This document shows positions 1-64,000 of a stretch of DNA of 64,000 bases, one piece after another. Both the position numbers and the translations under genes were made by a program. Source of the stretch: Aciduliprofundum sp. MAR08-339 (GTDB taxonomy: Archaea > Thermoplasmatota > Thermoplasmata > Thermoplasmatales > Aciduliprofundaceae). The stretch is from positions 992,001 to 1,056,000 of the forward strand of contig NC_019942.1 in the NCBI RefSeq assembly GCF_000327505.1, in the 5' to 3' direction. Position 1 is the stretch's first letter. Every line of letters starts with the position of its first letter. The notes under the pieces are model-generated. The model was given only the letters and a program-made list of their open reading frames with translations. It had not been told where the DNA came from and did not search any database.

Positions 1-1
1 C

Positions 2-1432
2 CTTGTGCAGAGCGGCAAACCCGTGGCGGTGTTCAAGACGCATGAATGGGCACCGAGAGTGCTTATTGCTAATTCCAACCTGGTGCCCAAATGGGCCAAC
101 TGGGAGTACTTCCGCGAATTGGAAGAAAGGGGATTGATAATGTATGGGCAGATGACCGCTGGCTCATGGATCTATATCGGTACACAGGGCATACTTCAGG
201 GAACATATGAAACGCTCTACGCAGTGGCTCGCAAGGAATACGGACAGCATGACCTGACAGGCAAATGGGTTCTTTCCTCTGGACTTGGAGAAATGGGCGG
301 AGCGCAGCCACTGGCAATCACCATGAACAATGGTGTGGGCATAATCGTTGAGGTGAATAAGTGGGCTATTGACCGCCGCCTCAACGGAGGATATCTGGAC
401 ACATGGACCGATGACCTTGACGAAGCCCTCAAGATGAAGGATGAAGCTTTGAAGGAGGGAAAACCCCTGAGTATAGGATTGCTGGGTAATGCCGCGGAGA
501 TATACCCCGAGCTTATGCGCAGAGGCATTGTACCGGATGTTGTCACAGATCAGACGGCGGCTCATGATCCTCTTAACGGGTATATCCCCGCTGGGTACTC
601 TGTGGAGGAGGCCGCCGAACTCAGGGAAAATGATCCCGAGAAGTACCTTGAGGAGGTTCAGAAATCTTTGAGAAAGCATGTTCCCGCGATGATATGGTTC
701 AAGGAGCATGGGGCCAAGGTGTTTGATTATGGAAACAATATAAGGGCTCAGGCAAAGGAGGCAGGAGTGGAGGATGCCTTTAAGATTCCTGGCTATGTGC
801 CCGAGTACATTCGTCCTCTATTCTCTGAGGGCTCGGGACCATTCCGCTGGGTGGCTCTAAGCGGAAATCCTGATGATATATTTGAGACGGATAACGCAAT
901 TCGCAAGTTGTTCCCTGATAACAAGCATGTGATACAGTGGCTTGACAAGGCGGAGGAGCATGTGAAATGGCAGGGTCTTCCAGCTAGGATTCTCTGGCTG
1001 AATTACGGCGAGAGAGAGAAGGCAGGACTCGCATTTAACGAGCTTGTGCGTGAGGGTGTTGTGGATGCACCCATTGCAATTGGCAGAGATCATCATGATA
1101 CAGGTAGCGTTGCCTCTCCATACAGGGAGACGGAGAGAATGAAGGATGGAAGCGATGCCATCGCTGACTGGCCAATCCTGAATGCGATGCTCAATGTTGC
1201 CTCAGGTGCCACATGGGTATCGTTCCACCATGGCGGTGGTGTGGGAATTGGCTATTCCCTCCACGCTGGTATGGTCATCGTGGCGGACGGAACCAAACTC
1301 GCTGAGCAAAAGTTATCAAGAGTGCTCAACAACGATCCTGGGCTGGGTGTGGTCCGCCATGCAGACGCTGGCTATGAGATAGCGATACGCACCGCCAAGG
1401 AGAAGGGAATCTGGATGCCAATGCTCGAGTGA
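2..1432 (+). CDS. hutU: Urocanate hydratase (urocanase), 5'-truncated by window edge
   Basis: This enzyme converts urocanate to imidazolone propionate in histidine degradation, using tightly bound NAD+. The reading frame is open from base 2, so the true start lies upstream; about 475 of the usual roughly 550 residues are present. Family blocks are clear: [19 protein letters not shown] near the visible N-terminus, [31 protein letters not shown] and [11 protein letters not shown] near the C-terminus. The block that reads VIVCDGT in bacterial urocanases reads VIVADGT here (codon 1283-1285), so a cysteine thought to be catalytic is alanine. No other hut gene is visible downstream. Identity is sure; full activity is less certain. 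Confidence 0.96.
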
Positions 1433-1443
1433 TTTCCACAATG

Positions 1444-1452
1444 TTAATATAA
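1444..1452 (+). promoter_or_regulatory. TATA box for the 190-aa protein gene
   Basis: TTAATATAA lies about 25 bases upstream of the ATG at 1473 and is followed by a T-rich run. No Shine-Dalgarno sequence precedes the ATG, so the transcript is probably leaderless. Confidence 0.5.
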
Positions 1453-1472
1453 CCTAAACTCTTTTTTTCTTT

Positions 1473-2045
1473 ATGGATTTAAGATGCAATGAAGAACTTC
1501 GATATGTTCCATGCCCTGTTTGTGGGTTACCCGTGGTTGAAGGGCAATGCAAAGCGGGACACCCGTACTATGTGCACACGCTCTCACTCTCCGAACTTCC
1601 CGAATTTCTCGCAAGGAAGGACATCGGAGAGTTCAGGGAATGGGAGTGCTGCGTGCTGGAAAAGAGCGACTCCTATCTCCCCATAGAAGAGCAGCTCATC
1701 ACCATAGAGATCCGCCCTTCATACGAGAAGCTCATACCAGTGAAAAGCACAGCAATATCAGTGTACATCGATGAGCGCTACACGAACAGAGACATGATCC
1801 GCTCAGCCATACAGATGATCGTGGCCGAGTTTCTGTATAGACCAGAGTGCAGAAATCCCGTGCACGTGGTGAAAAAATGGTACCCAAAAGAGCACAGAAT
1901 ACGCATGAGGTTCACGGTGCGCATCTCACCGCAGATGGCTGAGAAACTCAGAGAAGCAGCGCAGTATTTCGGGCTGAAGTACTCGCACATGATTGAGGCC
2001 TATGCCCGCATGTGGTGGGTCGATGAGGTCGAGGAAAGGATTTAA
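1473..2045 (+). CDS. Zinc-ribbon plus RHH-like protein of unknown function
   Basis: This 190-residue protein is not a recognised family. The N-terminus holds a short zinc-binding pattern: CPVCG at about residues 14-18, then C and GH some 10 residues later. The C-terminal third (FTVRISPQMAEKLREAA followed by an amphipathic helix with SHMIEAYARMWW) resembles a ribbon-helix-helix DNA-binding unit: a beta strand, then two helices. A DNA-binding regulator is therefore a reasonable guess, not a demonstrated role. It has its own promoter, stands between hutU and the ribosomal operon, and ends 170 bases before the L3 start. Confidence 0.75.
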   Translation: MDLRCNEELRYVPCPVCGLPVVEGQCKAGHPYYVHTLSLSELPEFLARKDIGEFREWECCVLEKSDSYLPIEEQLITIEIRPSYEKLIPVKSTAISVYIDERYTNRDMIRSAIQMIVAEFLYRPECRNPVHVVKKWYPKEHRIRMRFTVRISPQMAEKLREAAQYFGLKYSHMIEAYARMWWVDEVEERI

Positions 2046-2082
2046 TTCTATCGTTCAGCATTTTATTCTACATCTCCGAATT

Positions 2083-2096
2083 CTTTATATACAAAA
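2083..2096 (+). promoter_or_regulatory. TATA box of the ribosomal protein operon
   Basis: CTTTATATACAAAA is a strong archaeal TATA element. Counting about 22-26 bases from its centre puts transcription start near 2107-2114, which is where the GC-rich folded leader begins. Confidence 0.7.
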
Positions 2097-2106
2097 TATC
2101 TTTATG

Positions 2107-2215
2107 GTGGGCCAAAGAAGTTAGCCAGACGCTAAGGGCGTAATGGCCCGCGATCCTGCCCAAAGAATGGTTTTGGGTAAGGAGACGGCGTCACGGCTGC
2201 TGCGAGGTGAAATGT
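2107..2215 (+). promoter_or_regulatory. Structured 5' leader RNA upstream of rpl3
   Basis: This stretch is much richer in G+C than the AT-rich DNA before it. It can form a stem 2107-2114 with 2144-2151 (8 pairs, one G-U) enclosing a smaller hairpin 2121-2125/2131-2135 with loop CAGAC. A second long hairpin pairs 2155-2164 with 2172-2182 (10 pairs, one bulge). A GC-rich tail 2184-2204 leads into the Shine-Dalgarno GAGGTG at 2204-2209. Because it starts where transcription should start, it is probably the operon's 5' untranslated region. Autoregulation by a ribosomal protein, or a stand-alone small RNA, are both possible. Confidence 0.6.
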
Positions 2216-3238
2216 ATGGGAAGTTCGCATCATCCTAGAAGAGGCTCTATGGCGTATTATCCACGCAAGCGAGCGGCGAGTCCAGTACCGCGCATTAGGA
2301 CCTGGCCCGACATAGAGGATGGGCCACGTATACAGGGATTTGCAGGCTATAAGGCTGGAATGACTCATGTGTTCACGGTGGATTGGAGAAAGCACACAAC
2401 CACCGCTGGCCAGGAGATATGGACACCGGTAACTGTCATTGAGGTCCCTCCAATGAAGGTTGCAGGCGTTAGGTTTTACGAGCGCACGATATACGGGCTC
2501 AGGAGCATAGGCGAGGTTTGGGACGAGAATCTGGATAGGGAGTTATCAAGGAGATTCCCATTGCCAAAAGAATACAGCGAAGAAGTGGCCCTTTCCAGAA
2601 TAAAGGGGGATATTGAGGACATCCGTCTGATAGTGCATACCCAACCTAGACTTGTGAGTGGTATTCCCAAGAAGGCCCCCGACATAATGGAGATTCGGGT
2701 TGGAGGAGGCACTGTTGAGGAGAGGAAGGATTACGCTCTCAATCTTCTGGGTAAGGAAATAAAATTCTCCGATTTCAAGAGTGAGGGTAAATTTGTTGAT
2801 GTTGTTGCAATCACCAAGGGTAAGGGATTTCAGGGTCATGTGAAGAGATTCGGCGTGAAATTGCTGCATCAGAAGAACAGGAAGCACCGCAGAATGATTG
2901 GTACTCTTGGCCCATGGCACCCAGACTGGGTTCGCTACACGGTACCTCAGGCTGGGCAGATGGGCTATCATCAGAGAACGGAGTACAACAAGAGGATTAT
3001 AAAATACGTGGATTTCGTGGAGGAGAATGGCGAAAGGAAGTTGGCCATGGATATAACCCCTGAGGGCGGATTTCCCCATTACGGCGAGGTTCGCAACCCC
3101 TATGTGCTCATTCATGGCTCTGTGCCCGGGCCTGCCAAAAGGTTGATAAGATTCCGCGATCCTGTGAGGCAGGTTCTTGAGGATGTTGAGAGCATTGAGA
3201 TTACCTATGTGTCATTGCAATCCAAACAGGGGGTGTGA
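2216..3238 (+). CDS. rpl3: Ribosomal protein L3 (uL3)
   Basis: Large-subunit protein near the peptidyl transferase centre, 340 residues, the usual archaeal length. The N-terminus MGSSHHPRRGSMAYYPRKRA and the block GKGFQGHVKRFGVK...HRRMIGTLGPWHPDWV are characteristic. The ATG at 2216 is chosen over a GTG at 2207 because GAGGTG at 2204-2209 gives a 6-base spacing and the archaeal L3 N-terminus starts there. It is the first gene of the ribosomal operon and is preceded by the structured leader. Confidence 0.97.
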   Translation: MGSSHHPRRGSMAYYPRKRAASPVPRIRTWPDIEDGPRIQGFAGYKAGMTHVFTVDWRKHTTTAGQEIWTPVTVIEVPPMKVAGVRFYERTIYGLRSIGEVWDENLDRELSRRFPLPKEYSEEVALSRIKGDIEDIRLIVHTQPRLVSGIPKKAPDIMEIRVGGGTVEERKDYALNLLGKEIKFSDFKSEGKFVDVVAITKGKGFQGHVKRFGVKLLHQKNRKHRRMIGTLGPWHPDWVRYTVPQAGQMGYHQRTEYNKRIIKYVDFVEENGERKLAMDITPEGGFPHYGEVRNPYVLIHGSVPGPAKRLIRFRDPVRQVLEDVESIEITYVSLQSKQGV

Positions 3239-3241
3239 TGA

Positions 3242-4006
3242 ATGCGTGTCAATGTTTACACAGTTGAGGGCGGTGTGAAAAGGCAGATAACCCTTCCCAA
3301 GGCCTTCAATTATCCTTACAGGCCTGATCTAATAAAGGAGGCCGTTCGCGTATTCCAACTGAATAGGGTGCAGCCCCATGGTGTTGATCCCATGGCGGGT
3401 ATGAGGCGCGTGGCCGAATCTTGGGGTCCTGGGCATGGGATATCCAAGATGGTTCCCAGGGTTGGCCACACATCCCGTGGTGCTATAATCCCGAGCACTG
3501 TGGGTGGAAGAGCAGGTCACCCTCCCACAACTGAGAAGGTCTGGAAGAGAAAGATGAATGTCAAGATGAGGAGATTGGCCAAGTACAGTGCCTTGAGCAT
3601 GACGGCAAACAAGGTCATGGTTGCAAAAAGGGGTCATAGATTCAATCCGGATATCACACTTCCGCTTGTGGTGGAAGATGAGTTTGAGAAGATTTCAACC
3701 ACGAAGGAGGCAATACGTGCCCTTAAGAATTTTGGAGTTTATGAGGATGTTGAAAGGGCAGGTGAGAGGCGCATCCGTGGTGGAAAGGGCAAGAGACGTG
3801 GCAGAAGATACAAAATAAAGAAAAGTGTTCTCATCGTGGTGTCAAATAAGGAAAACGTTGAGAAGGGCTTTAGGAATCTGCCAGGTGTGGATGTTGTCAC
3901 TCCCAGGGAGCTGAATGCCGAGGTTCTTGCCCCTGGTACTCATGCCGGGCGTCTTACCATATTCACGGAGAGTGCCATAAAGGAGATCAGGAGGTGGGTT
4001 AAATGA
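3242..4006 (+). CDS. rpl4: Ribosomal protein L4 (uL4)
   Basis: Large-subunit assembly protein of 254 residues in the archaeal/eukaryotic L4e form. The loop that reaches into the exit tunnel is visible as GMRRVAESWGPGHGISKMVPR followed by a glycine-rich GGRAGHPP stretch. Near the C-terminus is a basic segment (RIRGGKGKRRGRRYKIKKS). It follows L3 by 3 bases, and its stop overlaps the L23 start by 4 bases, so the two are translationally coupled. Confidence 0.97.
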   Translation: MRVNVYTVEGGVKRQITLPKAFNYPYRPDLIKEAVRVFQLNRVQPHGVDPMAGMRRVAESWGPGHGISKMVPRVGHTSRGAIIPSTVGGRAGHPPTTEKVWKRKMNVKMRRLAKYSALSMTANKVMVAKRGHRFNPDITLPLVVEDEFEKISTTKEAIRALKNFGVYEDVERAGERRIRGGKGKRRGRRYKIKKSVLIVVSNKENVEKGFRNLPGVDVVTPRELNAEVLAPGTHAGRLTIFTESAIKEIRRWVK

Positions 4007-4266
4007 CATTTCATCCGACCAAGGTCATTATCAAGCCCTATGTCACGGAAAAAACGCTATTGCTTATAGAGAAGGAGAACAAACTGACATTTATAATCAG
4101 AAGGGATGCCACAAAGGCTCAGGTTAAAAATGCGGTTGAGCGCCTTTTTGAAGTGGAGGTTGAGCAGGTTAACACTTATATCACAAAGTACGGCAAGAAA
4201 GCCATCGTTAAGTTGAAGAAAGGCTACAGCGCCGAGGAAGTCGGCATGAGGTTGGGTATATTCTAA
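4003..4266 (+). CDS. rpl23: Ribosomal protein L23 (uL23)
   Basis: An 87-residue protein at the exit tunnel, where it helps dock the signal recognition particle. The family hallmarks are KPYVTEKTLLLIEKENKLTFIIRRDATKAQVKNAVERLFEVEVEQVNT. The ATG overlaps the L4 stop (ATGA) and has AGGAGGTGG just upstream. Confidence 0.97.
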   Translation: MTFHPTKVIIKPYVTEKTLLLIEKENKLTFIIRRDATKAQVKNAVERLFEVEVEQVNTYITKYGKKAIVKLKKGYSAEEVGMRLGIF

Positions 4267-4276
4267 GGTGGTGTAA

Positions 4277-4981
4277 ATGGGTAAGAGAATAATTCCACAG
4301 AGAAGAGGTCGCGGAACCTCTCGATACCGTGCTCCCAGTCATAGGTACGCAGGTAAGCCTGTAAATCCGAAGGTTGATAGTGCGGTGGGGATTGTGAGGG
4401 AAATATTCCACGATCCAGGTCACACAACTCCGCTTGCAGAGGTTGTTCTTGATAATGGTGAAAAGTACCTTATGCTTGCCCATCTGGGTATGTACGAGGG
4501 TCAGGAAATTCAGATTGGTGAAGGTGCAGAGATCAGGCCCGGAAACATTCTACCACTGGGCAGCATACCGGAGGGTGTGCCCATATACAACATAGAGGCC
4601 CAGCCCGGAGATGGTGGTAAGTACATTCGCTCCGGTGGTTCCTACGCTCAAATTGTTACCCATGGTCTAAAGACCACGGTTCAGATGCCATCCGGAGAGT
4701 TCAAACTCTTTGACCCAAGATGCAGGGCCACCATAGGCATAGTTGCAGGTGGTGGGCGCAAGGAAAAACCCATGCTCAAGGCTGGAAAGGTTTATCATGC
4801 ATGGCGCTCAAAGGCCAGAAAGTATGTTCAGGTTCGCGGTGTTGCAATGAATGCTGTGAACCATCCCCATGGAGGAGGGAACCATCAGCATGTTGGTAGA
4901 CCCAGCACTGTGAGCAGGAATGCTCCACCTGGGCGTAAGGTTGGAAGATTATCACCCAAAAAGAAGAAGAGGAAGAGGTGA
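4277..4981 (+). CDS. rpl2: Ribosomal protein L2 (uL2)
   Basis: A 234-residue 23S rRNA-binding protein needed for subunit association and peptidyl transfer. The C-terminal block VAMNAVNHPHGGGNHQHVGRP contains the conserved histidine region, and a basic tail (SPKKKKRKR) closes the protein. It starts 10 bases after L23. Confidence 0.97.
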   Translation: MGKRIIPQRRGRGTSRYRAPSHRYAGKPVNPKVDSAVGIVREIFHDPGHTTPLAEVVLDNGEKYLMLAHLGMYEGQEIQIGEGAEIRPGNILPLGSIPEGVPIYNIEAQPGDGGKYIRSGGSYAQIVTHGLKTTVQMPSGEFKLFDPRCRATIGIVAGGGRKEKPMLKAGKVYHAWRSKARKYVQVRGVAMNAVNHPHGGGNHQHVGRPSTVSRNAPPGRKVGRLSPKKKKRKR

Positions 4982-4985
4982 GTAG

Positions 4986-5444
4986 ATGGCTAAAATGAGA
5001 AAAATCAGCGCCAAGGCGGCTAGAAGGAGAAAGAGGAAGACGAGAAAACTGGTAATGGGGAGAATGAAAGAGTTCTCCTACAGGGGGTATTCTCTTGAAG
5101 AGCTGCAGAGGATGAGTTGGGACGAATTTGCCGAACTCCTTCCCGCCAGGGCTAGAAGAACTTTGAAACGTGGATGGGATGAAGAGCGCATGAAGGCTGT
5201 ACGCAAGATAATCAACTCGGATGGTAAAGTTGTTAGGACACATCGGAGGGATCTCATAATTCTTCCACAGTTCGTTGGAAAGCGTGTTGCTGTCCATAAT
5301 GGTAAGGAATTTGTTGAAGTTGACATCAAGCCAGAGATGATAGGTCATTATCTTGGAGAGTTTGCACTTACAAGGAAGGAGGTTAAGCACAGCGGTCCAG
5401 GTGTGGGAGCAACCCGCAGTTCCAAGTTCGTGCCGCTGAAGTGA
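4986..5444 (+). CDS. rps19: Ribosomal protein S19 (uS19)
   Basis: Small-subunit head protein. At 152 residues it shows the long archaeal form, whose N-terminal extension is basic ([13 protein letters not shown]). The core block [28 protein letters not shown] and the C-terminal [24 protein letters not shown] are typical. It follows the L2 stop by 4 bases. Confidence 0.96.
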
Positions 5445-5454
5445 GGTGAGAGTG

Positions 5455-5910
5455 ATGCCTTACAGTATGAAGGTTGAAGGTGACAAATACGCAAAATCCT
5501 TTGGCAGGGATCTGCCCATATCGCTGAAGGATTCGGTAAATCTTTGCCGTGCCCTGAAGGGTATGAGGTTGGAGGATGCCAAGGATTACCTTGAGGATAT
5601 AATAAAGAAAAAACGTGCAGTGCCGTATTTCAGGTACCTTGATTCTGTATCTCATCGCCGTGGTATTGGTCCTGGCAGGTATCCTGTAAAGGAGGCGAAG
5701 TATATATTGAAAGTGCTTGAAAATGCGGAGGCAAATGCCGAGGATAAGGATCTTGACACAGATAATCTCTACATTATGCACATTGCAGCCAATAAGGGTG
5801 AAGTCTATAAGAGGTACGTTCCTCGGGCCATGGGCCGTTCTGTGGAGCTTCGCAGAGAGCGCGTTCATATTGAGGTGATCCTTGAGGAAAGGACTCCTGA
5901 GGAGGAATAA
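5455..5910 (+). CDS. rpl22: Ribosomal protein L22 (uL22)
   Basis: An exit-tunnel protein of 151 residues. The start is placed at ATG 5455 rather than GTG 5446, because GAGGTGAG at 5443-5450 overlaps the earlier codon and because archaeal L22 begins near the YS..VEGD..AKS block. The tunnel loop (SHRRGIGPGRYPVKEAKY) and the C-terminal PRAMGRSVELRRERVHIEVILEE are clear. Confidence 0.96.
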   Translation: MPYSMKVEGDKYAKSFGRDLPISLKDSVNLCRALKGMRLEDAKDYLEDIIKKKRAVPYFRYLDSVSHRRGIGPGRYPVKEAKYILKVLENAEANAEDKDLDTDNLYIMHIAANKGEVYKRYVPRAMGRSVELRRERVHIEVILEERTPEEE

Positions 5911-5912
5911 TT

Positions 5913-6632
5913 ATGGATGAGAGAAAATTTGTGAAGGAGAGCGTTAATCGCCTGCTTATGAAGGAGTACCTTATGAAGGAAACCGCCATGGCGGGATTTG
6001 GGGGGCTTGAGATACAGCGTACGCCCCTGGGTACCAGAATAGTCCTTGAGGTTGAGCGCCCAGGAATGGTTATAGGAAGGAAAGGTGCCAAAATAAAGGA
6101 ACTCACCGATAGGCTTCAGCAGGATTTTGGTGTTGAGAATCCAACCATTGAGGTAAAAGAGAGTGATAATCCCTACCTGAATGCTCAGATAATGGCTCAA
6201 AAACTTGCAATGGCCCTTGAGCGTGGCTGGCATTTCAGACGTGCCGGGCACTCAACACTGAGGCGCATAATGGAAGCTGGGGCCAAGGGTGCCCAGATCA
6301 TAATCGCAGGAAAATTGACTGGAGATAGGGCCAGAACGGAAAAGTTCATGGCGGGCACCATAAAGTACAATGGAAAGCCTGTGGAACTTGTTAGATTCGG
6401 ATATGCCACTGCAAAGACCAAGCCCGGTATAATTGGAGTTACTGTTAAGATAATGCCACCGGATGCAAAATTGCCCGATGAGATCAACATTATCCCTCCA
6501 AGCGAAGAGGAGCCAGTGCAGGAAGTTCAGATGGAACAGAAGGAGGAAAATGAAAGTAAGGATGTTAAGGAAGAGGTGAAGGAAAATGCCCAAGGAACTG
6601 AAGGCAAGGCAGATAAGGGAAATGAGTCCTGA
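5913..6632 (+). CDS. rps3: Ribosomal protein S3 (uS3) with acidic C-terminal tail
   Basis: A 239-residue small-subunit protein at the mRNA entry site, with a KH domain (VIGRKGAKIKELTDRL) and the S3 C-terminal domain up to about residue 195. A Glu/Lys/Asn-rich tail of roughly 40 residues follows (EEEPVQEVQMEQKEE onward), strongly acidic for a ribosomal protein. The last 47 bases overlap the L29 gene in another frame. The start follows the L22 stop by 2 bases with GAGGAGG upstream. Confidence 0.96.
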   Translation: MDERKFVKESVNRLLMKEYLMKETAMAGFGGLEIQRTPLGTRIVLEVERPGMVIGRKGAKIKELTDRLQQDFGVENPTIEVKESDNPYLNAQIMAQKLAMALERGWHFRRAGHSTLRRIMEAGAKGAQIIIAGKLTGDRARTEKFMAGTIKYNGKPVELVRFGYATAKTKPGIIGVTVKIMPPDAKLPDEINIIPPSEEEPVQEVQMEQKEENESKDVKEEVKENAQGTEGKADKGNES

Positions 6633-6780
6633 AGAGCGAGTCAAAAAATTGGGAGAACTTCGCGAGGAACTCATGCATGAGCTTGGAGTGAGCGCCATGG
6701 GTGGAGCTCCACCCAATCCTGGAAAGATAAAGAGTTTGAGAAAGCAAATTGCAAGGATACTCACGGTGATGAACGAATGA
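6586..6780 (+). CDS. rpl29: Ribosomal protein L29 (uL29)
   Basis: A 64-residue two-helix protein at the exit tunnel. The pattern is ARQIREMSPEERVKKLGELREELMHELG followed by [20 protein letters not shown]. It begins inside the 3' end of the S3 gene (47-base overlap) with its own Shine-Dalgarno (GAGGTGAAGG), and its stop overlaps the next start. Confidence 0.95.
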   Translation: MPKELKARQIREMSPEERVKKLGELREELMHELGVSAMGGAPPNPGKIKSLRKQIARILTVMNE

Positions 6781-7058
6781 GAACAAGGAAAAATATTGCC
6801 ATGCATGAGTTGATAGGTCTCCAAGCGGAGGTTAAGGATTCAACCAATCCAAATCAGATTGGACTCTCCGGAAGGATAGTTGATGAGACCTACCACATGC
6901 TGGTTATTGAAAAGAATGGGAAGAGGAAGATGATAACGAAGAAAGGAGCGAGATTTGGAGTATGGCTCACCGATGAGTATGTTACGCTAAATGGAGATAG
7001 AATAAATTACAGGCCTCATGAAAGAATTAAAAAACTTATGAGGAGGAGAATAAAATGA
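6777..7058 (+). CDS. rnp1: RNase P protein component 1 (Pop4/Rpp29)
   Basis: A 93-residue protein subunit of the RNase P ribozyme, which matures tRNA 5' ends. The Sm-like core can be seen as [51 protein letters not shown]. Its place between L29 and S17 is the standard archaeal position. The start overlaps the L29 stop by 4 bases and has only a weak ribosome-binding site; a downstream ATG at 6801 is an alternative. Confidence 0.93.
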
Positions 7059-7381
7059 TAAGGGATATTGGAGTTGATGCAAAGCCGCCAGAAAAGGAGT
7101 GCAATGACCCATTTTGCCCTTGGCATGGCCATCTGAAGGTCAGAGGGCAGATCGTAGAGGGTGTGGTCATATCCGATAAGATGAATAACACTGTGGTTGT
7201 TGAGAGGGAATATCTTCGCTATGTGCCCAAGTATGAGAGATATGAGAAGAGGCGCAGCAGGTACCATGTGCACAATCCACCCTGTATAGATGCCAAGGTT
7301 GGTGATCATGTGCGATTTATGGAGTGCAGACCCCTCAGCAAGACTGTAAGTTTCGTCATCATTGAGAAGATTGAGAGGTGA
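7055..7381 (+). CDS. rps17: Ribosomal protein S17 (uS17)
   Basis: A 108-residue 16S rRNA-binding protein. The archaeal N-terminal segment [16 protein letters not shown] is followed by the OB-fold core [19 protein letters not shown] and [22 protein letters not shown]. The ATG overlaps the Pop4 stop and is preceded by AGGAGGAG. Confidence 0.97.
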
Positions 7382-7386
7382 TTTAA

Positions 7387-7785
7387 GTGAAGGGAATTGC
7401 TGGCAGACAGACTCGTGGATTGCCCACAGGGGCAAGATTGATATGTGCGGATAATACCGGTGCGAAGGAAGTTGAAATAATTCAGGTTCTCAAATATCAT
7501 AGTGTTGCAAGAAAATACCCCTCTGCGGGAGTTGGAGATATGGTGATTGTCAGCGTTAAGAAGGGCAGTCCAGATATGCGTAAGAAGGTTTTTCCTGCAG
7601 TCATAGTGAGACAGCGCAGGCCATTCAGAAGGGCAGACGGCACATGGGTTCAGTTCGAGGATAATGCTGCGGTTATAGTGACTCCCACAGGTGAAACCAA
7701 GGGCTCCGAAATAAAGGGTCCTGTGGCGAGAGAAGCGGCTGAAAGATGGCCGAGAATAGCTGCAATAGCCAGCATAATTGTGTGA
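7387..7785 (+). CDS. rpl14: Ribosomal protein L14 (uL14), GTG start
   Basis: A 132-residue subunit-interface protein. Characteristic blocks are [20 protein letters not shown] and [36 protein letters not shown]. The start is GTG at 7387, with GAGGTGATT ending 3 bases after the S17 coding end. No suitable in-frame ATG precedes the conserved N-terminus. Confidence 0.96.
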
Positions 7786-7795
7786 GGTGTTGATT

Positions 7796-8281
7796 ATGGT
7801 ATCATATTTACCAAGGAAGCAAAGAAAAATGCTGTACCAGGCTCCTAAGCATAGGAGGCAGAAGATGATGAAGGCGCATCTCAGTGACGAACTATTTGGA
7901 AAATACGGACTTAGAAGCCTTACTGTGAGAAAGGGTGATGTTGTGCGTGTTATGCGTGGTAAGTTCAAGGGTCATGAGGGGAAGGTCGTGGAGGTAAATC
8001 TCAAGAACATGCGCGTTGCAGTTGAGGGAGTTACCGTTCGTAAGGTGGATAACAAGGCAGTCCAGTACTGGATTCACCCATCAAATCTCATGCTTGTCAA
8101 ACTGGATCTCAGCGATCCGAGGAGAAAGGATAAGATTTTCAAACTTGCCGAACAGAAGAGGGGAGTTTCCTTGGAGGAACTTGAGGCAGGTATTGAGGAA
8201 GAGACTGTAGAAGAGGCCGTTGATGAAGAAGTGGAGAATGAGGAAGAGGAAAATGAAGAAGAGGTGAATGAGAATGAGTGA
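7796..8281 (+). CDS. rpl24: Ribosomal protein L24 (uL24) with acidic tail
   Basis: A 161-residue early-assembly protein with a KOW motif ([26 protein letters not shown]) and the archaeal N-terminus [30 protein letters not shown] 7796 is preferred over GTG 7778 because GAGGTG sits at 7784-7789. From about residue 130 the chain is almost entirely Glu/Val/Asn ([20 protein letters not shown]), a second acidic extension in this operon. It overlaps the S4e start. Confidence 0.95.
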
Positions 8282-8984
8282 TCATGTTAAGAGACTTGCG
8301 GCGCCCAGGGTGTGGCCCATTGTGAGGAAGAAATACACCTTTGCTCCCAAGATCTCTCCGGGTCCACATCCCGCTGAAAGGGCAGTGCCCATGCTCATCG
8401 TTCTTAGGGACATGCTTAAACTGGCCAACAACAGAAGGGAAGCCAAGAAGATTCTCAACTCCAGGAAGATAAAGGTGGACGGGCGTGTGGTCACAGATAT
8501 AAAGTTTCCCATAGGGTTTATGGATGTTATAACCATTGATGATATGGATAAGAATTACAGGGCGGTTTACGATATTTACGGCAATCTGCGTATAGTTGAG
8601 ATACCCAAGGACAATGCAGAATGGAAACTCGTGAGGATAGAAGACAAGCATATTGTTCCTGGAGGCAAGATACAGCTCAATTTGCATGATGGCAGAAACA
8701 TACTTCTTGATGAGAACAAGTACCACACCAAGGATGTTCTCAAAATAAAGGTTCCAACTCAGGAGATAATTGCCCACTATCCGATGGCTGAGGGAAGCGT
8801 AGCTATTATAATTGGTGGAAAGCATCGCGGTAGAGTTGCCCACATAAAGGAATATGTCGTTGTCAGAGGTCCCCAGGATAATATGGTCAAGTTTGAGGAA
8901 GGATTTGAGGTTAATAGTCGCAACGTCTTTGTTATTGGCGTAGGCAAGCCAGAGATCACTATACCAGAGGTGAGCGCCCTATGA
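8274..8984 (+). CDS. rps4e: Ribosomal protein S4e (eS4)
   Basis: A 236-residue archaeal/eukaryotic small-subunit protein. The N-terminus [31 protein letters not shown], an S4-like RNA-binding part ([22 protein letters not shown]) and a KOW motif near residues 175-200 are present. ATG 8274 lies 7 bases after GAGGTG (8261-8266); ATG 8268 would leave only one base. The start overlaps the L24 stop. Confidence 0.95.
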
Positions 8985-8995
8985 AGGAGGAGAAG

Positions 8996-9517
8996 ATGAA
9001 GAACCCAATGAGGGACATAGTCATAGACAAGGTAGTCATTAATATGGGTGTTGGAGAGGCAGGCGAGAAACTTCGCAGGGCACAGAAGGTCATAGATCTG
9101 CTCACCCACAGAAAACCTGTGCAGGCGGAGGCAAAGAAGACCATAAGGGACTTCAACATAAGAAAGGGCTTACCCATCGGGCTAAAGGTTACCCTTCGGG
9201 GAAAGGAGGCCGAAGACTTCCTTCGCCGTGCCCTGTGGGTTAAAGACTTCAAGGTTCCAAATTACTCATTTGATTCAAACGGGAATCTTAATTTTGGTAT
9301 ATCAGATTACACGGAGTTTGAGGGAATGAAATACGATCCAGAGATAGGCATATTCGGTATGGACATAAGTGTGGTTTTCAGAAGAAGGGGCGGCTACAGA
9401 ATTGCAAGAAGGAGAATCAAAAAGAAGAAGATACCGATTAGGCACAGAGTCACTCGGGAGGAGACCATGCAGTTCATGCGTGAGAACTTCAATCTCAACA
9501 TTCTGGAGGTGGAATGA
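8996..9517 (+). CDS. rpl5: Ribosomal protein L5 (uL5)
   Basis: A 173-residue protein that binds 5S rRNA. Family blocks: [50 protein letters not shown] and the C-terminal [25 protein letters not shown] 8996 is chosen because AAGGAGG (8984-8990) lies 5 bases upstream; ATG 8981 overlaps the S4e stop and is the alternative. Confidence 0.94.
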
Positions 9518-9678
9518 TGGTTCGTGTCAAGCTCAGACCAAAGAAGAAGTTTGGACGAAGCGAGGGATGTGTTCGCTGTGGAAGGAAGAGAGGGTTGATA
9601 AGGAGATATGGTCTAAGACTCTGTAGGCAATGCTTCCGAGAGGTTGCCTACGAGCTTGGATTCAGAAAGTATTCTTGA
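9517..9678 (+). CDS. rps14: Ribosomal protein S14 (uS14), zinc-binding type
   Basis: A small gene of 53 codons between L5 and S8. The product carries CVRCGRKRG and CRQCF, i.e. the two CxxC pairs (C18, C21, C36, C39) of the zinc-binding S14 form, and ends ELGFRKYS as archaeal S14 does. The ATG directly follows an overlapping ATG/TGA at the L5 stop, with GGAGGTGG upstream. Confidence 0.96.
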
Positions 9679-9689
9679 GGTGATGAAAA

Positions 9690-10079
9690 ATGCAGAATGA
9701 TCCACTGAGTGATGCTCTGTCGCGTATAAACAACGCGGCCATGGCGGGCAGGAGAGAGGTGATAATAAGGCCAGCATCCAAGTTGATAGGCAGGGTGCTT
9801 AAGATTATGCAGGACCATGCTTACATTGAGGAATTTGAATACATAGAGAATGGGCGGGGAGGTATCTTCAAGGTTAGACTTGGGCCTTCCATAAACAAAT
9901 GTGGAGCCATAAAGCCAAGGTTCTCCGTAAAGCGTGATGAGATGGAAAAATTCGAGTCCAGATATCTTCCAGCCCAGGATTTCGGCATATTGATAGTGAC
10001 CACAAACAAGGGTGTGATGACCCATACAGATGCAAAGAAGATGGGAGTTGGAGGAAAACTCCTGGCCTATGTGTACTGA
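9690..10079 (+). CDS. rps8: Ribosomal protein S8 (uS8)
   Basis: A 129-residue 16S rRNA-binding protein. It begins [23 protein letters not shown] and ends [31 protein letters not shown], the signature region of the family. GAGGTGATG precedes the start. Confidence 0.97.
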
Positions 10080-10089
10080 GGTGATATAG

Positions 10090-10626
10090 ATGCCCGTTGC
10101 AGATATTGTTAAGCATGAAATCGAAGTTCCCGAGGGAGTTGATGTTAGGCTCGAGGGATTCAACCTTCATGTCAAGGGTCCTCTGGGCGAGATGACCAGA
10201 GAATTCAAGCATACAAGGGTGAAGATGAGCATTCAGGATGGCAAGGTTGTGGTATACTGCCCCTTACCTAAGAAGAAGGAATACGCTATGGCCGGCACCT
10301 GGAAGGCTCATGTGCAGAATATGATAAAGGGTGTTACCGAAGGATTTGAGTATCATCTGAAGATTCTCTACGCTCACTTCCCCATGAAGGTTACAGTGAA
10401 GGGTGATAAGGTCGTTATAGAAAACTTCCTTGGTGAAAGGGCTCCGAGATATGCAGATATATTTGGAGACTCCAAGGTTGAGGTTAAGGGAGATACAATA
10501 ATTGTGAAAAGCATAAATAAGGAGCATGCGGGACAGACCGCCGCAAATATAGAGAGGGCCACAAGGGTGAAGAATAGGGATCCTCGTGTGTTCCAGGATG
10601 GAATATACATTGTAAAGAAGGGGTGA
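10090..10626 (+). CDS. rpl6: Ribosomal protein L6 (uL6)
   Basis: A 178-residue protein with two L6 domains, near the factor-binding site. Visible blocks: VRLEGFNLHVKGPLGEMTREFKH, MAGTWKAHVQNMIKGVTEGFEYHLKILYAHFPM and NIERATRVKNRDPRVFQDGIYIV. It starts 10 bases after S8 with GAGGTGAT upstream. Confidence 0.97.
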   Translation: MPVADIVKHEIEVPEGVDVRLEGFNLHVKGPLGEMTREFKHTRVKMSIQDGKVVVYCPLPKKKEYAMAGTWKAHVQNMIKGVTEGFEYHLKILYAHFPMKVTVKGDKVVIENFLGERAPRYADIFGDSKVEVKGDTIIVKSINKEHAGQTAANIERATRVKNRDPRVFQDGIYIVKKG

Positions 10627-10632
10627 AATAAA

Positions 10633-11046
10633 ATGGTCAAGTTGAAGCCAAAACTGAGTGATGAGGAAAGACGACTTCTCAAAATTCGCAATGAACTGAA
10701 TCGTAAGCGCCCTTGGTTCAGGAGGCAGGAATGGTTTAGGTACAAGAGATTGGGTGATGCCTGGCGCAGACCAAAGGGTAAGCACTCCAAGATGAGGGAG
10801 CATAAGGGTTATCGTCCTCCTGTGGTTGATTCGGGTTATCGTGGCCCCAAGAAGGTTCGTGGTCTCCACCCATCTGGGTTCAGGGAGGTACTCGTTTACA
10901 ATCCAAGGGAACTTGAAGGTATAAATCCAGAGAGGGAGGCTATAAGAATAGCGAGCAGAGTGGGTGTCAGAAAGAGAATGGAAATAGAAAAGAAGGCCAA
11001 GGAGATGAACATTAGGGTGCTCAATCCGATGCTCAGGGGTGATTGA
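10633..11046 (+). CDS. rpl32e: Ribosomal protein L32e (eL32)
   Basis: A 137-residue archaeal/eukaryotic large-subunit protein. [30 protein letters not shown] and [16 protein letters not shown] are diagnostic. It is found only in archaea and eukaryotes, which supports the domain assignment. Confidence 0.97.
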
Positions 11047-11048
11047 AG

Positions 11049-11501
11049 ATGGATGTTAAGTTTCAGCGAAGACTTGCGGCTGACATATTGAAATGCGGAG
11101 AAGAGCGTGTTTGGATGGACCCCAATGCCCTTGATGAGATAAAGGAAGCGGTGACTCGAGAGGATATCAAGATGCTCATAAAAAGAGGGCTCATAAAGAA
11201 GAAACAGAAACGTGGCACCTCCCGTGTGAGGGCCAATTATATAAAGGCCCAGAAAGAGAAAGGCCTGAGAAAGGGTCCAGGTTCCAGAAAGGGTAAAAAA
11301 TATGCAAGGTATCCTCGTAAGAGGAGGTGGATCAAGACAATAAGGCCAATAAGGGCTACCCTGAAGGATCTCCGTGATTCTGGGAAAATTGACAGGCACA
11401 CATACAGGCGCTTTTACAGGCTCGCGAAGGGTGGCACGTTTAAGAGCAGAAATCACCTTCTCATACATCTCAAGTCTGAGGGCTATCTCAAGGAGGAATG
11501 A
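11049..11501 (+). CDS. rpl19e: Ribosomal protein L19e (eL19)
   Basis: A 150-residue protein with the L19e blocks [27 protein letters not shown] and [24 protein letters not shown] 11049 is chosen over TTG 11043. The gene begins 2 bases after the L32e stop and overlaps the L18 start region. Confidence 0.96.
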
Positions 11502-11503
11502 AA

Positions 11504-12004
11504 ATGGCAAGAAATGCAGTATATAGGGTCAAGATGCGCAGAAGGCGGGAAGGTAAGACGGATTACAGGAAGAGGCTTGCCTATCTCAAATCCGGCAAGC
11601 CCAGAGCCGTTGTAAGGAAAACTCTGCGCTATGTGATTGTTCAGATTGTTGGATACCATGAGGATGGAGATAGGATTCTTGTGGGTGTAACATCAGCCCA
11701 TCTGAAAAATTACGGGTGGACAGGGTCGTTTAAGAACACTCCTGCTGCGTATCTCACAGGATTTCTGGCAGGCAAACTTGCTCTAAAGAGGGGTATTGAT
11801 GAAGCCATTTTGGATATTGGATTGCAGAGTCCTGTAAAGGGATCAAGGGTATTTGCTGCTCTAAAGGGAATGGTTGATGCGGGCCTTGATATTCCTCACA
11901 GCGATGAGATTTATCCTGATGATTCAAGGATTAGGGGAGAACACATATCAGAGGATGTGGCAAAGATGTTTGATGAAGTTAAAGCCAAGATAATGGAGGT
12001 ATGA
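11504..12004 (+). CDS. rpl18: Ribosomal protein L18 (uL18)
   Basis: A 166-residue 5S rRNA-binding protein (archaeal L18p/L5e form). Key blocks: [34 protein letters not shown] and [24 protein letters not shown] 11504 has AGGAGG 7 bases upstream; ATG 11498 is too close to it. Confidence 0.95.
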
Positions 12005-12006
12005 AA

Positions 12007-12660
12007 ATGGACTGGGAACCAAAAACAAGGCTTGGAAAACTCGTTTACGAGGGAAAGATCACCAACATGTCCCAGGCATTGAGAAGCAATTTGCCTCTAA
12101 GAGAGCCTGAGATAGTGGATGTACTTCTTCCTGACCTCAAGGAGGAAGTGATTGATGTTCGTATGGTTCAGAGAATGACTGATAGCGGTAGAAGAACAAA
12201 GTTCTCGGTTATGGTTGCTGTTGGAAATGGTGATGGTTTTGTGGGTATTGGCAAGGCAAAGGCCAAGGAGGTAGGTGCAGCCATAAGAAAGGCAATTGAG
12301 GTTGCAAAATTGAACATAATTGAGATAAAGAGAGGCTGCGGTTCTTGGGAATGCGGTTGCGGTATGCCACATTCTATACCTTTCAAGGTAACTGGCAAAT
12401 GCGGATCTGTCCGTGTAACTCTCAAACCTGCACCAAAGGGTGTTGGTCTTGCGGTGGGGGATGTTGCAAAGACCATATTGACTTTGGCAGGAGTTAAGGA
12501 TGTTTGGGGCTTTACCCAGGGCCATACGAAGACGACTGTTAATTACGCTGTGGCAACCTTTGATGCACTTAAGCAAACCACGATTGTTAGGGTAAATCCG
12601 AGATTGATAATGCCAATCTACAAAGGAGGTGTGGAAGATGTACGCAGTGGTCAGAGTTAG
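12007..12660 (+). CDS. rps5: Ribosomal protein S5 (uS5)
   Basis: A 217-residue small-subunit protein involved in decoding fidelity. The double-stranded-RNA-binding part is visible as [35 protein letters not shown], and the C-terminal domain includes [28 protein letters not shown]. The archaeal insertion with CGSWECGC is present. ATG 12007 lies 6 bases after GGAGGT. The 3' end overlaps L30 by 23 bases. Confidence 0.96.
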
Positions 12661-13114
12661 AGGCCGTACAGGTGTTAGGAAGGATATCGCAGACACTCTG
12701 AAAATGCTCAATTTAACTCGTATAAATCACTGTGTTCTTGTACCAGATACTCCTGCATATCGGGGTATGCTTCAGAAGGTCAAGGACTATGTGACATGGG
12801 GTGAGATTGACGAGGAGACTTTGCTGAAATTGATTCGTCTAAAAGGCCGTCTGTATGGGGACAAACCCATAACGGATGAATATGTGAAGGAGACCATGGG
12901 CTTTGATGATCTTGAGACTCTTGTTAGGGCCATTATAGAGGGAAAGGTGCTTTACAAGGACATTCCCAATGTAAAACCTGTTTTCAGGTTGCATCCTCCA
13001 TTGAAGGGCTGGGAGAAGACCAAGAGGCACTTTACAGAAGGGGGTGCACTTGGATACAGGGGAGACAGAATCAATGCCCTGATCAATAGAATGTTTGGAC
13101 CGGGGGTGGAATGA
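12638..13114 (+). CDS. rpl30: Ribosomal protein L30 (uL30)
   Basis: A 158-residue protein of the long archaeal L30 form (bacterial L30 is about 60 residues). It starts [47 protein letters not shown] 12638 has AAAGGAGGT 7 bases upstream; the upstream GTG at 12629 lies within that site. It overlaps the end of S5. Confidence 0.95.
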
Positions 13115-13540
13115 ATGGCAAGGAAGAAATCAAGAAAAATGAGAGGCTCAAATACCTACGGCCATGGGCGCAAGGGTAGAAGAGGCGCTGGTCGCAAGGG
13201 TGGCCGAGGATACGCAGGTCTTGGTAAACATCATTGGAGTTTTGCCCTAAAACATCCGGAGTTTCTGTGGGGTAACCATGGATTCACCTCCCATCATCCA
13301 AAGGAGGAAATTGAAACTATAAATATAGGGGTGCTCAACGAGAATTTAGATGCCCTCGTGAAGCAAGGTATTGCGAAGTTGAACGAGGATGTTTACGAAG
13401 TTGACCTAAGTGCCCTGGGTATAAAGAAACTTCTTGGAAGTGGAAAGGTCACCAAGAAGATCAGGGTTAAGGTTAAATATGCATCTTCTAATGCCGTAGA
13501 AAAAATAGAAGATGTGGGTGGTGAAGTGATCTATGAGTGA
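13115..13540 (+). CDS. rpl15: Ribosomal protein L15 (uL15)
   Basis: A 141-residue late-assembly protein with the glycine- and arginine-rich N-terminus (GSNTYGHGRKGRRGAGRKGG) and the archaeal HHWSFALKHPEFLWGNHGF block. It starts immediately after the L30 stop, and its end overlaps secY by 8 bases. Confidence 0.96.
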   Translation: MARKKSRKMRGSNTYGHGRKGRRGAGRKGGRGYAGLGKHHWSFALKHPEFLWGNHGFTSHHPKEEIETINIGVLNENLDALVKQGIAKLNEDVYEVDLSALGIKKLLGSGKVTKKIRVKVKYASSNAVEKIEDVGGEVIYE

Positions 13541-15329
13541 AGAAATACCCCGAAAGAAGGGACTGGCTCTGCCGGTTATAATTTCCTGGATTGTCTTTGC
13601 TTACCTTTACTTCTCAATAGTTGGCTGGAAACTGCTGAGCATCCAGGATATGTGGAACATAGTGACCAAACAGTGGGTGAGTTTTCTCATATTCTCTCTT
13701 TGGTCAGTCCCTCTGTTCTATTTGGGGTATTTGGTTATTTCATACAACGGCGATAAAAGCAAGTTGTATGGCTTGAAACCTGTGCTGGAATATCTGCCAA
13801 TGATCCGCAAGCCCAAGGGTCATGTGCAGTTCAAGCATAAATTGATGTGGACGTTCATCACCCTTCTGATTTACTTCTCGCTCACGAATATTTACATCTA
13901 TGGGCTTGATAAGGCAAAGACAATTGATCTCTTCGCATCTTTTCGAGCCATAATGGCTGGTGCTTCAGGCTCTCTTGTGCATCTTGGTATAGGTCCAATA
14001 GTAACGGCGAGCATCATAATGCAGTTGTTTGTGGGAGCAAAAATATTCAACATAGATCTTACCAACGATGAGGATAAGGCCATATATCAGAGCACCCAGA
14101 AATTGCTGGTTATAATAATGATCTTCGTGGAGGCAATTCCTCAGGTTTTTGGCTATCTACAGCCTTCCAATACCTTTGTGAAGGGCCTCAATGCCTTTGC
14201 CCCAGGATATGGGATGTTCTTGGCCCAGTTAATAATAGTTTTGCAGCTCTTCTTCGGCTCGTACCTTGTCTTTCTTATGGATGAAGTGGTATCAAAATGG
14301 GGTATAGGTTCCGGTATATCCCTCTTCATTGCGGCAGGAGTTTCTGAAGCCATATTCACAGGTATTGTTTCTTGGATTCCTCCACAGCCCAACTCTCCCC
14401 TTAGCCTCAACAATCCGCCCAGCGGTACTATACCAAAGACAATTTACATACTCACCCATAGCAGTGCAGCCCAGCTTTATGGTGGAAGAATTGAATCCAT
14501 TCTTTTTGCGCCTCCAAATCCAATAATCGCACTTATAGGAACAACAATAATATTCCTCCTGGTTGCCTACGTGCAGAGTGTTAAAATTGAGTTGCCATTG
14601 GCCCATGAACGTGCCAGAGGCGCCAGGGGTAGGTATCCTATCAAGTTGATGTACTCCTCAAACATACCCGTCATATTGACATCGGCTCTACTTGCAAATG
14701 TTGCAATGTGGTCCATTCTGTTCTGGACCAATCCCACTTTGAGTCATGTCCCCATCCTGGGACACAATCCATGGATCGGTGCCTACCCAACAGCTCAGCA
14801 GGCGGCAGAATGGGGAATAAAAACAACCACTCCAATAGGCGGTATAGCGTATTATCTGAATAGAATCAGGGGTCTCAACTACTGGTTGCTGCCTCTCATC
14901 AATCCCCAGGCCTATCACTATGTATTCACATATCAAACCTACTGGATGCTTGTGGGTAATGTGGTAATCTTCACGTCCTTTATGATAGGGATGAGCATCA
15001 TATTCGCCAAGTTCTGGATTGAAACTGCAAATATGAACGCAAAGGCCATTGCAAAGCAGATTCAATCCAGTGGCATGCAGATCCCTGGATTCAGGAGAAG
15101 CCCCGCCGTTCTTGAAAAGATTCTGAATAAGTACATCCCTGCGGTTACCATATTCAGCGGAGCTGCTGTGGGTGCCCTTGCGGCATTTGCTGACTTGATT
15201 GGTACAGTGGGTAACACCTCTGGTACAGGTGTTCTGCTTACCGTCGGTATACTGATTCAGCTCTATGAGGCAATGGGCAGGGAGCAGTTGATGGAGATGC
15301 ATCCTGTGATAAGGCAGTTCTTCGAGTGA
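13533..15329 (+). CDS. secY: Preprotein translocase subunit SecY with N-terminal extension
   Basis: The protein-conducting channel of the membrane, 598 residues against about 430-490 in most archaea. Residues 1 to about 85 form two extra predicted membrane helices before the canonical first helix (LMWTFITLLIYFSLTNIYIYGL). The plug and helix 2 region (ASFRAIMAGASGSLVHLGIGPIVTASIIMQL) follow. The cytosolic loop HERARGARGRYPIKLMYSSNIPVIL and the C-terminal GTGVLLTVGILIQLYEAM are canonical. Enlarged external loops at about residues 285-320 and 405-450 account for the remaining extra length. Co-transcription with ribosomal genes is usual. Confidence 0.96.
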   Translation: MSEEIPRKKGLALPVIISWIVFAYLYFSIVGWKLLSIQDMWNIVTKQWVSFLIFSLWSVPLFYLGYLVISYNGDKSKLYGLKPVLEYLPMIRKPKGHVQFKHKLMWTFITLLIYFSLTNIYIYGLDKAKTIDLFASFRAIMAGASGSLVHLGIGPIVTASIIMQLFVGAKIFNIDLTNDEDKAIYQSTQKLLVIIMIFVEAIPQVFGYLQPSNTFVKGLNAFAPGYGMFLAQLIIVLQLFFGSYLVFLMDEVVSKWGIGSGISLFIAAGVSEAIFTGIVSWIPPQPNSPLSLNNPPSGTIPKTIYILTHSSAAQLYGGRIESILFAPPNPIIALIGTTIIFLLVAYVQSVKIELPLAHERARGARGRYPIKLMYSSNIPVILTSALLANVAMWSILFWTNPTLSHVPILGHNPWIGAYPTAQQAAEWGIKTTTPIGGIAYYLNRIRGLNYWLLPLINPQAYHYVFTYQTYWMLVGNVVIFTSFMIGMSIIFAKFWIETANMNAKAIAKQIQSSGMQIPGFRRSPAVLEKILNKYIPAVTIFSGAAVGALAAFADLIGTVGNTSGTGVLLTVGILIQLYEAMGREQLMEMHPVIRQFFE

Positions 15330-15334
15330 TTAAA

Positions 15335-15880
15335 ATGAGAGTGGTGGCAGCAGGTGTGCCTGGTGTGGGTAAGACGAGCATACTGGAAGAGGTTGCAAAG
15401 AGGGCAAATTATCCTATCGTGAACTTTGGCACACTTATGTTTGAGATGGCAAAGGAAGAGGGATTGGTTGAGCATAGAGACCAGATGCGAAAACTTCCAA
15501 TAGAGATTCAGAGAGATCTTCAAAAGAGGGCAGCAGAGCGCATATCTGGGATGTCCGATGTTATCGTTGATACTCATTTCACAATAAAAACTCCCTCTGG
15601 TTATTTTCCAGGACTCCCCCGATGGGTTCTTGAAGCAATGAATCCTGAGATGCTCGTGGTGATAGAGGCATCTCCTGAGGAAATTTACGGCAGGAGAATG
15701 AAGGATGCTACTAGGGATAGGGATGTCGAGGGTGTGGATGAGATAAATGAGCATCTGCAGGTAAATAGATATAGTGCCTTTGCATGCTCCATGTATACTG
15801 GTGCCACGGTGTTGATATTGAAAAATAATGATGGTCAACTGGATAGGGCTGTTGAGAGGTTTATGGAGGCCTTGAGATGA
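15335..15880 (+). CDS. adkA: Archaeal-type adenylate kinase
   Basis: Interconverts ATP + AMP and 2 ADP. It has 181 residues with the P-loop GVPGVGKTS at the N-terminus and the archaeal adkA-type sequence VIVDTHFTIKTPSGYFPGLPRWVLEAMNPE; it is not related in detail to bacterial Adk. ATG 15335 is preferred to GTG 15326 because the beta strand MRVVAAGVPG starts there. It follows secY directly, the standard archaeal arrangement. Confidence 0.94.
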   Translation: MRVVAAGVPGVGKTSILEEVAKRANYPIVNFGTLMFEMAKEEGLVEHRDQMRKLPIEIQRDLQKRAAERISGMSDVIVDTHFTIKTPSGYFPGLPRWVLEAMNPEMLVVIEASPEEIYGRRMKDATRDRDVEGVDEINEHLQVNRYSAFACSMYTGATVLILKNNDGQLDRAVERFMEALR

Positions 15881-16557
15881 CCGAATCTCAGGAGCCCATT
15901 GTGCCAAAAACCCAGTCGAGCATGAGCGGAATGTACATGATGTTTACGTTCCTCATGCTTATGATTCTCTTTATCCCAAGTTTGAGATATGCGCTTGGTA
16001 ATGTGGCGGGAGTAGTATTGGAACCGCTTTTTTCCTTTGATTACATGTATCCTCTCTATACCTTCCTTGCCACGGGGATTCTGGTAACCCTGATCAACAC
16101 CTGGGCTCGCCATCATTTCACGGACTGGATAAATATGGCTCGTATCCAGGTAAAAATGAAGGCCTTCAACAAAGTTTACAGAGAGGCCATGCAAAAGCAG
16201 GATCTCAACAAACTTGAAAAACTGAGAAAACTCCAAACCAAGTATATGGCGGAAAATATGAGCATTCAGAGCAACAGTATGAAGGCAACGATGTTCACCA
16301 TGTTCATCGTGATTGCGATATTCACCTGGCTCTGGTTATTTCTCCAGGCGAAGGTAAGTTATACCCTCATAGCCATACCTTGGAGCAATGTTATTGAACT
16401 TAACAAGGTCCAGTATCTGTTTCCAAACTGGCTTCTCATATACTCTGCTCTCACGATGCCCCTAAGCTGGGTGGTGACATATATCTTCAAGTTTTTCGAG
16501 TTCAGAAAGAGGTTGGAAAAACTTGGTGTCGAGCCCGTCTCTGAGGCGGTGGAATGA
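15877..16557 (+). CDS. DUF106 membrane protein (EMC3/YidC-like insertase)
   Basis: A 226-residue integral membrane protein of the DUF106 family, the archaeal relative of YidC/Oxa1 and eukaryotic EMC3/TMCO1, thought to help insert membrane proteins. Three or four hydrophobic segments (about residues 12-32, 52-72, 141-161 and 190-208) flank a charged cytosolic coiled region (VKMKAFNKVYREAMQKQDLNKLEKLRKLQ). Its position beside secY supports the role. It overlaps adkA and cmk by 4 bases each. Confidence 0.88.
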   Translation: MTESQEPIVPKTQSSMSGMYMMFTFLMLMILFIPSLRYALGNVAGVVLEPLFSFDYMYPLYTFLATGILVTLINTWARHHFTDWINMARIQVKMKAFNKVYREAMQKQDLNKLEKLRKLQTKYMAENMSIQSNSMKATMFTMFIVIAIFTWLWLFLQAKVSYTLIAIPWSNVIELNKVQYLFPNWLLIYSALTMPLSWVVTYIFKFFEFRKRLEKLGVEPVSEAVE

Positions 16558-17093
16558 GAATAACCATAAGTGGTCCTCCGGGAAGTGGAAAAACAACAGT
16601 TGCAAAGGTTTTGGCGAGTAGATTGGGTTACGAATTGATTTCAGGTGGTGAGATTTTCAGAGAGATGGCAAGGGAAATGGGTATGGATCTTGTTGAATTC
16701 AGCAGATATGCAGAGAAAAACTGGGAAATTGATAGGCGCTTGGACGCTAGGCTAGTAGAACTTTCAAGAAGTAAGGAAAATGTGGTCATTGATTCCCGTT
16801 TGAGTGGATGGCTCATGCATATCAATGGTATTCCTGCCTACAAGGTATATGTGGACGCCTCTCTTGACGTTCGCGTTTCAAGGATTAGAAAAAGGGAGGG
16901 TGGGGATGAGGAATCTGTTAAAAGAGCCACGGTTCTCCGGGAGAGCAGTGAGAAGAAACGGTATTTGGAGATTTATGGCATAGATTTTGATGATTTATCA
17001 ATTTACGATCTCGTTGTGAATAGCGATTCTCTTACCCCTGAAGAGATAGTGGATATGATTCTGGAGGGGATTGGATATGGAGCGCACAGTTGA
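16554..17093 (+). CDS. cmk: Archaeal cytidylate kinase
   Basis: Phosphorylates CMP/dCMP. It has 179 residues, with the P-loop ISGPPGSGKTTVAKVLASRLG at the N-terminus and the CMP-kinase pattern SGGEIFREMAREMGMDLVEFSRYAE. IDSRLSGW follows in the middle. Length and residues match the short archaeal CMP kinase rather than the bacterial one. It overlaps the genes on both sides, so it is translated from the same mRNA. Confidence 0.93.
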   Translation: MRITISGPPGSGKTTVAKVLASRLGYELISGGEIFREMAREMGMDLVEFSRYAEKNWEIDRRLDARLVELSRSKENVVIDSRLSGWLMHINGIPAYKVYVDASLDVRVSRIRKREGGDEESVKRATVLRESSEKKRYLEIYGIDFDDLSIYDLVVNSDSLTPEEIVDMILEGIGYGAHS

Positions 17094-17961
17094 AGAACTT
17101 CTAAGTTTTGGAGTTGTTGTTATTGATAAACCTAAGGGACCCACCAGTCATCAGGTAAGCGCGTGGGTTAGAGATATACTTCATGTTCACAAAACTGGTC
17201 ATGCTGGTACCCTTGATCCAAAGGTTACCGGAGTACTGCCCATTGGTATAGGAAGGGCCACGAAGATAATCAATCTTCTCCATCTGGTACCCAAGGAGTA
17301 TGTTGGTGTTATGCGTTTTCACGGTGATTTCTCTGAAAAGAAATTGCTCAATGTGATGCAAGAGTTTGAGGGGGAGATATATCAGACCCCTCCATTGCGG
17401 TCTGCAGTTGCAAGAAAATTGAGAAAGCGCAGGGTTTACTCTCTTGAGATTCTGGATACTGAGGGTCGTGATGTTCTTTTCAGGGCCAGGGTGGAGTCTG
17501 GAACATACATACGAACACTTTGTAACGATATTGGGGAGGCCATGTGCATAGGGGCCCATATGGAGGATCTGAGACGGATCTCCACGGGACATTTTAAGGA
17601 AGAGGATGCACATACGCTTCAGGATTTGCTGGATGCATATGTTTTTTGGAAGGAAGAAGGAGAGGAAAAATACATAAGGAATATTGTAAAATTGGGAGAG
17701 GAGATTGTATCCTTTCTTCCAAGGGTGGTTGTTAAGGATTCTGCTGTGGATGCACTTGCTCATGGTGCTCCACTTTACAATCCTGGAGTATTGAGGATGG
17801 ATGAATTTAATAAGGGGGACTACATTGCAGTGTACACGGATCAGGGCGAACTTGTATCAGTTTCAAGGGCGTTGCTGGAAAATGACATTGTGGCTGAACC
17901 ATCCAGGGTAATAATGGATCCTGGAAGGTATCCCAGAAAATGGAAAGGGCCCGTAGGCTAG
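17077..17961 (+). CDS. cbf5: tRNA/rRNA pseudouridine synthase Cbf5/TruB type
   Basis: Makes pseudouridine as the catalytic subunit of H/ACA guide RNPs and also acts on tRNA position 55. It has 294 residues with the catalytic block GHAGTLDPKVTGVLPIGIGRATK (Asp in TLDP) and RVYSLEILDTEGRDVLFRARVESGTYIRTLCNDIG. A C-terminal PUA domain runs from about residue 215 (LPRVVVKDSAVDALAHGAPLY). ATG 17077 is used rather than TTG 17071. The last 15 bases, including the stop, are also the first 15 bases of a tRNA-Arg gene. Confidence 0.94.
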   Translation: MERTVEELLSFGVVVIDKPKGPTSHQVSAWVRDILHVHKTGHAGTLDPKVTGVLPIGIGRATKIINLLHLVPKEYVGVMRFHGDFSEKKLLNVMQEFEGEIYQTPPLRSAVARKLRKRRVYSLEILDTEGRDVLFRARVESGTYIRTLCNDIGEAMCIGAHMEDLRRISTGHFKEEDAHTLQDLLDAYVFWKEEGEEKYIRNIVKLGEEIVSFLPRVVVKDSAVDALAHGAPLYNPGVLRMDEFNKGDYIAVYTDQGELVSVSRALLENDIVAEPSRVIMDPGRYPRKWKGPVG

Positions 17962-18020
17962 TCAGGATAGACTGTGGGTCTTCGGAATCCACGACCCGGG
18001 TTCGAATCCCGGCGGGCCCG
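17947..18020 (+). tRNA. tRNA-Arg (anticodon TCG)
   Basis: A 74-base tRNA with acceptor stem GGGCCCG/CGGGCCC and discriminator G. The anticodon stem 27-31/39-43 has the 7-base loop CTTCGGA, giving anticodon TCG for CGA codons. The T arm is CCGGG-TTCGAAT-CCCGG. The D stem has one mismatch (C-A). CCA is not encoded and there is no intron. Its 5' end overlaps the final 15 bases of cbf5. Confidence 0.93.
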
Positions 18021-18030
18021 CTTTTTTCTC
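18021..18030 (+). terminator. T-rich termination signal after tRNA-Arg
   Basis: CTTTTTTCTC follows the tRNA directly. Archaeal RNA polymerase commonly stops at such U-runs, so this could end both the tRNA transcript and readthrough from the ribosomal operon. Confidence 0.5.
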
Positions 18031-18033
18031 TCA

Positions 18034-18073
18034 ATTCTTAGGATTCGCATGGAATGGCATGACATTCTTAGGA
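18034..18073 (+). repeat. Short direct and inverted repeats between two tRNA genes
   Basis: ATTCTTAGGA occurs at 18034-18043 and again at 18064-18073. Between them GAATG (18052-18056) and CATTC (18063-18067) form an inverted repeat around CATG. I see no gene in 18031-18176 apart from these. Confidence 0.4.
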
Positions 18074-18176
18074 ATGGGAGGACATCCTGAAGATACGTGT
18101 TGTACTGGCTATATGGATTGTATTTGCTCAAGAATATTCATAGCATGGCTCTTTGTGAGGAGGGTGTGATAGGTAT

Positions 18177-18326
18177 ATGCTTGAAAGACTCATCGAGTTG
18201 TGCAAGAGAGTAGGGGTAAAGGGTGGTAGATTAATTCTTGCAGATGAAGAAATTCTGCTGACTAGGAGGAAAATACGCATAATACATGAGCTTTTTCAAA
18301 AGGTTAGTGCGGGTGCCGGGATTTGA
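18177..18326 (+). CDS. Possible 49-residue small protein running into tRNA-Gly
   Basis: ATG 18177 has AGGAGGGTG (18159-18167) upstream and opens a 49-codon frame beginning MLERLIELCKRVGVKGG. The protein is charged and helical in appearance, but I do not recognise it. Its last residues (SAGAGI) and stop lie inside the antisense strand of the tRNA-Gly gene. It may therefore be the remnant of a longer gene cut off at the tRNA, or a chance frame. Confidence 0.3.
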   Translation: MLERLIELCKRVGVKGGRLILADEEILLTRRKIRIIHELFQKVSAGAGI

Positions 18327-18380
18327 ACCCGGGGCAAAGCCGTGGCAGGGCCTCGTGTTACCAGGCTACACCACACCCGC
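18308..18380 (-). tRNA. tRNA-Gly (anticodon GCC)
   Basis: A 73-base tRNA on the minus strand. The acceptor is GCGGGTG/CACCCGC with discriminator A, the D arm GTGT...ACAC, and the anticodon stem AGGCC/GGCTT with loop CTGCCAC, giving anticodon GCC. The T arm is CCGGG-TTCAAAT-CCCGG. CCA is not encoded. On the minus strand an AT-rich TATA-like element (about 18395-18408) precedes it at the usual distance. Confidence 0.95.
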
Positions 18381-18408
18381 ATCCCGAGGGTAATAAATGT
18401 TTTTATAT

Positions 18409-19083
18409 TTAAGGTTTTAGCGCCTCATTGATGATTGCATTGACGTGGATCCTTGCTGTATCCAGGAGTGGAACTGAAGTATCTCCCTCGTGCAGAGCAA
18501 TGGGCAATTCTGTGCATCCGAGTATGGCTGCATCAATCTCGCCCCTGTAAGATTCAATGAGTTCCACAAGGTAACCCTTGCTCTTGGTGTTTCCAAAGGA
18601 TAGCTCTTCAAAGATTACTCTGTCCACCTCATCAATCTCCCTGGAATTGGGGACTAGAACTTCAAGGCCATGGTTTATAAGCCCTAGGATGTAAAATTCG
18701 GAGGTCATCGTTATTTTTGTGCCCAGAAGTAAAAGTTTTCTGAGGTTTCTTCTCTTTGCCTCCTCTGCCACCGCATCTATTATGCTTACCATCTTCACCC
18801 TACTCTCTTTCTGCAGTTCGGGAAATATTATGTGCGGCGTATTAGCTGACAGAGCAATGATCTCAGCGCCTGCATTTTCAAGCGCCCTTATTCCCTCCAT
18901 GATATACTCTTTTTTCTTTCTCCAGTCCGGCAACTCCCTGAATTTTTTAAAGTTCAAACTGAATATCACTATTTCTGGGTAGAAGTTCTTTTCAAATCTT
19001 TTCCTTGAAATTTCCACAAAATTCCTGTAGTAGTACATTGTGGATTCTGGGGTGGTGCCCCCAATTATGCCTATTCTTTTCAT
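18409..19083 (-). CDS. Aspartate/glutamate racemase-family protein lacking the first catalytic Cys
   Basis: A 224-residue member of the Asp/Glu racemase superfamily, beginning KRIGIIGGTTPESTMYYYR. Racemases of this family use two cysteines, usually in CNT.H and GCTE motifs. Here the first motif is SANTPH (Ala80) and only the second is intact (ILGCTE, Cys190). The substrate and even the reaction type (racemase, isomerase or decarboxylase) cannot be told from sequence. The gene stands alone between two tRNA genes and has no clear Shine-Dalgarno, so it may be leaderless. Confidence 0.85.
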   Translation of the reverse strand: MKRIGIIGGTTPESTMYYYRNFVEISRKRFEKNFYPEIVIFSLNFKKFRELPDWRKKKEYIMEGIRALENAGAEIIALSANTPHIIFPELQKESRVKMVSIIDAVAEEAKRRNLRKLLLLGTKITMTSEFYILGLINHGLEVLVPNSREIDEVDRVIFEELSFGNTKSKGYLVELIESYRGEIDAAILGCTELPIALHEGDTSVPLLDTARIHVNAIINEALKP

Positions 19084-19171
19084 GGAGGGGACATAGCTCT
19101 GTGGAATATCATAGTTGCGGTTGTAAAAAGGAAGGGGTTTGAGAGTAAGAACTCCTAGTATGGGCGGACAG

Positions 19172-19255
19172 CGCCGAGGGGGAGATTTGAACTCCCGAGG
19201 CCTTGTGGCCAGTGGATCTCGAATCCACCGCCTTGCCGGGCTAGGCTACCTCGGC
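19172..19255 (-). tRNA. tRNA-Ser (anticodon CGA)
   Basis: An 84-base class II tRNA on the minus strand with acceptor GCCGAGG/CCTCGGC and discriminator G. The anticodon stem GTGGA/TCCAC carries loop TTCGAGA (anticodon CGA, codon TCG). There is a long variable arm TGGCCACAAGGCC and a T arm GGGAG-TTCAAAT-CTCCC. CCA is not encoded. A TTAAATT element lies about 25 bases upstream. Confidence 0.95.
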
Positions 19256-19304
19256 TCTGAAGGTGGATTGCCAAAGTGAATTTAACCTTTTCTAAAATGA
19301 AAAT

Positions 19305-20207
19305 CTATATTTTTGCTCTAAGAGATGCTAGGTCCTTTAGCAATTCCTCCTTCTGCTGTGTAAGTTCTTTAATCCTCTGGTTCAGGAATTTTATCTCATC
19401 CTGAAGGTTCTCCACTTCCTTTTGGTACTCTCTGATCTTCTTCTCTTTACTCTGGGCCTCTTCCAGTATCCTATCCACCTCTTTTCTGCGAGCATCAAGT
19501 TTTTCCTCCCTCTCCGCAAGCATTCTCGCATATCCTGCCAGCTCCCTCTCCTTGTTGAGCAAGTTATTTTCCCACTCTTTGAGTTTTGCCTCTTCCTCAG
19601 ATAACTGTGTTCTTTTCTTAATCTCCAGTTCGTTCAACTCCTTCATAAGGAGTGCTTTTTTCCTCTCCAGTTCCATAAGCTCCTCTTCCTTTCTTTCGAT
19701 GTTTCTGGCTCTTATTTCCAGTGTATTTTTCAGACTTTCCAAGGCTCTCCCTCTCTTCTCCAGTTCCTCCTCAATACCCTTCCTCTCCTCATCCCACTTT
19801 GTGCGTTCCTCTTCCCATTTTACAACAAGGGTATTGAAAGAATTCAGCTTTTCATCCAGACTCTTTATAACTTCTTGGGTTTTGGAGAGCAAATCGTTCA
19901 GGTTTTTCTCCCTCTCCTCAATTTTTTCCTCCTCGACACTCAAACTTTTCTGGATTTTTGTGAGTGAATCCACCAGCTGGCCCATTTTATTCGCTTTGTC
20001 AAGCATTTCAGAGATTTTTTTCTCCCTCTCCTCAAGATTTTTCTCCCTTTCATCCACCCTTTCGTATCTCTCTGTAAGTTCTTCTATTTTTTGAAGGGCC
20101 TCATCCATTTTTTTGTTTAGGGCAGAATATTTTTTAAATATGTTTTCTGTATCTCTCTCAAGTTCCTCTTCCTGAGACTTTTTCCCCATACCAAAGAGCT
20201 TACCCAT
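19305..20207 (-). CDS. Long coiled-coil protein, function unknown
   Basis: A 300-residue protein that is almost entirely heptad-repeat helix from about residue 20 to the end, very rich in Glu, Lys, Leu and Arg. There is no membrane helix, signal peptide or nucleotide-binding motif, so it is not an SMC protein, although the helical part resembles SMC arms. The N-terminus MGKLFGMGKKSQEEE could be a short basic tether. It is the second gene of a two-gene unit (4-base gap) with another coiled-coil protein. A structural or scaffolding role is a guess. Confidence 0.8.
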   Translation of the reverse strand: MGKLFGMGKKSQEEELERDTENIFKKYSALNKKMDEALQKIEELTERYERVDEREKNLEEREKKISEMLDKANKMGQLVDSLTKIQKSLSVEEEKIEEREKNLNDLLSKTQEVIKSLDEKLNSFNTLVVKWEEERTKWDEERKGIEEELEKRGRALESLKNTLEIRARNIERKEEELMELERKKALLMKELNELEIKKRTQLSEEEAKLKEWENNLLNKERELAGYARMLAEREEKLDARRKEVDRILEEAQSKEKKIREYQKEVENLQDEIKFLNQRIKELTQQKEELLKDLASLRAKI

Positions 20208-20211
20208 TTTT

Positions 20212-20589
20212 TCACCTCCTTACGTTATCCTCAAGTTCTAACAGCATCATACGTATCTTGGCCATGTAAGCCTTTAAATATTCCTCAAAGGAGTCAAGGC
20301 GCTTGTTCACATCCACAAGTTTATCCATCTTTTTCAAATTTTCATCTATGGATTTTTCAAGGTTTTCGCCTATTTTATTTGCCGTATCTTCAAAATTTGA
20401 TAATATTTGAAAAGATGCAGTGTTCAGCTTAGTTGGAAAAGTGTCGATCAACTCCTCAATGTCATCCAATTTTTTTAATTTTTTCTCAATATTATCTGCC
20501 CTTTTTGATAGTTTTTCAATCCTTTCGCTTAATGTGGAAACTTCCCTTCTCAGAGAATTTATCTCGTTGATCAAATCGCTCTTGCCCAT
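20212..20589 (-). CDS. Small coiled-coil protein, function unknown
   Basis: A 125-residue protein with two heptad-rich parts. Residues 1 to about 47 carry LINEINSLRREVSTLSERIEKLSKR, and a second helix spans about 70-125. The break between them reads DTFPTKLNTASFQILSNF. It lies 4 bases upstream of the 300-residue coiled-coil gene and is probably its partner. A TTTAAATT element about 25-30 bases upstream and the lack of a Shine-Dalgarno suggest a leaderless message. No known family is recognised. Confidence 0.78.
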   Translation of the reverse strand: MGKSDLINEINSLRREVSTLSERIEKLSKRADNIEKKLKKLDDIEELIDTFPTKLNTASFQILSNFEDTANKIGENLEKSIDENLKKMDKLVDVNKRLDSFEEYLKAYMAKIRMMLLELEDNVRR

Positions 20590-20624
20590 GGGTGGAAATA
20601 GATGCCAAAGAATTTAAATTTTAC

Positions 20625-21449
20625 CTAACTTTTTCTAATTGAATATGGCATTGTGAGATTTGAAATTGCGCATTCTTCATCTTTGCTGACTGCAATAACA
20701 CCAACGGGTATATCTCCAAATTTATCAATTTCATCCCTGCATGTCTCATTGAGGGGTCTGGTTCCAATGGAGTTGTATATGCTGATAGAGAGCATTCTCT
20801 TTATTATCTCCTCTCCAATTCCGGTGGCAACCACGGCGCCCTTTTCACCGCAGTATATCCCTGCACCTGGGATTGGCGAATCACCGACCCTACCTCGAAG
20901 TGTAAGACTCGTTCCTCCTGTGGATACGGCCGCTGCAAATTTCCTGTTTATCCTTGCAACCGCGCCTACGGTGTCCCCCAGAAATTCCAGGAGAAATTGG
21001 GGGTGGTAATACTCAGGGATCTCTCCGTTTTTCAATTTTTTTAGAACCCTTTCCCTCTTCTCTCTGGCCCTATCCGTTGCTGGGTCATAGTGAACGTATC
21101 CCATTCTTCTTGCAAAATTTATTGCACCATCACCTGCAAGTATGAGATGAGGAGATCTCAGCATAACATCTCTAGCCACAAGCACTGGATTTTTCACAAA
21201 CTCTATGTTTATAACAGCCCCAAAGTTGCCTGGGATCATAACTGCAGCATCCATCTGAATGGATCCATCAATGCGCATGTTTGATCCTGTACCTGCGTTG
21301 AAAAGAGGATCATCCTCCATTAGAGTTACAGCCTTCACAACAGCGTCAAGGGCATCCCTCTCCAGAAACGCTATTTTTGCGAAGTCATCAACCTTGCTCT
21401 TCAATTCCTTTTTATTTGATGCACCACCGTGGAGTATTATGGCATCCAT
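20625..21449 (-). CDS. Isoaspartyl peptidase/L-asparaginase (Ntn hydrolase)
   Basis: Removes beta-aspartyl residues from peptides or deamidates asparagine. It has 274 residues, with the N-terminal HGGA block, PLFNAGTGSNMRIDGSIQMDA, and the autocleavage site GDTVGAVA. Cleavage before Thr160 would create the nucleophile. Substrate-binding motifs STGGTSLTLRGRVGDSPIPGAGIY are intact. Plus-strand positions 21472-21484 hold a minus-strand TATA-like AAAAATTATAATG, consistent with a leaderless start. Confidence 0.93.
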   Translation of the reverse strand: MDAIILHGGASNKKELKSKVDDFAKIAFLERDALDAVVKAVTLMEDDPLFNAGTGSNMRIDGSIQMDAAVMIPGNFGAVINIEFVKNPVLVARDVMLRSPHLILAGDGAINFARRMGYVHYDPATDRAREKRERVLKKLKNGEIPEYYHPQFLLEFLGDTVGAVARINRKFAAAVSTGGTSLTLRGRVGDSPIPGAGIYCGEKGAVVATGIGEEIIKRMLSISIYNSIGTRPLNETCRDEIDKFGDIPVGVIAVSKDEECAISNLTMPYSIRKS

Positions 21450-21684
21450 ATGAGGTCATATGCTTCCGACATTATAATTTTTCCATGGACAAATAATTGC
21501 GAATGTTTTATTTTTGCAACTATATTTAATCACGATTTTTGGTGTATCTGTTAAGCAATATTGCGATATTCGTTCAATACGGATTGAAAATAAAATCTTC
21601 TGGTTTATTTTTTCAACATTTCACAAAAACTCTAAATATGAAGAGAATCATCAGGGGTCATATTCCCTGTATGGAGGCCTCAGG
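21450..21684 (+). promoter_or_regulatory. Divergent promoter region between asparaginase and the hdr cluster
   Basis: This is an AT-rich spacer. For the hdr run, CTCTAAATATG (21631-21641) is a TATA-like element with transcription start expected near 21662. CAGGG (21652-21656) and CCCTG (21665-21669) could form a small hairpin just before the Shine-Dalgarno GGAGG (21673-21677). CATATG occurs twice (21447-21452 and 21457-21462) around the asparaginase start. CGATATTCG (21564-21572) recurs in the nikR-mbh spacer. Confidence 0.5.
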
Positions 21685-22086
21685 ATGAAATACACGATAA
21701 AGGAAGACCCCCACAATGACGAAAGGGTCAAGGAAATTATAGAGATAAGCGGTGAAAATATTTTCGCCTGCTATCAATGTGGCCGTTGTTCTTCTGGATG
21801 TCCCATGGCGGAGTTCATGGATGTGCTGCCCAACCAGGTGTTTATGTTTTTGCAGGAGGGAGATGTGGATACCCTGTTGAATGCCAAGAGTCCCTGGATA
21901 TGCGCCGCGTGCTTCACCTGCACCGTGCGTTGTCCTGTGGGGCTTGATCTTGCGGCTGTGATGGAAGCGATACGCGAGTTACAACTCAGGAAAAATTACG
22001 ATTACGTGGATCCCTACAAGGTGGAAGAGCGCGATGAACTTCCGCCAATCGCACTGGTGAGCAACTTCAGAAAATTCACGCCTTGA
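21685..22086 (+). CDS. hdrC: Heterodisulfide reductase subunit C-like ferredoxin
   Basis: A 133-residue protein with two [4Fe-4S] motifs, CYQCGRCSSGCP and CAACFTCTVRCP, spaced as in soluble HdrC. It passes electrons between HdrA and HdrB. ATG 21685 has GGAGG 7 bases upstream; the frame is open further 5' but without homology. First gene of a run of 12 overlapping or closely spaced plus-strand genes. In methanogens the partner substrate is CoM-S-S-CoB; here no methanogenesis genes are seen, so the acceptor is unknown. Confidence 0.92.
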   Translation: MKYTIKEDPHNDERVKEIIEISGENIFACYQCGRCSSGCPMAEFMDVLPNQVFMFLQEGDVDTLLNAKSPWICAACFTCTVRCPVGLDLAAVMEAIRELQLRKNYDYVDPYKVEERDELPPIALVSNFRKFTP

Positions 22087-22095
22087 GGTGAAAAA

Positions 22096-22986
22096 ATGGA
22101 ATTGAAGAAAATTATGTTTTATCCGGGATGCACACTGAAGGGAGTGGCAAAGAATCTTGAAGATAGCACGGTGGAAAGCGCCCGCGTTCTCGGCTACGAT
22201 TTCATAGAACTTCCAGGTTGGACCTGCTGCGGAGCCGTATATGGATTGGCTCAGGACAGCGTGAAATTCACCATTGCAAATGTTCGCAATCTGATAAAGG
22301 CTCAGAATTATGCAAATGAAATTGGGGACAATCGCCTTGTTGCGGTCTGTTCAATGTGCTACAATAACCTGAGAAGGGCGCACATAGATGTGATGAAGAA
22401 TCGTGATAAACTGAACACCCTTGATCTCTTCATGGACGAGGAGGCAAATTATGAGGGCAACATTGATGTGAAGCATTACCTGACCTTCCTGAAGGAGGAG
22501 GGATTTGACAAAATTGCAGAGAAGGTGAATAACCCTCTGAAAGGGCTGAGAGTTGCTCCTTACTATGGCTGCCTTCTCCTGCGCCCTGATGAGATTGCAA
22601 TTGACAATCGTGAGGATCCGCACATTCTTGAAGAGTTACTGGAAATTTTAGGTGCGGAGGTTGTGGATTATCCCCTCAAAAACGAATGCTGCGGCTCATA
22701 TCACACTGTGGACAAGAGGGAGATTGTGGCGGAGAGAACTTACAAACTGGTAAATGTGGCCCGGGAAACGGGTGCGGATGTGATTGCCACTTCCTGCCCT
22801 CTATGCTTCTTTAACCTTGACAGGAGGCAGGAAATAGCAAAGAATAAACATTCCGATTTTGAGTTCATGCCCATTGTTTATTTCACGCAACTTATGGCCA
22901 TTGCATTCGGAATTAAGGATGATAAGGTGCTTCATTTTGAGCAGCATTACATATCTCCCAAGGAGGTGCTTTCAAGATGGCTATGA
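22096..22986 (+). CDS. hdrB: Heterodisulfide reductase subunit B-like protein
   Basis: A 296-residue protein with two complete CCG domains: YPGCTLKG..., GWTCCGAVYG and CSMCYNNLRRA in the first half; YYGCLLLRP, NECCGSYH and SCPLCFFNLDRR in the second. In methanogen HdrB such motifs bind two noncubane [4Fe-4S] clusters that cleave a disulfide. All cluster cysteines appear intact, so this copy should be catalytic. It follows hdrC by 9 bases and overlaps hdrA by 10. Confidence 0.93.
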   Translation: MELKKIMFYPGCTLKGVAKNLEDSTVESARVLGYDFIELPGWTCCGAVYGLAQDSVKFTIANVRNLIKAQNYANEIGDNRLVAVCSMCYNNLRRAHIDVMKNRDKLNTLDLFMDEEANYEGNIDVKHYLTFLKEEGFDKIAEKVNNPLKGLRVAPYYGCLLLRPDEIAIDNREDPHILEELLEILGAEVVDYPLKNECCGSYHTVDKREIVAERTYKLVNVARETGADVIATSCPLCFFNLDRRQEIAKNKHSDFEFMPIVYFTQLMAIAFGIKDDKVLHFEQHYISPKEVLSRWL

Positions 22987-25900
22987 AGAGAATTGGTGTG
23001 TTCATATGCCACTGTGGCCGTAACATTGCGGGTACTGTTGATGTGAAACGGGTTGCGGAGGAAATCGGTAAGAGAGAGGATGTGGCCTTCTCCACCACCT
23101 ATGTTTTCATGTGCTCACAGCCTGGCCAGAAACTGATTGAGGATTCAATAAAGAAGTACAATTTAGATGGTGTAGTGGTTGCAAACTGCTCTCCTACCCT
23201 TCACGAGAGGACAATGCGTAACGCGGCAGCGAGAGCGGGACTGAATCCTTACCGCGTGGAAATTGCAAACATAAGAGAGTGGGCTGCCTGGCCCCACGAG
23301 GACAATCCTGAGGCGGCGACTAGGAAGGCAATACGCATAATAAACGCCACCATTGAGAAACTCAAAGCGAATGCCTCTCTGCATCCTATTGAGGTATCCG
23401 TTAAGAAGCGTGCCTTGGTGATTGGAGGTGGAGTAGCCGGAATGCAGGCTGCTCTGGATCTCGCAGATGCAGGGATTGAAACTGTGGTGGTTGAGAAAGA
23501 ACCATCCTTGGGGGGAAATATGATAAGGTTGAGCGAAACATTCCCAACTTTGGATTGTCCGCAGTGTATTCTCACACCGAAGATGAACGATGTGGGTGGT
23601 CATCCGAATATAAAGTTGTACACCTACAGTGAGGTTGAAGAGGTTGAGGGGTATCTGGGCAATTTCAAGGTTAAGATAAAAAGAAAATCACCGTTCATTG
23701 ACTGGAATAAATGTACGGGATGCGGGGAATGCGCCAAAGTTTGCCCCACGGTGCTTCCAAGCGATTTTGATTTGAAGATGGCAACACGCAAGGCAACCCA
23801 CATTCCCTTTGAGCAGGCAGTTCCATTCAAGTACACCATAACTTACAATGGAGTGCCGCCCTGTAACGCTGCCTGTCCTCTGCATTTGGATGCTCAGGGC
23901 TATGTGGCTGCTGCAAAGGCAGGAAGATTTGATCGCTCCATTGATGTTGTGTGGGAGAAACTTCCTTTTGCGGGGATTGCTGGAAGAATATGTACGCACC
24001 CATGCGAATCAGCCTGCTCCCGCGGTGATATTGACAAGCCTGTGGGAATAAGGGAGATAAAGAGATTTGTTGCCGACTGGGCTGTCAAGAATCGCAGAAA
24101 GTACATCTTGCATGTTAAGGAGGAGCGTGATAAAAGCGTTGCCATAATCGGGGCCGGTGCTGCAGGTCTTATGGCCGCCCATGATTTGAGGGAGATGGGA
24201 TACAAGGTTACCGTGTACGATAAACTCCCTGTGATCGGAGGTATGCTTGCTGTAGGTATTCCTCCATACAGGCTTCCGCAAGATGTTATAGATTACGAGG
24301 TGCAGCCCCTGATAGATGCGGGCGTGGAATTTGTTTTGAACTATGAGGTTAACGCGGATAATTTTGAAGAGATCAGAAAGAAGCACGATGCAGTTATAAT
24401 CGCGATAGGTACTCACAAGGAGAGGCACCTGGACATTCCAGGAGAGGACAAGGCAATGCACGCGCTGGAATTCCTGAAGAAGGTGAATCTGGGAGAGAGG
24501 ATGGACATAAAGGGCAAGAAGGTCATAGTTGTTGGTGGTGGAAACAGCGCCGTTGATGCCGCACGCACCGCTCTTCGCCTTGGAGCGGATGTCACCATTG
24601 CTTACAGAAGAACCCGTCAGGAGATGCCCGCCATTCCTGAGGAGATGGTGGATGCAGAGGAAGAGGGTGTGAAATTTGAATTCCTAGTTAGCCCGGCAGA
24701 GATACTGGACGGCAAGATAAGGATGGAGAGAATGAAACTGGGTGAGAAGGATTCCAGTGGAAGACGCAGGCCCGTGCCAACTGGAGAATTTGTGGAACTT
24801 CCGGCGGATATAGTGATCCTTGCCGTTGGAGAGTTGCCTGATGCATCCTTTGCCGAGAAATTGGGCATTGAAACTGAAAGAAATCGCATAAAGGTGAATG
24901 AGTTCATGCAAACCTCCCTGCCCAATGTTTTTGCCGCGGGAGATGCGGTGACAGGGGCATGGGATTGGGTACACGCCGCTGCCTATGGAAGATGGGCTGC
25001 AAAGAATGTGGCTCACTTCCTGCAGGGTGAGGAGATGGAGAAAGTGCAGATAGAGATGCACTCAAATCTGCGCGGATACAAGGAACTCGCCTATCCTGCC
25101 AAGAGGCACGATACCAAGAAGCTTGATATGGAGGAAAGGCGCAGCACGTTCAAGGAGTTCAATCTTGGATACAGTGATGAGGATGTTGTTGATGAGGCAA
25201 AGCGCTGCCTTGGATGCGGTGGCTGTGCAAAATGCGGCCTTTGCGTGGAGGTCTGCGAGGCGAATGCCATAGATCTTCATATGAAGGACTGGTATGTGGA
25301 GGAGGAGGTTGGCTCAATAATTGTGGCCACTGGCTTTGAGGTAATGCCCGCTGAAGCATTTCCCGAATTGGGTGGCAAGTATCCGGATGTTATTACATCT
25401 TTGCAATTTGAGCGTCTTCTTGCCCCATCAGGTCCTACTGCAGGTGTTCCAAAAAGACCTTCTGACGGGAAGATTCCCAAGAGCATAGTGTTTGTGCACT
25501 GCGTGGGCTCAAGGGATCCACAGAGTGGAGTGCCTTACTGCTCAAGAATATGCTGTATGTACACCATCAAGCAGGCAATGCTAGTCAAACACGCGTTCCC
25601 AGATATAGCGGTTTACGATTTCTACATTGATATCAGATCCAATGGCAAGGGATACGAGGAGTTCTACCACCGTGCAAAGGAGGAGTATGGGGTGAACTTC
25701 ATACGCGGCAAGGTCTCCAAGGTTTACAAGGTTGGAGATAGATACCGTGTGCAGGGTGTGGATACGCTTACGGGAAGGATAATTGAGGTTGATGCAGACA
25801 TGGTCATTCTGGCCACCGCTGCCAAGGGTTCGTCCACGGTTAAAAAACTGGCGAAGAAGTTGCGCATCCCGTACGATGAGTGGGGCTGGCTTAAAGAGAC

Positions 25901-26294
25901 GCATCTCAAACTCAAGCCCCTGGAGACTCCAGTGGGCGGAGTGTTCATTGCTGGTGCTGCTCAGTTCATAAAGGATATAACGGATAGCGTCTCGCAGGGC
26001 AGCGGTGCCGCTGCGAAAGCCATGGCTCTTCTCTCCAAGCCGCAGCTGGAGAAGGAACCACTCCTAGCGAAGGTTGACCCTGAGATTTGCGCCGGGTGCG
26101 GAAGATGCAAGGATCAGTGCGCCTACGGAGCCATAACAATAGATCCCATACGGCATGTTTCCGTTGTCAACGAGGCACTGTGCGAAGGTTGCGGTGCCTG
26201 CAGCGCCAACTGTCCAACCACTGCAATTCAGGTGGTGAACTTCAAGAAGGGACAGGTGATTCGTGCTGTTGACATACTCGCGGAGGTGTTCTAA
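22977..26294 (+). CDS. hdrA: HdrA with inserted GltD/NfnB-type flavoprotein module
   Basis: HdrA is the FAD-containing subunit that performs flavin-based electron bifurcation. This one has 1105 residues against about 650 for standard HdrA. Order: an HdrA N-terminal domain; FAD motif VIGGGVAGMQAAL (about 147-160) with TLDCPQCILTPKM; ferredoxin motif CTGCGECAKVCP (about 246). Next comes an inserted block of roughly residues 290-690 matching glutamate synthase small subunit/NfnB: PPCNAACPLHLDAQGY, IIGAGAAGL (FAD, about 388), VVGGGNSAVDAAR (NAD(P)H, about 518) and FAAGDAVTG. HdrA sequence then resumes (CLGCGGCAKCGLCVEVC) and ends with two more ferredoxin motifs (about 1038 on). NAD(P)H is therefore a likely electron partner. 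Confidence 0.92.
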   Translation: MAMKRIGVFICHCGRNIAGTVDVKRVAEEIGKREDVAFSTTYVFMCSQPGQKLIEDSIKKYNLDGVVVANCSPTLHERTMRNAAARAGLNPYRVEIANIREWAAWPHEDNPEAATRKAIRIINATIEKLKANASLHPIEVSVKKRALVIGGGVAGMQAALDLADAGIETVVVEKEPSLGGNMIRLSETFPTLDCPQCILTPKMNDVGGHPNIKLYTYSEVEEVEGYLGNFKVKIKRKSPFIDWNKCTGCGECAKVCPTVLPSDFDLKMATRKATHIPFEQAVPFKYTITYNGVPPCNAACPLHLDAQGYVAAAKAGRFDRSIDVVWEKLPFAGIAGRICTHPCESACSRGDIDKPVGIREIKRFVADWAVKNRRKYILHVKEERDKSVAIIGAGAAGLMAAHDLREMGYKVTVYDKLPVIGGMLAVGIPPYRLPQDVIDYEVQPLIDAGVEFVLNYEVNADNFEEIRKKHDAVIIAIGTHKERHLDIPGEDKAMHALEFLKKVNLGERMDIKGKKVIVVGGGNSAVDAARTALRLGADVTIAYRRTRQEMPAIPEEMVDAEEEGVKFEFLVSPAEILDGKIRMERMKLGEKDSSGRRRPVPTGEFVELPADIVILAVGELPDASFAEKLGIETERNRIKVNEFMQTSLPNVFAAGDAVTGAWDWVHAAAYGRWAAKNVAHFLQGEEMEKVQIEMHSNLRGYKELAYPAKRHDTKKLDMEERRSTFKEFNLGYSDEDVVDEAKRCLGCGGCAKCGLCVEVCEANAIDLHMKDWYVEEEVGSIIVATGFEVMPAEAFPELGGKYPDVITSLQFERLLAPSGPTAGVPKRPSDGKIPKSIVFVHCVGSRDPQSGVPYCSRICCMYTIKQAMLVKHAFPDIAVYDFYIDIRSNGKGYEEFYHRAKEEYGVNFIRGKVSKVYKVGDRYRVQGVDTLTGRIIEVDADMVILATAAKGSSTVKKLAKKLRIPYDEWGWLKETHLKLKPLETPVGGVFIAGAAQFIKDITDSVSQGSGAAAKAMALLSKPQLEKEPLLAKVDPEICAGCGRCKDQCAYGAITIDPIRHVSVVNEALCEGCGACSANCPTTAIQVVNFKKGQVIRAVDILAEVF

Positions 26295-28838
26295 ATGGGG
26301 AAGGTTTTGATTTACGGTACGACTCTCGCCACATATCGCGCTGCTGCGAATTTTGCGAGGGCTGGCCACAAGGTTATTCTCCTCAATCGCGGTGAGTTCC
26401 TCTGGCACAAGTTCACGCAGATGCAGTGGCAGATGCCGAGAGACATTGCGAATGGTTATTCAAAGGCGCTACTGCTCAACGCCGCCAACATGACTGGAAA
26501 TATCGAGGTTTTCAACAACTCGGAGCTTCTGGCGGTGGAAGGTGGCCCCGGAAACTTCAAGGTGAGATTCAAGCACAGACCTGCGAGTGTGAATGAGTTC
26601 AGGTGTATTGGCTGCGATATATGCCATGAGAAATGCGATGTGAAGTTCATACCCATGCCCCTTGGCCCGGGGATGAGGATAATAAAGAACGCGGAAGAAT
26701 GTGAGGATGTCTGTCCGGCGAAGGCAATACAAATCCCCAAGGAGGAGGAGCGGGAAGAGAAGGTGGAAGCTGTCATTCTCTCGCCAGAATACGAGCCAGA
26801 TGGAATTGAAAAATACGGTGGCAATTTGAAGAATGTGATGAACTTCCGTGATTTTGCGTGGATGTTCAGAGGTAAGGGCGTGCATAAGGAATTTCTGAAG
26901 AGGGAAGATGGTAAGTATCCAAAGAGCATTGGCTTCTTCACCCCTGCGGGCTTTGATGGCTATCTCGGCTCATACGAGGAGCAGGTCATACTTTTCAGAG
27001 AAGCACTGGCAATGAAAGAGATGGATTCTTCGCTGGATGTTCACATATTCGCGAAAGAATTGCGCATGTACGGGCACAATCAGATGCGCCTTTACGATGA
27101 GGCGTTGGCTAAAGGTATAAAGGTTCACATAATTGACGATATAAGCGTGGTGGAGGATGGAGACGGAGTGAAGGTCAATGATGTTCATCTGGACCTATTT
27201 GCGGTGCTTCCGGGACAGAAGATTCCCGATGAGTGGATTGAGCTGGCAAAAAGAGCGGGGATTGAAACCGAACACGGATTTGCGAAGACGAAGCCATTCA
27301 CCTTTGAGACAACAAGGGACGGTGTGTTTGCACTGGGCGAGTTCGTCAAGCCCGTGGGAAGCACCGAAGCCATATACCAAGGCACTGCAATAGTTCCCCA
27401 GGTGGAGAAGTACCTCTCTGAGGGAAAGATTCCCGAGATGCCAAAGGGAGAGTTCAAGCAGGATGACTTTGAGCCGAAGGTTGGCGTGTTTATCTGCGAG
27501 TGCGCTGCGAAGGAATTCAACATTGATGTGAACGCTGATTTTGTCATAAAGAAGGATTTCCTCTGCTTGAGGGGCGAGGAAATTGTGAAGGATATAAAGG
27601 AGAATGGAATGAACCGCGTGGTGTTTGGTGCGTGCTCTCCCGCGCTCAGAGGTGCTATGCTGGAGATGCTCGCCGCAAAGGCGGGAATTGCACCCTCTTA
27701 TGTGGAGCTGGTTCAGCTTAGGGAGTATGCATCAAGGGTTGGCGCAGATTCTAGGAAGGCGAATGCCATGCTCAACGGCGCAATAGCTAAGGCGAGGAGA
27801 GATGTTCTCGTTGAGGTGCCTGTGGAAAATACGGTTAAAAGTGTTGCGATAATCGGCGGAGATGTTGCCGCGCTTATGGCGGCGGATTATCTCATTGACA
27901 AAATCCCGCTGGTTTACATAATCACCGAGGAATTTGACGAGCCCATTCTTGCAACTGGTGTGAAGGAGAACACGCTGAATATGAGGGACGAGGAACTCAA
28001 AGAGTGGTACGAATCTCTGAAGAAGAGAGTCCTGAGCAGAGCAAAGTGGATAAAGGGAAATGTGGAGAGCATTGAGGGCTCGCTGGGCAACTTCTCCCTT
28101 AAGGTTGGAGAGGAAAGAGTGGATGCAGGAGTTCTGATAATCGCTCCCGGCGCGGATGTGGTGGGCGATGGAAATCACATTGTTTCAAGAATGAACGGAG
28201 ACACGCTTCATGCACCCGTCTCTGCAATCTACGCTAAGAGAGAGGGAAAAGATGCAACATACGATTTGATGAAATCCTACTCTCTCATGGACCTCAATCC
28301 CCCAAATGCAAAACGGGGCGAGGGAGAGCCCCTTGCGTATGTGAAGCCAAGAGAGGTGAACAAGAAAATTGCGGAGATGCTTGGCCTTCGTCTGGACAAG
28401 GAGGGTTTCTTCTTCTTCGCCGAGGAGCCAAGGTACTGGATTGAGAGGGTCAGCAATCAGTTTATGCACTTTGAGGATTCCTTTGCAGGAGTGTTCATAG
28501 CCGGTCTTGCGCACAGGCCCATGAGCATTGAGGAGGAGATGGAAGAGGCTGGATTCGCAGCTCAGAGTGCAAAGATGCTAATGCGCGATATACCCAGTCC
28601 TGCAGGAAAATTCGTAAGTGTCACAAACCCGCGCAAATGTGCGGGATGCGGAATATGCGTGGACGCCTGTTTCACCGGCTCCCGATACATTGATGAGGAG
28701 GATCACATAGCCAAGGTCAGACCTGCACTCTGCGTAGGGTGCGGGGCATGCGCGAACGTCTGCCCCAGCGGGGCGGCGATAATAAGGGCATACAGCCCAA
28801 CAGGAGTGTTTGAAATGTTAAAGGAGGTAGTAAAATGA
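26295..28838 (+). CDS. Second HdrA-like protein with degenerate flavin sites
   Basis: An 847-residue protein that looks like one and a half HdrA units. The N-terminal dinucleotide site reads LIYGTTLATYRAAANFA, missing the usual GxGxxG. A ferredoxin motif CIGCDICHEKC follows at about residue 103, with a partner CEDVCPAKA. At about residue 397 a second HdrA-type N-terminal domain begins (KVGVFICECAAKEF), followed by a weak FAD site AIIGGDVAALMAADYL. The C-terminus has two full [4Fe-4S] motifs, CAGCGICVDAC and CVGCGACANVCP. It starts directly after hdrA. It may be a scaffold or wire rather than a second bifurcating flavoprotein; QmoB is a comparable HdrA derivative. Confidence 0.85.
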   Translation: MGKVLIYGTTLATYRAAANFARAGHKVILLNRGEFLWHKFTQMQWQMPRDIANGYSKALLLNAANMTGNIEVFNNSELLAVEGGPGNFKVRFKHRPASVNEFRCIGCDICHEKCDVKFIPMPLGPGMRIIKNAEECEDVCPAKAIQIPKEEEREEKVEAVILSPEYEPDGIEKYGGNLKNVMNFRDFAWMFRGKGVHKEFLKREDGKYPKSIGFFTPAGFDGYLGSYEEQVILFREALAMKEMDSSLDVHIFAKELRMYGHNQMRLYDEALAKGIKVHIIDDISVVEDGDGVKVNDVHLDLFAVLPGQKIPDEWIELAKRAGIETEHGFAKTKPFTFETTRDGVFALGEFVKPVGSTEAIYQGTAIVPQVEKYLSEGKIPEMPKGEFKQDDFEPKVGVFICECAAKEFNIDVNADFVIKKDFLCLRGEEIVKDIKENGMNRVVFGACSPALRGAMLEMLAAKAGIAPSYVELVQLREYASRVGADSRKANAMLNGAIAKARRDVLVEVPVENTVKSVAIIGGDVAALMAADYLIDKIPLVYIITEEFDEPILATGVKENTLNMRDEELKEWYESLKKRVLSRAKWIKGNVESIEGSLGNFSLKVGEERVDAGVLIIAPGADVVGDGNHIVSRMNGDTLHAPVSAIYAKREGKDATYDLMKSYSLMDLNPPNAKRGEGEPLAYVKPREVNKKIAEMLGLRLDKEGFFFFAEEPRYWIERVSNQFMHFEDSFAGVFIAGLAHRPMSIEEEMEEAGFAAQSAKMLMRDIPSPAGKFVSVTNPRKCAGCGICVDACFTGSRYIDEEDHIAKVRPALCVGCGACANVCPSGAAIIRAYSPTGVFEMLKEVVK

Positions 28839-29281
28839 GCGAAAAGAAGTTTGACCCAGTGATTGTTGGCTTTTTCTGCAACTGGTGCACATCCGCAGCG
28901 GCGGATCTTGCGGGAACATCGCGATTGCACTATCCGGCGAGCATAAGACCGATAAGGGTTATGTGCTCGTCAACGGTGGACCCTGTGTACTTGATTCGTG
29001 CCCTGCAGGAGGGTGCCGATGCCACGATTCTCGGAGGGTGTCACCCTGGAGATTGTCACTACATAACGGGCAACTACAAAGCGAGGAGAAGAGTGGCAAT
29101 AGTGAAAACAGTGCTTAAATCCCTGGAATTTGATGATGATCGCGTTCTTCTGGAGTGGATATCCGGAAGTGAGGGTCCCAAGTTTGCAAGGGTTATGAAT
29201 GAATACACAGAGTACATAAAGAAGAAGGGTCCCTCAGATTTCAAGTATCTTGACTCACTTGGAGGTGAAAAGATTGAGTGA
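28835..29281 (+). CDS. mvhD: MvhD/HdrD-type [2Fe-2S] delta subunit
   Basis: A 148-residue protein that normally links HdrA to a hydrogenase, formate dehydrogenase or other electron source. The family cysteines are all present: GFFCNWCTSAAADLAG, VMCSSTVDP and GGCHPGDCHYITGNYKARRR. No MvhA/MvhG hydrogenase subunits are nearby; instead an FrhB/FdhB-like protein follows, which implies a non-hydrogenase electron donor. It overlaps the preceding gene by 4 bases. Confidence 0.92.
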   Translation: MSEKKFDPVIVGFFCNWCTSAAADLAGTSRLHYPASIRPIRVMCSSTVDPVYLIRALQEGADATILGGCHPGDCHYITGNYKARRRVAIVKTVLKSLEFDDDRVLLEWISGSEGPKFARVMNEYTEYIKKKGPSDFKYLDSLGGEKIE

Positions 29282-30341
29282 AAACGATATGCTCAAAAAA
29301 TTCATAGTGGATGCCTTTGAGAAAGGTCTCATTGAGGCGGTTATGGCTCCTGCAGCCACAAAGGACTCTTACACCTACGCACTCGTAACTAAAAAGGAGG
29401 ATGTGGAGAAATTAACACCCATTGCACCTGTGATGCAGTGGAACGGTGCGGATATGATCAGGCGCATAACAAAGTTGAAGAAGAGTGAGAAAAAGTTGCT
29501 TGCCATACTCAGACCATGTGAGGCGAGAACATACAAAGAGCTTGTCAAATTCAATCAGATCAATCCTGAGAACATAATCGTGCTGAGTTACGATTGCCCT
29601 GGAACGATTCATGCACGCAAGTTCAAATTCGAACTCAATAAGCCTGAGGATCTCATTGATGAGATAAAGAAGGGTGGAAAGAGCGATAAGATTCGCGATT
29701 CCTGCAAGGTTTGCGAGTATCCATCGCCCATCCCTGGTGTTGGGGATATTGGTTTGGGACTTGTTAACACAGAGGAGCCTGTGTTTTTCTCTCTGAGTGA
29801 TAAGGGCAAAGAATTTCTGGCAGGTATGGGAATTGAAGAGGGCTCTCGTGACAACGGGGCCTGGGTTGAAGAGCATAGAAAGCGTAGGGCGAAGTGGCTT
29901 GAAGAGGAACGCATCCGCAATGGCCGTGAGGGTCTTGAAGATTTCCTATCCTCGTGCCTGAACTGCCACAACTGCAAGGACATGTGCCCCATCTGCTTCT
30001 GCAAAGAGTGTTTCTTTGAGGACCACAGCGTGTTTGACTACGAGTCCAACAAGTTCTACAACTGGGCAGATGACAAGGACGGAATTCGCCTGCCCACGGA
30101 TAAATCGCTTTTCCATATCGGCAGGTTGATTCACATGGGTACCTCGTGCATTGGCTGCGGCCTGTGCCAGCAGGCATGCCCCATGGACATTCCTCTTTAT
30201 CGCCTGTTCGGCATAGTGGGCAATGACCTGCAGAAGGTGTTCAACTATAAGCCGGGCGTGAACGATGACCTCCCTCCCGTTATGGATTTCCGTGAGGATG
30301 AACTTCATGAATTCGAGGGTCTCCTGGGGGGTGAGGAGTGA
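29274..30341 (+). CDS. FrhB/FdhB-family iron-sulfur flavoprotein subunit
   Basis: A 355-residue protein of the coenzyme F420 hydrogenase/formate dehydrogenase beta-subunit family. The family core is seen in LLAILRPCEARTYKEL and IIVLSYDCPGT, and cluster motifs in CLNCHNCKDMCPICFCKECFF and CIGCGLCQQACP. Such subunits bind FAD and oxidise F420H2 or transfer electrons from formate dehydrogenase; no FdhA catalytic subunit is in the window. The start is TTG 29274, which has GGAGGTG (29261-29267) at 6 bases; ATG 29289 is the alternative. It overlaps mvhD. Confidence 0.85.
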   Translation: MSENDMLKKFIVDAFEKGLIEAVMAPAATKDSYTYALVTKKEDVEKLTPIAPVMQWNGADMIRRITKLKKSEKKLLAILRPCEARTYKELVKFNQINPENIIVLSYDCPGTIHARKFKFELNKPEDLIDEIKKGGKSDKIRDSCKVCEYPSPIPGVGDIGLGLVNTEEPVFFSLSDKGKEFLAGMGIEEGSRDNGAWVEEHRKRRAKWLEEERIRNGREGLEDFLSSCLNCHNCKDMCPICFCKECFFEDHSVFDYESNKFYNWADDKDGIRLPTDKSLFHIGRLIHMGTSCIGCGLCQQACPMDIPLYRLFGIVGNDLQKVFNYKPGVNDDLPPVMDFREDELHEFEGLLGGEE

Positions 30342-31162
30342 TGGGAAAGAAGGTTGAATTGCTTGATGTGGATAGCGAGAAGGTTATGAATGAGATCCGC
30401 AAGGCTGCTTCGCCTCCAGAAGAGGTGAAGCACTGGGTTACCATATATGTGATGGGCAAGCCATATCGCGTACCTGCAGGATTGACCATAATGAAAGCTC
30501 TGGAATATGCGGGATACAGGTACATAAGAGGTGCAGGTTGCCGTGCTGGATTCTGCGGTGCGTGTGCCACCATATATCGGAAGAAGGGTGAGTATCGTTT
30601 TAGAACCGCCCTTGCGTGCCAGACGACGGTGGAGGATGGGATGTACCTGGCCCAGGTTCCCTTTGTGCCCGCCAACAAGGCCACATACAATATAGACGAG
30701 ATAGAGCCCACGCCCACCACTCTGCTTGAATATTATCCAGAGATTGCAAGGTGCGTCTCGTGCAACACCTGTACCAAGGCTTGTCCGCAGGAACTTGATG
30801 TTATGTACTACATTCAGTACGGTATCCGTGGCGATATAAAGAAAGTTGCCGAATTGAGCTTTGACTGTATTCAGTGCGGGTTGTGCACATTACGCTGTCC
30901 CGCCGAGATACAGCATTATCACATGGCTCAGTTTGCTCGCAGGCTGTACGGCAAGTACTATATGAAGAGATCTCCGTTCTTGAAGAGGAGGTTAAAGGAG
31001 ATTGAGTCAGGAATGTACGAGAAGGCCTTTGAGCAGATAAAGAAATGGAGGGAGGAAAACCCCGACAGGGTTAAGGAACTTTACAGATACATAATTAATA
31101 ATGGAAGGGAGAAGGAAAAGAAACTGATTGAAAATCCACTTGCAAGGTTGGGAGAGGATTAA
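30341..31162 (+). CDS. Fumarate reductase/succinate dehydrogenase iron-sulfur subunit (TfrB/SdhB-like)
   Basis: A 273-residue protein. A [2Fe-2S] ferredoxin domain carries GCRAGFCGACATIY with a further Cys in ALACQT. Two [4Fe-4S] motifs follow, CVSCNTCTKACP and CIQCGLCTLRCP. This differs from standard SdhB (one 3Fe-4S site) and is closer to methanogen TfrB-like or HdrC-like proteins. Residues beyond about 210 form a charged helical tail. It stands just upstream of the flavoprotein subunit, and no membrane anchor genes follow. Confidence 0.87.
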   Translation: MGKKVELLDVDSEKVMNEIRKAASPPEEVKHWVTIYVMGKPYRVPAGLTIMKALEYAGYRYIRGAGCRAGFCGACATIYRKKGEYRFRTALACQTTVEDGMYLAQVPFVPANKATYNIDEIEPTPTTLLEYYPEIARCVSCNTCTKACPQELDVMYYIQYGIRGDIKKVAELSFDCIQCGLCTLRCPAEIQHYHMAQFARRLYGKYYMKRSPFLKRRLKEIESGMYEKAFEQIKKWREENPDRVKELYRYIINNGREKEKKLIENPLARLGED

Positions 31163-31163
31163 A

Positions 31164-32864
31164 ATGGCTGATTTGAAAATGATTAGAGGATACCCGGAGT
31201 ATATGCGTGAGAGCATAGAGATGGTGGAAAAGACTAGGGATGAGAGGATAAAGAACAAGGAGAAGGAGATAGAATTTGCCCTTACAATGGAAGAGCGCGA
31301 GGAGGTTTTAAACAAATTCCATCCGGATTATGCACCAGGTGGCAAGAGAGAGTTGAGGGTTGGACCAAACCGCGGAGATATTGTGCCAAATGAGGTGGCC
31401 GATATACTTGAGGCATGGCCCGCGTTGAATCCAGAGGATGTGGATTTGAACGACATTGATTACGACGTGGATATCCTCATAATAGGTGGAGGAGGCGCTG
31501 GAACAGTAGCAGCTCTCTGGGCCAACTATGAGGGAATTCCTGCTGAAAACATACTTATTGCCACAAAACTGAGACATGGGGATGCCAATTCAATGATGGC
31601 TCAGGGAGGTATTCAGGCTGCAGATCGTCCGTGGGATTCTCCTGTGATACATTATCTGGATGTTCTTGGTGGTGGCCACTTTGCTAACAAGCACGAATTG
31701 GTTAAGGCACTCACGGAGGATGCACCATTCATAATAAAGTGGCATGAGGAACTGGGAGTTATGTACGATAAGGACGAAAATGGAAATTTCATTGAGAGGT
31801 GGGGCGGAGGTACCTCAAGAATGAGATTGCACTCTGCCAAGGATTACACTGGAATGGAAATAATGAGGGTGATTCGAGATGAGGCTAGGAACCGCGATAT
31901 TCCCGTGCTTGAATTCTCCCCCGGCGTTGAACTCATAACCACTGAGGACGGTGAGATAGGAGGTGCAATACTCTGGAATATGGAAACCAAGGAGTACTAC
32001 GTTGTCAGAGCGAAGGCAACAGTTCTTGCCACAGGTGGCTGGGGCAGATTGCACATTCGCGGTTTTCCAACAACAAATCATTATGGAGCAACTGCAGATG
32101 GCCTTGTCATGGCCTATCGCGCCGGGGCAAGGTTGAGGGATCTGGAGTCTGTGCAGTATCATCCTACCGGTGCGGCCTATCCTGAGCAGATAGTTGGACT
32201 ACTCATAACTGAAAAGGTTCGTGCAATGGGTGCCACCCCTGTGAATAAGTACGGGCAGGCATTCGTGTTTCCCATGGAGCCAAGGGATGTTGAAGCGGCC
32301 ATGTTCATAAGAGAGTGCTATGGAAAGGGTAACTGTGTTGTAACTCCAACGGGTATGCGTGGTGTATGGCTTGACTCGCCCATGATCGAAGAACTCAGGG
32401 GCGAGGGTGCAATTCGTAAGAATCTTGATGCAATGTACCGTATGTACAAGAGATTTGGCATAGACATGACCAAGGACCCGATTCTTGTGTTCCCCACGCT
32501 CCACTATCAGAATGGAGGAGTGGAAATAAATGCGGATGCTCAGGTGATAAGGGCAGATGGAAGCCCGTACCCAAGATTCTTCGCAGGTGGCGAAGTTGAG
32601 GGCGGAGTGCATGGAAAGAACCGCCTGATGGGTAACTCTCTCCTTGACTATAATGTATTCGGAAGGAGAGCTGGAATAAGCGCTGCTAAGGTTGCCCGTA
32701 ACTCAGGCAAACCTGGAAAGTTAACTCTGAAGCATGTGAAACTTTTCACAGAGGAGGTTAGAAAGATAAATGTGCCTCCTGAGCGCAGAAGCCCGATACT
32801 CCTGCCCGATTACCGCGGAAAGAGGGTACTGGCTAGGAAAATAGATTTGCCTGTACTGGAGTGA
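31164..32864 (+). CDS. Fumarate reductase/succinate dehydrogenase flavoprotein subunit
   Basis: Interconverts fumarate and succinate. The protein has 566 residues. The FAD site DVDILIIGGGGAGTVAALWA begins at about residue 97 after an unusual, charged N-terminal extension of about 95 residues. Family blocks include SMMAQGGIQAA, ATGGWGRLHI, GATADGLVMAYRAGA, QYHPTG (substrate region), GGEVEGGVHGKNRLMGNSLLDYNVFGRRAG. Whether it runs as reductase or dehydrogenase cannot be read from sequence. No cytochrome or anchor subunit is present, so it should be soluble and exchange electrons with the neighbouring Hdr-type proteins. Confidence 0.9.
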   Translation: MADLKMIRGYPEYMRESIEMVEKTRDERIKNKEKEIEFALTMEEREEVLNKFHPDYAPGGKRELRVGPNRGDIVPNEVADILEAWPALNPEDVDLNDIDYDVDILIIGGGGAGTVAALWANYEGIPAENILIATKLRHGDANSMMAQGGIQAADRPWDSPVIHYLDVLGGGHFANKHELVKALTEDAPFIIKWHEELGVMYDKDENGNFIERWGGGTSRMRLHSAKDYTGMEIMRVIRDEARNRDIPVLEFSPGVELITTEDGEIGGAILWNMETKEYYVVRAKATVLATGGWGRLHIRGFPTTNHYGATADGLVMAYRAGARLRDLESVQYHPTGAAYPEQIVGLLITEKVRAMGATPVNKYGQAFVFPMEPRDVEAAMFIRECYGKGNCVVTPTGMRGVWLDSPMIEELRGEGAIRKNLDAMYRMYKRFGIDMTKDPILVFPTLHYQNGGVEINADAQVIRADGSPYPRFFAGGEVEGGVHGKNRLMGNSLLDYNVFGRRAGISAAKVARNSGKPGKLTLKHVKLFTEEVRKINVPPERRSPILLPDYRGKRVLARKIDLPVLE

Positions 32865-32869
32865 TAAGA

Positions 32870-33643
32870 ATGAGGATAATGCTTCATGGATGGGACACTT
32901 CCCACAAGTTGGGTGTGCCGGAGATATGCGATGCTTCCAAGTCCATAGTGACAAAGATGGGGCACGAGTTCGTGCCAAATGAAAGTAAGGTCATATGTGC
33001 GGAGGCCATAGGATTTTTGGGCTACGATAATCTAACCGATGATTTTGCCAAGGCAACGGTTAAGGAGATCGAGGAGAAGGTTAGCAAATACGACATCGAT
33101 CTCATTCTCACATCCTACGCTGCCCCCTATGTGGCCTGGAGTAAGGAGTTAAATGGATTTCTGGTAAAGAGAGGGTATGAATTACCCGTACCTATTGAGC
33201 ACATATCTACATTCCTATACAAGAACTTGGATAAACTCAAGTTCAGGGAACTGCCAATGAAGATCTTGCTGCATGATGGCTGTACCCTCGGTCGAAAGTA
33301 CGGTGTGGTTGAGCCACCACGAAAGGTCTTGGAGAAGATACCAAAACTGGAGTATCTGAATTTTGACCATCCTGAACTGTATGTTAAAGAGCGCAACCTG
33401 AAACCGTGGGATATATCTGCCTGTCCTGGAGGATGGCTTGATTTCACCATGCCAGAACTTATGCCCTACGTGGCAAGTAACGTTGTTCGTGAGTACGCGT
33501 TGCCAAGGGATGTGGATGCTATAGTGACCACCTGTGGCAATGGATATCACGCTTTCAAGGCAGGAATAAAGCACTCTGGATTTAACATCAAGGCATATAG
33601 CTATACCAATCTTGTGGACATGGCCCTTGAGGGGGTGGAGTGA
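32870..33643 (+). CDS. HdrB/SdhE-like CCG protein with incomplete cysteine motifs
   Basis: A 257-residue relative of HdrB, SdhE and the C-terminal half of TfrB. In a full CCG protein each half has C, CC and CxxC. Here the first half has lost the pattern (LHGWDTSH, VICAEAIGF). The second half keeps only single cysteines (HDGCTLGRKYG, SACPGGW, TTCGNGYH). At most one, altered cluster could bind. Its position after the fumarate-reductase flavoprotein matches SdhE in anchor-modified (type E) succinate dehydrogenases. It could therefore be the electron entry point or only a structural remnant. Confidence 0.82.
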   Translation: MRIMLHGWDTSHKLGVPEICDASKSIVTKMGHEFVPNESKVICAEAIGFLGYDNLTDDFAKATVKEIEEKVSKYDIDLILTSYAAPYVAWSKELNGFLVKRGYELPVPIEHISTFLYKNLDKLKFRELPMKILLHDGCTLGRKYGVVEPPRKVLEKIPKLEYLNFDHPELYVKERNLKPWDISACPGGWLDFTMPELMPYVASNVVREYALPRDVDAIVTTCGNGYHAFKAGIKHSGFNIKAYSYTNLVDMALEGVE

Positions 33644-34927
33644 ATGATAGATGATGTTTATGAAGAATACGTGAATCGCATCGTGGAATACGGTGCAAAG
33701 AGTGAGAAGGTTCGCATAGCATTATCCCGTGCGATAAATGCCTTTGAAAATAATCGCCGCAACGCTTTGAGTCTGTTTCCAAATTCCGTTGAAACTGCGG
33801 AAGAGGTTAGAAAAATCAAGGAATACTCCATTGAGCATATGGACGAACTGATAAAGAAGGCATGTGAGAGCATTGAACGTAATCACGGTCACTGCTATTA
33901 TGCGAAAACCAAGGAGGAAGCCCTGCAGATATTCAAGGAACTCGTAGGCAGTGGAAAACTCATAGTTAAGAGCAAGAGTCTAACAAGCGAGGAGATACAT
34001 CTTCGCGAATTTCTGGAAGAATTGGGTAACGAGGTTTATGAAACTGATCTGGGCGAGTTCATAGTGCAACTGATGGGCACGAGGCCAACACATATTCTTG
34101 CACCTGCCATCAATGTGCCCCGAGAGGATGTTGCGAAGGTACTCAGCAAATTTATGAAGGATAAGGGCATAATTGAGAAGGATCTTGACGAGCAGGATAT
34201 ACCTAAGATGGTTGAGACGGTGCGCAAGTTTCTGAGGGATAAGTACTTTAAGGCAGATATTGGAATAAACGGAGCCAATGCTCTTGCCGCAGATACGGGC
34301 ACGATGTTCATAATTGAGAATGAGGGAAACGCAAGGTTGAGCATTGGAGCTCCCCCCGTGCAAATAGCGATCGTGGGCGTGGAAAAAATCGTGCCCACAA
34401 TTGAAGATGCATTCAAGGTCACGGAGGTTACCTGGAGGTATGCCAATTACACAGTGCCGGCATATGTGAACCTCGTGTCAGGACCGAGCAAGACCGGAGA
34501 TATTGAGAAGGTCATAACTTATGGGGCACATGGTCCAAAGGAGCTCCATGTGATTCTCCTTGATAACGGCCGAACGAAGATGCACGAGGCGGGTTATGAT
34601 GAAGCCCTCTATTGCCTGCGTTGCGGTACCTGTCTCTACGAGTGCCCGGTTTATGCGGTAACCGCTGGATTCTTCGGGCAGCAGTACATGGGTGGAATAG
34701 GTGCCATATGGGATGCGTTCACCACTGTTGGTCTTGAGAAGGCCAGTCCCATAGCATACACATGCACCCGCTGCGGCAAGTGCAAGGTTATGTGCCCCCT
34801 GAATATTGATATTCCTGGAATGATATCAAAACTGCGCAATGATGCTCGCAAGCAGGGCTATGTGCCCAAGATTGTTAGGGAATTTGCCCAGGAAATAGAA
34901 GAATTCATACAGGAGTCCAAAGAATAA
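33644..34927 (+). CDS. LutB/LldF-like LUD-domain iron-sulfur protein
   Basis: A 427-residue protein with an N-terminal LUD domain (NGANALAADTGTMFIIENEGNARLS, the ligand-binding region) and a C-terminal pair of ferredoxin motifs, CLRCGTCLYECP and CTRCGKCKVMCP. LutB is part of the LutABC L-lactate oxidation system. No LutA or LutC is adjacent, and HdrB-type proteins (LutA relatives) are upstream. It starts right after the CCG protein. A role in lactate or other 2-hydroxyacid oxidation, or as another electron carrier of the cluster, is inference. Confidence 0.83.
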   Translation: MIDDVYEEYVNRIVEYGAKSEKVRIALSRAINAFENNRRNALSLFPNSVETAEEVRKIKEYSIEHMDELIKKACESIERNHGHCYYAKTKEEALQIFKELVGSGKLIVKSKSLTSEEIHLREFLEELGNEVYETDLGEFIVQLMGTRPTHILAPAINVPREDVAKVLSKFMKDKGIIEKDLDEQDIPKMVETVRKFLRDKYFKADIGINGANALAADTGTMFIIENEGNARLSIGAPPVQIAIVGVEKIVPTIEDAFKVTEVTWRYANYTVPAYVNLVSGPSKTGDIEKVITYGAHGPKELHVILLDNGRTKMHEAGYDEALYCLRCGTCLYECPVYAVTAGFFGQQYMGGIGAIWDAFTTVGLEKASPIAYTCTRCGKCKVMCPLNIDIPGMISKLRNDARKQGYVPKIVREFAQEIEEFIQESKE

Positions 34928-34976
34928 TGGGAAATTATGTGGAGTTGAAAAATCATGCGGTGTAATGGTGATACAA

Positions 34977-36287
34977 ATGGCAGATGATATTGGAAACAAG
35001 GCCTTGGAAAGGCATGAGGTGTATAGGGGCAAGATTCAGATGTTACCAAAGGTACCTGTCAGGGGCCGTGGAGACCTTAGCATATGGTACACCCCCGGGG
35101 TGGCCGAGCCCTGCAAGGCCATTAAGGAGGACCCGGAAAAGGTTTACGAATACACCAACAAGGGCAACACCGTGGCTGTTGTGAGTGATGCCACCCGCAT
35201 CCTTGGGCTTGGAGATATTGGGCCTCTTGCCGGCTTGCCAGTGATGGAAGGTAAATCACTTCTCTTTAAGCATTTTGGAGGTGTGGATGCGGTACCAATA
35301 ATGCTGGATACGAAGAACCCTGATAAGTTCATTGAAACTGTGAAACTGATAGCACCATCCTTTGGAGGCATAAATCTTGAGGATATCTCCTCTCCGAAGT
35401 GCTTCTACATTCTGGACAGGTTGCGCAAGGAGCTGGACATTCCGGTATGGCACGATGATCAGCAGGGTACTGCAACTGTTGTGCTTGCAGCTGTCCTCAA
35501 TGCCCTTAAGATCGTGGGCAAGAAACTTGAGGATGTGGTTATAGCATCATTCGGTGCTGGGGCTGCTGGATATGCAGTTATGCGTCTTCTTGTGGAAGCG
35601 GGTGTGAATCCCGGAAATATAAGAGTTGTTGAGATGGTGAATCGAGAACCCACTGTGCTGCATCAGCATATGGATCTTGCCAGGCTTTTCCCCTACAGGG
35701 GATGTCTTCTCCGAAAAACAAACAGGGATAATGTGATGGGTGGTCCTGAAGAAGCATTAAGAGATGCAGATATTCTTATATCCTTTACTAGACCCGGACC
35801 AGGTGTGATAAAGAAAGAGTGGATAAAGTTGATGAATGACGATGCCATAGTTTTTCCTCTGGCCAACCCTGTTCCTGAGATTCTACCTGGGGATGCCAAG
35901 GAGGCTGGAGCCAGAATAGTGGGTACAGGTAGATCTGATTATCCGAATCAGATCAATAATTCTCTCGGATTTCCAGGTATATTCAGAGGCGCTTTAGATG
36001 TTCATGCCACGACAATAACGGATGGTATGGCTGTTGCTGCAGCCCACGAATTGGCAAAGGTTGGAGAAGAGGAAGGTTTGAGTGAGGATCACGTTCTGCC
36101 CACAATGGATGACTGGGATGTGTTTGCCAGGGAAGCTGCAGCAGTGGCCATTGCCGCCTTGGAGGAGGGTGTGGCTAGGAAGTATGTTACGTGGGATGAG
36201 GAGTATGAAAGGGCGAGAAAGATTATCAAACTCTCCCGTGATAGTTTAAAGATCCTGATGGATAATGGGATAATAAAGGAGGTATGA
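34977..36287 (+). CDS. NAD(P)-dependent malic enzyme
   Basis: Interconverts malate and pyruvate + CO2 with NAD(P). It has 436 residues: the N-terminal block GRGDLSIWYTPGVAEPCKAI, metal and substrate residues in PVWHDDQQGTATV, a dinucleotide fold VVIASFGAGAAGYAVMRLL, and ANPVPEILP. This is the short prokaryotic form without a phosphotransacetylase domain. ATG 34977 is preferred; upstream ATG 34965 is also possible. It lies 49 bases after the LutB-like gene and overlaps sucC, linking the fumarate/succinate enzymes to pyruvate. Confidence 0.93.
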   Translation: MADDIGNKALERHEVYRGKIQMLPKVPVRGRGDLSIWYTPGVAEPCKAIKEDPEKVYEYTNKGNTVAVVSDATRILGLGDIGPLAGLPVMEGKSLLFKHFGGVDAVPIMLDTKNPDKFIETVKLIAPSFGGINLEDISSPKCFYILDRLRKELDIPVWHDDQQGTATVVLAAVLNALKIVGKKLEDVVIASFGAGAAGYAVMRLLVEAGVNPGNIRVVEMVNREPTVLHQHMDLARLFPYRGCLLRKTNRDNVMGGPEEALRDADILISFTRPGPGVIKKEWIKLMNDDAIVFPLANPVPEILPGDAKEAGARIVGTGRSDYPNQINNSLGFPGIFRGALDVHATTITDGMAVAAAHELAKVGEEEGLSEDHVLPTMDDWDVFAREAAAVAIAALEEGVARKYVTWDEEYERARKIIKLSRDSLKILMDNGIIKEV

Positions 36288-36289
36288 AA

Positions 36290-37396
36290 ATGAATCTGTA
36301 CGAGTATCAAGGAAAGGCGCTGTTTAGGAAATTCGGAGTGCCCACTCCCGAGGGCTATGTGGTATTCAAGCCCGAGGAGATAGGGGAAGTGAACAGGGAC
36401 GTGGTCATAAAAGCTCAGGTCCTCACGGGTGGCCGTGGCAAGAGTGGAGGAGTGAAATTTGCCTCCACCGCGGATGAGGCGAGAAAACTTGCCGAGGAAA
36501 TTCTTTCTATGGAGATCAAGGGGCACAAAGTGCATGCGGTGCTTGTGGAAGAAAAACTCAAAATTGAAAAGGAGTACTACCTGAGCATACTCATTGACAG
36601 GAGCACCAGATCTCCGCTCATAATGGCTTCTCCTGAGGGCGGGGTGGAAATAGAGAGCGTGCCCGATGAGAAGATTTACAAGTACAGAGTGAATCCTGAG
36701 ATTGGGGTGCAGCCATTCGTAGGAAGGATTCTCTCCAAGAAGATGGGTTTCACAGGCGATATGGCAAAGCAGTTTACGGCCATACTCATGAACCTCTATA
36801 AATTATTCAGAGAGTATGATGCTGAACTTGTGGAAATAAATCCCCTTGTGCTGAGTGTGGGTAAGCTTATAGCGGCCGATTCCAAGGTAGTAATTGATTC
36901 TGACTCGCTCTATCGCCATAAAGACCTGGAGGAGAATGCCGAGGAGAAAACTCCTCTGGAACTCGAGGCAAATCGCGCTGGATACGCCTTCGTTGAACTG
37001 GATGGAAATATTGGAGTGATAGCGAATGGAGCAGGACTAACCATGGCCACTCTTGATACACTGCTTCTCTACGGGCTCAAGCCCAGGAACTTCCTTGATC
37101 TGGGCGGAACTGATAGTGTGGATATTACCAAGAATGCATTTACCTACGTGCTAAAAGCCAATCCAGAGGCCATTCTGGTGAATATATTTGGAGGTGTGAC
37201 AAAATGCGATACTGTGGCGCAGGGGATAATAGCGGCAAAGGAGGAATTCAAAATAGATATGCCCATTGTTGTGCGCCTTAGCGGTGTGCATGAGGAAGAG
37301 GGAAGAAAGATGCTGGCTGATGCGGGCATTCACGCATTTGCTGATATGAGGCATGCGATTGAAAAGCTCAAGAAGGTTATGGAGGGATCAGAATGA
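36290..37396 (+). CDS. sucC: Succinyl-CoA synthetase (ADP-forming) beta subunit
   Basis: With SucD it interconverts succinyl-CoA + NDP + Pi and succinate + NTP. It has 368 residues: an ATP-grasp N-terminus (MNLYEYQGKALFRKFGVPTPEG, VIKAQVLTGGRGKSGGVKF), the metal-site region LVEINPLVLS, and the C-terminal NFLDLGGTDSVDITKNAF with NIFGGVTKCD. ATG 36290 has AAGGAGGT 6 bases upstream; ATG 36284 abuts it. It overlaps malic enzyme and sucD by a few bases. Confidence 0.95.
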   Translation: MNLYEYQGKALFRKFGVPTPEGYVVFKPEEIGEVNRDVVIKAQVLTGGRGKSGGVKFASTADEARKLAEEILSMEIKGHKVHAVLVEEKLKIEKEYYLSILIDRSTRSPLIMASPEGGVEIESVPDEKIYKYRVNPEIGVQPFVGRILSKKMGFTGDMAKQFTAILMNLYKLFREYDAELVEINPLVLSVGKLIAADSKVVIDSDSLYRHKDLEENAEEKTPLELEANRAGYAFVELDGNIGVIANGAGLTMATLDTLLLYGLKPRNFLDLGGTDSVDITKNAFTYVLKANPEAILVNIFGGVTKCDTVAQGIIAAKEEFKIDMPIVVRLSGVHEEEGRKMLADAGIHAFADMRHAIEKLKKVMEGSE

Positions 37397-38259
37397 GCGT
37401 CATAATTGATAAGGATACCAGGATCATTGTGCAGGGAATAACCGGGCATCAGGGCAGGTTTCACAGTGGAGAGATGATAAAATTCGGAGCAAGGGTTGTG
37501 GCGGGTGTCACACCGGGCAAAGGTGGTCAGGAGGTAAATGGTGTGCCAGTTTACGATACCGTGGAGGAGGCCATGGTGCATAAGCCCGAGGCAACGATGA
37601 TAACAGTTCCCGCCAGATTTGTGAAGGATGCGGCATTTGAGGCCATGTACCATGGAATTCGTGTGATATACATACTGACGGAGAAAGTTCCGTTGCATGA
37701 TGCCCTCGATATTGTGACATACGCTCGCAGTCATGGGCATGTTGTTATAGGTCCAAACGGGCCAGGTATCACTATACCCGGTAAGACTAAGATGGGCATA
37801 ATGCCAAACCACATATTCCGCGAGGGCCATGTTGCTGTAGCCTCAAGGAGCGGAACTCTCACATACGAGATTGTAAATGCCCTTACCCTTAACGGCTATG
37901 GCCAGAGCGTTGTTATTGGCCTGGGTGGAGATAGAATCACTGGTCTGAATTTCGTTGATGTCCTTGAAATGTTTGAGAATGACGAGGATACAGAGGCGAT
38001 AGTGCTTGTGGGCGAAATTGGAGGCACAGCGGAGGAAGAGGCGGCAGAGTATATCAAGAAGAATGTGAGCAAGCCCGTTGTGGCTTACATTGCAGGCCGC
38101 TCCGCTCCACCAGGCAAGAGAATGGGCCATGCAGGAGCGATAATCACGAGAGGAAGAGGTACAGCAGAGAGTAAAATAAAAGCGTTCAACGAGGCCGGGG
38201 TGCCTGTGGCTGAGTTCCCATGGGAAATACCCAACGCTCTGAAGAAGGTCTATAAATAA
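37393..38259 (+). CDS. sucD: Succinyl-CoA synthetase alpha subunit
   Basis: The CoA-binding and phospho-histidine subunit, 288 residues. The CoA-binding N-terminus is TRIIVQGITGHQGRFHSGEMIKFG; the active-site region includes GPNGPGITIPGKTKMGIMPNHIF and the phosphohistidine block PPGKRMGHAGAIITRGRGTAESK (His in GHAGA). It is the last gene of the plus-strand run that begins with hdrC. Confidence 0.96.
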   Translation: MSVIIDKDTRIIVQGITGHQGRFHSGEMIKFGARVVAGVTPGKGGQEVNGVPVYDTVEEAMVHKPEATMITVPARFVKDAAFEAMYHGIRVIYILTEKVPLHDALDIVTYARSHGHVVIGPNGPGITIPGKTKMGIMPNHIFREGHVAVASRSGTLTYEIVNALTLNGYGQSVVIGLGGDRITGLNFVDVLEMFENDEDTEAIVLVGEIGGTAEEEAAEYIKKNVSKPVVAYIAGRSAPPGKRMGHAGAIITRGRGTAESKIKAFNEAGVPVAEFPWEIPNALKKVYK

Positions 38260-38553
38260 TCCATCTTTCAATTTTTCAATTTTTTAAATCTATCGGCCCG
38301 GAATTTTCTGTGATTTGGCCTCGATACTCAACTGTTTTATACTATGCCAAACCTATGAAAATCGGGGGAAGAGTGGTTAGATGGAAAAGTCCATAGTTGT
38401 GATAGTATTTCTCTTTCTTATGTTTTTCCTGCAAAATTCTGATAACCATTGTTCTGCTGGTCTTTCTACGAAAGAGGAAAAAATGATCTTTTTCTCTTTC
38501 ATTTTTCGCAATACATTTTTAACCTCAGAAACCATGCACTAAGGGGTGATAAT
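38260..38553 (+). other. Spacer upstream of fumarase with promoter, hairpin and possible small ORF
   Basis: This 294-base spacer starts with T-runs that could end the sucCD transcript. An inverted repeat at 38470-38500 (GAAAGAGGAAAAA against CTTTTTCTCTTTC, one base unpaired) lies in the middle. ATACATTTTTAAC (about 38510-38522) is a TATA-like element for fumarase. A 53-codon frame (38381-38542) starting MEKSIVVIVFLFLMFF has a hydrophobic N-terminus but no other support. Confidence 0.45.
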
Positions 38554-39405
38554 ATGATTGACGAAATTGTTGAAGCCATAAGGAGGGCCGAGACGCAGCT
38601 CTCCGAGGACACCGTTGAAGCCCTCAAAAAGGCATACAAGAGGGAGAGCAACGAGATGGCGAGAACACAGTTGAAGGCGATTATAGAGAACTTCACTGTT
38701 GCCAAGAATGAGTCCCTGCCAATGTGCCAAGACACAGGATTGCAGACATTTTTCATAGATATGGGCTACGACTTTCCATACAGGGCGGAGTTGAAGAACT
38801 CCATAATCGAGGCTGTTAGAAGGGCAACCAAGGAGGTCCCTCTTCGCCCAAACGCTGTACATCCCTTTCTTCATAAGAACTCAGGCGACAACACAGGGAG
38901 ATACGTGCCCTACATCCACTGGGAACTTCGTGAGGGCGATGATGCTGTAATTTATGTAATCCCCAAGGGTGGTGGTAGCGAGAATATGAGCGGTCTTTAC
39001 ATGCTGCCCCCTGGTGTGGGAATTAAGGGAATAAAGAAAACGGTGATAGAGCACGTATTCAAATCCGGTGGCAAGCCATGTCCACCAACGATAATTGGTG
39101 TTGGCATTGGAGGCGGTGCCGATCTTGCCTTAACTCTTGCGAAGAAGGCCGCGATTTTAAGGCCAATAGGGCAGAGACACGAAGAGGAGTTTGTCGCCCA
39201 ACTTGAGGAGGAACTTTATGAAATGGCCAATAAACTGGGAATAGGTCCAATGGGTCTTGGTGGAGATACAACGGTGCTTGATGTTCATGTGGAGTACGCG
39301 CACAGGCATCCAGCCACGCTTCCTCTTGGAATTGTGACGCAGTGCTGGGCAAATCGCAAGAGAAAGGTTATTATAGACTCAAATGGAAAGGTGGAGGTGG
39401 TCTGA
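38554..39405 (+). CDS. fumA: Fumarate hydratase class I, alpha (N-terminal) subunit
   Basis: Hydrates fumarate to malate using an oxygen-sensitive [4Fe-4S] cluster. It has 283 residues; cluster and active-site blocks ESLPMCQDTGLQTFF, HKNSGDNTGRYVPYIHW, SGLYMLPPGVGIKGIKK and PPTIIGVGIGGGADLALTLAKKA are present. ATG 38554 has AGGGGTGAT upstream. It is paired with the beta subunit directly downstream; the two-subunit form is usual in archaea and anaerobes. Confidence 0.94.
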   Translation: MIDEIVEAIRRAETQLSEDTVEALKKAYKRESNEMARTQLKAIIENFTVAKNESLPMCQDTGLQTFFIDMGYDFPYRAELKNSIIEAVRRATKEVPLRPNAVHPFLHKNSGDNTGRYVPYIHWELREGDDAVIYVIPKGGGSENMSGLYMLPPGVGIKGIKKTVIEHVFKSGGKPCPPTIIGVGIGGGADLALTLAKKAAILRPIGQRHEEEFVAQLEEELYEMANKLGIGPMGLGGDTTVLDVHVEYAHRHPATLPLGIVTQCWANRKRKVIIDSNGKVEVV

Positions 39406-39978
39406 ATGGAGTATCATGAGAAAACACCCATCACAGATGCGAGGAAATACAAGGTTGGGGATGTTATATACATCACAGGAGAGGTAATTCTCGCAAGGGA
39501 CGAAGCACATAAAAAACTCCTTGAGGAGGGTGCACCCATTGACCTTGAAGGATCCGTTATTTACCACTGCGGGCCTGTTGTCACAAAGAAAAACGGAGAA
39601 TGGAAGGTTGTTGCAGCCGGTCCAACCACGAGCATAAGAATGGAGATATTTGAGGACGAATTCATTAAGAGGTTCCATCCTGCGATAATCGTAGGTAAGG
39701 GTGGAATGGGCGAGCGCACTCTGAAGGCATTAAAGGAACATGGTGCTGTGTATGCAGCCTACACTGGCGGATGCGGTGCTCTTGCGGCCGAGAGAATAAA
39801 GAGTGTGAAAGAAGTGCATTTTCTAGAAGAACTCGGAATTCCGGAGGCTGTATGGGTATTCCGCGTGGAGGAATTCGGTCCTCTTGTGGTGACAATGGAC
39901 TCCCACGGTAACAGCATATACGATGAGATCGATGAGAAGGCTAAGAAAAATTTGGATGAAATTCTTGCCAAAATTTAA
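39406..39978 (+). CDS. fumB: Fumarate hydratase class I, beta (C-terminal) subunit
   Basis: The partner of the alpha subunit, 190 residues, starting on the base after its stop. Blocks typical of the family: GDVIYITGEVILARDEAHKKL, GPTTSIRMEIFEDEFIKRFHPAIIVGKGGMGE and AAYTGGCGALAAERIKSV. Convergent with the nickel-transporter operon. Confidence 0.94.
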   Translation: MEYHEKTPITDARKYKVGDVIYITGEVILARDEAHKKLLEEGAPIDLEGSVIYHCGPVVTKKNGEWKVVAAGPTTSIRMEIFEDEFIKRFHPAIIVGKGGMGERTLKALKEHGAVYAAYTGGCGALAAERIKSVKEVHFLEELGIPEAVWVFRVEEFGPLVVTMDSHGNSIYDEIDEKAKKNLDEILAKI

Positions 39979-39991
39979 TCTTCTTTTATTT

Positions 39992-40696
39992 TTATACAAG
40001 TCCTAAGGATTCCATGTACTTCGCGTCTTCGACTATTTTTGGATTCCCATCGTAGATAATTTCTCCATTCTTCAATCCAATGATTCTTGTTGCATATGCA
40101 ATTTCGCTGAAAAGATGGGTTGCTATAACAATAGTTTTCCCCTTATTTTTCAATTCCTCTATCAGGTTTTTGAACTCCCTTCTTCCCTTTGCGTCCATAT
40201 TCGCAGTAGGTTCATCGAGAAGTATGAACTCTGGAGAGTATGATAGTACCGTTGCTATGGATGCCCTTTTCTTCTCACCTTCGCTTAATTCGTAGGGATG
40301 TCTGTTGCGAAGGTGCCAAACATTCATTCTTTTCATAGCGTTCTCTACCATCTTTCTGTTGTATTTCTCCTTCAGATGTTTAGGGGCGAATGCCACATCA
40401 TCAAATACCGTTGGTGAGAATAGTTGTACATCAGAATCCTGAAACACAATTCCAATTTTTTTACGTAATTCGGTATCTTTGGTAGCCTTATCATCTATTT
40501 CTTTTCCGAATATTGTTGCTTTCCCCTTGCTTGGTACGTATAGAGCTGCAAGAATGAGAAGTAAAGTACTTTTTCCAGCGCCATTCTCTCCTATTAGGTA
40601 TAAAACCTCCCCCTTGCTTATGCGTATATTTATGTTATGAAGGATCTCTCCATTCCCATAGTTGAAACTCACATCTTCAAGTTTGGCAATCTCCAT
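39992..40696 (-). CDS. cbiO: Nickel/cobalt ECF transporter ATPase
   Basis: The 234-residue ATP-binding subunit of the importer. Walker A is GENGAGKST, Q-loop FQDSDVQLF, ABC signature LSEGEKKRASIA, and Walker B FILLDEPTANMD. It is the last gene of the minus-strand operon cbiM-N-Q-O and overlaps cbiQ by 28 bases. Nickel is the likelier substrate given NikR and the hydrogenase genes beside it. Confidence 0.93.
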   Translation of the reverse strand: MEIAKLEDVSFNYGNGEILHNINIRISKGEVLYLIGENGAGKSTLLLILAALYVPSKGKATIFGKEIDDKATKDTELRKKIGIVFQDSDVQLFSPTVFDDVAFAPKHLKEKYNRKMVENAMKRMNVWHLRNRHPYELSEGEKKRASIATVLSYSPEFILLDEPTANMDAKGRREFKNLIEELKNKGKTIVIATHLFSEIAYATRIIGLKNGEIIYDGNPKIVEDAKYMESLGLV

Positions 40697-41469
40697 AGTA
40701 ACCCTCCGTTTATGCTTATAAGAATGATCGCCAGAAAGATGAATATTAATAGGTAAGGCCAGTTAATTTCAAAGTTTCTATCTCTTGTATATGAATACTC
40801 TCCTGAAAATCCCCGTGCCTTCATAGAGAGAAATATTTTTTCTTCCATCTTGTAGGTTTTTATGAATAGATTACCTACAAGTGGGGCGTAAAGTTTCCAA
40901 GACTCTATGGATTTTTCTTTACCGATCACTCTGCTCTTTATTGATAGTAATGTGTCTTCTAGAATTCTTGTGAAGAAAAATATATATCTGAAGGTCAAGA
41001 ATAGAATCATTATGAACGTATTGGGCAATTTAAGTGATTTTAGGGAATACATTATATCGTCCCATCTTGTGGTTTTCGTTACAAGTGCCACGGCAGTAAC
41101 GGCTATCAAGGTTCTAACAGTTAGATAAAGTGCGGCCTTTATACCCTCTTGAGTTATTCTTAAAAAATAAAAACTCCATATTTGTGTCCCGGGAGTTATA
41201 AAAATCGCAGGGATGGCTATTATTCCGGTGAACAGGGGTATGAATAGCCATGTTTTGAACACGCTTCTTTCCAGTATCAAGCTTTCCATGATTAAGAATG
41301 ATAACAATAAAAAGAGTGTAAATAGGGAGTGCATGACTAGCATAAGGATGATCACTATTATCATAGTCAGGATTTTGGTTTCAGCACTTATTTTGTTTAG
41401 TGGGGAGTTGGAACCGTTGAACTTTTCTATTGACTGTATGCTTTTAAGTGTTGCTTCCACGAATCTCAC
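40669..41469 (-). CDS. cbiQ: Nickel/cobalt ECF transporter transmembrane subunit
   Basis: The 266-residue T-component with about five or six membrane helices, a conserved cytosolic coupling region (LEDTLLSIKSRVIGK and KIFLSMKARGFSG, the Ala-Arg-Gly motif) and a short C-terminal tail. The start is GTG, with GGGGGAGAT upstream. It overlaps its neighbours on both sides. Confidence 0.9.
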   Translation of the reverse strand: MRFVEATLKSIQSIEKFNGSNSPLNKISAETKILTMIIVIILMLVMHSLFTLFLLLSFLIMESLILERSVFKTWLFIPLFTGIIAIPAIFITPGTQIWSFYFLRITQEGIKAALYLTVRTLIAVTAVALVTKTTRWDDIMYSLKSLKLPNTFIMILFLTFRYIFFFTRILEDTLLSIKSRVIGKEKSIESWKLYAPLVGNLFIKTYKMEEKIFLSMKARGFSGEYSYTRDRNFEINWPYLLIFIFLAIILISINGGLLWRLPNLKM

Positions 41470-41770
41470 GGATTATCTCCCCCAGTTTTATAACTCCCAG
41501 AGTTACTGTTATAACCATGAATACGCCTACAAACGCTGAAATTATGTATCCAAAGGATGCCATCACCATAGAGTCCCATCCAGGCACATTGTAGTCCTGA
41601 AGCGGAGCTCCACCACTGTATTTCTGAGGTACCCATGTTTTGTTTCCTATTGTGACCTCACTCCACTCTCCCCATGCATCACCGTAGTTCCATGTTAGTA
41701 GTATGCCAATTGGAGATATTACACACAGAATCAGAATTATAAGCACAGCCTTTTTAAGCCACGACCGCAT
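41444..41770 (-). CDS. CbiN/PDGLE-type small membrane subunit of the Ni/Co transporter
   Basis: A 108-residue protein with two membrane helices (about residues 8-28 and 72-98) around an extracytoplasmic loop rich in Trp, Tyr and Gly. Position and topology match the CbiN, NikN or PDGLE-domain subunits found with CbiM. The sequence itself is poorly conserved, so the call rests mostly on context. ATG 41770 follows GGTGAT. Confidence 0.75.
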   Translation of the reverse strand: MRSWLKKAVLIILILCVISPIGILLTWNYGDAWGEWSEVTIGNKTWVPQKYSGGAPLQDYNVPGWDSMVMASFGYIISAFVGVFMVITVTLGVIKLGEIIREIRGSNT

Positions 41771-42452
41771 TTTTATCACCCTTCAAGGTGAGCTTTGGCA
41801 GGTTTAAGAGGTTAGGAGCTCGTTTTTTCATGTAATAAATAACTGTACCGGTTACAACTGCTTCGACGGGCCCAGCGGTGATCAAATGGGCCAAGAGCAT
41901 CGCTGGTATTGAAACTGTAAATGGAAACGGGCAGTACCCGGGAGCAATGAACGGTTGTATTCCTAGTTCTAAACCAACCATAAAGGCGGCAGTATTTATT
42001 CCGATGTATCCCCCTATTGCTGCAGATAGGGCCATACTCCAAGCGTTTTTTTCTTTCATCATCCTCAGCAAGAGTCTGTACACATAGTATCCCACGAAGG
42101 GCATAACAACCCCCATGTTGAAGCAGTTGGCTGCATAGCTTGTTAGTCCCCCATCTCCGAAGAAAAATGCTTGTATCAGCAGGGCTACACTTATTGCAAT
42201 CACAGATGCCCAGGGACCAAGAAGAATGGCAATCAAAACAGCTCCTACCATATGGGCAGTGGTTCCGTTTGGAACTGGCCAGTTAAACATCATCACAAGA
42301 AATGCGAAGGCGGAGAGCATTGATAGCATGGGCACACTTTTTTCGTTCAGTTTTTTTGCAGAGATTCTGAAGGCCGTGTACCATATTGGTATCATCACTA
42401 TATAAAAGAACGCGCATGTGGCGGGTCCTAAATATCCATCCGGTATATGCAT
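41754..42452 (-). CDS. cbiM: Nickel/cobalt ECF transporter substrate-binding subunit
   Basis: The 232-residue S-component. It starts MHIPDGYLGP; in this family the amino terminus and His2 bind the metal directly, so the start is fixed. NGTTAHMVGAVLIAILLGPWASVIAISVALLIQAFFFGDGGLTSYAANCFNMG is the conserved membrane region. GGTGAT precedes the ATG. It is the first gene of the operon and is divergent from the 237-residue hypothetical gene. Confidence 0.95.
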   Translation of the reverse strand: MHIPDGYLGPATCAFFYIVMIPIWYTAFRISAKKLNEKSVPMLSMLSAFAFLVMMFNWPVPNGTTAHMVGAVLIAILLGPWASVIAISVALLIQAFFFGDGGLTSYAANCFNMGVVMPFVGYYVYRLLLRMMKEKNAWSMALSAAIGGYIGINTAAFMVGLELGIQPFIAPGYCPFPFTVSIPAMLLAHLITAGPVEAVVTGTVIYYMKKRAPNLLNLPKLTLKGDKNAVVA

Positions 42453-42589
42453 GGTATCACCTTTTTATTTTATAGTAACATTAATGGCATATTAATATTT
42501 AATTTTTGCTACGAAACATTGAAACTTTAATTTTATACCGATAAGTTTAAATTCTCCCATAGTAATGCGCCCATCTGGGGTGAAAATCT
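42453..42589. promoter_or_regulatory. Divergent promoter region, cbiM and hypothetical gene
   Basis: A 137-base AT-rich spacer. ATTAATGGCATATTAAT (42481-42497) has TAAT/ATTA arms and a 5-base centre and could be an operator. ATTAATGGATAT recurs close to the nikR start (about 43712-43723). TAAGTTTAAATTC (42542-42554) is a plausible TATA element for the plus-strand gene. Confidence 0.45.
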
Positions 42590-43303
42590 ATGAATTCAAA
42601 GGAGGTTGTCATGAGGTGTGACTGTGATTGGAAAACATTTGTAAATATCGCTAAAAAGCCGGAATTTTTGCTTTATTATTTTCCATATTGTAAGGGTTGT
42701 GCTCTTAAGGATAATATAGTACATGTTGAATTTGATGTTAAAAAATTTATCTTTGATTTCAAGTTTGATTTTGACATAAAGGTTGAGATTTCTTATCCTT
42801 TCTTAAGATATGTAATGAAAGGAAAGAAGGGAACTTTAGTGATAGCGTTTAAAATGAACGAGAAGAAAAAAAATATGGTCATATATGTATCCTGGGAGGG
42901 TTTTGGCGAGAGATTGATGGATAGGCAACTGAAGGAATTTGCAGAGGGGATTCGAAACTCTCTCAGATACATCATTGATGAGTTCGTGCATACCAAGTTT
43001 TTAATAAAAGAGAAAAAGAGGGGTGGGATGAGGGTTACTGATATAGATCCTACCAAAATGCCCCCAATTGTTAAATATTTTTATACAACGGCAGACTCTC
43101 GAAGTTTTGTGATTTTGGGTGCGGGTGAAACCGGGGATTTTTTCAGGATATATATTAAGGATGGCGTGGTTGAAAAATGTAGGTATATTAAGGGCAATGA
43201 AAAATTTGAAATGAAAATAGATAAAGAGATCACGGAGCTAAACTGGGAGGATTTCAAGGATATGAAGCCTAGGGGAGATTATTTTATGAAAATAGAGGAA
43301 TGA
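42590..43303 (+). CDS. Hypothetical protein, possible SRPBCC-like fold
   Basis: A 237-residue soluble protein that I do not recognise. Residues 1-125 alternate beta-strand-like segments ending in a long helix (MDRQLKEFAEGIRNSLRYIIDEFV), which recalls START/SRPBCC lipid- or ligand-binding domains. Residues 155-237 look like a second small beta domain. Two cysteine pairs, CDCDW and CKGC, lie in the first 45 residues. ATG 42590 has GGGGTGA upstream; ATG 42611 has a strong AAAGGAGG and is an equally good start. It lies between nickel import and NikR, and its end abuts nikR. Confidence 0.7.
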   Translation: MNSKEVVMRCDCDWKTFVNIAKKPEFLLYYFPYCKGCALKDNIVHVEFDVKKFIFDFKFDFDIKVEISYPFLRYVMKGKKGTLVIAFKMNEKKKNMVIYVSWEGFGERLMDRQLKEFAEGIRNSLRYIIDEFVHTKFLIKEKKRGGMRVTDIDPTKMPPIVKYFYTTADSRSFVILGAGETGDFFRIYIKDGVVEKCRYIKGNEKFEMKIDKEITELNWEDFKDMKPRGDYFMKIEE

Positions 43304-43708
43304 TCAGGGTTCCACGGAGGTCAGGTGAAATCTTACATTTTTAACACCCTTCAGGCTATTTAATTTATCTGCTATTTCTTTTATAATGGTGGATTTACCA
43401 TGTACTATGACCACCTCAAGGCAATTTCTCTCATCAATATGCACGTGAATTGCTGCCCTTATCTCCTCCACATAGTGGTGCTGTATGTGTGTTATCTTCT
43501 CGCTGATACCTCTTACCTCGTGGTCGTAAACTACACTTATTGTTCCAAATACCTCCTCTTCTCCCTTTGAAATGCTTTCGTCTATCAACGCGTTTCTTAT
43601 CAAATCTCTAATTGCTTCGGAGCGTCCAACATACCCCTTTTGTGATATGTATTCATCAAATTTTTTGAGTAATTCATCATCGATTGACACGCCAAATCTT
43701 CTCAACAT
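43304..43708 (-). CDS. nikR: Nickel-responsive transcriptional regulator NikR
   Basis: A 134-residue repressor with an N-terminal ribbon-helix-helix (LRRFGVSIDDELLKKFDEYI) and a C-terminal ACT-like nickel-binding domain. The high-affinity nickel ligands are present: His77 or His78 in HIQHHYV, His88 and His90 in IHVHIDE, and Cys96 in NCLEVV. It probably controls the cbiM operon and perhaps the hydrogenase. Convergent with the hypothetical gene and divergent from mbhA. Confidence 0.95.
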   Translation of the reverse strand: MLRRFGVSIDDELLKKFDEYISQKGYVGRSEAIRDLIRNALIDESISKGEEEVFGTISVVYDHEVRGISEKITHIQHHYVEEIRAAIHVHIDERNCLEVVIVHGKSTIIKEIADKLNSLKGVKNVRFHLTSVEP

Positions 43709-43872
43709 ATTAATGGATATGCAAAAGGATATAAAATTATTTCTAGAGTGATATTCATTGCGCTTTTTCCACCTCCTATTTTAACGATATTCGCAAAATA
43801 AATTTTAATTTTTATTCATAAAAAAACGAAAAACATATATTTATAATTGCAATTATCTTACATGGTGATTAA
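43709..43872. promoter_or_regulatory. Divergent nikR-mbh promoter region with 14-bp palindrome
   Basis: For the mbh operon CATATATTTATAA (about 43834-43846) is a TATA element, and GGTGAT (43864-43869) precedes the mbhA start. A perfect palindrome ATAATTGCAATTAT (43843-43856) lies between TATA box and start codon, where a repressor would block initiation. CGATATTCG (43785-43793) is shared with the hdr promoter region. Confidence 0.55.
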
Positions 43873-44397
43873 ATGATTGCATTCATAATCACAACAGTCG
43901 TTGCATTCGTTATATATCTCGTCCTAACGGCAGGTAGTGGCCATTTTATGATGTTCTGGGCGCCTTCTGAAATAGTTATGGGAATTTTCTTGAGTTTGAT
44001 AGTAGGGGCAATCACAAAAAATTATCTATGCAAATCAGGAAATTACAGGATGTTGAATCCTGCAAGGTGGCTACTGTTCATAGTTTACGGAATAGGTCCA
44101 TTTTTCTGGGCCATGGCCAAGGCAAATCTGGATGTGGCTTACAGGGTTATAACGGGAAAGATTAGACCTGGAATAGTTAAAATAGATCCAAAATTGAATA
44201 CAGATTTTGCCGTTACTTTTCTTGCAAATTCAATAACTTTAACTCCCGGAACTCTGACCGTGGATGTTGATGATGACAATGTGCTTTATGTGCACTGGAT
44301 AAACGTGCCGTATGGAGAGGAGAAAAAAGAATATGCGAGCATTGGGAAGGTATGCGGATCGTTTCCAAGATGGGCAAGGAGGGTTGCAGATGATTGA
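43873..44397 (+). CDS. mbhA: Mbh hydrogenase subunit A (MrpE-like)
   Basis: A 174-residue antiporter-module subunit of the membrane-bound hydrogenase. There are three predicted membrane helices, then a cytosolic domain with the family motif NSITLTPGTLTVDV. It is the first of 14 genes whose order equals the Thermococcales mbhA-N operon. The antiporter part is thought to exchange Na+ and H+ driven by ferredoxin-dependent H2 formation. Confidence 0.9.
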   Translation: MIAFIITTVVAFVIYLVLTAGSGHFMMFWAPSEIVMGIFLSLIVGAITKNYLCKSGNYRMLNPARWLLFIVYGIGPFFWAMAKANLDVAYRVITGKIRPGIVKIDPKLNTDFAVTFLANSITLTPGTLTVDVDDDNVLYVHWINVPYGEEKKEYASIGKVCGSFPRWARRVADD

Positions 44398-44647
44398 TAT
44401 ATGGTTTTTAACAGGATTTGTAATTATCGTATGGATACTCCTGTCCCTACTGCGAGTAATTTTTGGTCCAACAGCGGCTGATAGGGTGGTTGCGCTTGAT
44501 ACGATAAACACGCTGATAGTTGCTGTTATGGTGGTTTTGTCCGTGGCATACAGGGAGCTTATCTATGTGGACATAGCCATCGTATACGCACTTCTATCCT
44601 TTGTTTCCACGCTCTACATTGCAAAATACCTGGAGGGGGGGATTTAA
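44390..44647 (+). CDS. mbhB: Mbh hydrogenase subunit B (MrpF-like)
   Basis: An 85-residue membrane protein with three helices and the MrpF motif FGPTAADRVVALDTINTL. ATG 44390 overlaps the mbhA stop and has AAGGAGGG upstream; the longer upstream frame is not coding. Confidence 0.92.
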   Translation: MIDIWFLTGFVIIVWILLSLLRVIFGPTAADRVVALDTINTLIVAVMVVLSVAYRELIYVDIAIVYALLSFVSTLYIAKYLEGGI

Positions 44648-45001
44648 ATGTGGACCTCTTATCTCATTTATGTTTTCATTGCGATAGGTTTGACCTTTAA
44701 CGGGCTTGGAGTCGTAGGTCTTCTTCGTTTTCCCGACGTGTATACGAGATTGCATGCGGCAACGAAGGCAACCACATTTGGATCTATATTTACATCTCTT
44801 GGTGTGGTGACATGGGCTTTTACCCAGCTGTATTTGAGCGGAAACTCATGGAATTTGACCCTTGCACTCCACTCCCTAATTGCAATTGCTGCATTGCTTT
44901 TAACCAATCCTGTTGGTGCTCATGCCATTGCCCGCGCCGCATATAAAAGTGGAGTGAAACCGAAATATGCGGTTGTGGACCGGCTGGAGGTGGGGAAATG
45001 A
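44648..45001 (+). CDS. mbhC: Mbh hydrogenase subunit C (MrpG-like)
   Basis: A 117-residue membrane protein with the MrpG block GLGVVGLLRFPDVYTRLHAATKATTFG and three helices. It starts on the base after the mbhB stop. Confidence 0.92.
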   Translation: MWTSYLIYVFIAIGLTFNGLGVVGLLRFPDVYTRLHAATKATTFGSIFTSLGVVTWAFTQLYLSGNSWNLTLALHSLIAIAALLLTNPVGAHAIARAAYKSGVKPKYAVVDRLEVGK

Positions 45002-45252
45002 TGTTTGAAATTCTCATTCAGATTTTGATACTTGTGGGATTGGTAATTACTGCATATATATCCATCCATTTCAAGGACCTTCTAGCCTGTGCTGTTGCCC
45101 TTGGTGCATTTTCTTTTCTACTGTCTCTTGAATTCTACGTTCTTCAGGCTCCCGATGTGGCAATAGCAGAAGCGGGGATAGGTGCGGGCTTGACCACGGC
45201 GATTTTCATACTTGCCATAAGAGGAACATCCAGATGGGAGGTGGAAGGATGA
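44998..45252 (+). CDS. mbhD: Mbh hydrogenase subunit D (DUF4040, MrpA C-terminal-like)
   Basis: An 84-residue, three-helix protein. LLACAVALGAFSFLLSLEFYVLQAPDVAIAEAGIGAGLTTAIFILAI is the DUF4040 pattern, with the conserved PDVAIAEA in the last helix. Two adjacent ATGs (44998 and 45001) can serve as start after GGAGGTGG. Confidence 0.9.
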   Translation: MMFEILIQILILVGLVITAYISIHFKDLLACAVALGAFSFLLSLEFYVLQAPDVAIAEAGIGAGLTTAIFILAIRGTSRWEVEG

Positions 45253-45554
45253 GGAGAATTCTACTTTGCTTGGTGTTTGTCATTTTCTCTCTATCACTCC
45301 TATACGTGGCCATTAACCCAGCCGATTTCGGAATGCCAGGGGATGGGCATTTGGTGTTTGGAAAACCCAGGTTCGAGGACATGGATAATTATTTCCTCCA
45401 CAATGGTCAGAATCAGACAGGGGCAAATAACATTGTTACAAGTATAGTTTTTGATTACAGAGGTTTTGATACATTGGGCGAAGCGTCTGTCCTGTTCACC
45501 GCAGTACTTGCTGTTGGAATGGTTCTAAGGGCTTTAAGGAGGGATGCCAAATGA
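45249..45554 (+). CDS. mbhE: Mbh hydrogenase subunit E
   Basis: A 101-residue membrane protein with one N-terminal helix (LCLVFVIFSLSLLYVAI), an extracytoplasmic loop and a second helix near the C-terminus (LFTAVLAVGMVLRAL). IVFDYRGFDTLGEASVLFTA matches the MbhE/MrpB N-terminal-like segment. Assignment is supported by its place between MbhD and MbhF. Confidence 0.88.
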   Translation: MRRILLCLVFVIFSLSLLYVAINPADFGMPGDGHLVFGKPRFEDMDNYFLHNGQNQTGANNIVTSIVFDYRGFDTLGEASVLFTAVLAVGMVLRALRRDAK

Positions 45555-46018
45555 TGAGCAAAATTGTACGTACACAGGCCAATTTCCTTTATGTCTTTAT
45601 TATGATATTCGGTTTTTACATAGTCGCTCATGGACATTTAACTCCTGGAGGCGGTTTTCAAGGTGGTGCGGTGATAGCCACCGGTATAGCTCTTATTGTG
45701 GTCTCTTATAACTATAATCAGATTAAAAAATGGATAAAAAAGACGCATTTGACCGCTGCAGAGGCGATAGGTTTACTTGCTTTCATAATCACAGCCTTTA
45801 TGGGTATAGGGACCTCTTTCTTCTACAACTGGCTTGCGAATACGGGTTTTCTATTTGGAGATAGGGTTTCATATGGTCCAAATCCAGGATATCTGAATAC
45901 TGCTGGTACATTGCCAATAATGAATCTTGCTGTTGGAATTGAGGTACTTGGAGGTCTAAGTGTGATAGTAATTTACTATTTACACTATCTTAAGGAGGTG
46001 GATAAAAATGCTGTTTAA
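45551..46018 (+). CDS. mbhF: Mbh hydrogenase subunit F (MrpB-like)
   Basis: A 155-residue, four-helix MrpB-like protein with the block VAHGHLTPGGGFQGGAVIATGIALI. It overlaps mbhE by 4 bases and mbhG by 11, as expected for a tightly coupled operon. Confidence 0.92.
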   Translation: MMSKIVRTQANFLYVFIMIFGFYIVAHGHLTPGGGFQGGAVIATGIALIVVSYNYNQIKKWIKKTHLTAAEAIGLLAFIITAFMGIGTSFFYNWLANTGFLFGDRVSYGPNPGYLNTAGTLPIMNLAVGIEVLGGLSVIVIYYLHYLKEVDKNAV

Positions 46019-46352
46019 TATCGTTTATATAACTGTTGCTGTGATCATCATAACAGGGCTATATGCAGCGCTGTTCAAAAGGAATTTGATAAAAGTTGTT
46101 ATTGGTTTGGATCTTATTGAAAGTGGTGTTAATCTCTTTCTGGTATCCTTGGGATATAAAAACGGAGGAATTGCTCCCATATTTACAAATGCCCCAAATA
46201 CAAAAATGGTACTTCCTACACCTCAGGCCCTAACACTTACATCCATAGTGATCGGCGTGGCCACCACAGCTATGCTGCTTGCCTTTTGCGTGATAATTTA
46301 CAGGCATTATGGGACCCTGGATGCGAGGAAGGTAAGGAGGTTGAAAGGATGA
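46008..46352 (+). CDS. mbhG: Mbh hydrogenase subunit G (MrpC/NuoK-like)
   Basis: A 114-residue, three-helix MrpC/NuoK homologue: GLDLIESGVNLFLVSLGY carries the conserved membrane glutamate, and ALTLTSIVIGVATTAMLLAFCVIIY the last helix. AAGGAGGTGG precedes the start. Confidence 0.92.
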   Translation: MLFNIVYITVAVIIITGLYAALFKRNLIKVVIGLDLIESGVNLFLVSLGYKNGGIAPIFTNAPNTKMVLPTPQALTLTSIVIGVATTAMLLAFCVIIYRHYGTLDARKVRRLKG

Positions 46353-47926
46353 TATGGGATGCTGTTGTGCAGAATTCTCCCGCCCTCATAATTGCAGTTC
46401 CAATGCTTGCAGCATTTATCACACCGGTCATATCCAGGTTCAGTGCTCGTTTAAGAAATGTATGGGTCCTATCAGCACTTATTTTTACAGAAATTTTGGT
46501 ACTCCTGCTTCTCTATCAAGTCTACAATTTTGGTACTCAGGTATATGTGTTTGGAGCCTCTCCTTACAATCTGACAGTACCTCCTGACTCTGGAGGAATT
46601 CCGATAAGAATTATATTTGAAGTGGATTCAATGAGCATTTTTATGGCTTTCACCGCATCAACGGTTGCCTTGGCTGGAGCCATATACTCAACTTCCTGTG
46701 AGAAAGAGCAAACGGGACAGGATAAATATTACGCGCTTCTTCTTTTAATGACCGTGGGTATGCTTGGAATGATGCTAACAGGAGATCTTTTCAACTTCTT
46801 TGTTTTTCTCGAGATAAATTCCCTTGCTTCCGCGGCTCTGGTGGCATATCGTGTAGATAAAGGTATTGCCGTTGAGGCTGCGTTTAAATATGCCGTTGTG
46901 AGCACCCTGGGAGGTCTTATGGTCCTATTTGCCATAGGTTTACTCTATGGGCAGTACGACGCTCTAAATATAGCAATGGTTGCACATAGAATGCAGGCAA
47001 CAGGCTTTACGGATTTGGATAAAATTGCCATGGCACTTTTAACGGTGAGCCTTGCAATGAAGGCAGGAGCGATACCCATGCATTTCTGGGTGCCTGACGG
47101 ATATGGGAAATCTCCTGGAGCAATAACTGCCATGTTGGTTACGGCATCACAATCATCTCTTTATGGACTATTCAGAATGTGCTTTACTGTTTTCGGTCTT
47201 TCGGCCAATACATATACCCTTGGATGGTTTCTTATTGTGCTTGGAATCCTTAGCATGTTTGTTGGAGTAACCATGGCGCTTATACAGCACGATATAAAGA
47301 GGCTTATGGCTTATCATGCTATCTCTCAGACCGGATATATGCTCTTGGGTGTGGGAGTTGGTCTAGCCACACTGGGGACCGCAGCATTTCATCAATACGG
47401 TCTAGCAGCAATGGAAGGGGGAATTTTCCATATAATAAACCACGCCATGTACAAAGGGCTACTGTTTTTAACTGCTGGCGCTATAATTTACAGGGTAGGC
47501 ACATCAGATTTGAATAAGATGGGTGGTTTGGGCCATACAATGAAGTACACGATGATATTCTTTATGATAGGAGCTCTTGCCATTGCTGGAATTCCTCCAT
47601 TCAATGGTTTTGCGTCTAAACTTCTGATATACGAATCTGTTTACATGTTCAATCCGCTGCTCTCCATAATTGCAATGGTTGTGAGCATTCTCACTCTTGC
47701 ATCCTTTGTAAAGGTTTTTCACTCGGCCTTTATGGGCCCTAAAGTGTATGATGTTAAGGAGGTTCCACGCCCCATGCTTATAGCCATGGGCATTTTGACG
47801 TTCTTCATCATACTATTCGGAATATCCCCAAACATTGCCATACATTATCTGGTTGCTCCTGCAGCGCATGCACTCTCTAATCCCGTTGGATACATAACAC
47901 GTGTACTTGGAGGTGGGACGCCATGA
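46349..47926 (+). CDS. mbhH: Mbh hydrogenase subunit H (MrpD/NuoN-like ion pump)
   Basis: A 525-residue protein with about 14 membrane helices, of the NuoL/M/N-MrpA/D proton- or sodium-translocating family. Conserved elements: GDLFNFFVFLEINSLAS (glutamate in helix 5), KAGAIPMHFWVPDGYGKSP (lysine in helix 7), IKRLMAYHAISQTGYM and ALAIAGIPPFNGFASK. ATG 46349 overlaps the mbhG stop and has AAGGAGG upstream. Confidence 0.94.
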   Translation: MIWDAVVQNSPALIIAVPMLAAFITPVISRFSARLRNVWVLSALIFTEILVLLLLYQVYNFGTQVYVFGASPYNLTVPPDSGGIPIRIIFEVDSMSIFMAFTASTVALAGAIYSTSCEKEQTGQDKYYALLLLMTVGMLGMMLTGDLFNFFVFLEINSLASAALVAYRVDKGIAVEAAFKYAVVSTLGGLMVLFAIGLLYGQYDALNIAMVAHRMQATGFTDLDKIAMALLTVSLAMKAGAIPMHFWVPDGYGKSPGAITAMLVTASQSSLYGLFRMCFTVFGLSANTYTLGWFLIVLGILSMFVGVTMALIQHDIKRLMAYHAISQTGYMLLGVGVGLATLGTAAFHQYGLAAMEGGIFHIINHAMYKGLLFLTAGAIIYRVGTSDLNKMGGLGHTMKYTMIFFMIGALAIAGIPPFNGFASKLLIYESVYMFNPLLSIIAMVVSILTLASFVKVFHSAFMGPKVYDVKEVPRPMLIAMGILTFFIILFGISPNIAIHYLVAPAAHALSNPVGYITRVLGGGTP

Positions 47927-48273
47927 ATATGGATTTTCTCACTCCCTATGGCTATTGGGCCCCATTGCTCTGGCTCTTGGTGATTTTGATTGCACTGCTG
48001 ATTTCCTATTTGATATGGATTAGAGGCAATCAGAGATGTAAGAGAGGAACCGATCAGACAAAGCCATTTCTCTCAGGATATGAACCTGAGTCATTTGGGA
48101 ATTCAAGGGTTCAGGCTTCAAATATATACTGGGGTTTCATCACATCTCTCAAAAAATATTATGAAGTTTTAAGGAAAATGCATACGGGAGATGTTAGAGA
48201 TTATATTGGCTGGTACATAGGAGTTCTTGCCGTGATGATTATACTGTACGCGTTGTGGGGTGGTGCCCCATGA
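47923..48273 (+). CDS. mbhI: Mbh hydrogenase subunit I
   Basis: A 116-residue protein with two membrane helices (about 13-33 and 95-112). PFLSGYEPESFGNSRVQASNIYWGF is the MbhI block; this subunit joins the antiporter module to the hydrogenase module. It overlaps mbhH and mbhJ by 4 bases each. Confidence 0.9.
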   Translation: MNMDFLTPYGYWAPLLWLLVILIALLISYLIWIRGNQRCKRGTDQTKPFLSGYEPESFGNSRVQASNIYWGFITSLKKYYEVLRKMHTGDVRDYIGWYIGVLAVMIILYALWGGAP

Positions 48274-48710
48274 TTCCCACAAAGAGTTTTGATAGATCTC
48301 TCTGGGTTTTCCATGTAAACACTGGTTCCTGTAATGGATGTGACATAGAGATCCTTGCAGCACTGACGCCCAGATACGATGTGGAAAGGTTCGGTATTAA
48401 ACTTGTGGGTTCTCCCAGGCATGCGGATGCTCTTCTGGTAACCGGACCTGTTACAAGAGATATGGAAGACAAACTAAAGAGAATATACGAGCAAGTTCCG
48501 GATCCAAAGGTTGTAATTGTAATTGGATCCTGCGGCATAAGCGGAGGCGTGTTTCACGAATCCTATAATCTAATTGGCCCTGTGGATAAGGTAATTCCTG
48601 TGGATGTCTACGTTCCAGGGTGCCCTCCCAGGCCAGAGGCTATAATAGACGGTGTGGTGAAGGCATGGCTTAAACTGGAGAGACTCAGGGGTGAGAGTAA
48701 TGGACACTGA
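48270..48710 (+). CDS. mbhJ: Mbh hydrogenase small subunit J (NuoB-like)
   Basis: A 146-residue small subunit holding the proximal [4Fe-4S] cluster. Ligand motifs are CNGCD, GSCGISGG and VPGCPPRPEAI. ATG 48270 overlaps the mbhI stop; the longer frame (from 48255) would only add five residues. Confidence 0.94.
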   Translation: MIPTKSFDRSLWVFHVNTGSCNGCDIEILAALTPRYDVERFGIKLVGSPRHADALLVTGPVTRDMEDKLKRIYEQVPDPKVVIVIGSCGISGGVFHESYNLIGPVDKVIPVDVYVPGCPPRPEAIIDGVVKAWLKLERLRGESNGH

Positions 48711-49230
48711 AAAATTTGTAAATATGATTGATGAAAGGTTTAATGCCAAGGTTGCAGTTAAAGAAATACCCTGCGGAACAAAGAAAATAAAGAGAACCAG
48801 CATATTTGTGGACATATCTACGGAGGATTTTATGAAATTTGTTAAGTTTCTTTTTGAAATTCAGGATCATCCTCATTTCGCTGTGATATCTGCCACGAAT
48901 CTTGGCGAGAGCATCGAACTACTCTATCATTTCACAGTTGATTATGGGAAACAGCACCAGGAAAAAACCATATCCGTTAGGGTTGAACTACCAAAGAATG
49001 ACTTAAAAATTCAAACTATTACTGAGTTAATTCCAGGCGCATTGATATCTGAAAGGGAGATTCATGAGATGGTTGGGGTGGAATTTTTGGGACTCAAGGA
49101 TACAAGGCACTTCTTCCTTCCAGAAAACTGGCCAGGTGGGAAATATCCCTGGCGTAGAGATGAAACCTTCCCACAAGATATGCTGAACAAATTGTATGAA
49201 ACCTGGAAGGAAGGTGATGCCGATGAGTGA
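48700..49230 (+). CDS. mbhK: Mbh hydrogenase subunit K (NuoC-like)
   Basis: A 176-residue NuoC/30-kDa homologue. The C-terminal block LIPGALISEREIHEMVGVEFLGLKDTRHFFLPENWPGG matches the complex I 30-kDa signature. ATG 48700 has AGGGGTGAG upstream. It overlaps the large subunit start. Confidence 0.92.
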   Translation: MDTEKFVNMIDERFNAKVAVKEIPCGTKKIKRTSIFVDISTEDFMKFVKFLFEIQDHPHFAVISATNLGESIELLYHFTVDYGKQHQEKTISVRVELPKNDLKIQTITELIPGALISEREIHEMVGVEFLGLKDTRHFFLPENWPGGKYPWRRDETFPQDMLNKLYETWKEGDADE

Positions 49231-50458
49231 GAACTCTTACACCATTCCCATTGGACCCCTCCATCCCGCTATTCATGAGCCCATAACCCTTAAGATAGAG
49301 GTGGAGGGTGAGAGAATAGTTGGTGTGGATGTTTTCTGCTCGCAGGTGCATCGCGGAATAGAGTGGATTGGAATGAACAGAAACAATGCCATACAGAGCA
49401 TTTATCTTTCAGAGCGGGTTTGTGGAATATGCAACGTTTGCCATCCGCTCTGCATGGTGCAGGCTGTTGAGGATGCCATTGAACTCTATCCACCTGAGCG
49501 TGCAGATTATATAAGAACCATAGTTGCAGAACTTGAACGCATACATTCACATCTTCTCTGGGCAGGCGTGGCAGCCCATGAAATTGGATTTGATACAGTT
49601 TTTCATTACACTTGGGCCCTTAGAGAAAATGTGATGGACCTTATTGAGTATATCACGGGGAACCGTGTTACCAAGGCAATAATGATGATTGGAGGTGTTC
49701 GCAGGGATATCACAGAGGATGGTGCGAGGAAAATTAAGAATGGTATGAGGTTTTATCTTGAGAAGTTCTCCAAGATTAAAAACATGTATCTTAAGGACAG
49801 AACAATAAAGATGAGAACAAGGGATGTAGGGATTCTTACCAAAGATGATGCTCTCAAACTCTGCGCAGTTGGTCCTGTAGCCCGTGCTTCTGGAGTACCT
49901 AAGGATGTTCGCCAGGATTTTCCCTACGCAGCCTATGCTGATTATGGTGTAAAGGCTATGACTTCCAATATCTACAACGGAGAAGTACATGGAGATGTGT
50001 ATGATCGTATAATAGTGCGCCTTTTAGAGGTGAAACAGAGTGTTGAGATTATAAACTGGGCCATTGAGAACATGCCCTCTGGACCAATCCTGGCAGAGAA
50101 GAATCTGGTAAAATTAAAAATGATGATTAAGAAGGCAGAGGGAGAGGGTATAGGCAGGGTTGAAGCACCCAGGGGAGAGGATATTCACTATGTGAGACTT
50201 GAGAAGAACAAAGAGCCATTCTTATCTTGGAAAATTAGGGCGCCTACCTATAACAATGTTCTGCCATGGAGTCCAATGCTTTTAGGTGCTCAGATAGCGG
50301 ATGTGCCAATAGTTGCGGCAAGTACGGATCCATGTATGTCTTGTTTGAACAGAGTCACCGTTGTTAATGAGCGTGGAAAGGAGTATGAGATCACAAAGGA
50401 GTATATGCATGAATTAAGTGTTAAAAAGACGAGGAGGTTGATGCGCAATGCCCATTAA
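49223..50458 (+). CDS. mbhL: Mbh [NiFe] hydrogenase large subunit L
   Basis: The 411-residue catalytic subunit. Both nickel-binding pairs are intact: RVCGIC (Cys67, Cys70) and DPCMSC (Cys371, Cys374), so it is a true hydrogenase and not the related sulfane reductase or complex I subunit. After CLNR come 34 further residues, a C-terminal extension that the nearby maturation protease would remove after nickel insertion. The N-terminus IPIGPLHPAIHEP is typical of group 4 enzymes. ATG 49223 overlaps the mbhK stop. Confidence 0.96.
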   Translation: MSENSYTIPIGPLHPAIHEPITLKIEVEGERIVGVDVFCSQVHRGIEWIGMNRNNAIQSIYLSERVCGICNVCHPLCMVQAVEDAIELYPPERADYIRTIVAELERIHSHLLWAGVAAHEIGFDTVFHYTWALRENVMDLIEYITGNRVTKAIMMIGGVRRDITEDGARKIKNGMRFYLEKFSKIKNMYLKDRTIKMRTRDVGILTKDDALKLCAVGPVARASGVPKDVRQDFPYAAYADYGVKAMTSNIYNGEVHGDVYDRIIVRLLEVKQSVEIINWAIENMPSGPILAEKNLVKLKMMIKKAEGEGIGRVEAPRGEDIHYVRLEKNKEPFLSWKIRAPTYNNVLPWSPMLLGAQIADVPIVAASTDPCMSCLNRVTVVNERGKEYEITKEYMHELSVKKTRRLMRNAH

Positions 50459-51464
50459 CATAATAGAGGTGCTGTGGTACATAGTGGCTACTTGTGGCAT
50501 TGCCCTTTTTGCCATACCCTTTGGATTGCTTACAAAGGGTATTGATAGAAAACTTGCAGCCCATATGCAGTGGAGAGTGGGTCCTCCTGTGTGGCAACCC
50601 TTCTGGGATGTGAAAAAATTACTGCAGAAAGAGAGCATAGTTCCGGATGATGCCATCTCATGGCTCTACAACTCAGCTCCAATAATCACCCTAGCCTCAA
50701 CATTAGTTATTTTGCTCTATATACCATTGGGTCCATTCGGTCCAGTTCTTCAGGGCCATGGAGACGTTATACTTGTGCTCTACCTTCTTACTATTCCTTC
50801 CCTCGCGATGGTTGCAGGGGGCTTTGCATCGGCCTCTCCATTTGCCTCCATAGGTGCCCAGAGAGAAATGGTGCTTATGATGTCCTATGAGTTTCCAATG
50901 GCAGTAACTGTAATTGCCCTTGCTTGGAAAATAGCCTCGCTCTATCCTGGGGAGAGAGTATTTTCACTGGCTGTATTTGCAGAGCATCCTGTATGGAGTA
51001 TAATGGGGCCATTGGGATGGATAGGTGCAGCGATTCTCCTTGGTGTTCTACTCTTGGTCACAACGGGAGAGATAACAAAGGTTCCATTTGATATTGCCGA
51101 GGCAGAAACTGAGATAGCGGAGGGTTTATTTGTGGAGTATTCTGGTAGAAATCTTGGCCTATTCTATCTTGCAGATGCTGTGAAAACAGTGGTTATGTCA
51201 TCTCTCATAGTTGCCATATTCTTTCCTTACAATTTATCTCCATTGCTGAGCGGTTATGTTTCACTTCCCATGTGGGTATGGGGTGTTGTGGATTTCCTGT
51301 TTTTCCTTCTGAAATTGGAAATAGTGATCTTCTTTTGCATGACATTTGTACGAGTATCCGTTGCAAGATTCAAGGTGAATCAGGTAGTTAAAATTTACTG
51401 GGGATATCTCACGCTTGCATCGTTGATTGCTTTGGTTTTTATCGCTCTTGATGTGATGTTGTGA
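50448..51464 (+). CDS. mbhM: Mbh hydrogenase membrane anchor M (NuoH-like)
   Basis: A 338-residue protein with about eight membrane helices. The NuoH block REMVLMMSYEFPMAVTVIALAW and ITKVPFDIAEAETEIAEGLFVEYSGRNLGLFYLAD contain the conserved acidic residues proposed to couple redox change to ion movement. It overlaps mbhL by 11 bases. Confidence 0.94.
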   Translation: MPINIIEVLWYIVATCGIALFAIPFGLLTKGIDRKLAAHMQWRVGPPVWQPFWDVKKLLQKESIVPDDAISWLYNSAPIITLASTLVILLYIPLGPFGPVLQGHGDVILVLYLLTIPSLAMVAGGFASASPFASIGAQREMVLMMSYEFPMAVTVIALAWKIASLYPGERVFSLAVFAEHPVWSIMGPLGWIGAAILLGVLLLVTTGEITKVPFDIAEAETEIAEGLFVEYSGRNLGLFYLADAVKTVVMSSLIVAIFFPYNLSPLLSGYVSLPMWVWGVVDFLFFLLKLEIVIFFCMTFVRVSVARFKVNQVVKIYWGYLTLASLIALVFIALDVML

Positions 51465-51474
51465 GGTGATGAAA

Positions 51475-51921
51475 ATGATGTTTTTTGAGGTTTTAAAATT
51501 GTTATTCAAAAAGCCATTTACAAACAAGTTCCCTGCAAAGTACGCTCCCAAAAACACCAGCAAATTTATTGAAGGTGTACGGAGTAATGAGATAAAGATA
51601 AATCCTCCCGTCTCAACACCACCAAATTTCCGAGGAAAACTGGAGTACGATATCGATCAATGTGTTGGATGTGGACTTTGTGCCCAGGTATGTCCTTCCA
51701 AAGCCATAGAAATTGTTAGGGATAAAAAATGGATAATAATGCATTGTAAAGATGGAGCGAAACTGGCTGCACCTTTAAAAATAAAAATATATGTTTCCCG
51801 TTGCGTTTTTTGCGGTCAATGTGTCGAGATATGTCCCAGGAAATGCCTTAAGATGACCGAGGAATTCCTGTTGGCTGATGAGGATAAATTGTCCAAGAAC
51901 CTGGTTGTTCCTGGAGATTAA
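51475..51921 (+). CDS. mbhN: Mbh hydrogenase ferredoxin-like subunit N (NuoI-like)
   Basis: A 148-residue protein with two [4Fe-4S] motifs, CVGCGLCAQVCP and CVFCGQCVEICP, through which ferredoxin electrons enter. ATG 51475 follows GAGGTGAT (51464-51471); ATG 51478 is also possible. Its stop shares the bases TTAA with the stop of the convergent MinD-like gene, so the mbh and hyp operons end on each other. Confidence 0.93.
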   Translation: MMFFEVLKLLFKKPFTNKFPAKYAPKNTSKFIEGVRSNEIKINPPVSTPPNFRGKLEYDIDQCVGCGLCAQVCPSKAIEIVRDKKWIIMHCKDGAKLAAPLKIKIYVSRCVFCGQCVEICPRKCLKMTEEFLLADEDKLSKNLVVPGD

Positions 51922-52646
51922 ATTCTTTCAACTATTTTTTTTAGTTCTTGGGCAAACTCTGAGTTTAGGAGTTGCTCAACATTGCCTATAATGTAATCTA
52001 TGTTGGGTATTAACCTTATTTTTCCAAGATATCTTATGGAATGCTTCTTTGCCAATTCTTTGAGAAATTCTTTATCTCTGGCCATATTTTCTATTAAACC
52101 AAGCACTTTTACATTCTGTTCTTTCAGAACTTCAAGAACCTTATTTACAACGTTCAGTGCCAAGGGCGAAGGTGTACCAACGAGTATGAATTCACCTCTC
52201 CTCAGGAATCTGAGCAGATCTAAAAATTGATCACCCATTCCTGGTGGCATGTCAATTATTAGGAAATCCAATGGCCCCCACCTGGTTATTGCCATAAGTT
52301 CTACAAGTGCATCGCTTATTTCCATACCCCGAAGAGGTGTGGGTTTATCCTGAGAGTAAAACACAATGCTCATAAATTTTATTCCAGATACCTCTGAGGG
52401 AATTACTCCCTTTTCTTCCTCTGGAAGAGTGGAGGTATCTGCGTTCAGAATTACGTGGTCGCTTGCCCCATGGAAATCCAGATCCAGAAGGCCAACCCTG
52501 TAATTTTTCTCCCGCAGCAATAGGGCCAGGGTTGTTGAGATCATGGATTTTCCAACGCCACCCTTTCCACTGACCACTGGGATAATTCTCTTCACATCTT
52601 TTGTTCTTTCTTCTATTGCCCTAATTCTTGGGTCTATCATACTCAT
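51918..52646 (-). CDS. MinD/Mrp-type ATPase, probable HypB substitute
   Basis: A 242-residue P-loop ATPase with the deviant Walker A GKGGVGKS, LLDLDFHGAS and FLIIDMPPGMGDQ. In Thermococcales an ATPase of this family, next to hypA, replaces the GTPase HypB in nickel insertion. Here it directly follows hypA with a 4-base overlap, and no classical HypB is in the window, so the same role is likely. An Fe-S carrier (NBP35/ApbC) role is the alternative, but the CxxC motif of those proteins is absent. Confidence 0.85.
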   Translation of the reverse strand: MSMIDPRIRAIEERTKDVKRIIPVVSGKGGVGKSMISTTLALLLREKNYRVGLLDLDFHGASDHVILNADTSTLPEEEKGVIPSEVSGIKFMSIVFYSQDKPTPLRGMEISDALVELMAITRWGPLDFLIIDMPPGMGDQFLDLLRFLRRGEFILVGTPSPLALNVVNKVLEVLKEQNVKVLGLIENMARDKEFLKELAKKHSIRYLGKIRLIPNIDYIIGNVEQLLNSEFAQELKKIVERI

Positions 52647-53050
52647 TCCTCCACAACTATCTCCCTTATGTAAACTCCCCTACCCTTAACAACTTCAAAA
52701 TCCCTGCTTCCACAACTCGGACAGGCTAGGAACGCATGTACAACCTCAGGTACGAAGTGTATGTCCTCCCTTATTTCCTCATTCATATTGGAACTGACAT
52801 CCTTTAATTTCCACACATATCCGCAATTTCTGCACTTAAATATTGCTTCTTCCTCCTCAAATCTGAATTCCGCTTCCTCTGCCATTGTCCCATTTTTCAT
52901 TTCTTTCAACGCAAACTCTACGATTTCCTGCTCCACATCCTGCAACTCTCCAAGCACAATGGTAACTCTCTTTATTCTCTTTGCTCTGTGCTGCTCTGCA
53001 AATTCCAAGACCGTTTTCATTATTCCATCTGCAAGGGCCCACTCATGCAT
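52643..53050 (-). CDS. hypA: Hydrogenase nickel incorporation protein HypA
   Basis: A 135-residue nickel metallochaperone. It starts MHEWALADG, with the N-terminal Met-His-Glu nickel site, and carries zinc ligands CRNCG and CPSCG flanking a loop. The archaeal insertion between the CxxC pairs is present. ATG 53050 has AGGAGGTG upstream. It delivers nickel to the MbhL precursor together with the MinD-like ATPase. Confidence 0.94.
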   Translation of the reverse strand: MHEWALADGIMKTVLEFAEQHRAKRIKRVTIVLGELQDVEQEIVEFALKEMKNGTMAEEAEFRFEEEEAIFKCRNCGYVWKLKDVSSNMNEEIREDIHFVPEVVHAFLACPSCGSRDFEVVKGRGVYIREIVVEE

Positions 53051-53061
53051 TTTTTCACCTC

Positions 53062-54081
53062 CTAACACACCCTCGGTACAGGATCGCCCATGGGCCTTTC
53101 AAGGAATCTTCTTCCTCCAATGCCCGTTTTCAGTATGACCTTTCCTGGAAAATCTTTGGTGACTCTGCCTATAATATTTGCATTTTTCCCATTTTTACAT
53201 TTTTTCATCGCGTCCAGTGCATCCTGAGCAAACTTGGATGGCACAATCATCACAACCTTTCCCTCGTTGGCCATAATGTAAGGTGATATGCCCAGCATCT
53301 CTCCAGCTGCACGTACGGCAGGATCCATTGGAACGGCTCTCTCTTCTATTTCAATACCCACATTGGCTTTCATTGCCATCTCGTTAAGCGCTTCGCTCAA
53401 ACCTCCGCGGGTTGGGTCCTTCATAGCGTGAATGTTTTCCCATCCTATTGCATTTGCCACGCTCTCTACAACATTCCAGATTGGAGATGTATCACTCTTC
53501 AATTTCGTTTCAAATTCTAAACCCTCTCTCTTACTCATTATTGCAAATCCATGCTCACCAATTCCTCCGTTTATGAGAACTGCGTCACCCACTCTTGCTC
53601 CGGAATCCCGCACGACATGCTCTGCAACTCCTATTCCCGCAGTTATGGCATATATGCCTATTTGATCTTCCACAACTTTTGTATCTCCTGTAATTATCGG
53701 TACGGGGACGCTGGTGGACACCATGTTCATTGATTTTAGGATTTTTTTAAGAGAGTCCTTTTCAAAGCCATTTTCAAGGATGAGAGAGACAGCAATCGCC
53801 ATGGGTTTTGCCCCCATAACTGCGAGATCATTCACCGTTCCACTTATGGCCAGTTTTCCAAGATCACCTCCAGGAAAGAATACTGGCTGCACTGTATGGC
53901 CATCAATGGTGAAAACAATCTCTTGCGAGCCGAGAGAAATGGTTGCTCCATCATCCAAATCGTCCAAAGAGACGCTGCCTGCCTTTTTTAGAGAGAAGGT
54001 GGATAGAATCACATCTCTTATCAACTTGTCCATCAACTCTCCACCTGCTCCCTCCATTAAGGTTATCCTACTCAATTTCAT
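53062..54081 (-). CDS. hypE: Hydrogenase maturation protein HypE
   Basis: A 339-residue PurM-like enzyme that dehydrates a carbamoyl group on its C-terminal cysteine to cyanide for the Fe(CN)2CO centre. The C-terminus ends DPVPRVC (Cys339), as required. N-terminal GAGGELMDKLI and MKDPTRGGLSEALNEMA are family blocks. It overlaps hypF and lies 11 bases before hypA. Confidence 0.96.
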   Translation of the reverse strand: MKLSRITLMEGAGGELMDKLIRDVILSTFSLKKAGSVSLDDLDDGATISLGSQEIVFTIDGHTVQPVFFPGGDLGKLAISGTVNDLAVMGAKPMAIAVSLILENGFEKDSLKKILKSMNMVSTSVPVPIITGDTKVVEDQIGIYAITAGIGVAEHVVRDSGARVGDAVLINGGIGEHGFAIMSKREGLEFETKLKSDTSPIWNVVESVANAIGWENIHAMKDPTRGGLSEALNEMAMKANVGIEIEERAVPMDPAVRAAGEMLGISPYIMANEGKVVMIVPSKFAQDALDAMKKCKNGKNANIIGRVTKDFPGKVILKTGIGGRRFLERPMGDPVPRVC

Positions 54082-56359
54082 CCCTCCTTAAATTTCCATT
54101 CAGGTACAATCCACCCAAGTAAGCCTGTCCCGCACTTATACCGTTATCACCCCGGGGAATGTTCTTGGTTACCAGGAATTTTAGGTTTGAATTCTCTACA
54201 ATCCTTCTCATCGTGGATATTATGATCTGATTATATGCAACTCCACCTGAAACTCCAATACTTTTTATACCCATCTCTTCTGCTTGTCTTATGGCTTCCC
54301 TGGCAAATGCTCTGCCAATGGCTGTTTGAACACTGTATGCTGCATCCTCACCTGGTAAATCGAGAATCTGTGGGATAATGGTGTGGAGTTTTATCTCCCC
54401 ATCCACCTCTACCTCAATGTTCATGTCTTTACCCCCCATTGCAAAGCTTTCAAGTTTCATTGCGGGTTCTCCCTCATAGGTTCTCCTGTATGCCAGATTT
54501 AAAAGTACAGAGATTGCATCTAGAAATCTACCGGTGGATGATGTTTCGGGGGTGTTTATTCTTTTTTCAATCTGGTGAAATACGATGTTAAATTCTTCCT
54601 TGTGCTTGAAGGTATCAATGGCCTTGGGGCATGTCTTTTGAATTATATTTTCTATTTCCTCAGGTTTGTATATCTTGGAAAGCAGTCCAATTAGTGATCT
54701 CAGTGGGTAATAGGCTGCTAAATCTCCTCCAGGAATTGGGTAATAGGAAATGTGTGCAAGCCTCTTTATGTTACTTTGGGTGATTGAAAATATCTCACCA
54801 CCCCAGATCTTTCCATCCGAACCATAACCAACCGCATCAATTGCAATTCCTATCATCTCCTCAACGCCGTATTCAAGCATTACTGATGCAATGTGTGCCT
54901 TATGGTGCTGCACTCTAAGCAGCTCAACATTTTCCTTTTCTGATAGATCCTTCCCAAATCTTGAGGTGTGATAAAGAGGATGTGAGTCTACAACGATTAG
55001 TTCTGGGGAGTCAAGTGAGATGAGTTTTCTCAGTTTCTCAATGGACTCCTTCATGAATTCCAGAACTTCCACCTTTGATGTATTTCCTATGTATTGGCTG
55101 GGATATACCTTCCCGTTTTTTATTATGGAGACCGAATTCATCAGCTCAGCCCCAAGCGCAATCCCGTTGTACCTGTAGCAACTTCCAACCGGAAGGGGTA
55201 CGAATCCGCGGGAGCGCCGTATGATTGCTCTCTTTCCATCAACAAATCTTACAACGCTATCATCAACTCTGTTCACAATTTTTCGGTTGTGTATGAGAAA
55301 GTAATCTACCACATCTCTTATCTCCACAATCCTTTCATTATCCTTTACCATAGGAAAATCCGGATAATTGGCAGAAGTCATAACGTACACCGGGGTTTTT
55401 GAATAATGAAACATTATATGGTGTACAGGGGCATAGGGGAGCATAACTCCAATCGTGTGAAGTCCAGGAGACAGGGAATCGGGTAACGGAAAAGGTCTCC
55501 TTTTCCTGAGCAATATAATTGGACGACGATAACTTCTCATTTCCTCAAATTCATTTTTACTCACTATGGCAAAACTCTTTATTACCGCCATATCCTTTGC
55601 CATTATTGCAAATGGTTGCTGGGGTCTTCTCACCCTCTTCCTCAGAGTTTCTATGACTTCGTCATCATTAGCATTGCACGCTATGTGAAATCCTCCTATT
55701 CCCTTGATGGCGATTATTTGCCCCTCATCAATCAATCTGGATGCATTTTTAAGGGGATCACCTTTTAGTTTATTTCCATCCCTATCCACCAGAGTATAAT
55801 TTGGACCACAGGCTGGACAGCACACAGGTTCCGCGTGATATCTCCTGTCCATAGGGTTTTCGTATTCCTCTTTGCACTCCTTGCACATGGGAAATTCGCT
55901 CATGGATGTATTTTCTCTATCATATGGAAGTGATTCAATTATTGAAAATCTTGGCCCGCAATTGGTGCAAACTATAAATGGGTACAGGTACCTTCTATCT
56001 GTCGGATCAAAAAGTTCTTTAAGGCAATCCTCGCATATTGCAATATCCGGCGGAATGATTGAATCACCACCTTGCTTTTCAGAGGAGCTATTTTGTATGG
56101 TGAATGTATTAAAACCCTTTGGGGATATGGTTTTCACCTCTATCTTCTCTACCCTTGCAAGAGGTGGCGCCTTTAACTTCAACTGATTTATGAAATTTTC
56201 AATATCATTCCCGGCACCTTCAACAACAATCTCCACCCCAGCATCCCCCAAATTTTTTACATATCCCTTTAGAGAATTTTCATTTGCGAGTCTGTAAACA
56301 AAGGGACGAAATCCTACGCCTTGAACAATGCCATTTACACTTATTTTCACACATTTCAT
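54068..56359 (-). CDS. hypF: Carbamoyltransferase HypF
   Basis: A 763-residue enzyme that makes carbamoyl adenylate and loads HypE. Domains in order: acylphosphatase (GIVQGVGFRPFVYRLA), four zinc-finger CxxC pairs (CEDCLKEL, CTNCGPRFS, CKECKEEY, CCPACG), a YrdC-like domain (IAIKGIGGFHIACNA), and a Kae1-like carbamoyltransferase (VQHHKAHIASVMLEYG, GVSGGVAYNQ). ATG 56359 is used rather than upstream in-frame starts because homology begins at KCVKISVNGIVQGVGF. It overlaps hypD by about 4 bases around 56359-56364. Confidence 0.95.
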   Translation of the reverse strand: MKCVKISVNGIVQGVGFRPFVYRLANENSLKGYVKNLGDAGVEIVVEGAGNDIENFINQLKLKAPPLARVEKIEVKTISPKGFNTFTIQNSSSEKQGGDSIIPPDIAICEDCLKELFDPTDRRYLYPFIVCTNCGPRFSIIESLPYDRENTSMSEFPMCKECKEEYENPMDRRYHAEPVCCPACGPNYTLVDRDGNKLKGDPLKNASRLIDEGQIIAIKGIGGFHIACNANDDEVIETLRKRVRRPQQPFAIMAKDMAVIKSFAIVSKNEFEEMRSYRRPIILLRKRRPFPLPDSLSPGLHTIGVMLPYAPVHHIMFHYSKTPVYVMTSANYPDFPMVKDNERIVEIRDVVDYFLIHNRKIVNRVDDSVVRFVDGKRAIIRRSRGFVPLPVGSCYRYNGIALGAELMNSVSIIKNGKVYPSQYIGNTSKVEVLEFMKESIEKLRKLISLDSPELIVVDSHPLYHTSRFGKDLSEKENVELLRVQHHKAHIASVMLEYGVEEMIGIAIDAVGYGSDGKIWGGEIFSITQSNIKRLAHISYYPIPGGDLAAYYPLRSLIGLLSKIYKPEEIENIIQKTCPKAIDTFKHKEEFNIVFHQIEKRINTPETSSTGRFLDAISVLLNLAYRRTYEGEPAMKLESFAMGGKDMNIEVEVDGEIKLHTIIPQILDLPGEDAAYSVQTAIGRAFAREAIRQAEEMGIKSIGVSGGVAYNQIIISTMRRIVENSNLKFLVTKNIPRGDNGISAGQAYLGGLYLNGNLRRDEIE

Positions 56360-56363
56360 GGGC

Positions 56364-57437
56364 TCACCCGAAAAGAGAGCCATACTTGTAAAATATCTGA
56401 CATGTGCCTTCGTAGGAAACCATGCATGGACCCACAGGCGAGGATGAGGTGCAAACCTTTCCAAATAATGGGCATTCGTCGGGTAGTATGAGCCCTCTCA
56501 GCACCTCCCCGCATCTGCACCCCCTTTCAAGGTCTTCCATTTCCGGGATATCCACATCCAACTGGGTTCTTATCTCCATGTCCTCATATTCTTTTCTCAG
56601 AACAAGACCACTTTTTGGAATTGTTCCTAGAGCCCTCCACTTTGCGTCTTGTGTTGAGAAGAACTTTTTTATGGCTTTCTGAGCAGTTAAGTTTCCGGCA
56701 TAATTTACAACCCTTGTGTACTCATTTTCTATTGCTACACGTTCCTCATTGAGCATTTTAAGAAGCATAAGAACTGATAATAGGATATCCTCTGGTTCAA
56801 ATCCGGAGATTACCTGGGGTATGCCGTATCTATCCGTTATGTGCTTCCACCCGATAATTCCTATAATGGCAGATACATGCCCTGGGGTGATAAGTCCATC
56901 AAATTTTGACCCCTGTTTCAGAAGATATTCAACGGCGGGAGGTGTGAGACGATGTACCGAGTATATTTTGAAATTTTCAATATTTTTGTCCCATACTTCT
57001 TGGATTATGCCTGCAGTTGGGGCTGTGGTGGTTTCAAATCCGGGCGAGAAATGAACCACCATTTTGTCTGTTTTGAGTGCCATTTTGTAGGCGTCGTGAA
57101 TTGAATAGACTATTCTAACGTCGTGGCCCACTGCACGGAAATCTGCAAAACTACCGATTGGGGTTGGAATTCGGTACATATCACCAAAGGTTGTTATTAT
57201 TATCTCTTTTCTTTTTGCAATTTCCATCATACGTACTATATCTTCAACGGGCGTAATGCATACGGGACACCCTGGTCCCGCGAAAATTCTTACATTCTTC
57301 GGTAGAAGGGTTCTTATTCCTCCACGATTTATGGTATCCTCGTGGGTACCACAGACATCCATGAATCTGACCTCTCTGCCTATTTTTGATGCCTCTTTTT
57401 TTATTTTATCAATGATAGTATTGATCTTCACTCTCAT
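56364..57437 (-). CDS. hypD: Hydrogenase maturation protein HypD
   Basis: A 357-residue [4Fe-4S] protein that with HypC assembles the Fe(CN)2CO unit. Conserved motifs: FMDVCGTHEDTINRGG, AGPGCPVCITP, VHFSPGFETTTAPTA, ISGFEPEDIL and the C-terminal cysteine-rich cluster region CRCGEVLRGLILPDECPLFGKVC. ATG 57437 lies inside the end of hypC; ATG 57461 is an alternative start adding eight residues. Confidence 0.95.
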   Translation of the reverse strand: MRVKINTIIDKIKKEASKIGREVRFMDVCGTHEDTINRGGIRTLLPKNVRIFAGPGCPVCITPVEDIVRMMEIAKRKEIIITTFGDMYRIPTPIGSFADFRAVGHDVRIVYSIHDAYKMALKTDKMVVHFSPGFETTTAPTAGIIQEVWDKNIENFKIYSVHRLTPPAVEYLLKQGSKFDGLITPGHVSAIIGIIGWKHITDRYGIPQVISGFEPEDILLSVLMLLKMLNEERVAIENEYTRVVNYAGNLTAQKAIKKFFSTQDAKWRALGTIPKSGLVLRKEYEDMEIRTQLDVDIPEMEDLERGCRCGEVLRGLILPDECPLFGKVCTSSSPVGPCMVSYEGTCQIFYKYGSLFG

Positions 57438-57648
57438 CCCCCAGTATGAATTCCCAAGCATCTATGCTTTTTAAAGCCTCATCTTTTTTCAATTTTTCAA
57501 TGGCAAATCCTGTGTGAACTATCACATAATCTCCTATTCTAACGTCAGGAACGAAATCTATACGGGCCTCTTTTTTTATTCCACCATAATCCACAATGGC
57601 CACATTTCCCTCGATTTTTACAATCTTTCCAGGTATGGCAAGACACAT
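57409..57648 (-). CDS. hypC: Hydrogenase assembly chaperone HypC
   Basis: A 79-residue OB-fold chaperone beginning MCLAIPGKIVKI, with the essential Cys2 exposed after Met removal, and the blocks VDYGGIKKEARIDFVPDVRIGDYVIVHTGFAIEKL. It is the first gene of the hypC-D-F-E-A-MinD operon. A TATA-like element lies about 25-35 bases upstream, suggesting a leaderless transcript. Confidence 0.95.
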   Translation of the reverse strand: MCLAIPGKIVKIEGNVAIVDYGGIKKEARIDFVPDVRIGDYVIVHTGFAIEKLKKDEALKSIDAWEFILGDESEDQYYH

Positions 57649-57862
57649 CGCTACTATATCGCATTTTGCCTAATAAATGTTGCGATAGTCGTTTTTTAAA
57701 TTTTAAATTTCGTAAAAATGGTGGAAAATTACTTTTCATCAGTGGGCAAATGCTTAAATGAAAATATGCAAGAAGATTGGATTATCAATGTGATGTAAAG
57801 TGAATTGATTTTGAGAAATATTTATATTTTTAAAACTAATATCGTATTTAATAAGCAATAAA
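57649..57862. promoter_or_regulatory. Promoter region upstream of hypC
   Basis: TATCGCA (57657-57663) and TGCGATA (57681-57687) form a perfect inverted repeat around the minus-strand TATA-like segment (about 57669-57680), a good operator position for the hyp operon. On the plus strand AAATATTTATATTTTTAAA (about 57816-57834) is a strong TATA element reading towards 57863. No complete gene is present here. Confidence 0.5.
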
Positions 57863-58039
57863 ATGGAATAATTAATTACAAGAATCGAAGCAGATGGAAA
57901 AATTATCGTTTATGTTGATGAGGAAGGTATCATAGATATTGTGAACCAGGCCCATGAAAAGATGAGACGGGAAGTAAAATATAAAAAGAAAATCACAATG
58001 ATTTTATCAAATTCAAATTTTCGCTTTGAAGTATTTTAA
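57863..58039 (+). pseudogene. Degenerate small ORF with in-frame stop, antisense to the protease gene end
   Basis: ATG GAA TAA at 57863 is followed in the same frame by 55 open codons (LITRIEADGKIIVYVDEEG and on to ...RFEVF) before TAA at 58037. The translated piece looks protein-like: strands rich in Ile/Val, then a charged helix. A strong TATA element stands 35-45 bases upstream. The early stop means it is either a dead gene or a non-coding transcript overlapping the 3' end of the hydrogenase protease gene. No family recognised. Confidence 0.35.
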
Positions 58040-58430
58040 TTAACTGATCTGCACCTCTCCTCACTTCAGTGCTAAGCTGAACTCCGAACTCCATTGTTTT
58101 AGGCTGTATCCCTATGAGAATGCTATTTCCTACGAAATCATTAATGTAAGTTAGAAAGAATGAAAGCGGCATACCATGGGTGCTGAATGCCACATTTGGA
58201 ATTTTCTCGATAGGTACTAAGCGAAACTCTCCGGGAGATAATCCCATCAACGCAGCATCCACCAGTACCAAAGTTTCAGGCTTAATCCTCTTTATCTCAC
58301 CTGTGAAATCCTCCGGTACCTGACCTGCTATTATCACATACCAATCATCCCTGTGAAAATTCCTAGCCACGTAAATTCCTACAGCGTCGTCTCCCCTGAG
58401 TTCGTTGCCCACACCCATAAGGATTTTCAT
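57993..58430 (-). CDS. hycI: Hydrogenase maturation protease (HycI type)
   Basis: A 145-residue endopeptidase that removes the C-terminal extension of the [NiFe] large subunit. The N-terminal GVGNELRGDDAVGIYVA holds the nickel-sensing acidic residue, with LVDAALMGLSPGEFRL and FSTHGMPLSFFLTY giving the other ligands. Its obvious substrate is MbhL, which has a 34-residue extension. It lies 4 bases after the sufBD gene on the minus strand. Confidence 0.93.
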   Translation of the reverse strand: MKILMGVGNELRGDDAVGIYVARNFHRDDWYVIIAGQVPEDFTGEIKRIKPETLVLVDAALMGLSPGEFRLVPIEKIPNVAFSTHGMPLSFFLTYINDFVGNSILIGIQPKTMEFGVQLSTEVRRGADQLIKILQSENLNLIKSL

Positions 58431-58434
58431 CCAC

Positions 58435-59349
58435 TCACCTCAAAAGTCCTTGGACTATGAAGTCCGTGGCCTCCTCCTCTGAAAGTCCTCTGCATAGGAG
58501 GGTTATTATCTGCTTTTTATCAACCCGACCTATTGCAGCCTCATGAGTAAGTTTTGCAGTAGGATTCTGGACGTTTACTATTGGATAAGCCATGGCTGTG
58601 GCCTCATCCATTAATATCTCTGTGCAGTCTATGTGCCCTCTGGATTCGATTCCGAGTCCCGTTATTTCAGAGTTCACCACACTTTTTGATCTTTCAGTCA
58701 GCACATTTCTCGTTTTTACTATCCCCCTTGATTCACAACCCTCCAGTGTTATTTTTTCGTTTAGAACTATGTAATCATCCTTCTTTCCAAGTATCTTGGC
58801 AATAACATTTGCTGAAGATTCCGTACCCACATGAATGTCTGTGGATGAGTTTAATTTACCGGCCCTTCCATGTGTGACAGTGAAACTCAGATCGAATTTT
58901 GATTTTATACCCGTATTCACGTGTACTTTGGAATCTATTTTTATGTCCCCTTCCTGAGAATGAATATGATTTTCCTCGTATTTTACCAGTGCCCCATGTC
59001 CTATTTGAAACTGGATATTTGATTTGTGAACAACCTTTTCTGCATTTGGAAATACGCAATGGGAAATAAAGTGCACCTTTGAATTATCCTTTACGGTTAT
59101 CCTTGCATTGACACTCTGCTTTCCAGTTTTGTTCAGTATTGCAAAGCAGATATGTACGGGTCTTTCAAGGCTTTTTTCAACCAGGATATCTATAACTGTA
59201 TGGTCCTCCAATTCTTCTGTATTTATGATTATGCCATCTGCCAGTTTCATTTTAATAAGTTTGTTTTTGTGTATGAGCAATCTTGGGGTATTTTCATCCG
59301 TTATCCCAGCGTATCTTGATAGATTATCAAGAACATTCGTTCTCATCAC
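58435..59349 (-). CDS. sufB: SufB/SufD-family Fe-S cluster scaffold protein
   Basis: A 304-residue SufBD core protein, shorter than bacterial SufB (about 480), as in many archaea that have a minimal SufBC system. The right-handed beta-helix and C-terminal blocks are visible: ERSKSVVNSEITGLGIESRGHIDCTEILMDEATAMAYPIV, HEAAIGRVDKKQIITLLCRGLSEEEA. The C-terminal region contains the conserved GRVDKKQ..L..RGLSEEEA. It overlaps sufC by 23 bases. It would serve the many Fe-S proteins encoded here. Confidence 0.92.
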   Translation of the reverse strand: MMRTNVLDNLSRYAGITDENTPRLLIHKNKLIKMKLADGIIINTEELEDHTVIDILVEKSLERPVHICFAILNKTGKQSVNARITVKDNSKVHFISHCVFPNAEKVVHKSNIQFQIGHGALVKYEENHIHSQEGDIKIDSKVHVNTGIKSKFDLSFTVTHGRAGKLNSSTDIHVGTESSANVIAKILGKKDDYIVLNEKITLEGCESRGIVKTRNVLTERSKSVVNSEITGLGIESRGHIDCTEILMDEATAMAYPIVNVQNPTAKLTHEAAIGRVDKKQIITLLCRGLSEEEATDFIVQGLLR

Positions 59350-60022
59350 CCCTGTTCATATTTTCAAAAAATCTTTTCACAAGTTTGGGGTCCCCGGATT
59401 TTATTATCTTTCCGTTACTGAGCACATGGGCCATATCTCCCAGGTTTACAAGTTCTTTGTTATGAGTTATCAGAATCACCGTTGCTCCATTTTTCTTCAG
59501 GGTATACACCGCCTCTTCAATTTTTCCATAGGAAAGCATATCTATACCACTATCTGGTTCATCAAGTATTGCTACTCTGGGTTTCATAAGTAAAACTGAT
59601 GCGAGTTCTATTCTCTTTCTCTCACCACCGCTTAGGGTATCGTCCATTCTCTTTTTCAGGATCTCAATTGGAAGTCCAACGAGATTTAGGGTGGAAAACA
59701 ACGAATTTAGGCTTTTTTCTTTTGATGAGATCAGCAGGTAGTCCTTTATAATTATACCCTCAAATCTTGCCGGCTCCTGAAAACAGAGTGTTATGCCCAG
59801 TTTGGCACGCTCAGCGATGCCCATATGATCTATTCTTCTTCCATCCAATTCTATTTTTCCCGTAGTGGGGTATATTCCCATGATTCCTCCTGCAAGCGTG
59901 CTCTTTCCCGAACCATTAATTCCAAGTATCACATGAATCTCGGAATCTTTAAACTCAATATTTATCCCTTTTATTATCTCCATGTCTCCACGATACACTC
60001 TTAGATTTTTCACCAAAAGCAT
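59327..60022 (-). CDS. sufC: SufC Fe-S assembly ATPase
   Basis: The 231-residue ABC ATPase partner of SufB. Walker A is GINGSGKSTLAG, Q-loop CFQEPARFEG, signature LSGGERKRIELASVLLMKP, and Walker B VAILDEPDSGIDM, the last being typical of SufC. The start is taken at ATG 60022, where homology begins; the upstream frame is AT-rich. ATTTTAATAAG about 30 bases upstream and no Shine-Dalgarno suggest a leaderless message. Confidence 0.93.
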   Translation of the reverse strand: MLLVKNLRVYRGDMEIIKGINIEFKDSEIHVILGINGSGKSTLAGGIMGIYPTTGKIELDGRRIDHMGIAERAKLGITLCFQEPARFEGIIIKDYLLISSKEKSLNSLFSTLNLVGLPIEILKKRMDDTLSGGERKRIELASVLLMKPRVAILDEPDSGIDMLSYGKIEEAVYTLKKNGATVILITHNKELVNLGDMAHVLSNGKIIKSGDPKLVKRFFENMNRGDENECS

Positions 60023-60170
60023 GTACAGGGTTTTATGAAGCAACTTATTAAAATTTTTCTCCACATATCTGTGTATCGTATTTGGGATTAAAAAATAAAA
60101 CAAAATAAAAACGAATTATGGAAATAAAATGAAGAAAAATTTAAATTTAATGTTGTAATATCGTATAACG
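60023..60170. promoter_or_regulatory. Divergent promoter region, sufC and methylmalonyl-CoA mutase operon
   Basis: A very AT-rich 148-base spacer. AAATTTAAATTTAA (about 60138-60151) is the TATA element for the mutase operon, 20-30 bases before its ATG, so that message is probably leaderless too. TAATATCGTAT at 60156-60166 also occurs at 57837-57847. Confidence 0.5.
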
Positions 60171-60554
60171 ATGGGAAAGAGAATTCTCATAGCAAAGGTG
60201 GGCTTAGACGGTCACGATCGTGGAGCCAAGGTGGTTGCAAGGGCATTAAAGAACGCAGGATATGAGGTGATTTATACTGGAATCAGGCAGAGTCCTGAGC
60301 AGGTTGTGGCCACTGCAATACAGGAAGATGTTGATCTTATAGGTTTAAGCTGTCTATCCGGTGCGCATCTTCAACTTTTCAGGCGTGTTATTGAGTTGAT
60401 GAAAGAGAAGGGTGTGGATATCCCCGTTTTTTGTGGTGGTACGATACCTCCAGATGACGTGGATGCTCTGAAGAAGATGGGAATCAAAGAGGTTTTTGGA
60501 CCAGGTACATCTCTTAAGTTTATAGTTGAGAAGGTGGGAGAATGGGTGAAGTAA
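60171..60554 (+). CDS. mcmA2: Methylmalonyl-CoA mutase small subunit (B12-binding)
   Basis: A 127-residue cobalamin-binding domain protein. The DxHxxG motif is [12 protein letters not shown] (His16 ligates cobalt), followed by GLSCLSGAH and [26 protein letters not shown]. In archaea this domain is a separate subunit of the mutase. It is the first gene of the propionyl-CoA/succinyl-CoA operon and overlaps meaB by 13 bases. Confidence 0.95.
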
Positions 60555-61492
60555 GTGAGATTCTGGAAAGGGTGAGGTCTGGGGATAGAGTTGCACTTTC
60601 AAAATTAATAACAATGATGGAGAAGGATGCGGATCTTAGGAAGGAAGTGATAGGAAAGATATATGGGTGTCCGGTGAAGGGTAAGATCATATGCTTCACA
60701 GGTCCTCCGGGAGTGGGAAAGAGCACATTAATAGATCATGTTATTTCCCTCCTGGTTGAAAGGGGTAAGAAGGTTGGAGTGATCCTTGTTGATCCAAGAT
60801 CCCCCTACACCGGTGGAGCGATACTGGGCGACAGAATAAGAATGCAGAGACACGCAACAAACCCAAATGTCTTCATTAGAAGCATAAGTTGTGCAGATAA
60901 TCCGGAGGGCATATCGAGGTCTGTTAAGGATATTCTCAAGATTCTCGCCCTTGCAGGAATGAATTACATAATTGTGGAAACCGTGGGCACGGGGCAGATT
61001 GCAGTGGAGGTATCGTACATCTGCCATACCACTGTGCTGGTTCTCATGCCAAATATGGGTGACGACATACAGATGATGAAGGCAGGGATAATTGAGAGTG
61101 CGGATATATATGTCATTAACAAGTGTGATATAAACGGAGCGGATCTTACGGAGGCTTATTTGAGGGATAACGTGGAACCCAGAAATGGGTGGAAGCCACC
61201 AATAGTGAGAACAATAGGGTATAACAGGGCTACTGTGATACCACTTCTTGATAAGATTGAGGAGCACTTGAGTATGGAGAATCCAATGTATGTTGATAAG
61301 ATAAGGGGATTGCTTAGAACTATGTTTCTGGACCATGTGGATGATCTTGCAATTGAATTCCTCAATGGAAACGAGTCCTTTGATGCCTATGTGAAGAAGG
61401 TGGCAGAATGCCAGTGTGATTATTATAGTGCAGTAGAGAATCTTTATGAAATCTTTAAAAAGGAGGTGCTCTGCAATGATAAAGAAGATTGA
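60542..61492 (+). CDS. meaB: MeaB/ArgK-type GTPase, mutase chaperone
   Basis: A 316-residue G3E GTPase that protects and reloads methylmalonyl-CoA mutase. The P-loop is [15 protein letters not shown], with [32 protein letters not shown] (switch region) and NKCD for guanine recognition. Its position between mutase subunits and epimerase excludes an arginine-kinase role. Confidence 0.94.
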
Positions 61493-61865
61493 TCATGTTG
61501 CAATAGCGGTTAAAAATTTGGAAGAGGGCGTGAAAATATGGAAGGATATGGGGTTTGAAGTGGAATATGAGAATGTGGATGAGCAGGGAGTAAGGGTTGG
61601 GATAATCCATCTTGGCAATGCTAGAATAGAGGTTCTGGAGCCAATTAAAGATAATTCTCCAATCAATAAGTTTTTAGAGAAAAGGGGCGAAGGGTTACAT
61701 CATCTTGCCGTTGAGGTGGAAAACATTGAAAAATCTCTGAAATCTTTAAAAGAGATGGGATACAGGCTTATTGATGAAGAGCCCAGGCTCGGAGCAGAAG
61801 GTAAGAAAATAGCATTTGTTCACCCCAAGAGCACCAGATTTCTTCTTGAACTGGTGGAGGGATAA
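61476..61865 (+). CDS. mce: Methylmalonyl-CoA epimerase
   Basis: A 129-residue VOC-fold enzyme that interconverts (2S)- and (2R)-methylmalonyl-CoA. Metal ligands are in [14 protein letters not shown] (His), [12 protein letters not shown] (His) and RFLLELVEG (Glu). ATG 61476 has AAGGAGGTG upstream and overlaps the meaB 3' end by 17 bases. Confidence 0.94.
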
Positions 61866-61867
61866 GT

Positions 61868-63547
61868 GTGAATGTGGAAAAAATAATCAGGGAAAGGGAG
61901 CGTTGGGAAAGTACAACTCTAAAAAAATTCCTTGAGAAGAGGAATGAGTGGAAAAAATTTGTGCTGGATTTTGATGTTGGGATTGATAGGCTATACACAC
62001 CGGTAAATCTTAAGGATTGGGACTATCTCGAAAAATTGGGATTTCCTGGAGAGTATCCCTTCACCAGGGGCGTTTATCCCACAATGTACCGTGGTCGGCT
62101 GTGGACAATGAGGCAATATGCGGGTTTCGGAACCGCGGAGGAGACAAACAAAAGGTACAAGTTTCTGCTGGAGCAGGGACAAACGGGACTCAGTGTGGCA
62201 TTTGATCTCCCCACTCAAGTGGGATACGATTCCGATGATCCCATGGCTTTGGGGGAAGTGGGCAAGGTGGGTGTTGCCATAGATACCATTGAGGATATGC
62301 GAATCCTGTTTGATGGGATACCGCTGGACAAAATAAGCACATCAATGACCATAAATTCCACGGCGGCAATACTTTTAAGCATGTATCAAATTGTTGGGGA
62401 GGAAAACGGCATCTCTCCCGGTATATTGAGGGGAACAATTCAGAATGATATACTTAAGGAATACATAGCCAGAGGCACATATATATTTCCACCTCAACCA
62501 TCAATGCGCATGGTGGCGGATACCATTGTATACTGTGCTGAAAAAATACCAAAGTGGAATCCCATAAGCATCTCAGGGTATCACATTCGCGAGGCTGGAA
62601 GCACTGCGGTTCAGGAGGTGGCATTCACAATAGGTGATGGTATCGAGTATGTTCGATGGATTACCCGTAGAGGTGTGGATGTTGATAAGTTTGCTCCCCG
62701 CCTTTCCTTCTTCTTTGCAGCGCACAATAATTTCTTTGAAGAGATTGCCAAGTTCAGAGCCGCCAGAAGGATATGGGCAAAGGTTATGCGTGAAAGGTTT
62801 GGCGCGAAAAATCCCAAGTCAATGATGATGCGTTTTCACACCCAAACCGGAGGTTCCACCCTTACTGCCCAGCAGCCCTTTAACAACATAGTTCGTGTGG
62901 CAATTCAGGCACTTGCTGCTGTTCTCGGAGGGACTCAGAGTTTACATACAAATTCCTATGATGAGGCACTAGCACTACCAACCCGCAAATCTGTGGAAAT
63001 TGCCTTGCGTACGCAGCAGATTATAGCGTATGAAAGTGGCGTGGTGGATACCATCGATCCAATGGGCGGTTCCTACTATGTTGAATGGCTTACGGATACG
63101 ATTGAGGAGGAAGTGTGGAAATATCTGGATAGGATTGAAGAAATGGGTGGAATGACCAGAGCCATAGAGGTCGGATATGTGCAGAAGGAGATAGCAGATT
63201 CAGCCTACCGGATGCAGATGGATATTGAAAATGGAGACCGTATTGTAGTGGGTGTTAATAGATTTGTAGATGAAAAAGAGGAGGTGAGTATCGAGATAAT
63301 GAGGGTTTGTGAAGAAATGTGTATGAGGCAAATAGAGCGACTTCGTAGGTTTAGGGTGAACAGGGATAGCAGTAGGGTAGAAAGGGCTTTAAATGAACTA
63401 AGCAGGATTGCGGAGATGGAAGAATCCAACGAAACCAATATTGTGCCATATATTTATCAATGTGTGAAGAGCAATGCCACCCTTGGTGAGATTGTATCCG
63501 CACTCAAGGAAGTGTACGGAGAGTACCGTGCTCCAACGGTGATATGA
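61868..63547 (+). CDS. mcmA1: Methylmalonyl-CoA mutase large (catalytic) subunit, GTG start
   Basis: A 559-residue TIM-barrel subunit that rearranges methylmalonyl-CoA to succinyl-CoA. The active-site block [26 protein letters not shown] contains the radical-control tyrosine; [19 protein letters not shown] and [21 protein letters not shown] are further signatures. It lacks the C-terminal B12 domain, which is the separate gene at 60171. GTG start at 61868 with GGAGGGA upstream. Confidence 0.95.
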
Positions 63548-63551
63548 TGCG

Positions 63552-63568
63552 CAAGTATAATATACTTG
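63552..63568. promoter_or_regulatory. 17-bp perfect palindrome overlapping a TATA-like box
   Basis: CAAGTATAATATACTTG is fully symmetric around one central base and contains a TATA-like core. It lies in the 77-base gap between the mutase and the carboxylase gene, 57 bases before the next ATG. It could be an internal promoter with operator. Confidence 0.5.
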
Positions 63569-63624
63569 GAGCATTTACTATCGTCGAAACTCGTTAAACC
63601 GATTGACGGAAGTGAGGGATTATT

Positions 63625-64000
63625 ATGCTAGAAGAAAAAAGAAAAAAAGCCATGCAGGGTGGCGGAGAAGAGCGCATAAGAAAACAGCATGAAAAGGGTA
63701 AACTCACGGCCAGAGAGAGAATAGAGAAACTCCTTGATCCCGGAACATTTGTTGAGATAGGAATGTTTGCCCAGTCTCGTGCCACTGATTTTGGAATGGA
63801 CAAAAAGAGGGTACTGGGAGACGGAGTTGTCACAGGCTATGGTACCATAAATGGAAAACTTGTATTTGTGTACGCTCAGGATTTCACAGTTCTCGGTGGC
63901 TCCTTGGGAGAGATGCATGCTCAGAAAATAACCACGATCATGGATCTGGCGTTGAAAAACGGAGCACCGATAATTGGCATAAACGATTCAGGGGGAGCAA
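63625..64000 (+). CDS. pccB: Propionyl-CoA/acyl-CoA carboxylase carboxyltransferase subunit, 3'-truncated
   Basis: The first 125 codons of a biotin-dependent carboxyltransferase beta subunit: [66 protein letters not shown] and the oxyanion region INDSGGA at the window end. Following the mutase operon, propionyl-CoA is the likely substrate. In fermenters a related subunit can act as methylmalonyl-CoA decarboxylase or transcarboxylase, so the direction is open. GTGAGGG precedes the ATG. Confidence 0.92.

Follow-up and report, generated by a model that had tools for sequence, protein, structure and literature searches.

Gene content and organization of the locus

Ten intact open reading frames, all on the forward strand and separated by intergenic gaps of -10 to +9 bp, lie at positions 21685-34927 of the window (the whole 64,000-nucleotide stretch of DNA that was analyzed, from the heat-loving archaeon Aciduliprofundum sp. 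MAR08-339; Table 1). An earlier note on this DNA had claimed ten consecutive genes, and all of them were present where it placed them. Pfam, NCBIfam and PDB profiles recovered the identities of all ten products, from HdrC through LutB/LUD, and agreed with most of the subunit names in that note; the label "SdhE-like" was not sustained, and proteins 4 and 6 were refined as described below. Hydropathy revealed no evident transmembrane segment in any subunit (maximum 19-residue Kyte-Doolittle mean 1.65), in keeping with the claim of a soluble system that has no membrane anchor. Neither MvhAG nor a formate dehydrogenase catalytic subunit was found within the cluster, as had also been claimed, and hydrogenases and molybdopterin oxidoreductases are present elsewhere in the genome.

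The transcription unit probably extends past the LutB gene into genes for malic enzyme (after 49 bp), SucC (-4 bp) and SucD (-4 bp), with fumarase (FumA/FumB) next after 294 bp. This extension, and the wide distribution described below, had been missed by the earlier note.

Table 1. Genes of the cluster and its downstream extension, in window positions.
Feature	Position	Strand	Supporting matches
HdrC-like, two [4Fe-4S], soluble, 133 aa	21685..22086	+	Fer4_8 2.5e-9; two CxxCxxCxxxC motifs
HdrB, two complete CCG motifs, 296 aa	22096..22986	+	CCG 1.7e-22
HdrA with inserted GltD ("type III" HdrA)	22977..26294	+	HdrA2 773 bits; PRK12771 495 bits
Tandem HdrA-like protein (protein 4), degenerate nucleotide-binding motifs	26295..28838	+	HdrA profile matches
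MvhD/FlpD (ElpC-like) connector	28835..29281	+	FlpD 1.7e-48
FdhB/ElpB-type iron-sulfur flavoprotein subunit (protein 6)	29274..30341	+	Profile matches 9t1s_M, 8rvu_E, 7bkb_E
FrdB, 2Fe-2S plus two [4Fe-4S]	30338..31162	+	Fer4_9, Fer2_4; motifs at 139, 177
FrdA catalytic flavoprotein with N-terminal extension	31164..32864	+	FAD_binding_2 1.5e-65; catalytic motifs
Degenerate CCG-related protein, accessory	32861..33643	+	CCG 7.5e-7
LutB-like LUD/Fe-S protein, accessory	33644..34927	+	LUD_dom 2.3e-52
Malic enzyme	34977..36287	+	malic 4.4e-34, Malic_M
Succinyl-CoA ligase beta (SucC)	36284..37396	+	ATP-grasp_2 6.4e-65
Succinyl-CoA ligase alpha (SucD)	37393..38259	+	CoA_binding, Ligase_CoA
Fumarase alpha (FumA)	38554..39405	+	Fumerase 1.7e-99
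Fumarase beta (FumB)	39406..39978	+	Fumerase_C 3.3e-47

Hdr subunits and the electron input arm

The CCG motifs of HdrB, at residues 44 and 198, are both complete, so that a disulfide substrate is possible, and the protein matched HdrB profiles from the PDB (9sfi_C, 7.1e-38; 5odc_B). NCBIfam equivalog cut-offs were missed for HdrA2 (773 of 1100 bits), HdrB (161 of 345) and HdrC (55 of 160); for HdrC this held for both the HdrC and the QmoC matches. In HdrA, the GltD match spans residues ~291-695, and the protein retains, in addition to the GltD motifs, a Rossmann motif belonging to HdrA proper (GGGVAG at 150), giving GxGxx[GA] at 150, 392 and 520 together with four [4Fe-4S] motifs. The first GltD motif is GxGxxG, and the second, at 520, is GxGxxA with YRR downstream, which suggests NADP(H) by the rule in PMC12054007. 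HdrA-GltD is thus a candidate for the bifurcating flavin and the NAD(P)H site. Its sole other match in the genome at E<1e-20 was a GltD/Nfn-like protein.

Type III HdrA bearing GltD has already been described in methane-metabolising archaea and Bathyarchaeota, and it was argued in the same study that the insertion could obstruct the ferredoxin site (PMC12054007). If so, the bifurcation product would be lost unless the tandem HdrA assumes that role. The GltD domain sits inside HdrA in both cases; unlike those described, the protein here belongs to a fumarate reductase operon in a host that has neither CofD nor ComA. Protein 4 is a tandem (type II-like) HdrA (AF2 model pLDDT 78; Foldseek match to HdrA 8rvu_a, 2.7e-23). 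Both of its Rossmann GxGxxG motifs are lost in the host's family and retained in the Aerophobetes homologue used for comparison (locus L117).

Protein 6 groups with FdhB/ElpB of the Fdh-Hdr and Elp-Hdr complexes, both by profile (9t1s_M, 1.9e-52; 8rvu_E, 5.3e-48) and by structure (AF2 model pLDDT 74; top Foldseek matches 8rvu_E, 2e-15, and 7bkb_E, 1.4e-14), and matched Pfam FrhB_FdhB_C at E=0.025 only. F420H2, which had been put forward as a possible donor, is unlikely and was rejected because CofD was not found in any of the 18 genomes of the host's family, where the controls were positive. Two partners were also rejected: a hydrogenase, as the NADP-type enzyme beside Nfn-like genes sits far off in the genome, and a formate dehydrogenase, as the molybdopterin proteins are encoded elsewhere and none in the cluster, the 872-aa one lying with NuoE/NuoF-size genes.

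Fumarate reductase subunits and the accessory pair

FrdB (274 aa) has no CCG match or motif, and hence no fused C-terminal CCG half of the TfrB type. In every one of the 71 loci having at least 8 kb of upstream sequence, FrdB is the gene immediately before FrdA. The FrdA subfamily is distinguished by an N-terminal extension of ~95 residues. The motifs of the window's FrdA (QYHPTG 331, TE 349, RD 374, PTLHY 444, GKNRL 484) are conserved in ten homologues, and the catalytic residues His333, Thr349-Glu350, Arg374, His447 and Arg487 are present and conserved. An invariant Asn142 replaces the flavin-linking His of complex II, a substitution also seen in non-covalent fumarate reductases, and FrdA therefore probably binds FAD non-covalently, a state that favours fumarate reduction. 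A search of the genome gave one FrdA match at E<=1e-3, making this its only Sdh/Frd/NadB-type flavoprotein at that threshold. The best NCBIfam match was TfrA, at 292 bits against an unreached cut-off of 718. L-aspartate oxidase (NadB, 228 of 453 bits) was rejected as an identity, and a quinone-linked complex II or MFR (SdhABE) fits poorly, as an anchor is missing and the scores are low (MFR SdhA 178 of 1100 bits, SdhE 154 of 500).

The CCG-related protein retains only four invariant Cys and no CCG motif, which undercuts the role proposed for it as an SdhE-like CCG protein, and no match to it was found in three of the loci (L056, L094, L097). The LutB-like protein scored 344 bits against TIGR00273, under the cut-off of 445. 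LutB was not found in G004, G008 or G010; it is missing from 95-99% complete genomes that retain all eight Hdr-Frd genes, and from all 47 loci outside the host's family. These findings do not support the suggestion that LutB and a 2-hydroxyacid take part in the complex. Since relatives that lack the two proteins keep the rest, both were rejected as core subunits; LutABC-type lactate utilisation found no support either, given the missed LutB cut-off and a neighbouring protein that has no LutA-type CCG motifs.

Linkage and distribution

Of 54 well-covered archaeal and bacterial loci, which were picked by FrdA similarity and over-represent some lineages, 52 have this FrdA subfamily next to HdrA, HdrB or both. 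The linkage supports the view of the Hdr and Frd genes as one conserved, soluble, modular unit. HdrB lies within 3.5 kb upstream, with HdrC-HdrB immediately before FrdB-FrdA, in 51 of the 91 loci that have at least 3 kb of upstream sequence; in the window, HdrBC is non-adjacent, ~8 kb away from FrdBA. Separation of the two halves in relatives, which according to the earlier note would refute a single complex, does not hold for most lineages, where they occur together, although FrdBA stands without nearby Hdr in some WOR-3, TA06 and Aminicenantes contigs. The combination of genes is not unique; the Hdr-Frd pairing recurs in many archaeal and bacterial phyla.

The input modules interchange while Hdr and Frd remain. 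Among the 47 loci outside the host's family, 20 have the [NiFe] hydrogenase subunit MvhA, seven an FdhB/ElpB-type subunit and five an NAD(P)H module; many relatives show the classical bifurcating layout, in which a plain HdrA is accompanied by MvhAG. In the host's family, the module consists of GltD inserted in HdrA, MvhD and the FdhB-type protein. An Aerophobetes contig (L106) recombines parts of the window's cluster in another domain of life: FrdA precedes a 1496-aa tandem HdrA that contains GltD, and MvhD and FdhB come next. Gene fusions joining FrdB or FrdA to Hdr were not found; those seen were HdrA-MvhD and HdrA-like tandems only.

Proposed function and alternatives

Functional coupling between Hdr and Frd is, in our view, very probable. 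The full reading, which we hold at about even chances from the sequence, is an electron-bifurcating fumarate reductase that works in the reductive direction, draws on NAD(P)H and needs no quinone. All four of its elements are inferred: the physical complex, bifurcation, the direction and the donor NAD(P)H. The products of the first eight genes would form one soluble, Hdr-linked fumarate reductase in which GltD oxidises NAD(P)H and electrons of a second donor possibly enter by way of the FdhB-type subunit and MvhD, the arm that feeds Hdr in ElpABC-HdrABC (PMC12350162). The HdrA flavin would split electron pairs, one branch running at high potential through HdrC, HdrB, FrdB and FrdA to fumarate, which would stand in for the heterodisulfide of methanogens, and the other at low potential to ferredoxin. 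Reduced ferredoxin could supply a membrane-bound hydrogenase whose genes also lie in the window. Pyruvate or malate may be turned into fumarate by malic enzyme and fumarase, while SucCD would consume or produce succinate, with LutB and the degenerate CCG protein as an accessory pair. From the potentials in PMC5861303 (fumarate +33 mV, NAD(P)H -320, Fd -420), the reaction of 2 NAD(P)H, fumarate and Fd is exergonic, by our arithmetic at about -49 kJ/mol.

Three other readings were considered. The Hdr subunits could be a mere wire in a linear NAD(P)H:fumarate oxidoreductase, with electrons passing from GltD through HdrA/HdrC/HdrB to FrdBA and no ferredoxin reduced; this unlikely, though not negligible, arrangement would gain from the loss of nucleotide-binding motifs in the tandem HdrA and from the possible obstruction of ferredoxin access by GltD (PMC12054007). 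The retention of GGGVAG at 150 and all four [4Fe-4S] motifs in HdrA argues against it, as do the many relatives with the classical layout, and a simple wire would have no need of the MvhD and FdhB-type arm. In function, such a wire would resemble the soluble NADH-dependent fumarate reductase of Hydrogenobacter thermophilus, an enzyme of five subunits.

A little less likely still is the reverse direction, in which succinate oxidation would be confurcated with reduced ferredoxin to give H2 or NAD(P)H. This would complete the breakdown of glutamate along a path from 2-oxoglutarate through succinyl-CoA, succinate, fumarate and malate to pyruvate. In line with this, 34 of the 54 loci carry, within 10 kb, a gene resembling the beta subunit of 2-oxoacid:acceptor oxidoreductase, sometimes along with SucCD; malic enzyme and SucCD serve the oxidative direction equally well, and MvhAG with low H2 could make confurcation feasible in syntrophic relatives. 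Against it, the probably non-covalent FAD favours fumarate reduction. In the window, moreover, NAD(P)H stands in place of H2, and the PMC5861303 potentials make confurcation to NADP+ an uphill reaction.

Least probable, and quite improbable, are two separate enzymes joined by a diffusible dithiol/disulfide, in the manner of thiol:fumarate reductase and Hdr linked via CoM/CoB. Both CCG motifs of HdrB are intact, such logic has been proposed for Mnemosynellales (PMC9635834), and in Sifarchaeia thiol:fumarate reductase has been proposed to re-oxidise CoM/CoB (PMC9723677). Yet FrdB has no thiol-oxidising C-terminal CCG domain of the TfrB kind, and the stand-alone CCG protein, itself degenerate, is dispensable. 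ComA is also absent from all 18 family genomes; its control was positive in M. jannaschii and negative in M. acetivorans, so that CoM could be made by another route.

Comparison with known systems

The HdrABC core, MvhD (ElpC) and FdhB (ElpB) are homologous to those of ElpABC-HdrABC and FdhAB-MvhD-HdrABC of methanogens (PMC12350162; 8RVU, 7BKB). In contrast to these, the cluster has no ElpA/FdhA, the host has no CofD for F420 and no methanogenic disulfide is evident, while GltD inside HdrA, a tandem HdrA and fumarate reductase are added. MvhADG-HdrABC (PDB 5ODC) likewise has HdrABC and MvhD in common with the cluster, whose relatives have MvhA beside Hdr-Frd; the window's cluster differs in the absence of MvhAG and in a terminal acceptor that would be fumarate. 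Synteny of an Hdr-like complex with the thiol:fumarate reductase TfrAB is already reported for other archaea, the Mnemosynellales (PMC9635834), and Mnemosynella loci L108 and L122 hold the same FrdA subfamily as the window. Compared with TfrAB, the TfrA score here is far under its cut-off, FrdB has no fused CCG half, HdrB is a separate subunit and FrdA has the N-terminal extension. The fumarate reductase of H. thermophilus is similar in being soluble, quinone-free and pyridine-nucleotide-driven; its genes are scattered, whereas those of the window are clustered.

Our literature search found no phrase such as "electron-bifurcating fumarate reductase" and no Aciduliprofundum work on Hdr with fumarate reductase. 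There is about an even chance that the gene content described here marks a family of such enzymes in archaea and bacteria, with fumarate replacing the heterodisulfide and with interchangeable H2, NAD(P)H and FdhB-type inputs, of which the window would hold the NAD(P)H version. Fumarate reduction classically conserves energy via membrane quinone enzymes. A bifurcating enzyme would permit cytoplasmic energy-conserving fumarate reduction that requires neither quinones nor a membrane fumarate reductase, and flavin-based bifurcation would gain another acceptor. Because the pairing recurs across so many phyla, this may be a widespread, uncharacterised form of energy conservation that needs no membrane enzyme. 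Many uncultured anaerobes have fumarate/succinate genes adjoining Hdr, and a soluble route coupled to Hdr would account for how they could conserve energy as reduced ferredoxin. The relatives of the window's organism, which include cultivated Aciduliprofundum-type archaea, make the idea directly testable.

Composition and extent of the cluster

The ten genes that the earlier note proposed as a candidate soluble bifurcating complex are all there; they share one strand and, with few exceptions, abut or overlap their neighbors. Domain searches bore out their identities, with some subunit corrections needed. The cluster's extent had been drawn too short, as the probable transcription unit continues into a malic enzyme gene 49 bp further on and then SucC and SucD, each overlapping the gene before it by 4 bp, with FumA and FumB next in line, 294 bp beyond SucD. 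Two neighboring genes, of the asparaginase_2 and Asp/Glu racemase families, are possibly a source of aspartate-derived C4 acids for the cluster.

Redox and neighboring features of the genome (single contig, 1,437,090 bases; window at bases 992001-1056000)
Feature	Location	Content
Asp/Glu racemase family gene	window 18409-19083	
Asparaginase_2 family gene	window 20625-21449	divergent
Ten-gene cluster	window 21685-34927 (+)	HdrC, HdrB, HdrA-GltD, tandem HdrA, MvhD, FdhB-type, FrdB, FrdA, CCG-related, LutB-like
Membrane-bound hydrogenase-type operon	window 46286-51921	antiporter-like subunit, Oxidored_q6, 30 kDa, large subunit, NADHdh, ferredoxin subunit
Nfn-like pair; NADP-type [NiFe] hydrogenase directly after	locus L178:6031-12274	276 + 476 aa (the latter GltD-like); four genes
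Molybdopterin oxidoreductase	locus L188:9418-13693	872 aa, with genes resembling NuoF and NuoE in size and look

The FrdA flavoprotein and its gene linkage to Hdr

FrdA, for which its genome offers no other match at E<=1e-3, carries about 95 residues N-terminal to the FAD domain and falls under the NCBIfam cut-offs of TfrA, SdhA/FrdA, NadB and MFR alike. It has His333 (in QYHPTG), Thr349-Glu350, Arg374, His447 and Arg487, the known substrate and proton-transfer residues of complex II and soluble fumarate reductases, and these are conserved across ten homologues of 62–78% identity (His333 is unread, X, in one). Because the covalent-FAD histidine of complex II aligns with the invariant Asn142, FAD is probably bound non-covalently, the mode of binding found in L-aspartate oxidase and in soluble fumarate reductases. 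Four otherwise full-length FrdA matches contain in-frame stops (TAG in genomes G094 and G100, TAA in G065, two TGA in G284), reflecting pseudogenes, assembly errors or recoding.

Mapping of FrdA neighbors by tblastn gave 109 distinct loci, 54 of them well covered (8 kb or more upstream of FrdA and 4 kb or more downstream). Counting only genes no more than 10 kb away and in the same orientation, FrdB occurred in 54/54, HdrA in 51, HdrB in 46, MvhD in 44, and either HdrA or HdrB in 52, commonly with HdrC-HdrB immediately upstream of FrdB-FrdA. In a limited control, no Hdr genes appeared at 14 loci encoding the order's generic Sdh-type flavoprotein, viewed to about 1.5 kb on each side. Some WOR-3/TA06/Aminicenantes contigs are exceptions to the linkage, carrying FrdBA with no Hdr nearby. 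Loci L133, L140, L158 and L171 (WOR-3/TA06/Stahlbacteria/Aminicenantes contigs) have FrdB-FrdA and no Hdr gene nearby.

Of 390 Thermoplasmatota genomes sampled, 56 carry this FrdA subfamily, and bacteria and archaea together have more than 500 candidate loci for it, the best 80 of which include Bipolaricaulota/Acetothermia, WOR-3, Aerophobetes, Aminicenantes and Spirochaetes, and Heimdallarchaeota, Theionarchaea, Methanofastidiosum, Mnemosynella and Thermoproteota. Bacterial and archaeal members are intermixed in the FrdA tree, with Bipolaricaulota and Spirochaetota each on several branches, a topology compatible with transfer though no proof of it.

Exchangeable electron-input modules

Among the 47 well-covered loci outside Aciduliprofundaceae, 20 had MvhA, seven an FdhB-type subunit and five an NAD-binding/DHODB-type module, identities being checked by Pfam on representatives. 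Within the family, GltD is inserted in HdrA, followed by tandem HdrA, MvhD and FdhB; an Aerophobetes contig (L106) encodes a 1496-residue tandem HdrA with GltD directly after FrdA, then MvhD and FdhB, its sequence joining these HdrA/GltD features in one gene. The second Rossmann motif of GltD (GGGNSA, then YRR) suggests use of NADP(H). FdhB/ElpB is the F420H2-oxidizing arm of Fdh-Hdr and Elp-Hdr (PMC12350162); no CofD was found in the family, so F420H2 is an unlikely donor for the window's FdhB-type subunit.

HdrA bearing GltD is type III HdrA (PMC12054007). Hdr-like/thiol:fumarate reductase synteny has been noted in Mnemosynellales, with Asgard lineages pointed to (PMC9635834), and thiol:fumarate reductase with Hdr-Mvh has been discussed for Sifarchaeia (PMC9723677). 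Phrase searches, covering mostly literature outside subscription journals, found no prior description of the unit's breadth across both domains, its input-module swapping or its GltD/FdhB-type version.

Direction and energetics

From published potentials (fumarate +33 mV, NAD(P)H -320 mV, ferredoxin -420 mV; PMC5861303), we calculated about -49 kJ/mol for 2 NAD(P)H + fumarate + oxidized ferredoxin, or about -33 kJ/mol with ferredoxin at -500 mV. The forward reaction is thus exergonic and the reverse with NADP+ uphill, and we therefore favor a reductive, bifurcating reading for the window, in which two NAD(P)H would reduce fumarate and ferredoxin together. An oxidative direction may apply where relatives pair MvhA with a 2-oxoacid:acceptor oxidoreductase encoded close by, and a gene resembling the beta subunit of that enzyme lies within 10 kb of FrdA in 34 of the 54 well-covered loci; for the window, the uphill NADP+ reaction argues against it. 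Bifurcation is itself challenged by the suggestion that GltD inserted in HdrA may block ferredoxin access (PMC12054007). If bifurcation does operate, reduced ferredoxin could pass to the membrane-bound hydrogenase, a plausible user whose large subunit keeps the CGIC and DPCMSC motifs.

Accessory and other redox proteins

LutB, which the earlier note had placed in the candidate complex, is not supported as a part of it: it is missing from three genomes of the family (G004, G008 and G010; 96, 95 and 99% complete), and none was found in the 47 well-covered loci outside it. Four cysteines are invariant in the CCG-related protein, which lacks any CCG motif and whose gene is gone from L097 (G008), L056 (G010) and L094, which keep the eight genes from HdrC through FrdA. 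The two look like an accessory pair. Elsewhere in the genome, the Nfn-like pair and NADP-type hydrogenase suggest an NADPH pool linked to ferredoxin, and a membrane antiporter/hydrogenase-like set lies near the molybdopterin oxidoreductase.
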